DNA of 32,605 nucleotides. Source: Planctomycetota bacterium (GTDB taxonomy: Bacteria; Planctomycetota; Planctomycetia; Gemmatales; Gemmataceae). Below the pieces are notes generated by a model, which was not told where the DNA came from, did no database searches, and was given only the letters and a program-made list of their open reading frames with translations. Below are positions 1 through 32,605 of this stretch, piece after piece; the first letter of the stretch is position 1, and each line of letters opens with the position of its first letter. The position numbers were made by a program, and so were the translations under genes. The stretch lies in the NCBI GenBank assembly GCA_021325115.1, contig JAJPHU010000083.1, positions 1-32,605 of the forward strand, written 5' to 3'.

Positions 1-225
1 GTCGCCGACAACGGCAGCGGCCTGACGCCAGAAGCACAACGCCAACTGTTCATCGACCCGTTCTTCTCGACCAAGCCGCGCAAACGTGGGTTCGGCTTGG
101 CCATGGCCTACGGCATCCTGTCCGCCCATCGCGGCGGATTGGAATTGCTGCCTCGGCCGGAGGGCGGGACCCTTGCCCGTCTGATTGTGCCCGTGGCATC
201 TCTTGCTGGAGCTGCGGGCCAGTAG
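1..225 (+). CDS. Sensor histidine kinase, C-terminal fragment (ATPase domain)
   Basis: Only the last 74 codons are inside the window; the gene begins upstream. The reading frame opens at base 1 and ends with TAG at 223-225. It shows the C-terminal half of a HATPase_c domain: the G1-type motif DNGSG (residues 4-8 of the fragment), an F-box FFSTK, and a G2-like GFGLAMAYGI helix that normally closes over ATP, followed by the GG-x(n)-GGTLARLIVP end of the fold. Such kinases autophosphorylate a histidine and pass the phosphate to a response regulator. The next gene, 27 bases downstream on the same strand, encodes a receiver-domain protein, so the two probably form a two-component pair. The sensor input cannot be seen here. 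Confidence 0.85.
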   Translation, partial: VADNGSGLTPEAQRQLFIDPFFSTKPRKRGFGLAMAYGILSAHRGGLELLPRPEGGTLARLIVPVASLAGAAGQ

Positions 226-252
226 TAGCTCTTTTGAAGTAAGGAGTTTGCC

Positions 253-948
253 GTGATTAGCGTTCCTGTCAGTTCTGCCGGCCCCATGTCTTCTCCTGTC
301 ACATTCGATCGCGCCGCGGAAATGTACTGTCCCAGCGAGGTGCGCATCCTCATTTTGGATGACGACGAATCGATTTGCCGCCTGATCCAGGCAGCCCTGT
401 CTTCTGGTACTTTTAAGGTTGATGTTGTCTGCGACCCTTCACAGTTGGCAGATGTCCTGAACGCGCAAACTTATCACGTAATCATCCTCGATTATGTGCT
501 GCCGGGATTGGAAGGCGAGCAGGTATTGGAACAGCTCCGCGAGACCCAGCCCGACGCCAGCATCATCGTGATTACGGCCCATCCCTCCATCGACAGTGCC
601 CTTCGCTGTCTGCGTGCCCGCACCTATGATTACCTGACCAAGCCGTTTCAGGTCTCGGAATTACAACGCATCGTTCATCACTGTCTGGAGAGCCGCGGCC
701 TGTTGCGTCTGTCGGAAGAGGCGCTGCGTGAATCGTTGGGAGCGGTCATCCGCGAGCGCCGCAAGGGACTTGGCTTGACCTTGGCCCAGATGGCCCAGCG
801 AACCGGCGTATCGCTCGGCTACTTGTCGCAAATCGAGCTGGGCAAGAACTCCGCCTCCATCGAAACACTCTATCGCATCTCCCTTGGACTTGGCATGAAG
901 ATGGCCGACCTGTTCCAAAGCGTGCAGAAATCGCAGCCGCCGGGATAA
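253..948 (+). CDS. Response regulator: receiver domain fused to XRE/Cro-type HTH
   Basis: The 231-aa protein starts at GTG 253, chosen because AAGGAG lies six bases upstream. Residues about 31-145 are a CheY-like receiver: acidic pocket DDD at 36-38, phosphoacceptor D80 in IILDYVLPG, T108 and K130 (YLTKPF). Residues about 162-222 form a Cro/CI-family helix-turn-helix (LTLAQMAQRTGVSLGYLSQI, then ELGKNSASIETLYRIS), typical of XRE regulators and unlike the usual OmpR, NarL or Fis output domains. The upstream neighbour is the histidine kinase that probably phosphorylates it. It likely binds DNA when phosphorylated; its targets are unknown. The 30-residue N-terminal extension before the receiver is odd, and an internal start at M12 or M24 is possible. 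Confidence 0.9.
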   Translation: MISVPVSSAGPMSSPVTFDRAAEMYCPSEVRILILDDDESICRLIQAALSSGTFKVDVVCDPSQLADVLNAQTYHVIILDYVLPGLEGEQVLEQLRETQPDASIIVITAHPSIDSALRCLRARTYDYLTKPFQVSELQRIVHHCLESRGLLRLSEEALRESLGAVIRERRKGLGLTLAQMAQRTGVSLGYLSQIELGKNSASIETLYRISLGLGMKMADLFQSVQKSQPPG

Positions 949-965
949 TGGCGAACCTGTACAAT

Positions 966-996
966 TGGCGGAGGACTTACGCCCTCCTAACCGCCA
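966..996. repeat. Hairpin between response regulator and hydrolase genes
   Basis: TGGCGG (966-971) pairs with CCGCCA (991-996), and an inner GGAGG (970-974) can alternatively pair with CCTCC (983-987). The sequence GGACTTACGCC resembles the TTACGCC core of the palindromic element inside the TPR gene near 15246. No T-run follows, so a classical intrinsic terminator is not supported; it may be a REP-like element or attenuator. Confidence 0.4.
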
Positions 997-1011
997 GAAA
1001 CAGGTACGATC

Positions 1012-3315
1012 ATGATCCCACACTACTTTACTATTAGTGTTCTCTTTTTATCGTCTACGTTGGCCGTAGCCGAAGAAATCCCCCATCTGCCAGGCACCAT
1101 GCCTCTGACGGAGCAGGCCGATCTCGCCGACAAGATGATGGAAGGTCTGCACGCTTACATCGAAGAAAAGATCACCCAATCTCTGGAAAAGCGTCCGCAG
1201 CACTGGAAGCGTGATTGCTCCTCGACCGCGGCCTACGAGAAGTCGATTAAGCCGAATCGCCGGCGCTTCTGCAAAGTGATTGGCGTCGTGGACTCCCGTT
1301 TGCCCGTGCGCATGGAGCGCTTTGGCGATGAGGATGCCCCTGCCCTGATTGCCGAAACATCTACTTATAGGATCCATCAAGTCCGTTGGCCGGTGTTGGA
1401 CGGCGTTTGGGGGGAAGGCTTGCTTCTGGAGCCGAAGGGCGAGCCGCGCGCCGAGGTGATCGCGTTGCCAGACGCGGACCAGACACCGGAGCAGCTGGTG
1501 GGTCTGGCCCCCGGTGTGGTCAACGAAGCGCAATTCGCTCGCCGGCTTGTCGAGAACGGCTTTCGGGTCGTGGTCCCGGTGCTGATCGATCGTTCCGACC
1601 ACTGGTCGGGCAATGTTACGGTAGCTTGGACGGGTCAGCCTCATCGCGAGTGGATTTATCGCCAAGCCTATCACATGGGCCGGCACATCATTGGTTACGA
1701 AGTACAGAAGATCCTCGCTGTCGTGGACTGGTACAAGCAACGGGCCGGCGATAAAGCGAAAATCGGTGTGGCTGGTTACGGCGAAGGCGGCCTGTTGGCC
1801 TTCTATGCCGCAGCCGTTGATCCGCGCATCGATGTTTGTCTGGTGAGCGGCTATTTGGAGTCGCGGCAACGGACCTGGCAGGAGCCGTTGTACCGCAATG
1901 TCTGGGGGCTGCTACACGAGTTCGGTGATGCGGAAATCGCCACACTGATTGCCCCGCGCAGCTTGATCGTGGAACACAGCGTAGCGCCGGCTGTACAGGG
2001 ACCGCCGCCTGTCCGGCCGGGCCGTCGCGGCGGCGCCGCCGGATCGCTGCACACACCGGCATTTGATTCGGTCCAGGCCGAATTTCGCCGTATCGCTAAA
2101 CTTCTGCCGCCTGATTTTCAGCGCCGCCAATTGATCGCCGGCACAGATGGCCAAACGGTCGGCCCCGCTTCGCTCCGGGCGCTGCAACAATTCGCCCACA
2201 TGCTCGGAAGTGAGGCAGCCATGAAGCTATCGGACAAGCTGCCCCTCGACCGCCGTAAAAATTTCGATCCAACCGTGCGTCAGCAGCACCAGGTTCAAGA
2301 GCTGGAGCGCCATGTCCAGCACCTGGTCCGCACCTCCGAACGCACACGAGAGCGTTTCTTTTCTCTGACCACAGCCGCGGGGCCGCAAGCTCTAGGTCTG
2401 TTCACGGCGCAAACACCACGCTATCGGCAGTATCTCTGGGAAGAAGTGCTGGGCAAACTCGACGATCCCTTATTGCCGCCGCGGCCGCGCTCGCGCCAAA
2501 TCTACGATCGGGAAAAGTGGGTCGGTTATGATGTCGTTCTCGATGTATATCCTCAGGTGTTCGCCTGGGGCGTTCTGCTCTTGCCCAAAGATCTCAAACC
2601 CGGAGAGAAGCGGCCTGTCGTCGTCTGTCAGCACGGCCGCAACGGCTTGCCCAAGCACCTCATCGAAGGCAACACTTCCTATCACGACGTGGCGGCCCGG
2701 CTCGCCGAACGCGGTTTCATCGTGTTTGCACCACACAATCCCTATCGTGGCGAGGATCGTTACCGTTTCCTCTGCCGCAAGGCCAACACCATCAAGGCAT
2801 CGCTGTTCTCCTTCATTCTGGTGCAGCACCAGCAGATTCTCAACTGGCTGGTCAACCTGCCGCAGGTTGATGCTCAGCGTATCGCTTTCTATGGCAAGAG
2901 CTACGGCGGCGAAACGGCTGTGCGGGTACCGCCGCTCCTGGAGCGCTACTGTTTATCGATCTGCTCGGCCGACTTCAACGATTGGGCGCGCAAAGTCGCT
3001 TCCACAGATTCCAAATATAGCTTTATGTTCACGATTGAATGGGAGATGCCCTATTTCGACATGGGCAACACGTTCAATTATGCGGAACTGGCAGCACTGA
3101 TGCTGCCACGTCCGTTCATGGTAGAACGCGGCCACGAAGACCCTGTGGCTCCGGATGAATGGGTAGCCTATGAATATGCCAAGGTGCGGCAGCTCTACGA
3201 TCGCCTCGGCCTGAGCGGACGCACAGCCATCGAGTTCTTCAACGGCGGTCACGAAATCCATGGCCGCGGTACGTTCGTTTTTCTGCACAAGCACCTGAAT
3301 TGGCCACAGCGATAA
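1012..3315 (+). CDS. Exported double-domain alpha/beta hydrolase (esterase/peptidase-like)
   Basis: The 767-aa protein begins with a signal peptide (residues 1-20, ending LAVA). It carries two alpha/beta-hydrolase-like modules of the acetyl-xylan-esterase / dienelactone-hydrolase / prolyl-oligopeptidase superfamily. The C-terminal module (about 500-767) has an intact nucleophile elbow G-K-S-Y-G-G with Ser630, a likely acid D710 (GHEDPVAPDEW) and His747 (GGHEIHG), so it should be an active serine hydrolase. The N-terminal module (about 110-320) has G-Y-G-E-G-G at 255-260, where the serine position of GxSxG is glycine, so it is probably inactive. The linker at 326-345 is rich in P, G and R. No strong Shine-Dalgarno is visible. 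The substrate cannot be told from sequence; carbohydrate esters or peptides are possible. Confidence 0.8.
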   Translation: MIPHYFTISVLFLSSTLAVAEEIPHLPGTMPLTEQADLADKMMEGLHAYIEEKITQSLEKRPQHWKRDCSSTAAYEKSIKPNRRRFCKVIGVVDSRLPVRMERFGDEDAPALIAETSTYRIHQVRWPVLDGVWGEGLLLEPKGEPRAEVIALPDADQTPEQLVGLAPGVVNEAQFARRLVENGFRVVVPVLIDRSDHWSGNVTVAWTGQPHREWIYRQAYHMGRHIIGYEVQKILAVVDWYKQRAGDKAKIGVAGYGEGGLLAFYAAAVDPRIDVCLVSGYLESRQRTWQEPLYRNVWGLLHEFGDAEIATLIAPRSLIVEHSVAPAVQGPPPVRPGRRGGAAGSLHTPAFDSVQAEFRRIAKLLPPDFQRRQLIAGTDGQTVGPASLRALQQFAHMLGSEAAMKLSDKLPLDRRKNFDPTVRQQHQVQELERHVQHLVRTSERTRERFFSLTTAAGPQALGLFTAQTPRYRQYLWEEVLGKLDDPLLPPRPRSRQIYDREKWVGYDVVLDVYPQVFAWGVLLLPKDLKPGEKRPVVVCQHGRNGLPKHLIEGNTSYHDVAARLAERGFIVFAPHNPYRGEDRYRFLCRKANTIKASLFSFILVQHQQILNWLVNLPQVDAQRIAFYGKSYGGETAVRVPPLLERYCLSICSADFNDWARKVASTDSKYSFMFTIEWEMPYFDMGNTFNYAELAALMLPRPFMVERGHEDPVAPDEWVAYEYAKVRQLYDRLGLSGRTAIEFFNGGHEIHGRGTFVFLHKHLNWPQR

Positions 3316-3337
3316 CCAAAGGCGTAAGAACCATTTC

Positions 3338-3398
3338 GGTTCGCCGTGCCCTGCAGCGGAGCGCGTCCGATGCGCTTCGCTGCGGGACACGACGAACC
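3338..3398. repeat. Long imperfect inverted repeat between convergent genes
   Basis: Two 27-base arms (3338-3364 and 3372-3398) match at 23 of 27 positions when one is reverse complemented, with a seven-base loop GTCCGAT. The outer ends are GGTTCG and CGAACC; the right arm contains TTCGCTGCG, also present in the inverted repeat at 26579-26645. It lies between the hydrolase stop (3315) and the stop of the minus-strand gene (3413), so it could act as a bidirectional terminator or be a REP-like mobile palindrome. There is no T-tract. Confidence 0.7.
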
Positions 3399-3412
3399 TT
3401 GGAGTAACCCGC

Positions 3413-4921
3413 TTACCGGCTGTCCTCTTTCTTCTCCTTCATATCGCTATTCTGCGGGCGGATCAGCTCGAAATAGCGACGGATGGTCTGGCGGTGGCCG
3501 AGCGGGATTGGCTCACTGTCCAGTACAGCATCCGACATTTTGCGATACTTTTGGTAGGTTTCTTTGTAGCCGCGGCGGGCTTTCTGACGTGCTTCGGGAG
3601 AAGCGGTCGTCTCGACGTCCGATGGTCCTTCACCCGGCGTGCCGGTGATGTTGACCTGGTTGTCCTGGCCGAGCAGCTTGGTCTTTTCGCCTTGCACATT
3701 GCCGCTCGTCTCTGCCCCGAAGTTCGAAGACGGGCTGGTTGATTTGTAGGGGCTTTTGCCCTTGACCAGGCTATTGTTCTGACAATTGCACTTGCCTTCC
3801 TTGATGTTGTCCAGCTCGCCGGTGAGCAGGTCGTTGATACGTTTGCGACGGGCCTGGTTCCTGACCTCGCGGGCCAGTACCTTGGTGGCTTTTTTGCCCT
3901 TGCCCTTGCCGCCTTTGAGACTATCGGCGAAATCAGACACGGCTCCGCTGAGTTGCCCCAGGCCGACATTGCCCATCTCCTTGGCCACCTGTTTGAGCTT
4001 TTCTTCGACCACCTTTTGCTCCTTGCGATCGAGCGGCGGATCGTCGAGCTGCTCCAATTCCTTGGCAGCCTTATCGAGCTTGTTCTCTTGCAGCGCCTTG
4101 CCGGCCCCTTCGAGGGCAGCAGCGGCGCTCATGGCCGCGCCGAGTGCTTGCAGTTGGCCATCGACCACGGCGGTGTTGTATTGAGCTTGCTGGGCCTGGA
4201 TGGCCGCCTCCATCTCCGAGAGCTTGGCCAGCGCCTCGCGCTCATCGATACCCGGCTGCTTCATCTCTTCGATTTTTTGACGCAACTGTTCTACCAGTTT
4301 CTCCAGCTCTTTGTTGTCTTCCTGGCGAGCGGCTTCTTCCAGGTCTTGCAGCGATTCCTGGAGGCGTTCGGCTTCGGCGACGATCTGCGGCGGCGCCGGA
4401 GCGGGACCAGCCTCGACAGACGGTATGCCAATGGGGAACATCCACATAAGCAGAGCGATCGTCGCGGCAGCGAGCCAAAGTCCGAGTGCGTAGGGCAACG
4501 ACCGCGGCCGTTCCAAGGGTGCTACTTGCCGCGGATCGACACGCTGGAGGTGCTCCGCGGCATCGGCGATTTGTAGAGTCTGAAATGGCGTGCGGCTCGC
4601 TTTGCCCAGGAATTCCAGCGCCGTAGCGGAACGGTCCTTGAGCTGATAATGCCGATCCACAGCCACCGCTGCCTCGTGAATGCCGCGCCGCCACAGCAAG
4701 CCCGCCAAGGCAAACACCAGCGCCCATGCAGGTCCAGTCCCTGCCGCCCCGGTCACAGCCAATCCCAGCGGCAAGGAACTACCATAGCGCCAGACAACGA
4801 AACCGAAAATCAGGCCAGCCAGCGAGCCGGCCAAGAGTCCATACATCGTCAGGCGCAGCACCAACGCCGCCCGCTGGCGACGCCGCACCGACGCCAAAAC
4901 TTCATACACGGATTCCGGCAT
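3413..4921 (-). CDS. Membrane protein with long coiled coil, last gene of MoxR-VWA cluster
   Basis: This 502-aa protein is not assigned to a named family with confidence; the layout recalls DUF4175-like proteins often found beside MoxR-VWA genes. Start ATG is at 4921 with a strong GGAGGAGGG about nine bases upstream. Hydrophobic segments lie at about residues 22-44, 55-77 and 145-165. After these comes a Q/E/K-rich coiled-coil region (about 178-330), a lysine/glycine-rich stretch (GGKGKGKK at 337-344), a CNC pair at 378-380, a low-complexity Ser/Asn region, and an ordered C-terminus with PIPLGHRQTIRRYFELIRP. The likely topology is a membrane anchor with a large soluble coiled-coil domain. It is separated from the preceding VWA gene by 323 bases, so it may have its own promoter. 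Confidence 0.65.
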   Translation of the reverse strand: MPESVYEVLASVRRRQRAALVLRLTMYGLLAGSLAGLIFGFVVWRYGSSLPLGLAVTGAAGTGPAWALVFALAGLLWRRGIHEAAVAVDRHYQLKDRSATALEFLGKASRTPFQTLQIADAAEHLQRVDPRQVAPLERPRSLPYALGLWLAAATIALLMWMFPIGIPSVEAGPAPAPPQIVAEAERLQESLQDLEEAARQEDNKELEKLVEQLRQKIEEMKQPGIDEREALAKLSEMEAAIQAQQAQYNTAVVDGQLQALGAAMSAAAALEGAGKALQENKLDKAAKELEQLDDPPLDRKEQKVVEEKLKQVAKEMGNVGLGQLSGAVSDFADSLKGGKGKGKKATKVLAREVRNQARRKRINDLLTGELDNIKEGKCNCQNNSLVKGKSPYKSTSPSSNFGAETSGNVQGEKTKLLGQDNQVNITGTPGEGPSDVETTASPEARQKARRGYKETYQKYRKMSDAVLDSEPIPLGHRQTIRRYFELIRPQNSDMKEKKEDSR

Positions 4922-5058
4922 GACTTATTCCCTCCTCCAGGGATCGTGATTGTCTAATCAGACTCGCCAGAACATCCAAGCATTCGTGAGCGGCTTGAGG
5001 AGCGCCATATCACTTATCATGTCGCTAACGTACCTTGTTCAAGATGACCCGTCAACGA
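4922..5058. other. Intergenic stretch upstream of the coiled-coil gene
   Basis: Part of the 323-base gap between the VWA gene (ends 5245) and the coiled-coil gene (starts 4921). It is visibly less GC-rich than its surroundings. Apart from the Shine-Dalgarno of the 4921 start I see no hairpin, no RNA gene and no convincing sigma-70 promoter. The rest of the gap (5059-5244) holds the possible 38-codon ORF listed separately. Confidence 0.4.
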
Positions 5059-5175
5059 TCATAGTCCCAAGCCTCCTCTCAAGTGATCACATTTAGTTGT
5101 TTTCTCTTCATCAGAATCATCCAAAATCTCAGCCAGATTGCGGAGATCTGCTTCATGAACTGTGTTGCTTTGCAT
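5059..5175 (-). CDS. Possible 38-aa acidic small ORF inside the VWA cluster
   Basis: An uninterrupted ATG-to-TGA frame of 38 codons starts at 5175 and ends at 5059. It is preceded by AGGAG with five bases before the ATG, one of the better Shine-Dalgarno sequences in the window. The peptide begins MQSNTVHEADLRNLAEILDD and continues with an acidic run (SDEEK) and a Gly/Leu-rich end; the EADLRNLAEILDDSDEE part looks helical. It lies 69 bases downstream of the VWA gene and 137 bases upstream of the coiled-coil gene, on the same strand. Codon use is more AT-rich than its neighbours. I recognise no family. It may be a real small gene, or a chance frame in a low-GC spacer. Confidence 0.4.
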   Translation of the reverse strand: MQSNTVHEADLRNLAEILDDSDEEKTTKCDHLRGGLGL

Positions 5176-5244
5176 CTTAGCTCCTGGCACAGGGCAAGAC
5201 GGTGGGGCCGAATCGGCACGCCGATGTACCCTAATACATTCACT

Positions 5245-7833
5245 TCATCTCCATACAACCTCGTGATCAAGAGAAATCCTGGCCAGCCTATTTTTTCGCA
5301 AACCCATGCGCTCCAACAACAGTGCCAAATCGATACGCCGCAAAGCCACATCTGCCAGGAACAATAGCGCAGCCGCCACGACCAAATATGCCCACAACGG
5401 CGTTGTGCGCGGCGCCGTGCGGCCAAGATCAGCAAACACGGTTTCTGGCCCCGGATTGTATGTCCCTCCCGAAACGCGCGCGATCGCTTGCAGCAGATCT
5501 TCGTTGGTTGGCCGTAGACGAAATTCATCATCGTAACCGACCACCAGGCCGCGCGACTGTTGCGATAACGTCTGTCCTTGTTGCTTCTGCGACATCTCCA
5601 GGTGATAGGCGCCCGATTGCGGTGTGTCGAACTCGGCGACGTAGCGGCCCGGCGCGGTTTGGGACATCGCCAATTTGCGGTCGCCCAGCTGCGGATCGAT
5701 GACCGTCAACTCTGTATCGACCTGGTTGAGATACTTGCCGGCGGCGTTGACCGCATCCAGCGTCACGGTGGCCTTGCGCTCTTTCTGCTCCACTTGCACG
5801 ACCACGCCCTTGGCCTCGCTCTTGCGCATGGTGTTCCGCACGAGTTGCGCCCAGAACTTGCCATAGCCGGGCCAGCTCAGCCACTCGGCGGCCCAGCGGC
5901 TTTTGGCGTCGGACGTGAAGGCCGCCGACATGCCCAGGCCGTGACGCCACCAGGCCAGAAGCGGATCGCCCTTTTCCGTGGCCAGGATGAACTCGCAAGT
6001 CGGCTTGGGCCGGGTGGTCACATAGCCGAGCAGAAACGGCGCGTTGGCCAGGTCGATACCGGACAGCACTTGCGTCGGTCGAATCACCTGTGGCGTGAAC
6101 GGCTGCTCATTGATGGCCGACTTGCTGGCCGTCACAGTTTCTTTGGCGAAAATCTGCGGCACCGAAGAGGGATCGTCGGTGTAGTAATAGCGACCGTTGC
6201 CGATACGGGCGATCTCTTCGAGCAGCTTCTTGTCGGCATCCTCACCCACGCCCACGGTGGTCACGGTGATCTTGGCCTGAGCCATGTTTTGGGCGATGCC
6301 TTCGAAATCACCGGGAACAGAGATGCCATCGGTCAGGATGATGACATGTTTGAGCTTGGCGGTGGTGTTCTGGAGTGCCTCGTAGGCGGCCTCCATCGCC
6401 GGGGCCATTACGGTGCCGCCGCCTGCCTCGATACTGCTGATCTTGTCGATGACGCTGTTTTTGTTGGAGGCCGGCTGCACGTCGCACACCCAATAGGTCT
6501 CACCCTCAAAGGCGATGACGCCAATCTTGTCTTTGGGGCCAAGTAGCTCCACCGCCCCCGCCGCCGCTTTCTTGGCCAGCTCAATTTTTTCGCCGCCCAT
6601 CGAGCCAGACTTATCGATGACCAGCACCATCGCCAGGCTGGGTTTCTCCTTCTCTTTCTCAAAATCACTACGTACCGGCAGGATGTCTTCGATCATCGTG
6701 CGATAGTAGCCGCCCAGGCCGAACGACTGATCACCGCCCAGCATGATGAAGCCGCCACCCAGTTCCTGAACATATTTCCGTACCACCTCCATTTGCCGCT
6801 GGCTCAGAGAGGTGGCCGGCACATTGGAGAGCATCAACAGCTCGTAATTTTGCAGGTCGGCCAGTGAATCGGGCATCCCCGATGGCGGGCGCACGTCCAC
6901 GAGAATGCCTTCTTGCTCCAGTGCCCAGGCTAGCGGTTTACCTAATTTGGGATCGCTTTCGATCAATAAGACGTGTGGCTTGCCGGAGCTGAACACCAGT
7001 CCCGAAGCCACGTTGTTGTCTTGCAAGCGATCGCTGAAGCCGTCGATGCGCACGCTGAACCGAGCCAGCCGCTCGTTGGTGAGAGATTGACGGAAGCGGA
7101 AGCGATTTTCTCCTTTTTTGATCTTTTTTTGATCACTGACGACCTTGTGATCACCACGGAAGACCTCGATGGTCCCTTGATCGTCATGGTTGGAATCGAT
7201 GACGACCTCGACGTAGAACGGCTCGCCCTCGCGGACCTGGGCCGGCACATGTACGCTGGAGACCTGCACTTCTGGATCGGAGCGCGTGGACAGTGGCACG
7301 GTCGAGATGGGCACGCCGCCGCGCAGGCTGGCTTTGAGAGCGTCGCCTTTGGTTTGGTTGCCGTCGCTGAGAAGGACGATATGGGGCACGTAAGACGGCG
7401 GGATAGCCGCCGACGCCACTTCCAGGGCCGCAGCGATGTCGGTGCCTTGCCGCTCTTTTTCTTCTATTTTCACGGCTTGTTCGCGCTGGGTGCGGACCTG
7501 TCCCGGCTGGGCAGCGAAGGAGAGAAAAGCGACACGATGCTCTCCTGCAGCCGGCAAAGCGCGGTCGAGGTATTCGCGCACCCGTTGCTCGCCCTCGTCG
7601 CCGACGCTAAGACTTTCATCGAGAGCGAAGACGACGAACTGCTGATGCGTTGGCTGCAACAGGGTTAAACCAGATAAGGCCAACACCAACAGAATCACGA
7701 TTAGCGCCCGGCAGAGTAGAGAAAAAATCTGTTGCCAGCGCGCAAAATCGACTAAACTACGGTAGAAATACCACACCAACACGGGTAGAACGATCAGGCC
7801 GAGGAGGAACAATGGATGCGTTAACTCGAACAT
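5245..7833 (-). CDS. BatB/BatA-like double VWA protein with glutamine-amidotransferase-like domain
   Basis: The 862-aa membrane protein has N-terminal transmembrane segments at about 7-24 and 37-56 and another at 813-831, so the bulk lies outside the cytoplasmic membrane. A first VWA domain follows, with MIDAS motif DESLS (72-76) and LLSDG (154-158). Residues about 287-385 resemble the class-I glutamine-amidotransferase-like fold common in these proteins (IESD, LMLSN, GGGFIMLGG). A second VWA domain has DKSGS (407-411), T474 and TDG (501-503). Both MIDAS sites look able to bind a metal. A beta-rich region and the C-terminal helix complete it. Start ATG 7833 has GAGGAA upstream, overlapping the end of the preceding gene, 12 bases away, so translation is probably coupled. 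It is a usual partner of MoxR ATPases. Confidence 0.85.
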   Translation of the reverse strand: MFELTHPLFLLGLIVLPVLVWYFYRSLVDFARWQQIFSLLCRALIVILLVLALSGLTLLQPTHQQFVVFALDESLSVGDEGEQRVREYLDRALPAAGEHRVAFLSFAAQPGQVRTQREQAVKIEEKERQGTDIAAALEVASAAIPPSYVPHIVLLSDGNQTKGDALKASLRGGVPISTVPLSTRSDPEVQVSSVHVPAQVREGEPFYVEVVIDSNHDDQGTIEVFRGDHKVVSDQKKIKKGENRFRFRQSLTNERLARFSVRIDGFSDRLQDNNVASGLVFSSGKPHVLLIESDPKLGKPLAWALEQEGILVDVRPPSGMPDSLADLQNYELLMLSNVPATSLSQRQMEVVRKYVQELGGGFIMLGGDQSFGLGGYYRTMIEDILPVRSDFEKEKEKPSLAMVLVIDKSGSMGGEKIELAKKAAAGAVELLGPKDKIGVIAFEGETYWVCDVQPASNKNSVIDKISSIEAGGGTVMAPAMEAAYEALQNTTAKLKHVIILTDGISVPGDFEGIAQNMAQAKITVTTVGVGEDADKKLLEEIARIGNGRYYYTDDPSSVPQIFAKETVTASKSAINEQPFTPQVIRPTQVLSGIDLANAPFLLGYVTTRPKPTCEFILATEKGDPLLAWWRHGLGMSAAFTSDAKSRWAAEWLSWPGYGKFWAQLVRNTMRKSEAKGVVVQVEQKERKATVTLDAVNAAGKYLNQVDTELTVIDPQLGDRKLAMSQTAPGRYVAEFDTPQSGAYHLEMSQKQQGQTLSQQSRGLVVGYDDEFRLRPTNEDLLQAIARVSGGTYNPGPETVFADLGRTAPRTTPLWAYLVVAAALLFLADVALRRIDLALLLERMGLRKNRLARISLDHEVVWR

Positions 7834-7845
7834 AGCATTTCCTCA

Positions 7846-9738
7846 CTAACTGATCCAACGGCGCTGATACAAATACCACTCCAGTCCAGCTAGCAGCCAC
7901 GCAGCCACCAGCAAGTAAAACCAGATCGGCCGGCCAGCAAACCCCATCGCCCGCGCCGGCTCTTCGCCCAATGAAGGCAATGCTTCCGGCGGCCGCAGAT
8001 CGCTTTCTTCACGGTTGGCCAAGTTACAGGCAATCTCCTGGACCGGGTCGGCGCCGGGTGCAGCAACCACAATGCTCCATACTCCGCATTGATCCAATGG
8101 TCCAATCGTTGTCCGTGCCACGCCAGGCGGCAGCTTGCGTATTTGGCCGTCCGGTCCATGCAGCAGGTATTGGCGCGCCGATGGTTGCGGCAGCATCACT
8201 TCTGTAATCGAACCTGCTGCCAACGCCTCTCGTAGCTCCCCCCGACCGCCCGCGAACCAAGCCAACGTATTGGTGACGAGGATCGGGAATGCGGTGCGCA
8301 ATGGCAGATCGCCTTTGTCCAGATTGACTGTCAGGATCAACACCTTTCCTTCCGGCCGGTCCAGGGCGACGAGAAGCGGTTCGCCTGTCAAAGCAGCGGC
8401 AAGGACGTGTGGCTTGCCGGCCGCTGGTGTAAACGTCAATTGGCGTGCCTCTGGCATCAGCACATTGTCGAGCCGGATGTGAGCCATCAATGGCGAATCG
8501 TGGTCTTGCTTCGTCACCAGCGGATTTTGCACTTTGTCGCCTACCTGCCACAGATCGCAACCGTTGTCCGGATCGATCACCAAGGCAGGGCCAGGCGGCA
8601 GTGGGTTGGGCACCTGATGATGGTAAACCGTGATAGTGTCCTTCCCTTTGTCTCCTCCGTTCCGGGGGGGAGAGGAAGGAGCCGGCGGTTTGCGGACCAC
8701 GCTCAATTGAACCAGAGCATGTGCCTCCAGCACTTTTTCGAGAAACAGGTCGCCGGTTGCGCTGACCAATAGGACCGGCTGATATTCGCGGTGCGGCAGC
8801 AGAGCAACGGCCCGGTTATCCGCAACCAATGCATCATCTCGATTGATGCGAGCGGTCAGCAAGCCGCCGCTGGCAGAGGTTTTTTCCAGAACTTTGCTCC
8901 ACTTTTCATTGGCGGCCAATTTGAGCGGCACCACTTCAATGACATCGCCATTCAGGTCGATCTCGAAGCGGCACTCCACTTGTTCGTCCGAATAATTGAC
9001 GACTTCGGTAAGGATTTCATAGCCGATGGGATCAAGCAGACTGCGGCGTGCCTGGAAGGCAGTGATGCCGACGTTGCCCGTGCGCCGGCCGACGCCGACA
9101 ATCTGCACGTGGTCCATCTTGGTGATCTCCGCGAAGTCTTTGGCGCAGCCGTCGGTAAGGACAATGACTTGAACGTGTTTTGGTTCACCTTTGTCGTCGT
9201 TGACGAGCCGTCCGGCCAAGGCGACGGATTCGGCCAGCCGGGTCGGTCCATCGCTGGCAGGCACAGCGGTCAGGTGTTCGTGCAGGGTCCGTTGATGGCC
9301 GGTCAAGCCGCAGATCACTTGTGGCTGTGTGCCAGCAGCGATGATGGCCATGTCATCGCGGGCGCGCAACCCGTCGATGATGCGCTGCCCCAGTTCCTTC
9401 GCACGCGCCAGGCGGCTCGGTTCGACGTCGGTGGCATTCATGCTGGCGGAATTGTCGATCACCAGCACGACACGCCGCGCTGCATCAATCTCCCACGAAA
9501 AAAACGGCTGGGTCAACGCCCCGACCAAGAGGGCCAGAAAAGTTAATTGAATCAAAAGAGAGAGGAGATGACGCAGACGTTGCCACAGGGAGCGTGGCTT
9601 TTTCTCCTCGAAAATCTGTCGCCAAAAGAGGATGGTGGAGACCGGCACACGGCGCAGACGGATCTTCAGAATGTAGAAGATCACAATCGGGATAGCGAGG
9701 CTCGCCCAGATCAATCCCATCGGATTGGCAAAGTTCAT
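7846..9738 (-). CDS. BatA-type VWA membrane protein
   Basis: The 630-aa protein opens with the BatA N-terminal signature: a membrane helix at about 6-24, the R-RRVPVSTILFW segment, and a second helix at about 58-78. The VWA domain follows with MIDAS residues DNSAS (95-99), T166 and LTDG (194-197). A beta-rich middle part and a C-terminal transmembrane helix (605-623) complete the protein, so the VWA domain should face the periplasm. It lies between the DUF58 and double-VWA genes with 12-base spacing on each side, as in MoxR/Bat operons. Residues 353-367 (APSSPPRNGGDKGKD) are encoded by a palindromic sequence that looks like an inserted REP element in a loop; the frame is kept. Confidence 0.88.
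   Translation of the reverse strand: MNFANPMGLIWASLAIPIVIFYILKIRLRRVPVSTILFWRQIFEEKKPRSLWQRLRHLLSLLIQLTFLALLVGALTQPFFSWEIDAARRVVLVIDNSASMNATDVEPSRLARAKELGQRIIDGLRARDDMAIIAAGTQPQVICGLTGHQRTLHEHLTAVPASDGPTRLAESVALAGRLVNDDKGEPKHVQVIVLTDGCAKDFAEITKMDHVQIVGVGRRTGNVGITAFQARRSLLDPIGYEILTEVVNYSDEQVECRFEIDLNGDVIEVVPLKLAANEKWSKVLEKTSASGGLLTARINRDDALVADNRAVALLPHREYQPVLLVSATGDLFLEKVLEAHALVQLSVVRKPPAPSSPPRNGGDKGKDTITVYHHQVPNPLPPGPALVIDPDNGCDLWQVGDKVQNPLVTKQDHDSPLMAHIRLDNVLMPEARQLTFTPAAGKPHVLAAALTGEPLLVALDRPEGKVLILTVNLDKGDLPLRTAFPILVTNTLAWFAGGRGELREALAAGSITEVMLPQPSARQYLLHGPDGQIRKLPPGVARTTIGPLDQCGVWSIVVAAPGADPVQEIACNLANREESDLRPPEALPSLGEEPARAMGFAGRPIWFYLLVAAWLLAGLEWYLYQRRWIS
8639..8680. repeat. In-frame palindromic element inside the BatA-type gene
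   Basis: TCCTTCC (8639-8645) and GGAAGGA (8674-8680) form the outer arms, with CTCC/GGGGGGGAG pairing possible inside. On the coding strand it contains TCTCCCCC and a purine-rich second half, like the TPR and WD40 gene elements near 21550 and 25220. It encodes residues about 353-367 of the VWA protein, a Pro/Gly/Lys-rich segment in a region otherwise made of hydrophobic strands. Insertion is inferred; an ortholog lacking it would prove it. Confidence 0.5.
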
Positions 9739-9750
9739 GGGAGCAATTCC

Positions 9751-10632
9751 TCAACGTACCGCGCCGGCGGCGCGCATCATCTTCAGGATTAACTCATCAA
9801 AGGGTATCTCCGTTGATGTCCGCGTGCAGCCGATGCCGTACTGATTGCCGTACCGCTGCACGGACTGCTCAAACGCTTCGAATAATTTACGATATTGGCG
9901 AAGGTTTTTCTCCGTTATAGTCACTTTGCGTCCTTGCATCGTCTCGATGTCGTACAGCTCCAGGTCGCCGAGCATGTTGGTGGGATCGGCCTCACGGCGG
10001 TCGTAGATCTGAACGATGTGCGGCTCATAGCGATGATGTCGCAGCAAGTCCAGGCCGCGCTCGAAGCCGCCTGGATCGTACAGGTCGCTAACGACGATGG
10101 CCAAACCGCGCCGCTGATTGCGGTGGACGAAACCGCCGGCCACGCGCGCCAGGTTCGTATCGGCGCCCTGTGGCTGAAGATTTTCCAGAAAGCTCAACAG
10201 CGCCAAGATGCGCCCTTTGCCGCGCGTCAGTGGAAAGTCGGCAATAATATCCTCGGCAAAGGCGACGACGGCGATGCGATCGAGATCAGCCAGGGCAATG
10301 TACGCCAGCGCTGCCGTTACCTGCCGGGCGAAGTTGAATTTACATGGCACGCCGAAATTCATGCTGCGGGAACAATCCAGCAACAGGTAGACGTGCAGAT
10401 CTTCTTCTTCCTGAAAGCGTTTGAGTAACAGTTCATCGTGGCGTGCGTAGAGGTTCCAGTCGAGATAGCGGAAATCGTCGCCGGGCGTGTAGTCGCGGTG
10501 GTCGGCGAACTCGATGCCGCCGCCCAGCTGCATGGTCCGCCGCTGGGCTAACAGCGTACCGCGAAAGAGCCGCTTGGACACCAGCGATAGATATTCGAGT
10601 TTTTTCAGAAAATCGGAGTCGAATAGGGGCAT
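9751..10632 (-). CDS. DUF58 domain protein (VWA-like, MoxR partner)
   Basis: The 293-aa protein has the DUF58 signature at residues about 38-60 (GGGIEFADHRDYTPGDD, then FRYLDW) followed by a VWA-like core starting LLLDCSRSM with DxSxS at 86-90. The length is normal for the family and it has no obvious membrane segment, so it is probably cytoplasmic or peripheral. DUF58 proteins usually sit directly after a moxR gene and work with it; here moxR lies 69 bases upstream and the BatA-type gene 12 bases downstream. The start ATG at 10632 is chosen because the signature begins soon after it and AGGGTAG lies upstream. Confidence 0.9.
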   Translation of the reverse strand: MPLFDSDFLKKLEYLSLVSKRLFRGTLLAQRRTMQLGGGIEFADHRDYTPGDDFRYLDWNLYARHDELLLKRFQEEEDLHVYLLLDCSRSMNFGVPCKFNFARQVTAALAYIALADLDRIAVVAFAEDIIADFPLTRGKGRILALLSFLENLQPQGADTNLARVAGGFVHRNQRRGLAIVVSDLYDPGGFERGLDLLRHHRYEPHIVQIYDRREADPTNMLGDLELYDIETMQGRKVTITEKNLRQYRKLFEAFEQSVQRYGNQYGIGCTRTSTEIPFDELILKMMRAAGAVR

Positions 10633-10644
10633 AATATCTACCCT

Positions 10645-10700
10645 GGTTTTCGGTTTTCGGTTTTGGGAAAAAGAACAAGGGATTCTGAAAACCGAAAACC
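10645..10700. repeat. Perfect 14-bp inverted repeat between moxR and DUF58 genes
   Basis: GGTTTTCGGTTTTC at 10645-10658 pairs perfectly with its complement at 10687-10700, with a 28-base loop. The left arm runs on as a third GGTTTT unit, so it is also a GGTTTTC tandem repeat. It fills most of the 69 bases between the moxR stop and the DUF58 start. It could attenuate transcription or lower expression of downstream genes relative to moxR, or be a REP-like insertion. Confidence 0.7.
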
Positions 10701-10701
10701 G

Positions 10702-11709
10702 TCATGCGACCAGCGCTGGTTCTTGCACAGTTTCAATCACATTGGCAACCACTTCATCGGGCTGAATGTTCTCGGCTTGTCCCTCGAAGTTGAGGATGAG
10801 GCGATGACGCAAGGCAGCCGGAGCGACGGCGCGGATGTCTTCCCGAGCGACGTGATAGCGGTTATCAAGGATGGCCCGTAGCTTGGCGGCCAGGATGATC
10901 GCCTGGGCGCCGCGCGGACTGCTGCCGTAGCGGACGTACTGCCGGGTCAGGGGCGCGGCCATTTCGTTTTCCGGATGCGTGGCCATCACGATGGCGATGC
11001 CGTAGCGGCGCACCTCGGCGGCGATGGGGATCTGGCGGACCAACTGCGACAAAGCAAGAATGCGTTGGCCATCAAAGATCGGCTCAACTCGCGGCTGGAC
11101 CGCCTCGGTGGTGCGGTCGAGAATCGTCTCAATTTCGGCAAAACGCGGATATTTGACCAGCAGCTTGAAAAAGAAGCGATCGAGCTGGGCTTCGGGTAGT
11201 GGATAAGTGCCCTCCATTTCCAGCGGGTTCTGCGTGGCCATGACGAAGAACGGCTCCGGCAGCGGATACGTCTGCCCGGCCACGGTGACATTATGTTCCT
11301 GCATGGCTTCCAACAGCGCCGATTGTGTTTTGGGTGTGGCCCGGTTGATCTCATCGGCCAAGACGATGTTGGCGAAAACCGGCCCGCGCTGAAACTCGAA
11401 ACGCCGGGCGCCTTCAGGCGTCTCCAGGACGATATTGGTGCCGATCAGATCGGCCGGCATCAAGTCCGGCGTGAACTGGATGCGCTGAAACTTCAGATGC
11501 AGCGCCTCGGCCAGAGTCCGCACCAACAGCGTTTTGCCCAGTCCCGGCACGCCTTCCAAAAGCACGTGCCCGCCAGCAATCAGGGCAGTTAGAGTCCCCT
11601 CGACAATGTCGTCTTGACCTACGATCACTTTGGCGATTTCTGCACGTAGCCGGCGAAAATCGGCCCGGAATTGATCGAGTTGCTCTCGGATCGTTTGGCT
11701 GTCGTTCAT
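10702..11709 (-). CDS. MoxR-family AAA+ ATPase
   Basis: The 335-aa protein carries Walker A GVPGLGKT (53-60), Walker B IVLADE with D119/E120, the family motif NRATPKTQSALLEAMQE, sensor 1 ATQNP (158-162) and a sensor-2 SPRG (264-267). Length and motif order are standard for MoxR/RavA-type ATPases, which act as chaperone-like remodellers and metal-insertion factors, often on VWA proteins. It is the first gene of the minus-strand cluster that continues with DUF58 and two VWA membrane proteins. A GAGAGG lies about nine bases before ATG 11709. It is divergent from the giant TPR gene across 273 bases. Confidence 0.95.
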   Translation of the reverse strand: MNDSQTIREQLDQFRADFRRLRAEIAKVIVGQDDIVEGTLTALIAGGHVLLEGVPGLGKTLLVRTLAEALHLKFQRIQFTPDLMPADLIGTNIVLETPEGARRFEFQRGPVFANIVLADEINRATPKTQSALLEAMQEHNVTVAGQTYPLPEPFFVMATQNPLEMEGTYPLPEAQLDRFFFKLLVKYPRFAEIETILDRTTEAVQPRVEPIFDGQRILALSQLVRQIPIAAEVRRYGIAIVMATHPENEMAAPLTRQYVRYGSSPRGAQAIILAAKLRAILDNRYHVAREDIRAVAPAALRHRLILNFEGQAENIQPDEVVANVIETVQEPALVA

Positions 11710-11816
11710 GTGGTCGTACCTCTCGGCATCGCCGTAGAGCAGATTGGCGGCATATCCTACGGCCCCGGCCGTCCGGGAGGAAAAACGAATGCAAAAAGGT
11801 GAATTCTAAAATAGAA

Positions 11817-11848
11817 GACAACTTGTCTCTTGTCAAACAAAAGGACAA
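11817..11848. promoter_or_regulatory. Cluster of TTGTC/GACAA half-sites in divergent promoter region
   Basis: Four copies of a five-base half-site occur in 32 bases: GACAA (11817-11821), TTGTC (11823-11827), TTGTC (11830-11834) and GACAA (11844-11848); the first two form an 11-bp palindrome. The site is the most AT-rich part of the 273-base region between divergent moxR and the TPR gene. A weak sigma-70-like pair TTGTCT (11823) and CAAAAT (17 bases further) overlaps it, reading towards the TPR gene. It is a plausible operator, but no regulator can be named. Confidence 0.3.
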
Positions 11849-11874
11849 AATAGTTGTTCAGTTCCATAGGTCAC

Positions 11875-11937
11875 CGGTTAGGGGCGTTTCTGTGAAGCGT
11901 CACTGTAGAAGACGCTTCGGCGAGGCGTCGCTAACCG
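11875..11937. repeat. Nested inverted repeat upstream of the TPR gene
   Basis: CGGTTAG (11875-11881) pairs with CTAACCG (11931-11937), and inside it GAAGCGTC (11894-11901) pairs with GACGCTTC (11911-11918). The stem would lie in the probable 5' leader of the TPR gene, 45 bases before its ATG. It may be another REP-like element or a leader structure affecting translation. Confidence 0.55.
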
Positions 11938-11982
11938 ATAAACAGTCGCCCGAGCAAATCCACCTCCTGAGGGAACCGCATC

Positions 11983-14900
11983 ATGGCATGGCACGTCAAG
12001 GCAGTATTGGCTCTCGTAGTCCTGTTGGCAAGTTGGATGGGACAAACCGGAAGTATAAGCGACGGCATGTTCACCGTCGCTTACGCTTCCGGCTCATCCG
12101 GGACACCGGAAGAACAGCGTGAAGAGCAGATCATCAAACGTTTCCTTGACGTGCTGGAGAAAAACCCACGGCGCGGCACGGCCCTGGATCGCATCTACGG
12201 CTACCACGTCGAGCGCGGCAGTCTCGATCAACTCATCCGCACCTACCGCCAGCGCGCTCAGAAGGACAAGACAGATGGCACTGCATCGATGATCGTTGGT
12301 CTTCTGGAATCGCAGCGCGGCAAAGATGCCGAAGCCGTCGCTGCATTTCGCCAAGCGGAGAAACGTCTGCCTCAGAACCCCCTGGCGTCGTACTATCTCG
12401 GCCAAGCGCTGGTAATGGTCGGCCAACCAGACGCGGCTGCCGAGGCATTCGAGCGTGCCATCGCCCGCAAACCGGGCCGCACCGACTTGCTCGACATCTT
12501 TCAGGCATTGGGGCGAGTATACCAGCGGGCGCAGCGGAGCGATAAGGCCCTGGCCGTCTGGACGCGGCTAGAACAACTTTTCCCCGATGATCGCCGCGTG
12601 CAAGAGCAGATTGCCTCGACGCTGGCCGAGGAAGGCCAGTACGATCAGGCACTGCCGCGTTACGAAAAACTGGCGCGCGAAGCACGCGATCCTTATCAAA
12701 AAGCCACTTTTCGTATGGAGGCTGCCGAGCTGAAAGTGCGTCTCAAGCAGACAGCCAAGGCGCTGGCTGACTTCGAGGCGCTCTTGGGCGAGTTGAACCC
12801 CGATAGCTGGCTGCACCGCGAAGTCCGCCGCAAGATTGAGGACGTGTTCTTGCGCAACGACGATCAGGCCGGGTTGGCGAAATACTACCAGAGCTGGGTG
12901 GAAAAGCATCCAAGCGACATCGATGCCATCGCCCGGCTGGCCCGCGCTTTGTCCGCTCAGGGGCGCATGCCCGAAGCGCGGTCGTGGCTGGAGAAAGGTA
13001 TCGCCAAGGCTCCCTCGCGGCGGCCGCTGCGTCAGGCGCTCATCGAGCAACTGATATTCGAGCAAAAGTATGGTGAAGCAGCAACGCAGTATGAGGCCAT
13101 GGACAAAGCCGACCCGAATAATCCTGATACCCTGCGTGAATGGGGCAAAGTACTGCTGCGCGATAAGGCACGCCCCGAAGCCGAGCGCAAACAGGCAGCC
13201 TACAACGTGTGGAAACGGCTGCTGGACAAACGGCCCAAAGATCCCGTAATCACGGCTCAAGTCGCTGATCTGCTGCGCGGCGCTGGCATGAGCGAAGAGG
13301 CGATCGCCCTGTATAAGCGGGCTATCGAGTTGGCCCCGCAGTCGCCGCAGTATCGCGAGTATCTCGGCGAATACTACCACAGTTTAAAACGTTCTTCGGA
13401 AGCCCTGGCGACGTGGCGCCCCATGGCCGAAGGAGCCAATCGCAATGCCAAGAACCTGGCCCGTCTGGGCGAAGTGTTCAACGGCTTTGGCTATCGCAAG
13501 GAAGCAGTGGCTGCCTTCGCCGAGGCGGTAGGACTGGACAAAGACGATTTCAACCTGCGGCTGCGCTATGCCGAATTGCTGGAACTGGATGAACGTCACG
13601 ACGACGCTCTGGCCCAGATCGATACCGCCGAAAAGCTGGCCAGCAACGCCGACGAGGCCGAAGCTGCCCTGCAAGCACGGATCAAGATTTATCAATCCAC
13701 GGATACGCTTACTAAACATACCGATAAACTCCGGGAAGAACTTGATGCCGGCAAAGACGCCACGGCGGAGCGCTGGCATCGGCTGGCCCGCTATTACGAA
13801 GCTAACCGGCAAATGGCCGAAGCGACGGCGGCCATCGGCCAAGCGATAAAACGGGACGGCAAATCGATCCCTATTCTGGCCTCGGCGGCGCGCATCCATG
13901 AGAGCGGCGGCAATCTGCTGTTGGCTGCCGATATCAATCGCCAATTGGCCGCCCTTGATCGCCGTTTTCGCACCGAGTATCTGACGACCGTGGCCAAGCT
14001 GGAGGTGCGTCTGGGCCGCCGGGCCGAGGCACTGCAAGCCGGCCGCGATCTCTTGGCCGCCGCTCCCGGCAATCCCGATCATTACAAATTCTTCGCCGAG
14101 CTGTGCTTCGAGTTGGGCGAGAGCACCGAAGGGCTGGAATCCCTGCGCCGCTCGGTGCGGGCCAATCCTTCCGATCCGCAAGGCCTCTTGACGTTGGCCA
14201 ACGCCTTGGCCGAGCTCCCCAACACCGGCGAGGCCATCGAACTGTTCTGGCGTGCTTTCGACAAAACGGATGATTTGGATGGCAAATTGCCGATTATCGC
14301 ACGACTGACCGAGTTGTATCTGCAAAATAATCAGTTCGATCGCTTGCTGGAGCGACTGGAGCGCGAACGACGTGAGGCGGACAAACAGCGGGAGATGACG
14401 CTTTGCCTGGCCCAGGCGTATCAGACGGCCGGCGATCTGGGCACGGCCCGACAGCAGCTGGAGCGTCTGCTCACCGAGAATTCACGAGACACGCAGTTGC
14501 TCCAGCAGTTGTCGAAGCTGGCCGAAAATGAGGGCGATACCGCAGGTGCCTTAAAATATCAGCGCCAATGGGCACAGGCGGCGCCAAACAGTCACGAGGC
14601 CCAACTGGGGCTGGCGCAACTCCTGGTCAAGGCCGGCGAGTCCGAGGAAGCAGCGGCGATCTGGGTCAAGCTGGTCGCCGACGAACCGCAGCCGCACCGC
14701 AATTTGCAAGCCATCGATTCACTCTTGGCTCATGGCAAGGCCGATACTGTGTTGGCTATCACGCGGCGGCTCTTGGCCCAAAATCCAGCTAATTGGGAGG
14801 TGCTTTATCGGGAAGGCGTCGCCTTGGCCGAGTTGCATCGTCAGGATGAGGCTGCCCAACGTTTTCAGACGCTTCTCGATCTGCATCTGTCGGATGATGA

Positions 14901-17900
14901 AGAAGGCGCCGTTCAGAAGGCGCTCAAGAAACAAAAGCCGGGCCGGGCCGCAGGACGAGCGATCAGTCAGATTTCCAATCCGTTCTATGAGGTGCCGTTG
15001 TTGCAGCGCACCGGGAATGTGTGGCAGATCCGGGCCTTCACCGGCCTGGACCCACGCTACGGTTACTACGTCGCTTCCCAACAACACATATGGACGCCGA
15101 ACGATTACGGTCAGGCCCGTATGGCCGCGCTGGCCTGGCAGATGAGGTTCGCCCAGAAGAAGAACCGCAGTGCAGAATTCGTGAAGGCACGGCGCCCTTT
15201 GAGTGGAGGACGCAAATCCCCAGAGCGTGCGAAGACTCCGGGAGCTTACGCCTCCCGCTCGGGAGGATTGCGCGCCCTTTGGGATTGGTATTACCTGCAA
15301 TTGCTACGGCAGGACTTGCGCGAGACGTACCAGGCAGCTCGCGAATTGGCCCGCTCGCCGGACCCGGCTGCTCAGTGGGCCTATCTGCATTCGTTGTCGG
15401 GCCGCCTGGGTACCGAACGCAATCGGCCAGCATCCCGCACCAATGTGGATACCACGCCGCCGTTGCCTGCGGACGAAATCGAGCGCGTCCTCGCCAGCTT
15501 TCAGCTTTTGCGCAAAGAGAAGCCGCAATGGCTGACCACGGATGTGCTAACGAACGTCCTCGCCGAACTGAAACGTGCCAGGCGGACCAACGATGAAGAG
15601 CGTATCTATCGCGAAGCCGTGACGGCTGCTTCGCAGAACAGTCAGCCCGACCTCGTTCAACAGATACTCAACGTCGCTGCCGCTCGGGGCGACGTCGAAA
15701 CTGTCTTACAATTCTTTGAGCGTCTGGAAAAGCTGCAAGGTAATACTCCTCGCTGGAGAGGCATGTCTACCATCCGGCAAACGACCTACGCGCTGAGCGA
15801 AGCCATGCGCGCTCGTGCCGATGCCAAGGACCTCGCCGCCATTCCGCGGCTTTATGAAGCATATGTGGTGGCCAGCCGCCGGCAGCACCAAGCATCGGGA
15901 CGCCGTGCCTTCTCGCGGTCGCTGTCTGCGCCGCAGCAACACTATTATGCGATCTGGACAGGGCGCTATCGGCGCGGCGTCTCCATCGATTTCCCGCAAC
16001 CTAATGATTACCTCGACGAGGGCGCCATCGAACTGCTGCGCAACGCCTATGAGTTTTATAAGCGCGGTGACGTGCTGAGCGATTTGTTCGGCTATTTCCG
16101 CAAGAAATTGGACAGCACTCAGGGGGCTGACGCTCCCCGCTTCGAGGCCGACAAGATTTTACTGCATCTGACACTGGCCGCCCTGCACTGGTGGGAGCAC
16201 GAGCGCGAACAGGCGCTGAACGAAATGAATGCAGCCAGTCAGTTGGCACCCACAGATGTGGAGTTGCGTCTGGAATTGGCCCGGCTGCGCGAGAACAACA
16301 ACGAGCCGCACGAAGCACTGGCCATTCTGGAAAGCCTCACGCCGCAAGATCACACGACTATGCAGCGACGTGAGGCAGCCGCCCTGCGGTTGGCGGTGCG
16401 AACGGGCAACGTCGAACGGGCGCGCCAAGCCGCCGATCGCTTGTTCGGACTCCGCCTCGATGCCGAGACGCAAGTGCAATTGGCCGCTCAGATGCACCAA
16501 CTCGGCATGCACGATGCTGCCGAGAAAGTAATGGCTCGCGCCCAGCGCCAGGCCGGCCAACGCACCGCCGCCCTCATCAGTCTGATGCACCAGTATCAGA
16601 ACCAAAATCAGGTTGAGATGGCCGTGCAGATCGCTCGCCGCTTGCTGCGCAAAGGTCCATCGATGACGTTCCGGCCTTACTACTACCAGCAGGAAAACGA
16701 GGGGCGGACCGAAGCGATTCAGGTGCTGGTGCGCACCGGCAAACTGCCGACGCTGATCGAACGCACCGAGGTCCAGCTCAAAAGCGCGCCGCGCTCGCTG
16801 GAACTGCACCAGACTCTCCTGGAGTATTACAAGGCAGCCGGTGATAAGAACAAAGTCAAGGACATCGCCCTGCGCATGTCGAAGATATGGCCCGATGATG
16901 CCAAGGTGCAGTATCAGATCGCCCAACAACTGCGTGAAATCGGCGAATGGGCCGCTGCTGCCGACCGCTACCGCGATTCCCTCCGTAAAGATCCTTCCCT
17001 GTTCGCTTATAACTATTGGGAGATCCAGCAAGTCTTCGATCAAGCCCACAAGACCGAAGAGCTGATCCAGCTGTTCGATGAGATCGACCTCAAGAGCTCC
17101 GGCAGCAATTGCTGGGTCTTTATGAACATGCTCGAGCCGCTGTTTAACGATGAGCGCACTCGCGCTCGGGGAATGAAATTCTTCCGCAAGATCTGGGATA
17201 CTTTCCCCCAGGAGCGGATCCAGCTTATGGGCTATCTGCATCACGATGCGATTTGGCAGCTGCCTGAAATCTACGATTATGCCCGCCAAGCCGTCATCCC
17301 CCGCAGCGACGAGCCGGTGGCCGACCCCTGGCGCAGCAGCGAGCAGGTTATCTTGTACAGCGGCAACGGTCGGGTCGAAGGATTCGTCACGCGCTTGCTA
17401 AAAGCGGCCCAACGTCAAAACCGCCTGCGTCTGTTGGGACAAGAAATCGAGCAGGTCTTGAGCAAGCGCCCCGAATGGAGCGATGGCAAGGCATTGTTAG
17501 CGATGATCAGTCTCAAGCGCGGGAAAGTAGCCGAGGCGCGGCGGCTGTGGCGGCAGCTGCTCGACGATAAACAAAACCCCATGCCGACCTGGTCGCGCGT
17601 CATCTTCGGTCAGGAGCTGCGCGATTATGAGTCCATGCATGACCTGGCCCTGGAGACCTTCGAGGGAGCAGCCGAAGAGATACAGAATGAGATGAGCATG
17701 GACTACCAATGGAACCCGATTCGTCAGCTCGTCGAGCTGTACCGCGAAACGGGACGCAAGGAGGAAGCGCGGACGCTGATGCTGAAATTGGCTCGCTCAC
17801 GCCATGATGAGTCTTATGATCCCGGTTACGCTGCCTACCGCCGCATCGAAAATACGACTGCGCTGGCCAACAGCTTCACCGAGATGGGCTATCCGATCGA

Positions 17901-20900
17901 TGCTCTGCGTCTGTGCAGTGAATTGCTCGATGACCACGAGACGCTGGAGATGGCAACAACCTGGTATAATGGCCCACATTTGAAACAACAGACCGAAACC
18001 GCACTGCGCAATGCCTTCAAGGGACTGACGCCAGCGACGTTGGCCGAAGCTGTGCATGACGTCCTCACGCCGCGCCCGGAGTCAAACGGCCGGCATCCGC
18101 CAGCTAGCAATGCCTCGGCGTTGGATCTGCTGCTTTTGGTGCGGCCGCATGAGTTGCCGAAGGCCCAGCTGACGAGTCTGCTGGAACGCGCCCTGGATGA
18201 AGCGGTACGTTCCCACGCAGAGCGCAGGAACGAGAAAGAGCCGCGCATGCAAGCCGAAAAAATTCTGGAAAAATTGCTGGTCGAACATCCCCGCGATCTG
18301 TCTGTGCAAATCGCGGCGGCATTGCTGGCGCTGGCGGAGATGCGTTCCCACACAGAAGATGGGAATGAAAAATTGAGGGAGACCATCGATCGCTTGACCA
18401 AGCTGACGGCATCCTTGCCTTTGGAGAAGCTGGAGCCGGGCAAGCGGGCCAACGCGCGCCAACGGGCCGAGGCGGCGCAGCAAATCGGCTTGTGGCTGGT
18501 AGCGCGGGCGTGTCTGCGGTATCCGTCGCTGCGAGCCGCCGGCGAACAACTCGGCCAGAGGGCCGTAGAGGCAGCTCGGCGGCAACTCGAGCCGCACTTT
18601 GCCTTGGCGATCTTGCGCGAATGGGGACAAATAGAGCTGGACCGTGGCGACCGCAAGGCGGCCGAACAACGCTGGGGCGAGATGCTCGATGTCCTCCTGC
18701 CGCAAAGGCGGCAAGCGGGGGAGGTATCCCCGCCAGTACAAAGAAAGACCGAGATACAAAGAAAGACCGGAAGGTTACTCCCTCCCACTCGCCCCCTGCA
18801 AGATAGCAGATTGGTGTTTGCTCTCGCCCCGCCGATCACTGCACCACAGGCGGCAGGCAAGGTACCTTCAGCTCCTGATAAACTCGTGCTCGCCGTCACG
18901 ACTCAGCAATTCGATCGGGCGGCGGAAATAGCCAAAATGGCCGCCGAGCACAAGATGCTCGCTCTGTCGCTACAGGCCATCCGCGACGCTCTGGGCGGCG
19001 GTCCGCCGGTAAACGCTCCGCTGAACATTGGTCGGGTCCGCCGCGTCGTCCGCGTTGTGGGTTCGCCGAATACGGCTAACGAGAATGACCCCAATCAGCA
19101 CAATCAGGTCGTCGCCAATCAACTGAACGATTTGGTGGCGCGCTGGCGGCGTGAGGGAGCAGCCGAAACAGACATCTACGAAACATTGGCCGAGGTGGTT
19201 TTGCCCGCCGGCCGGCCCGGGGAGGTCTTCCTGTACGTGCCGGCCACGCTCCACAATCCCGCGCAGCCGGCACTCAGCGCTGGCCGATTGCTGGCCGAGT
19301 CCGCTCTCCGCGCCGGGCGCCTCGACGACCTGCGCCGTTGTATTACTGCGCGTCTGGACAAACCGTTGGCCGAATGGAACGCTCGCATTCTGTTGGCCCA
19401 GACAGCCTGGGCCGCCAAGGACGAAGCACGCTTGCGCGAGCTGCTCAAAGAATTCGAGCAACGCTTGCAAAAAGACACATTGCAGCACACCGCCGCCCTG
19501 ATCTGTCATGCAGTGGCGCCTTTACTTTCCGTAGGGCACGCTGCCAACGTGCCGGGCACGCAAGCCACGTGTCCTGGCATGGCGGAAGCACTGCCAGTGC
19601 TGGATCGTGCGGCCAAAAATTTAAGCGCTGCCGGTGATACAGATGCTGCCGCCAACGTCCTCTTGTTTCTGGCCCACCACGATTTCGAGCGCGGCAAGAC
19701 CAAGGAAGGAAGAGCACGGCTCGAGGAAGTGATTCAACTACATCAGCGTAACTGGAATCGCAACACCGGGCGTTTCCCGGCGGAGCCTGGGAACAACGTG
19801 TTGAGCGGGCAGATACAAAATGTGGCCTGGGAATACATTCATGCCGGCCTGCTCAGCGACGCTCTCGATCTGCTCGGCACAATCGTCGATCTGCCGATGG
19901 AACAGCAGGCGCAAGTGCCAAAGCAAGCCCTCTTCACCTTGACTGCCGCTTTCGCTCGGCATCTCCTCACACGCCCCGCCGCAGAACGCTATGAATTGCT
20001 CAAAAATTGGACGCTGCCGACGCCGCAGCGCCGTTCTGTCCGCATCCTCGGCGCGTTTGTGTCTACAGAGATGCCGCCGGCCGCGTTCGGCATATTCCCG
20101 CGCGAAGCCTGGCAACGCGGAGATGGGGCCAGCGGCGTGCTGAGCACCCCTGCCCTGCTGATCGATGCAGCACGGGAAGCCGGCAAGCTCGACGAATTGG
20201 CGGCAGAAGTGCGATCTCTGACCAGGTACAAAGTGCGTGCCCAAACAGAGCTTGGGCATGAGAGATTAATCGAGAATGCAGATGTCTTTTATGCATTAAT
20301 CCAGATCACACGTGGCCAGGGCGCTGCGGTCGAAGACATTGTGAAACAGCGTCTCGAACAGCTACGCAAGAAGATGGCGGCGCCACCGCCCATCCGCTCG
20401 CCTTATTATGGAGGGCCGCAGCAGCCAGAGTTGCAAGTCGAATGGCCGGATTATCTGCTGGCGCGGGCTGGCCTGCGGGATGCCGCTTTGACGGAAACGA
20501 GTCGGGCGTTGGCTGAACAGCTCTACTCCTTGGCCCAGCGCACGCGGGACCAGCCGGCCCAGGTTCATCTGCGCGAGGAAATGGCCCAGAGTCGTTGCCA
20601 GCACACAAAAGCACCGGAACTACAATTGCCACACTGGCACCCCGGTGGTTACGTCAGCGCAGGCGCACGCCGCGACGGCCCGCTGCCGGCCCGCTGGGTC
20701 GCTCATGAGGGACACATCGCCCACTTGCTCGGTCCCGATCATCAGTTCTTGATCTTCGACTATCCGCTCATCGGCACGTTCGAGTTCTCGGTCGATGCCT
20801 ACCATGGCGGCTGGGCCGAGGGACATCTCAGCTATGCTGGCATGGTGTTTGAGCCGAATCCTGGTTCAGTCAGCCGGTTTTGGCCGGTTGGTTGTCACGA

Positions 20901-23655
20901 GCAAATCCCCCTGCCGGGTACGGCTCTTCAGCGCGACAGCTTCAATCGCTTTACGGTCCAGGTCACGTCAGGCAAATTGCGCTGGCTGGTCAACGGCCGA
21001 CTCGTCCACGAGCAAACCGACCCCAGTCCAACAAGTCCGTGGCTGGCCCTGTACGCCAGTCGCGAACGGCACACCGTTTTCCGCAATCCTCAGCTGGTGG
21101 GCACGCCGCAGATACCCCGCCAGGTTCGCCTCAGCCACGGCGATCGTCTGGAGGGCTGGGTGTCCAGCTTCTATCAAGAAAGTCAGCCCCGACGCTTGAA
21201 TAAACAGGTCGACGATTTCGCGAGAGATGCCGAAGAGTACCTGGCCGAGGGGATCACGCAGAAACAGCAGCCCTCATCGTTCGACTGGTATGCCCGCGAT
21301 GGGGAGATTCACGGCCATCATGCTCGGGATCTTTCGCTGCGCCGGGAGGTGGGCAGTCTGTTAGCGTACTTTCGGCCGCTGCGTCCAGGCGAGACATTGA
21401 GCTATGAGTTCTTCTACCGACCCGACGAAGTGATGGTCCATCCGAGCCTGGGCCGGCTTGTCTTCCTTCTGGAGCCGCAGCGCGTTCGCTTGCACTGGCT
21501 GGTCGAGAATGACGGCAACGATTGGACCGGTCTGACGCCCGACAATGCTGTCCCTCTTCCCTTCTCCAACTTAGGGGAAGGCAAGGCGAGGATGCTCAGG
21601 GCCAACGAGTGGAACCGCCTCCAGCTCTCCTTAAATGGGGACAAGATAAAAATCGAGGTGAACGGGGTTGTCGTTTGCGAGCGGAAGCTGGAAGCGAACG
21701 ATTCACGCACTTTCGGACTATTTCACTATAAAAATCGCACAGCTGCGCAGGTCCGCAACGTTGTACTGACCGGGAATTGGCCTGACAAACTGAGCGAAAA
21801 AGAGATAGTCGATTCGTTCCGCTTGGCCGGCCCCGCCTCGGATGGTGCCGTTCGCCGAGCGTTAATAGGTGAATCGTTTTTCCTCCGCAGCGCCGGCCTG
21901 GTCTTGAAACAAGCGCGGGAGTTGCCGCCGGAGCAAGCTTACAAGTTGTTGCAGGCATGGGTACTGCCCAACAGGGACCATTCCCTCTTTCAGATAGCCG
22001 GTGAATTCACGCCGACAGATCCCGCGCCTCCCCTGGCCTCCAAGCCGTTGCCACCCGGCCGACGCGTGCAAACTGGAGGCAATCTCGAAGCACCAGCCCT
22101 GGAACTGGCGGCGTTGGCCAAGAAACTCGACAAGCTCGACGACCTGGTTTCGAGTGTGCAAAAGGCTGACACTCCCGAACAGGCGCGCGGACGATGGGCC
22201 ATGCTGGCCCTGTTACGGGCTGCTCAGGAACGGGACGACGAAGCACAAGCGGCCCTCAGCGAGCTGACGCGGCTGATCACGCCGCTGCCGGTCAACGAGC
22301 CGATGTGGCAGCGCTGGCCGGAATTGGTTGCGGCCATCGGCACGAGAAATCGCCCCGCCCTGCGCAGTTCCGTCCTGGCGCTGCTCGATGCTCAAGTTAA
22401 AAAGCTCGAACAGGCGATCATTCAGAACATTTCGCTGCCTGACCGCGATCTCTGGATACGGCACGTACGCCAGGCTCGCGCCGCTGCTCAGGTGCTCGGC
22501 TTGCCCGAAAAGCTCCGCGTGCCCTTCGGGACCGATCCGAACCTGCGTTATTGGGATGCGGTATCGCATAGTAATGCGCTGCCGCGTGGCCTCCACGCTC
22601 CGCGGACGCACTGGTCTAGCGAGGGGAACGTGGTCAGGCATTATCCCGGCCGCGCTCAGGATTACTTGTATCTGCGCGTGCCGCTCGTAGGCGATTTCGA
22701 GGTGTCCTGCGACTTGACCTCTTTCGGTTGGCGCGAGGCGCACCTGGGCTACGGCGGTCTGCGTTTCGATCTTCTTCATACACTAAAGCGATATAATTTG
22801 CATAGTTTTTCCCACTTAATCCGCAGCGGCGATATCGAGCCGCCACTGCCTCCCCTTGGGCCGTGGTACCGGTTTCGCCTTGTCGTCCGCAGCGATACGT
22901 ACACCGTCTATGTCAACGACCGCAAGATATGCGAAGAACCGCTGCCCGATGATGCCGACCCCTGGCTCGTGCTGCACGCCGATCATCAATGCACGGCCGG
23001 CATCCGCAACTTGAAGATCAGCGGCCAGCCGCGCGTACCCGAATCGCTGTCGTTGTCCACCCTCCCGGACCTGACTGGCTGGATCTCTTATGACGGCGGC
23101 CCCTGGCAGAAACGCGGCGATACGATCATCGATCAAGGAGGCCGGCCTGAAACGAGAAGCGATCGACCGTCGCCGCGAACCTGGCAGGAACGGGCGCTGC
23201 ACTATCATCGTCCCCTTCTGGAAGACGGCGAAATCGAATACGACTTTTTCTACGAACCTGGCAAAGAGCATGGGCACCCTGTCCTCGATCGCCTCGTGCT
23301 CTTGCTCGATCCCGAAGGCGTGCGTATTCACTGGCTGACCGATGGCGCTCACGACCGCACCGGCTTGACGCCGGACAATGTCACGACCGAGCCAAATAAT
23401 CGTCGCGGCCCGGCCGTGCTGCCCTTGAAGCCGAAAACATGGAACCATGTGAAACTATCATTATCTGGCGATACGATTGTTCTGCACCTGAACGACACCG
23501 TCATCTACGAGCGCGTACTGGAATCGACGAACCAGCGGAACTTCGGTTTGTTCCACTATGCCGATGAGACGACTCTACGTGTCCGCAATGTGATTTATCG
23601 TGGTCAGTGGCCGCGCCGCTTGCCAGATGCCGAGGAATTATGGGCGCGCAAATGA
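11983..23655 (+). CDS. Giant exported TPR protein with duplicated C-terminal beta-sandwich module
   Basis: One open frame of 3890 residues. Residues 1-20 are a signal peptide (AVLALVVLLASW). From about 45 to 2600 the protein is mostly helical repeats of TPR type (for example around 75-110 and 130-175), typical of protein-binding scaffolds. The C-terminal third holds a tandem duplication: units at about 2665-3268 and 3316-3883. Each has a short helical lead (ELLKNWTLP / KLLQAWVLP), then concanavalin-like beta-sandwich domains with matching motifs (RLVFLLEPQRVRLHWL / RLVLLLDPEGVRIHWL, TGLTPDN in both, FGLFHY in both). This resembles planctomycete DUF1583-type domains. No membrane anchor follows, so it is probably periplasmic or secreted. 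At least seven palindromic elements are read through in frame. It is followed 19 bases later by the WD40 gene. Confidence 0.85.
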   Translation: MAWHVKAVLALVVLLASWMGQTGSISDGMFTVAYASGSSGTPEEQREEQIIKRFLDVLEKNPRRGTALDRIYGYHVERGSLDQLIRTYRQRAQKDKTDGTASMIVGLLESQRGKDAEAVAAFRQAEKRLPQNPLASYYLGQALVMVGQPDAAAEAFERAIARKPGRTDLLDIFQALGRVYQRAQRSDKALAVWTRLEQLFPDDRRVQEQIASTLAEEGQYDQALPRYEKLAREARDPYQKATFRMEAAELKVRLKQTAKALADFEALLGELNPDSWLHREVRRKIEDVFLRNDDQAGLAKYYQSWVEKHPSDIDAIARLARALSAQGRMPEARSWLEKGIAKAPSRRPLRQALIEQLIFEQKYGEAATQYEAMDKADPNNPDTLREWGKVLLRDKARPEAERKQAAYNVWKRLLDKRPKDPVITAQVADLLRGAGMSEEAIALYKRAIELAPQSPQYREYLGEYYHSLKRSSEALATWRPMAEGANRNAKNLARLGEVFNGFGYRKEAVAAFAEAVGLDKDDFNLRLRYAELLELDERHDDALAQIDTAEKLASNADEAEAALQARIKIYQSTDTLTKHTDKLREELDAGKDATAERWHRLARYYEANRQMAEATAAIGQAIKRDGKSIPILASAARIHESGGNLLLAADINRQLAALDRRFRTEYLTTVAKLEVRLGRRAEALQAGRDLLAAAPGNPDHYKFFAELCFELGESTEGLESLRRSVRANPSDPQGLLTLANALAELPNTGEAIELFWRAFDKTDDLDGKLPIIARLTELYLQNNQFDRLLERLERERREADKQREMTLCLAQAYQTAGDLGTARQQLERLLTENSRDTQLLQQLSKLAENEGDTAGALKYQRQWAQAAPNSHEAQLGLAQLLVKAGESEEAAAIWVKLVADEPQPHRNLQAIDSLLAHGKADTVLAITRRLLAQNPANWEVLYREGVALAELHRQDEAAQRFQTLLDLHLSDDEEGAVQKALKKQKPGRAAGRAISQISNPFYEVPLLQRTGNVWQIRAFTGLDPRYGYYVASQQHIWTPNDYGQARMAALAWQMRFAQKKNRSAEFVKARRPLSGGRKSPERAKTPGAYASRSGGLRALWDWYYLQLLRQDLRETYQAARELARSPDPAAQWAYLHSLSGRLGTERNRPASRTNVDTTPPLPADEIERVLASFQLLRKEKPQWLTTDVLTNVLAELKRARRTNDEERIYREAVTAASQNSQPDLVQQILNVAAARGDVETVLQFFERLEKLQGNTPRWRGMSTIRQTTYALSEAMRARADAKDLAAIPRLYEAYVVASRRQHQASGRRAFSRSLSAPQQHYYAIWTGRYRRGVSIDFPQPNDYLDEGAIELLRNAYEFYKRGDVLSDLFGYFRKKLDSTQGADAPRFEADKILLHLTLAALHWWEHEREQALNEMNAASQLAPTDVELRLELARLRENNNEPHEALAILESLTPQDHTTMQRREAAALRLAVRTGNVERARQAADRLFGLRLDAETQVQLAAQMHQLGMHDAAEKVMARAQRQAGQRTAALISLMHQYQNQNQVEMAVQIARRLLRKGPSMTFRPYYYQQENEGRTEAIQVLVRTGKLPTLIERTEVQLKSAPRSLELHQTLLEYYKAAGDKNKVKDIALRMSKIWPDDAKVQYQIAQQLREIGEWAAAADRYRDSLRKDPSLFAYNYWEIQQVFDQAHKTEELIQLFDEIDLKSSGSNCWVFMNMLEPLFNDERTRARGMKFFRKIWDTFPQERIQLMGYLHHDAIWQLPEIYDYARQAVIPRSDEPVADPWRSSEQVILYSGNGRVEGFVTRLLKAAQRQNRLRLLGQEIEQVLSKRPEWSDGKALLAMISLKRGKVAEARRLWRQLLDDKQNPMPTWSRVIFGQELRDYESMHDLALETFEGAAEEIQNEMSMDYQWNPIRQLVELYRETGRKEEARTLMLKLARSRHDESYDPGYAAYRRIENTTALANSFTEMGYPIDALRLCSELLDDHETLEMATTWYNGPHLKQQTETALRNAFKGLTPATLAEAVHDVLTPRPESNGRHPPASNASALDLLLLVRPHELPKAQLTSLLERALDEAVRSHAERRNEKEPRMQAEKILEKLLVEHPRDLSVQIAAALLALAEMRSHTEDGNEKLRETIDRLTKLTASLPLEKLEPGKRANARQRAEAAQQIGLWLVARACLRYPSLRAAGEQLGQRAVEAARRQLEPHFALAILREWGQIELDRGDRKAAEQRWGEMLDVLLPQRRQAGEVSPPVQRKTEIQRKTGRLLPPTRPLQDSRLVFALAPPITAPQAAGKVPSAPDKLVLAVTTQQFDRAAEIAKMAAEHKMLALSLQAIRDALGGGPPVNAPLNIGRVRRVVRVVGSPNTANENDPNQHNQVVANQLNDLVARWRREGAAETDIYETLAEVVLPAGRPGEVFLYVPATLHNPAQPALSAGRLLAESALRAGRLDDLRRCITARLDKPLAEWNARILLAQTAWAAKDEARLRELLKEFEQRLQKDTLQHTAALICHAVAPLLSVGHAANVPGTQATCPGMAEALPVLDRAAKNLSAAGDTDAAANVLLFLAHHDFERGKTKEGRARLEEVIQLHQRNWNRNTGRFPAEPGNNVLSGQIQNVAWEYIHAGLLSDALDLLGTIVDLPMEQQAQVPKQALFTLTAAFARHLLTRPAAERYELLKNWTLPTPQRRSVRILGAFVSTEMPPAAFGIFPREAWQRGDGASGVLSTPALLIDAAREAGKLDELAAEVRSLTRYKVRAQTELGHERLIENADVFYALIQITRGQGAAVEDIVKQRLEQLRKKMAAPPPIRSPYYGGPQQPELQVEWPDYLLARAGLRDAALTETSRALAEQLYSLAQRTRDQPAQVHLREEMAQSRCQHTKAPELQLPHWHPGGYVSAGARRDGPLPARWVAHEGHIAHLLGPDHQFLIFDYPLIGTFEFSVDAYHGGWAEGHLSYAGMVFEPNPGSVSRFWPVGCHEQIPLPGTALQRDSFNRFTVQVTSGKLRWLVNGRLVHEQTDPSPTSPWLALYASRERHTVFRNPQLVGTPQIPRQVRLSHGDRLEGWVSSFYQESQPRRLNKQVDDFARDAEEYLAEGITQKQQPSSFDWYARDGEIHGHHARDLSLRREVGSLLAYFRPLRPGETLSYEFFYRPDEVMVHPSLGRLVFLLEPQRVRLHWLVENDGNDWTGLTPDNAVPLPFSNLGEGKARMLRANEWNRLQLSLNGDKIKIEVNGVVVCERKLEANDSRTFGLFHYKNRTAAQVRNVVLTGNWPDKLSEKEIVDSFRLAGPASDGAVRRALIGESFFLRSAGLVLKQARELPPEQAYKLLQAWVLPNRDHSLFQIAGEFTPTDPAPPLASKPLPPGRRVQTGGNLEAPALELAALAKKLDKLDDLVSSVQKADTPEQARGRWAMLALLRAAQERDDEAQAALSELTRLITPLPVNEPMWQRWPELVAAIGTRNRPALRSSVLALLDAQVKKLEQAIIQNISLPDRDLWIRHVRQARAAAQVLGLPEKLRVPFGTDPNLRYWDAVSHSNALPRGLHAPRTHWSSEGNVVRHYPGRAQDYLYLRVPLVGDFEVSCDLTSFGWREAHLGYGGLRFDLLHTLKRYNLHSFSHLIRSGDIEPPLPPLGPWYRFRLVVRSDTYTVYVNDRKICEEPLPDDADPWLVLHADHQCTAGIRNLKISGQPRVPESLSLSTLPDLTGWISYDGGPWQKRGDTIIDQGGRPETRSDRPSPRTWQERALHYHRPLLEDGEIEYDFFYEPGKEHGHPVLDRLVLLLDPEGVRIHWLTDGAHDRTGLTPDNVTTEPNNRRGPAVLPLKPKTWNHVKLSLSGDTIVLHLNDTVIYERVLESTNQRNFGLFHYADETTLRVRNVIYRGQWPRRLPDAEELWARK
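12047..12092. repeat. Palindromic element after the TPR signal peptide (family C)
   Basis: Arms 12047-12065 and 12074-12092 match at 17 of 19 positions around an eight-base loop. The core (CCGGAAGCGTAAGCG and its complement) is the same as in the 21-bp inverted repeat at 31503-31557. It is translated here as residues 22-37 (includes TVAYASGSSG up to 40), directly between the signal peptide and the first helical repeat. Confidence 0.8.
15192..15281. repeat. Palindromic element inside the TPR gene (family A), flanked by direct repeats
   Basis: The element at about 15205-15267 has an imperfect stem (GGAGGACGCAA with TTACGCCTCC) and the conserved middle GCGAAGACTCCGGG. It encodes residues 1075-1095 including ERAKTPGAYASRSGG. 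The 10-base sequence GCGCCCTTTG occurs on both sides (15192-15201 and 15272-15281), which could be a target duplication, although the 80-base spacing is not a multiple of three. A close relative lies in the WD40 gene at 23743-23802. Confidence 0.75.
16117..16138. repeat. Palindromic element inside the TPR gene (family D)
   Basis: The 17 bases ACTCAGGGGGCTGACGC (16117-16133) are identical to the coding strand of the tandem-VWA gene at 30970-30986. GGGG and CCCC on either side of CTGACGCT form a short hairpin. Here it is read as residues 1379 onward (TQGADAPR), one frame away from the reading in the VWA gene. Confidence 0.65.
18208..18237. repeat. Family B palindromic element, copy 1 (TPR gene)
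   Basis: CGTTCCCACGC at 18208-18218 faces GCGCAGGAACG at 18222-18232, close to the common bacterial repeat form CGTTCCCACGC-AGA-GCGTGGGAACG. It encodes residues 2076-2085, RSHAERRNEK. Confidence 0.7.
18343..18372. repeat. Family B palindromic element, copy 2 (TPR gene)
   Basis: TTCCCA (18345-18350) pairs with TGGGAA (18360-18365). It matches copy 1 at 22 of 30 bases and is in the same reading frame, giving residues 2121-2130, RSHTEDGNEK. It lies 135 bases downstream of copy 1. Confidence 0.65.
18715..18769. repeat. Hairpin plus 18-base tandem duplication in the TPR gene
   Basis: GCGGGG (18715-18720) pairs with CCCCGC (18728-18733). Right after it, ACAAAGAAAGACCG occurs twice (18738-18751, 18756-18769) with an 18-base period, so the protein repeats QRKTE/QRKTG (residues 2253-2263). 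The surrounding segment 2245-2275 is Pro/Arg/Lys-rich and breaks the helical-repeat pattern. Confidence 0.6.
19535..19574. repeat. Double palindrome in the TPR gene
   Basis: GGCACG (19535-19540) pairs with CGTGCC (19548-19553), and GGGCACG (19554-19560) pairs with CGTGTCC (19568-19574, one mismatch). It encodes GHAANVPGTQATCPGM (residues from 2518), a Pro/Gly-rich break between helices that contains one of the protein's few cysteines. Confidence 0.6.
20236..20265. repeat. Family B palindromic element, copy 3 (TPR gene)
   Basis: GCCCAA (20239-20244) pairs with TTGGGC (20252-20257). The layout CGTGCCCAAACAGAGC...CATGAG matches copies 1 and 2 and is again read in the same frame, giving residues 2752-2761, RAQTELGHER. 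Confidence 0.6.
21550..21591. repeat. Family E palindromic element in the TPR gene
   Basis: CTTCCC (21556-21561) pairs with GGGAAG (21575-21580) around TTCTCCAACTTAG. It encodes residues 3190-3203, including PLPFSNLGEGKAR, in a loop of the first beta-sandwich unit; the second unit has a different, shorter sequence there. It aligns with the WD40 gene element at 25220-25264 in the same frame. Confidence 0.6.
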
Positions 23656-23674
23656 GGCGAGGCGGGAGAAAGCT

Positions 23675-26563
23675 ATGCAACGTTATTCTCCTATCGGTGC
23701 AGCGCTTTTGGTCCTCGCGCTTGTGGCGTCCTTCCAGAGTAAGGGGCGTCCGCCCTCGGAGCATGCGAAGACTCCGGGGGCGGACGTTCCCCGCTCCGGG
23801 AGTTCGCCTCGGCGTTTTCCTGAGCCAACCAAGTTCGATCCCAGGCCGACCGCGCTTGGCGACGACTCCGCCGAGATGCTCGCGGTGATCTATTCACCCG
23901 ATCGGGAGACTTTGGCGACCGGCGGCGCCGATAAGTTGGTCAAGCTCTGGGATGCTGCGGGCGGCAAACTCCTCGCTTCCCTTGCCGGGCACAGCGATGC
24001 CATTGCTGGACTGGCCTTTTCACCGGATGGCAAAATCCTGGCCTCGGCCAGCTACGATCAGACCATTAAACTGTGGGACGTTGCTGCCCGCAAGGAACTG
24101 TGTACCTTGACTGGTCACAAAAATTGGATTTTCGGGATATCTTTTTCTCCAGATGGCAAAATGTTGGCCTCGGCCAGCTACGACCGCACGGTCAAGGTTT
24201 GGGACGTTGCCAGCGGGGTTGAGCGGGCCACGCTGAAACGCCACAAAGGCAGCGTCCGCGCCGTGGCGTTTGCACCGGACGGCAAGCTGCTGGCTTCCGG
24301 CGGCGCCGATCGCCGTATTTGCCTGTGGGACACGGGCACGCTCGCGGAGAAAGCTGTGCTGGCAGGGCATGAGGGGACCGTGCGCGGCCTGGCCTTTTCG
24401 CCGGACAGTAAGCGCCTGGCCAGCGTCGGCGAGGATCGGGCCGTCAAGTTGTGGGACGTGGCTCAGGGTCGAGAAGCGCTGTCACTTGATGGTCATAGCG
24501 ATGGCGTTTTCTCCGTGGCGTTTTCGCCCCACGGCCAGCTATTGGCTACGGGGAGCTTTGATCGCACCATCAAACTGTGGGACATAAATAGTGGGGCAGA
24601 GTTGGCTACTCTTGAAGGCCACAGCGAGGGCGTGACCTGCCTGGCGTTCGCGCCGAGTGGTCGGCAACTGGCCAGCGCCGCCGCCGACCGCACCGTCTAC
24701 CTATGGGAGGCCAGCCTGCCGCGTTTGCAAGCACGGCATACGCAGCAGTGCAGGCATGGGCCGCACACCGTCGCTGCTCTCGCGCCCAATGGCAGCATCG
24801 CCGCCACGGCCGGCGACGACCGAACGATCCGCCTCTACGACGTGAGGACCTGGCAGATCAAAGCAACTCTGCGCGGTCATCGGGCAGCGGTAGTCGGCCT
24901 GGCGTTTTCGCCAGATGGCAAACTGCTGGCCAGCGCCAGCCGCGATCGCACGGCCCGCTTGTGGTCGGTACCAGACGGCCGGTTAATTACCTCGCTCGGC
25001 GGCCATCGCAATGCCGTCCGTGCCGTCGCGTTTTCGCCCGATGGCAAGACACTCGCCACCGCCGGTTCCGATCGCACCATCCTCTTGTGGGACGTGCCCG
25101 ATCCCTCAGCCGTACCCGAGCCGCTGCGTGAACGGGCAACCTGGACCGGCCACAGCACCGGTATCGCCTGCTTGGCCTTCTCGCCCGATGGACGCCTGTT
25201 AGCCAGCGGTGGTGATGCCGCCCTCCTTCTCTCCCCCAAATTGGGGAAGGGAAAAGGCGGAGCGACTGGCATCGTCAAATTGTGGGATATATCCAGCGGC
25301 AAGGAAAGGGCGAGTTGGTCTGCCCACGCGGGTGACGTGACTGCACTGGCTTTCGCCCCGCACGCTCCGCAGTTGGTAACGGGCGGCAGCGATGCAGCTT
25401 TCAAGATATGGCGTTTAGACGACCACAAATGTATTTTAACACGTAGACAACGGAGCGCCGTGTGTGCGCTGACATTTGCTCCGGATGGCAAGCAGTTTCT
25501 AAGCGGATATTCGGGGTCTGAAATAGTGCTATGGGATACCGACTCCTGGCAGGAGCAGATTCGATTGACGGGACATCACGGTGCCATCCATTCACTCGCT
25601 TTTGCGCTGGACGGTAATTTCCTCATCAGCACTGGTCAGGATGAGATGCTCAAACAGTGGAGCTTGGAGCCACGGCATTTACCGGTGGTGCGTTGTAGCG
25701 GCCACAGCGGTTGGGTGACAGCCGCCATCTTGACCCCGGATGGACGGCACATTCTCTCCGGCAGCTGGGACGGCACGCTCCGCCTCTGGGATGCCAGCAG
25801 CGGCCAAGAAGTCGCTGTCTGGGAGGGCCATGCCGACAAGGTACAAGCCGTGGCCCTTCGTGCAGACGGACGGTTTGCTCTGTCGGCTAGCAGCGACCGT
25901 ACGGCGCGCCTCTGGGACGTTGCCGCCGGCAAAGAAATTCGGCAGCTCAAAGGACACACGAAAACGGTGACTTGTGCCGCTTTCAGCCCGGATGGCCAGT
26001 ACGTCGTTACGGGAAGCCACGATGGTACGCTCCGTCTATGGGACGTGGCGACCGGGCGTGAGCTGCAGAAGCTCAAAGGATTGACAGACTCTTTGTACGC
26101 CGTCGCCTTCGCGCCGGATAACAAGACCATTGCCGCCAGTGGAAGCGAGGACAATGCCTGCGTCCTCTGGGACACAGTCGCTAACAAGAAACAAGGATTC
26201 TTCACCGGACATGCCGGCCCCGTATTGGCGCTTGCTTTTTCTCCTGATGGACAACAGTTGCTGACTGGCAGCACAGACCGCACTGTGCGCCTCTGGGAGG
26301 TGACAACCAAGAAAGAAATCCGCCGTTTCGAAGGACACGCTGGCTATGTTCGTTCGGTATGGTTCGCAGCCAATGGCCGGTACGTCCTGAGCGGTAGCTA
26401 CGATCACACGGTTCGTTGGTGGGACGTGCGAACGGGAGAATGTCGGGACAGTTTCGAGCTGCACGATAAACCGGTGTTAAGTGTGGGATTATCGATCGAT
26501 GGCCACCGAGCCGTCTCCGGCGGCGCGGACGGCATTGTATGTTTGTGGGAATTGACACCATAG
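23675..26563 (+). CDS. Exported WD40 protein with 21 repeats (three predicted seven-bladed propellers)
   Basis: Start ATG 23675 is preferred over an upstream GTG at 23600 that overlaps the TPR gene: it has GGGAG upstream and gives a signal peptide-like start (AALLVLALVASF at 9-20). The product is 962 aa. I count 21 consecutive WD40 repeats from about residue 65 to the end, with the usual F-SPDG-LAS-D-T-LWD pattern; 21 fits three seven-bladed beta-propellers. Repeats 7, 12-14 are the least regular. Two palindromic elements are translated: residues 24-44 just after the signal peptide, and 516-530 inside repeat 11. WD40 propellers bind partner proteins; no catalytic domain is present. The gene follows the TPR gene by 19 bases, so both are probably co-transcribed and may form one exported assembly. 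Confidence 0.88.
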   Translation: MQRYSPIGAALLVLALVASFQSKGRPPSEHAKTPGADVPRSGSSPRRFPEPTKFDPRPTALGDDSAEMLAVIYSPDRETLATGGADKLVKLWDAAGGKLLASLAGHSDAIAGLAFSPDGKILASASYDQTIKLWDVAARKELCTLTGHKNWIFGISFSPDGKMLASASYDRTVKVWDVASGVERATLKRHKGSVRAVAFAPDGKLLASGGADRRICLWDTGTLAEKAVLAGHEGTVRGLAFSPDSKRLASVGEDRAVKLWDVAQGREALSLDGHSDGVFSVAFSPHGQLLATGSFDRTIKLWDINSGAELATLEGHSEGVTCLAFAPSGRQLASAAADRTVYLWEASLPRLQARHTQQCRHGPHTVAALAPNGSIAATAGDDRTIRLYDVRTWQIKATLRGHRAAVVGLAFSPDGKLLASASRDRTARLWSVPDGRLITSLGGHRNAVRAVAFSPDGKTLATAGSDRTILLWDVPDPSAVPEPLRERATWTGHSTGIACLAFSPDGRLLASGGDAALLLSPKLGKGKGGATGIVKLWDISSGKERASWSAHAGDVTALAFAPHAPQLVTGGSDAAFKIWRLDDHKCILTRRQRSAVCALTFAPDGKQFLSGYSGSEIVLWDTDSWQEQIRLTGHHGAIHSLAFALDGNFLISTGQDEMLKQWSLEPRHLPVVRCSGHSGWVTAAILTPDGRHILSGSWDGTLRLWDASSGQEVAVWEGHADKVQAVALRADGRFALSASSDRTARLWDVAAGKEIRQLKGHTKTVTCAAFSPDGQYVVTGSHDGTLRLWDVATGRELQKLKGLTDSLYAVAFAPDNKTIAASGSEDNACVLWDTVANKKQGFFTGHAGPVLALAFSPDGQQLLTGSTDRTVRLWEVTTKKEIRRFEGHAGYVRSVWFAANGRYVLSGSYDHTVRWWDVRTGECRDSFELHDKPVLSVGLSIDGHRAVSGGADGIVCLWELTP
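23743..23802. repeat. Family A palindromic element in the WD40 gene
   Basis: CGTCCGCCC (23747-23755) pairs with GGGCGGACG (23778-23786), extended by GGGG (23743-23746) and CCCC (23789-23792). The middle GAGCATGCGAAGACTCCGGG differs at one base from the TPR element near 15217-15236. It encodes residues 24-44, including SEHAKTPGADVPRSG, between the signal peptide and the propellers. Confidence 0.8.
25220..25264. repeat. Family E element inserted in WD40 blade 11
   Basis: CCCCAA (25234-25239) pairs with TTGGGG (25241-25246), in a C/T-rich then A/G-rich sequence. The 45 bases encode residues 516-530 (ALLLSPKLGKGKGGA) between GGDA and TGIVKLWD. Without them repeat 11 has normal WD40 length, so this is a clear 15-codon insertion in the loop between strands c and d. 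Confidence 0.8.
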
Positions 26564-26578
26564 GGGAGTGAATAATTT

Positions 26579-26645
26579 CGTTTCGCTGCGAGTTGTAGAC
26601 GAGCGCGGGGATGTCTCGCGCTTGTCTACGGCTCGCAGCGAAACG
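26579..26645. repeat. 29-bp inverted repeat between WD40 and DUF1549 genes
   Basis: Arms 26579-26607 and 26617-26645 match at 26 of 29 positions with a nine-base loop; each begins or ends with CGTTTCGCTGCGAG or its complement. It occupies the leader of the DUF1549 gene, ending 27 bases before its ATG. The frame remains open through it, so an in-frame extension upstream is possible but unlikely. It may reduce read-through from the WD40 gene or be a mobile palindrome. Confidence 0.8.
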
Positions 26646-26672
26646 GGAAATCGCCCTGTGGAGGACTCGATC

Positions 26673-28268
26673 ATGCGACGGTATATTGTGGGCTCGTTGA
26701 TTCTGGGGCTATCCCTACTGGGGAGCTTGCCACTGCATGCGACTGAGGTATTAAGTGAGCAGGAATTGGCAAAAAAAATCGATCAATTTCTTGCCGCGCG
26801 CTGGAAGACAGAAAAAATCGAGCCTGCTCCCTTGGCCGATGATGCTGAGTATCTGCGCCGCCTCTATCTCGATCTGATCGGCCGCATTCCGTCACGGGAA
26901 GAAGCACGGGCATTCCTTAACGATCCAATACCGGATAAGCGAACACGGCGGGTGTGGCGTTTGCTGGATGAAGGCGCCCATGTAGAGCATTTCGTCCACG
27001 TGTGGCGCGATCTGCTCATCCCGGAAACCAACAACATCGAAGTGCCAGGTCAGCTCAACAGCTTCACCGACTGGCTGCGCCAACAGTTTTCGCAGAACGT
27101 GCCCTACGACCGCATGATAAGCGAACTGCTTACAGTTCCCTTCGGCGGCGAGCGCGTGCGTTCACGGCGGATGATGCGAAACGAACCGAGCGATCCGGCC
27201 GCGCCGTCGCCGCGGGCGTTCTATCTGGCCAAGGACGCCAAGCCAGAGGAATTGGCTGCCAGCACGGCCCGCCTGTTCCTGGGAGTGAGCATCGAGTGTG
27301 CCCAGTGTCATAACCACCCATTCGCCTCGTGGACACGGCAGCACTTCTGGGGCTACGCCGCCTTCTTCGCCGGATTGCAACGCGATGCCGAGAACAACGG
27401 CGTTATCCGCGAGGTGTTCGATCGCCGTGACATCAAAATTCCCGGCAGCCTCACCAGTGCCGAGGCCCGCTTCCTCGACGAGACCCAGCCGCGCTGGAAG
27501 TACAACGTCGGCGCCCGCGCCACCCTCGCCGAATGGCTGACCGCTGCCAACAATCCGTACTTTGCCCGCGCCACGGTGAACCGGCTGTGGACACATTTCT
27601 TCGCTCTGGGATTGGTCGAACCTGTGGACGATTTCCGTCCTGACAATCCGCCGAGCCATCCCGAATTACTCGACGAGTTGGCTCGCCAGTTCGCTGCCCA
27701 TCACTTCGACCTGCGTTACCTTGTGCGGAGCATCACGGCCAGCCGGGCCTATCAGCTCAGCAGTGCTGCACCCGCTTCAGCTTCTCTGCCCCCGCGTCTG
27801 TTCGCGCAGATGGCCGTCAAGGGGCTCTCTCCCGAGCAGCTGTTCGATAGCTTGGCCATGGCCACTGGCTATCGACCGCCGCCCCGTTCGCGCCCGATGA
27901 ACAACGCGGCCTCCCCCGACGCTCGCGCGGAATTTCTGGCTCGATTTGCGGGTGGCCAGCCGCGTACCGAAATGCAGCGCTCCATCCAGCAAGCCCTGAT
28001 GTTGATGAACGGCCAATTCATCGCGGACGCTACATGTCTCAAAAACGGCGCTATGCTGGCAAGCATCGCCAACGATCGCTCGCTAGACACAGCTGGCAAA
28101 GTCGAAGCGTTGTACCTGGCCACGCTGTCGCGCAAGCCCACAACGCGAGAAGCGAAGCGATTCGTGCAGTACGTGGAAGAAGGTGGCCCCAGCAAGGATG
28201 CGAAGCAGGCATTGGCCGATGTTTTCTGGGTACTGCTAAACAGTGCGGAATTCAGTCTCAACCATTAA
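26673..28268 (+). CDS. DUF1549/DUF1553 exported protein with CxxCH motif
   Basis: Start ATG 26673 has GGAGG eight bases upstream and gives a signal peptide (VGSLILGLSLLGSLPLHA); an upstream GTG at 26568 would read through a hairpin. The 531-aa protein has the planctomycete DUF1549 domain at about 30-235, including YLDLIGRIPS and the signature ECAQCHNHPF with C209, C212, H213 (a CxxCH haem-c-like site), and the DUF1553 domain at about 270-525 (NPYFARATVNRLW, GLVEPVDDFRPDNPPSHPEL, LYLATLSRKPT). Many relatives carry an extra N-terminal cytochrome domain (PSCyt1) and are followed by a DUF1501 gene; neither is present here. The family is abundant in planctomycetes and its biochemical role is not firmly known. 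Confidence 0.9.
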   Translation: MRRYIVGSLILGLSLLGSLPLHATEVLSEQELAKKIDQFLAARWKTEKIEPAPLADDAEYLRRLYLDLIGRIPSREEARAFLNDPIPDKRTRRVWRLLDEGAHVEHFVHVWRDLLIPETNNIEVPGQLNSFTDWLRQQFSQNVPYDRMISELLTVPFGGERVRSRRMMRNEPSDPAAPSPRAFYLAKDAKPEELAASTARLFLGVSIECAQCHNHPFASWTRQHFWGYAAFFAGLQRDAENNGVIREVFDRRDIKIPGSLTSAEARFLDETQPRWKYNVGARATLAEWLTAANNPYFARATVNRLWTHFFALGLVEPVDDFRPDNPPSHPELLDELARQFAAHHFDLRYLVRSITASRAYQLSSAAPASASLPPRLFAQMAVKGLSPEQLFDSLAMATGYRPPPRSRPMNNAASPDARAEFLARFAGGQPRTEMQRSIQQALMLMNGQFIADATCLKNGAMLASIANDRSLDTAGKVEALYLATLSRKPTTREAKRFVQYVEEGGPSKDAKQALADVFWVLLNSAEFSLNH

Positions 28269-28458
28269 GTGGGTACGTGCAAACACGAGCTCACCAGAGG
28301 CGCATGATCCCATAGACGTCGACAGAGACACTGACCGAGGGCGCATATCCCCTGGGTCTGGAAGTGAAGATGCGCCGCAAGGAAAGAGACGACAAGAATA
28401 TCTCCTTCCGCTATCAGAGCGATAAGGCCCTTCTATGAAAATGCTCCCCTGTTCCTCT
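28269..28458. other. Gap between convergent DUF1549 and mnmE genes
   Basis: A 190-base spacer between two converging stops. GGCGCAT near 28301 and ATGCGCC near 28369 could pair, but over a long loop. No T-run terminator, RNA gene or convincing ORF is seen. Confidence 0.4.
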
Positions 28459-29781
28459 TCATTTCCCGATACAAAACCGGCTAAAAATGCGATCCAGCAA
28501 ATCATCTGTGTACACGGTGCCAACCATCTCGCCAAGTTGTTCCAGCGCTCCGCGCAGCTCCAGGGCCAATAGCTCCGGCGGCTCTTCGAACAAGACAATG
28601 CCGTGTGCGCGCCGCAGCTGCTCCAGGCACGATTCGACATGATGGCGGCAGCGGCTCAGACTCGGCGCCAGGGCCGGCTGCTGGTGATGGTGAGCATGTT
28701 CGGCCAGTAGCGACCGCAGCGAATCGAGGCCGCTTCCCGTAACGGCGCTGGTAGCCAGCAGGCCAGAATGAGGTGTTTTCAGATCGCATTTAGTAGCTAT
28801 GGCGACGACCGGCGGATGCGGACGGTGGCACATTGCCTCTTCTTCCGGTGCTAACGGACAGCCCGCCTCCAGACACAACAACAGCAAATCGGCTTGCTCG
28901 ACTTGTTCGCGGGCCAGCGTTTGTGCTTGCGTTTCGATGGTGCCCAACTCTGCCTGCCAACCGGGCGTATCGATCAGCTCAATGGGGGTTTCACCGAGAT
29001 GAAGACGCTGCACGAGATAATCGCGCGTGGTGCCCGGCTGCGGGCTGACCAGGGCGTCGGTGCCGGCGAGAGCGTTGAACAGACTGCTTTTGCCGGCGTT
29101 GGGGCGACCGGTCAGCACAACACGGAAGACGCGGTCGGCCAGGCCGCGCTGTTCCAGCTGCTTGCCCAGCAGCGTGACCTGCGCCAGGGCCTTGCTGATG
29201 CGTTTGAGCATCTCCTCCGGCTGGATGAAGCGAATATCCTCATCGGCGAAATCGAGGCCGGCTTCGACATCGGCGAGAAGATTAAGCAGGTCGTCGCGCA
29301 GCTCTTGCAGCGGGCGAGTCATGCCGCCGGCCAGCTGTTTAAGGGCTTGTTTCAGCTCATCGCGCGAACTGGACTCGATGACGGCGTGGACGGCCTCGGC
29401 GCGGGTCAGGTCGAGCTTGCCGGCCAGAAAGGCGCGTAGGGTAAACTCGCCAGGTCCGGCGGCGCGGCAGCCAGCCTGGAGAAGCTGGGCGACCAACAGC
29501 TCCACCAGAGGCGGGCTGGAGAGCAGGTGAATCTCGGCGAGGTCCTGTCCGGTGTAGCTGTGCGGCGCGGCCCAGAAATACACGTCGGCCGGAATGGGGG
29601 CCAGATCCGGCAAACGCAAATGTCCCGACAGCAGGGCGCGTTGCCCGGCGACGAGAGGCTGCGGCGCTGCAAACAAGGGAGCAAGCACGGCAGCAGCAGC
29701 AGGACCACTGATACGGACAATGGCGCGAGCGCCAGGTCCAGCAGGAGTGGAGAGCGCCGTGATAGTATCGCGGGTGTGCAT
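28459..29781 (-). CDS. mnmE: tRNA uridine-5-carboxymethylaminomethyl modification GTPase MnmE
   Basis: With MnmG, MnmE makes the 5-carboxymethylaminomethyl modification of wobble uridine in certain tRNAs, in the cytoplasm. The 440-aa protein starts at ATG 29781 (DTITALSTPAGPGARAIVRI), one base after the stop of the VWA gene, which suggests translational coupling; longer upstream starts lack homology. It has the N-terminal tetrahydrofolate-binding domain (GEFTLRAFLAGKLDLTRAEA at 111-130), helical domain, and G domain: GRPNAGKS (225-232), TTR (251-253), DTPG (271-274), and the C-terminal CIGK (437-440) with the functional cysteine. The base-specificity motif is TKCD (330-333), where NKxD is canonical. 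Length is close to the usual 450. Confidence 0.95.
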   Translation of the reverse strand: MHTRDTITALSTPAGPGARAIVRISGPAAAAVLAPLFAAPQPLVAGQRALLSGHLRLPDLAPIPADVYFWAAPHSYTGQDLAEIHLLSSPPLVELLVAQLLQAGCRAAGPGEFTLRAFLAGKLDLTRAEAVHAVIESSSRDELKQALKQLAGGMTRPLQELRDDLLNLLADVEAGLDFADEDIRFIQPEEMLKRISKALAQVTLLGKQLEQRGLADRVFRVVLTGRPNAGKSSLFNALAGTDALVSPQPGTTRDYLVQRLHLGETPIELIDTPGWQAELGTIETQAQTLAREQVEQADLLLLCLEAGCPLAPEEEAMCHRPHPPVVAIATKCDLKTPHSGLLATSAVTGSGLDSLRSLLAEHAHHHQQPALAPSLSRCRHHVESCLEQLRRAHGIVLFEEPPELLALELRGALEQLGEMVGTVYTDDLLDRIFSRFCIGK

Positions 29782-29782
29782 C

Positions 29783-31480
29783 TCATGCGCCGCCGTAGAA
29801 ACGATACAGTTGCCGTACGCCCGCCGGCGCCAGCAGGAAAATACCCAACAACAACAATAATGCCAGATAGATACGATAGTCCATCTCCGGTACAACGACG
29901 CCGTGGACGTTGTAATCGACGGAGCCGACGTTACTGAGGCGGACGCCGCCGTGCTCGATGCTGATATCGATGCCCCGGGCCGTGCCGTCGTGGCTGGAAC
30001 GCTGGCTGGCGAACGTCACGGTGTAAGTCGATTGCAGCTGCGTTGCCAGGTCACGAAAAAAATCGGGCAGCTTGGCCGCGTCGCGCGCCCAGAAGAATTT
30101 GCCACCCGTTTTTTCGGCCAGCTCGCGCAACTCTGCCTCGTTGATACCGTCATCGTGCAGATGGATCGAAAGTTCCTCGAAGATGTCGAACAATTTTTGC
30201 TCGTTGCCGGCATGGAAATATTTGCCGCCGGTCTCCGCGGCCATGCGCTTCATGATGGCCTCGTTGATTTCTTCCTTCTGGCCCAGGCCGAGCATGTAAA
30301 GCGGATATTTCAATTCTTTAGCACGATCGATGACCAGCTGAGCGGAGACGCGGCTGCCGGGTGCTTCGTCGCGGCCGTCGGTGAGGACAACGACGGCGTT
30401 GCGGCCGTTGCGACGGGCGGCGGCCAACGTCTCCAAACCGGCGTACGTGGCATCGTAGAGCGAGGTGCCGCCTTCCGGTTGCAACTCCTTGATGCGCTGG
30501 GTCAACAATTGCTTGTCGTCGCTGAAATTGGCGGGAACATCATCGACATTGCTGCTGAAGGGCTGAAGGGCGATCTTGGCGTCGCGCCGCATCAAGTCGA
30601 CGAAATGCGAGGCAGCCGTGCGCAACGCTTCGATTTTTGAGCGCTGATCGTTAGCATCGGCCTTCTCTTTCATGCTGCCGGAATGATCGAGAACCAGGAC
30701 AGTGGTGACGTTTTTGTACTTGCCCAATTCACCGATACCGAGCGTGTAGATCGGGACTTGATAAACGGTGGCCAGTTTGATGACTTCGCCCACGCTTCGT
30801 TTGCTGTTCATGTCCACACCATCGGTCATAAGGACGACGGCGCGGCGGCCGGCAATGTCCCGGAGCATGTCCACGGACCTGGCAACAGCGTCGAGGTAAG
30901 CAGTGCCGCCCATCGGCCGAGCTGCGTCGATAAGCTGGCGAATCTTGCGGCGATGCTCCTGAGCCGGGGGCGTCAGCCCCCTGAGTCTGACCTCGTGTCC
31001 GGGCGGCTCTTCGACACGCATAAGATGATCGAAAAGGATCAGACCAATTTCGGAGTTTGCGGAGAGATGGTTGAGAAAGATGCCAGCCGCCTTCTTGGCC
31101 TCGTCGAGCTTGCACACACGGCTGCCGCTGCTGGCGTTTTCCATACTGCCACTGATGTCCATGGCTAATACAGCAGTCAGCGGCGTCCATGGCGAGAAGA
31201 TTTCCAGGTCGTGGACCTTGCGGCCATCCTCGCGAACAACGATGTCGGCCTTGTCCACATCAGCATCCTGGCCATCGGAAGCGCGACGCACTCGGAAATG
31301 TACGGTGACGTACAATGCCTGTTTGCCATTGCGCTCGCGGAACGAGGCGAACACTTTGTTTTCACCGTGGTCATCTTTGTCGATCTCGATTTGATAGTGC
31401 AGGGATTCGGTATCCGGGGCAGCACCTGGCACAACGGCGACGAGCAGCAGCGCCAGAGCGATGGCGGGGAGGATACGCAT
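29783..31480 (-). CDS. Exported tandem-VWA protein with C-terminal membrane anchor
   Basis: Start ATG 31480 is chosen because it gives a signal peptide (RILPAIALALLLVAVVPGA) and has GGAGAG six bases upstream; the frame opens further upstream into the yidC end but without homology. The 565-aa protein has two VWA domains, each with a complete MIDAS: DISGS (108-112), T193, D220, and DHSGS (265-269), T339, D368. A beta-rich segment and one transmembrane helix (about 537-551) with a short basic tail follow, so both VWA domains should lie outside the membrane. Residues 160-178 include a palindrome-encoded stretch (RLRGLTPPA). The gene separates yidC from mnmE, which are neighbours in many bacteria. 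Binding partner unknown. Confidence 0.85.
   Translation of the reverse strand: MRILPAIALALLLVAVVPGAAPDTESLHYQIEIDKDDHGENKVFASFRERNGKQALYVTVHFRVRRASDGQDADVDKADIVVREDGRKVHDLEIFSPWTPLTAVLAMDISGSMENASSGSRVCKLDEAKKAAGIFLNHLSANSEIGLILFDHLMRVEEPPGHEVRLRGLTPPAQEHRRKIRQLIDAARPMGGTAYLDAVARSVDMLRDIAGRRAVVLMTDGVDMNSKRSVGEVIKLATVYQVPIYTLGIGELGKYKNVTTVLVLDHSGSMKEKADANDQRSKIEALRTAASHFVDLMRRDAKIALQPFSSNVDDVPANFSDDKQLLTQRIKELQPEGGTSLYDATYAGLETLAAARRNGRNAVVVLTDGRDEAPGSRVSAQLVIDRAKELKYPLYMLGLGQKEEINEAIMKRMAAETGGKYFHAGNEQKLFDIFEELSIHLHDDGINEAELRELAEKTGGKFFWARDAAKLPDFFRDLATQLQSTYTVTFASQRSSHDGTARGIDISIEHGGVRLSNVGSVDYNVHGVVVPEMDYRIYLALLLLLGIFLLAPAGVRQLYRFYGGA
30966..30986. repeat. Family D element in the tandem-VWA gene
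   Basis: GGGGGC (30966-30971) pairs with GCCCCC (30976-30981) around GTCA. Bases 30970-30986 are the exact reverse complement of 16117-16133 in the TPR gene. It encodes RLRGLTPPA inside the first VWA domain, in a loop before the T193 MIDAS region, and in a different frame from the TPR copy. Confidence 0.65.
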
Positions 31481-31502
31481 GATTGCTCTCCGGACAGGTC
31501 CC

Positions 31503-31557
31503 GACGAGCCGGAAGCGTAAGCGACGGTCATTCTGCCGCTTACGCTTCCGGCTCGTC
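31503..31557. repeat. Perfect 21-bp inverted repeat between yidC and tandem-VWA genes (family C)
   Basis: Arms 31503-31523 and 31537-31557 are perfect complements with a 13-base loop. The core GCCGGAAGCGTAAGCG is shared with the in-frame element at 12047-12092. It occupies most of the 88-base gap between the two minus-strand genes and has no T-run, so it is more likely a REP-like palindrome than a simple terminator, though it could still reduce read-through or protect the transcript. Confidence 0.85.
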
Positions 31558-31568
31558 TCCTTCGCGAA

Positions 31569-32605
31569 CTAACTGCGATGTTTTTTTTCGGCTTCCTTGA
31601 GTACCGCAGTCCACCAGTCGTGCAAACGTTTGCGCCAGCGGCCCAGCAAGGAACTATCGTCCGCAACAGAATCCGTCCTGCGGCTGGAAGTCTGACGGCG
31701 TTTGTCGCGGCGGCGTTTACCGCCCGTGCCGTTTTTCACGGAAATGCCGGCAGGAGCAGGCGTTGTTTGCTCACCCTGCGCACGGCGGAGCAGTTTTTGG
31801 AAGTAGCTTTCGCCAGTGAGTGGCACCAGCTCACCAGCATCCGGTTTTTTCTTCGGCAGCAGCTTGCGCTCGCAGAAGCCCCAGGCACTACTAGCGATGA
31901 AGTACAAGCACAAGCCAGCCGCCACCTTGTAAAACATCAGGCCGATGAACACCATCATGTACGTCATCATCTTCTGCTGCATCGCCTGCTGCTCATCGGC
32001 CGGCGGCGGCGTCATTATCTTCTGCTGGACGATCATCAGCACCACGGCAATGACCGGCAACAGATTGAAGTACGGCCCCAAGTAAAAGAACGAGCCATAG
32101 TCCTCGACACGGCTGATAAACGGGATGTGCTCACTCCAGTTGAAGAGCATGTCTGGAGCGGCCAGGTTTTTGATCCACGGCCAGCATGGGGCCAAGCGGA
32201 AATGCGTGCTTTCCTGCAAAGCCACATACAAGCCGATGAAAACGGGCATCTGCAACAATAACACCCAACAGCTGCCGAACGGATTAACACCGTATTTGCG
32301 ATATAGCTCCATCTGCGCCAGACCTAGCGCTTGCCGATCCTCTTTATACTTCTCTTGTAACTTCTTCAATTCAGGCGCCAACTGTTGCATGCGTACGCTC
32401 ATCAGTGCTTGCTTGCGGCTGAGTGGGAACATCAGGCCACGCACCAGTACTGTCAGCACGATAATGCATAGACCATAGGGGATATACAGAGCCCGCAAAT
32501 AGCCGAGGACCGTGTGCATGATGTTCGTGAAGAAGATGATCGCTCCCGTCCAGCCGATTTTGCTGAAGAACGTACCCATTGCACCGGGCGAATGATAATC
32601 GGTCA
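31569..32605 (-). CDS. yidC: Membrane protein insertase YidC, C-terminal part (cut by window edge)
   Basis: The frame is open to the window end (codons before M at 32579 read TDYHSPGA), so the gene starts outside. The visible part is the conserved insertase core: a membrane helix with IPYGLCIIVLTVLVRGLMFP holding the conserved arginine of the hydrophilic groove, the cytoplasmic helical hairpin (QQLAPELKKLQEKYKEDRQA), then NPFGSCWVLLLQMPVFIGLY, NLLPVIAVVLMIVQQKIMTP and MMTYMMVFIGLMFYKVAAGL. The basic C-terminal tail, rich in K and R, is long and may contact ribosomes. YidC inserts and folds inner-membrane proteins, alone or with Sec. The large periplasmic domain expected in a Gram-negative YidC would lie beyond the edge. 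The tandem-VWA gene and mnmE follow on the same strand. Confidence 0.95.
   Translation of the reverse strand, partial: TDYHSPGAMGTFFSKIGWTGAIIFFTNIMHTVLGYLRALYIPYGLCIIVLTVLVRGLMFPLSRKQALMSVRMQQLAPELKKLQEKYKEDRQALGLAQMELYRKYGVNPFGSCWVLLLQMPVFIGLYVALQESTHFRLAPCWPWIKNLAAPDMLFNWSEHIPFISRVEDYGSFFYLGPYFNLLPVIAVVLMIVQQKIMTPPPADEQQAMQQKMMTYMMVFIGLMFYKVAAGLCLYFIASSAWGFCERKLLPKKKPDAGELVPLTGESYFQKLLRRAQGEQTTPAPAGISVKNGTGGKRRRDKRRQTSSRRTDSVADDSSLLGRWRKRLHDWWTAVLKEAEKKHRS

Follow-up and report, generated by a model that had tools for sequence, protein, structure and literature searches.

Two unrelated proteins encoded in a 32,605-nucleotide stretch of the genome of an uncultured Gemmataceae bacterium (Planctomycetota; contig JAJPHU010000083.1, hereafter the window), a TPR protein and a WD40 protein, share a short peptide that very probably arose when a single kind of miniature mobile element, a REPIN-like dimer of GAGC-tagged units, was copied in frame into both genes. 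The peptides, PERAKTPGAYASRSG in the TPR protein and SEHAKTPGADVPRSG in the WD40 protein, both fit the pattern E-x-AKTPGA-x3-RSG without gaps, as the first-pass annotation of this DNA had described, and the repeat search recovered the pair as a 46-nt match of 78% identity (D13). The element of about 60 bases proposed in that annotation is real, although in both genes it extends further than was then stated (Table 1). Its in-frame reading is LSGGRKSPERAKTPGAYASRSG in the TPR copy and QSKGRPPSEHAKTPGADVPRSG in the WD40 copy, the latter lying directly after an apparent signal peptide; the WD40 ORF is listed from a GTG at 23600, and the signal-peptide-like stretch starts at the ATG at 23675.

Table 1. 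Palindromic elements and their host genes in the window
Feature	Position	Strand	Evidence
Host gene 1: 3890-aa TPR / DUF1583_N / DUF1581 protein	11983..23655	+	ORF, Pfam
Second-family dimer (GAGCCGGAAGCGTAAGCGACGG type), TPR gene, in frame and following the apparent signal peptide	12042..12097		R1 15 bits, E 0.15 (weak); inverted repeat I25
Complete REP-dimer element, TPR gene	15199..15262	+	R1 50.9 bits, unit match, frame and peptide
TPR copy, left unit	15201..15221	+	
TPR copy, spacer	15222..15239	+	
TPR copy, right unit	15240..15260	+	
Single unit, GGGGGC-type family, in frame in TPR gene (TQGADAPRF)	16122..16142	+	2 mismatches
Host gene 2: WD40 beta-propeller protein	23675..26563	+	ORF, Pfam
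Complete REP-dimer element, WD40 gene	23735..23798	+	R1 63.6 bits; DNA fold z -4.6
WD40 copy, left unit	23737..23757	+	
WD40 copy, spacer	23758..23775	+	
WD40 copy, right unit	23776..23796	+	
Single unit, GGGGGC-type family, in VWA-like ORF 29783-31666 (RGLTPPAQ)	30961..30981	-	0 mismatches
Second-family dimer near the 5' end of the VWA-like ORF	31504..31556		R1 30.2 bits; inverted repeat I22

Further copies, which the first-pass annotation had proposed to look for, are dispersed through the genome. Aligned dimers define the element as a head-to-head pair of palindromic units of about 21 nt with a spacer, the consensus being CTGAGCGGGGGGCGTNAGCCCCCTGAG - spacer - CTCAGGGGGCTNACGCCCCCCGCTCAG with the ends CTGAGC...GCTCAG, and each unit follows a plan of a 6-bp stem and a TNAC loop that is common to several families in these Gemmataceae genomes. 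With up to three mismatches allowed, the unit pattern has 57 matches in the 5.6-Mb genome (a Gemmataceae MAG, G000) versus 0 for a reversed control. A covariance model built from the aligned dimers (R1, 22 training sequences) gave at least 126 matches on both strands, corresponding to at least about 69 places, a lower bound given that scoring covered 150 of 2087 candidates. Places with the weakest support (E above 0.01) may be chance matches; at least about 47 places were found outside the training set. The window copies reach E values of 3e-10 (TPR) and 2.5e-13 (WD40), which are partly circular because both copies are among the training sequences. The family displays several of the traits by which REPINs are recognized, namely inverted units with a spacer, high copy number and folding of the doublet as a long hairpin, the best copy folding as DNA at -35.1 kcal/mol (z -12.5). 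A check of the consensus identified the tag as GAGC, and neither GTAG/GTGG/GYRG nor CGTC/TGTC/CCTC with a CCA-like tail. In four members of the genus, R1 has 104, 79, 144 and 67 matches on both strands, with few or none elsewhere in the family and order, and a plasmid search with the consensus gave no match. A longer, nearly perfect subfamily, GCGAGCGGGGTTGCGTNAGCGCCCCGAG, is represented by very similar copies at C265:2-67 (L120), C147:20031-20095 (L122) and C201:4520-4581 (L114), and may be the most recently active one.

Pairing within the dimers exceeds that of shuffled alignments, with 90% of cells paired versus 83.5% and 32 cells changed on both sides versus 13.1, and none of 500 shuffles reaches either value; because the structure was itself taken from these sequences, and relatedness alone can lift an alignment above its shuffles, the excess supports rather than proves that the hairpin is under selection or templating. 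The two window copies differ in this regard. It had been proposed that both retain pairing between diverged arms, which holds for the WD40 copy, where pairing is clear, whereas the TPR copy appears decayed, with pairing largely lost (DNA fold z -0.1); the left and right 21-nt units show 15 and 13 Watson-Crick agreements in the window copies.

The shared core GCGAAGACTC corresponds to the spacer of the element, and the longer string GCGAAGACTCCGGG, noted at first as the shared DNA core and indeed common to the TPR and WD40 copies, comprises the spacer and the start of the right unit. As a conserved core of the family it was rejected, since it has two exact copies in the genome and its one-mismatch count of 6 is close to the 5 of the control. 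A scan of the genome contigs with the TPR segment gave no match. Nine dimers with 18-nt spacers were compared: the spacers of the window pair are identical at 16 of 18 positions and those of any other pair at 12 or fewer, and three other dimers carry shorter spacers of the form GAGCGAAG(A/T)CTC. By whole-element similarity the window pair ranks 606th of 2145 pairs because its arms have diverged, so that sister status rests on the spacer, from which the TPR and WD40 copies are probably sister copies. Such an unusually similar spacer in copies 8.5 kb apart could also reflect local duplication or gene conversion between the two genes without a transposase, a process that could still explain this one pair within a mobile family. 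Nevertheless, the similarity ends at the element ends, the flanks are unrelated, and the same dimer lies at dispersed places on many contigs, and we consider local copying unlikely.

Codon usage was evaluated to either side of every place, in all six frames, with a score trained on ten window genes, and 23 of the at least 69 places were called in frame inside genes, the other 46 not being called intragenic. Seventeen of these calls followed an automatic rule or nearly so; the remainder, including the WD40 copy, were added by hand because one side was short or the score weak, and C317, C83, C279 and C23:42528 are weaker or single-unit calls. The majority of places lie outside genes, but this intragenic share, about a third of the detected dimers, exceeds that described for REPINs, and the GAGC-tagged family sits inside conserved genes unusually often. 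The encoded peptides follow LSGGR(K/Q)PPE...GLTPPAQ or GADAPRSG. One phase is used by 17 of the 23 intragenic copies, and in copies not called intragenic 57 of 88 orientations lack stops in this favoured phase, versus 32 and 32 of 88 in the alternatives. Insertion in the same frame in unrelated genes, as originally suggested for the window pair, therefore agrees with the favoured phase being the one most often free of stops. Hosts recognized by similarity to solved proteins include purL, cobN and both uvrA genes. In CobN, the 20 inserted residues form a clean gap against PDB 7c6o; in UvrA2 and PurL, the insert region aligns poorly, and the copies were placed by frame rather than by a clean gap. 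The genome also encodes a fused double UvrA (C23:42338-46642), in which two UvrA units occupy one open frame of 2365 aa, with the same arrangement in G001 and G002.

Comparison with relatives bears out the earlier prediction that orthologues would reveal presence and absence of the segment. Clear orthologues of the TPR gene were found only in two genomes of other families (36-42% identity); both lack about 16 residues at the element site, and their genomes have no R1 match. For 16 intragenic sites, the flanking sequence was used to search three sister species from this genus, and 14 sites could be aligned. Empty sites were found for C18, C58 and C177 and, in G002, for C112, and the C118, C60 and C247 sites are variable loops with no element in sister species. 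CobN orthologues are likewise variable in the insert loop. The PurL site (C91) is occupied by near-perfect dimers in G001 and G003, and the element in the S10 peptidase gene (C36) is common to G000 and G002. Searches with the WD40 flanks gave no match in any of the three sister genomes, and target-site duplications were not resolvable. Location inside an ORF, in-frame read-through and absence from orthologues, which together characterize an intragenic insertion, are thus documented by CobN, the empty sites and the TPR orthologues. In the G003 orthologue of the C112 gene (GlcE-like; L231, C227:6850-7500), GTGGGCGTAAGCCCAC-type palindromes are repeated in tandem at the position that is occupied by a single dimer in G000 and by none in G002.

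These observations bear on two further explanations. A protein motif kept by peptide-level selection in the TPR and WD40 proteins, with the DNA palindrome incidental, would fit the ungapped peptide match. It is scarcely credible, as the unit is also found in intergenic DNA and in other proteins and frames, TPR orthologues lack the peptide, the copies covary as DNA pairs, and inserts in uvrA orthologues change faster than their flanks. Protein-motif homology of the shared peptide was accordingly rejected, since it conflicts with the occurrence of this sequence outside genes, and the original preference for a mobile palindrome over homology of the proteins is upheld by the genome-wide copies and by the orthologues lacking the segment. 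Alternatively, the palindromes could be functional RNA or DNA signals, such as terminators or protein-binding sites, placed by selection and with intragenic copies as by-products; many copies are intergenic and intact dimers form strong hairpins, as would be expected of signals. This interpretation is highly improbable given that presence and absence vary among close species, that the copies in purL, cobN and uvrA are not in evidently regulatory positions, and that an Rfam search of the window returned no family match. The host may still make secondary use of the elements.

In the four species of the genus, palindromic inserts occupy orthologous spots in each of the two UvrA paralogues, and in the wider family the UvrA spot holds a typical SGGRQPPE...GLTPPAR peptide in one genome (L334) and no insert in another (L340). 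The close matches to a UvrA segment are MAGs of Planctomycetota and Gemmataceae. Among uvrA orthologues, the insert sequence evolves faster than the flanks, and the arms co-change above expectation in several pairs (10 vs 5.0 for UvrA1 between G000 and G001, and 6 vs 2.9 for UvrA2 between G002 and G003). S10 peptidase orthologues (C36) have no excess of paired arm changes (2 vs 2.6 expected), and arm co-change is therefore suggested for uvrA only. These counts come from few, related sequences with arms set by hand, and they are only suggestive of arms that change together. A broader reading, which we hold tentatively and judge somewhat doubtful, is that a RAYT-type family in this genus uses genes as regular landing sites and that its inserts are long-lived, evolving parts of proteins, the DNA hairpin being maintained inside conserved coding sequence, by arm-to-arm templating or recurrent replacement, as the arms of uvrA inserts would stay complementary through paired changes.

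With regard to mechanism, the element would have been copied into the TPR and WD40 genes in the frame that tends to lack stops, insertions being tolerated in loops or just after signal peptides. The copying enzyme may be a HUH tyrosine transposase of the RAYT type that acts on the hairpin in single-stranded form, with selection presumably removing frame-breaking or disruptive insertions. The arms might then drift together, either through template switching from one arm to the other or because newer copies replace older ones.

Evidence for the RAYT link comes from relatives. The GAGCCGGAAGCGTAAGCGACGG-type second family and the GCGAACCGGC type each flank a RAYT gene on both sides in G003 (L268 and L272, respectively), and R1-matching GAGC dimers flank RAYT genes on both sides in the same order (L295 and L289; G025 and G026); these flanking repeats are related and of GAGC or GAAC type. 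By NCBIfam, two RAYTs fall below the cut-off (25 and 44 bits of 80). A cognate RAYT was not found in G000 with two RAYT queries, and the sole Y1_Tnp match there is bordered by palindromes of other kinds. Genes with flanking repeats often go missing where contigs end, and because the draft genome is 93.7% complete this absence is weak evidence; RAYT mobilization is therefore something we infer. Tallied by genome, an L295-type RAYT is present in 9 of 11 genomes with R1 matches and 10 of 20 without, an agreement loose enough that it was not used as support. The palindromes might instead spread by another route, as MITEs moved by an unrelated DDE transposase or through template switching driven by the host, the RAYT association in relatives then being incidental. 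This alternative draws on the missing cognate RAYT and on CGTC-type REPs, which likewise have no known transposase (PMC3733652). Yet within the genus or order, RAYT genes are bracketed on both sides by each of three repeat types built to one plan, and we regard such a route as rather unlikely. A DUF1156 ORF in G000 (C3; L063 2111-4435) runs in frame through a complete RAYT domain that passes the NCBIfam cut-off (NF047646, 103 bits), is bounded by GGCACAGGCTTTC/GAAAGCCTGTGCC palindromes and is followed by further such palindromes downstream in the same ORF; it may be a transposase that has entered a host gene in frame.

Other palindromes also occur in the window. The second family likewise yields peptides that resemble one another, TVAYASGSS and YVAYASGSF, and they lie close to the N-terminus in the TPR protein, in the VWA-like ORF and in an FG-GAP-like protein (C247 ORF, L141). 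At 26579-26645, near the start of the ORF at 26568, a 29-nt inverted repeat of 90% complementarity resembles the long near-perfect hairpins flanking a RAYT match in G002 (L264 1252-1321 and 2103-2168), and on this resemblance it may represent a third palindrome family.

REPINs are REP doublets that form hairpins and have been described in extragenic space (Bertels and Rainey 2011, PMC3116915). The present family resembles them in its inverted short palindromic units, less conserved spacer, doublet as the repeated unit, RAYT link (here in relatives) and lineage-specific expansion; it differs in its GAGC-like tag versus GT(A/G)G, in that about a third of its detected dimers are called in frame inside genes and in the missing cognate RAYT in G000. 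GTAG/CGTC REPs are tagged palindromes of 20-40 nt, often arranged as head-to-head dimers, with intragenic cases that include both uvrA genes of Opitutus terrae (Verrucomicrobia) (Di Nocera et al. 2013, PMC3733652). The family described here shares the tagged head-to-head dimers and the intragenic copies, uvrA included, but carries neither tag and has a unit of a 6-bp stem and TNAC loop. RPE-1, RPE-4 and RPE-6 are Rickettsia palindromes found in frame in unrelated, apparently functional proteins, of which RPE-4 and RPE-6 have a CGTC tag and no associated transposase gene (PMC3733652). The analogy drawn with Rickettsia at the outset is apt for the mode of action, in-frame palindromes in unrelated proteins, but not for membership, as the tags differ (CGTC in RPE-4 and RPE-6, GAGC here) and the family resembles RAYT-linked REP dimers (REPINs); the likeness is one of behaviour, and sequence kinship is not claimed. 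RAYT genes are flanked by two inverted REPs with a GT(A/G)G head, whose palindromes are preserved by complementary changes and whose origin has been placed in gammaproteobacteria (Nunvar et al. 2010, PMC2817692). The RAYT genes L268, L272, L289 and L295 are similarly flanked on both sides, although they are planctomycetal and their repeats have GAGC-type ends. In-frame insertion of mobile palindromes into genes is thus known in other bacteria, while this GAGC-tagged family of REPIN-like palindromes that decorate proteins is undescribed, no publication on it having been found in the part of the literature searched.

The family adds a GAGC-tagged, RAYT-linked type of REP in Planctomycetota. Natural in-frame insertions in conserved enzymes, together with empty sites in sister species, make the gain of peptides by proteins from mobile DNA testable, as well as how much a loop tolerates. 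They also call for caution, in that a short peptide common to several proteins can, in genomes of this kind, stem from mobile DNA and not from homology.
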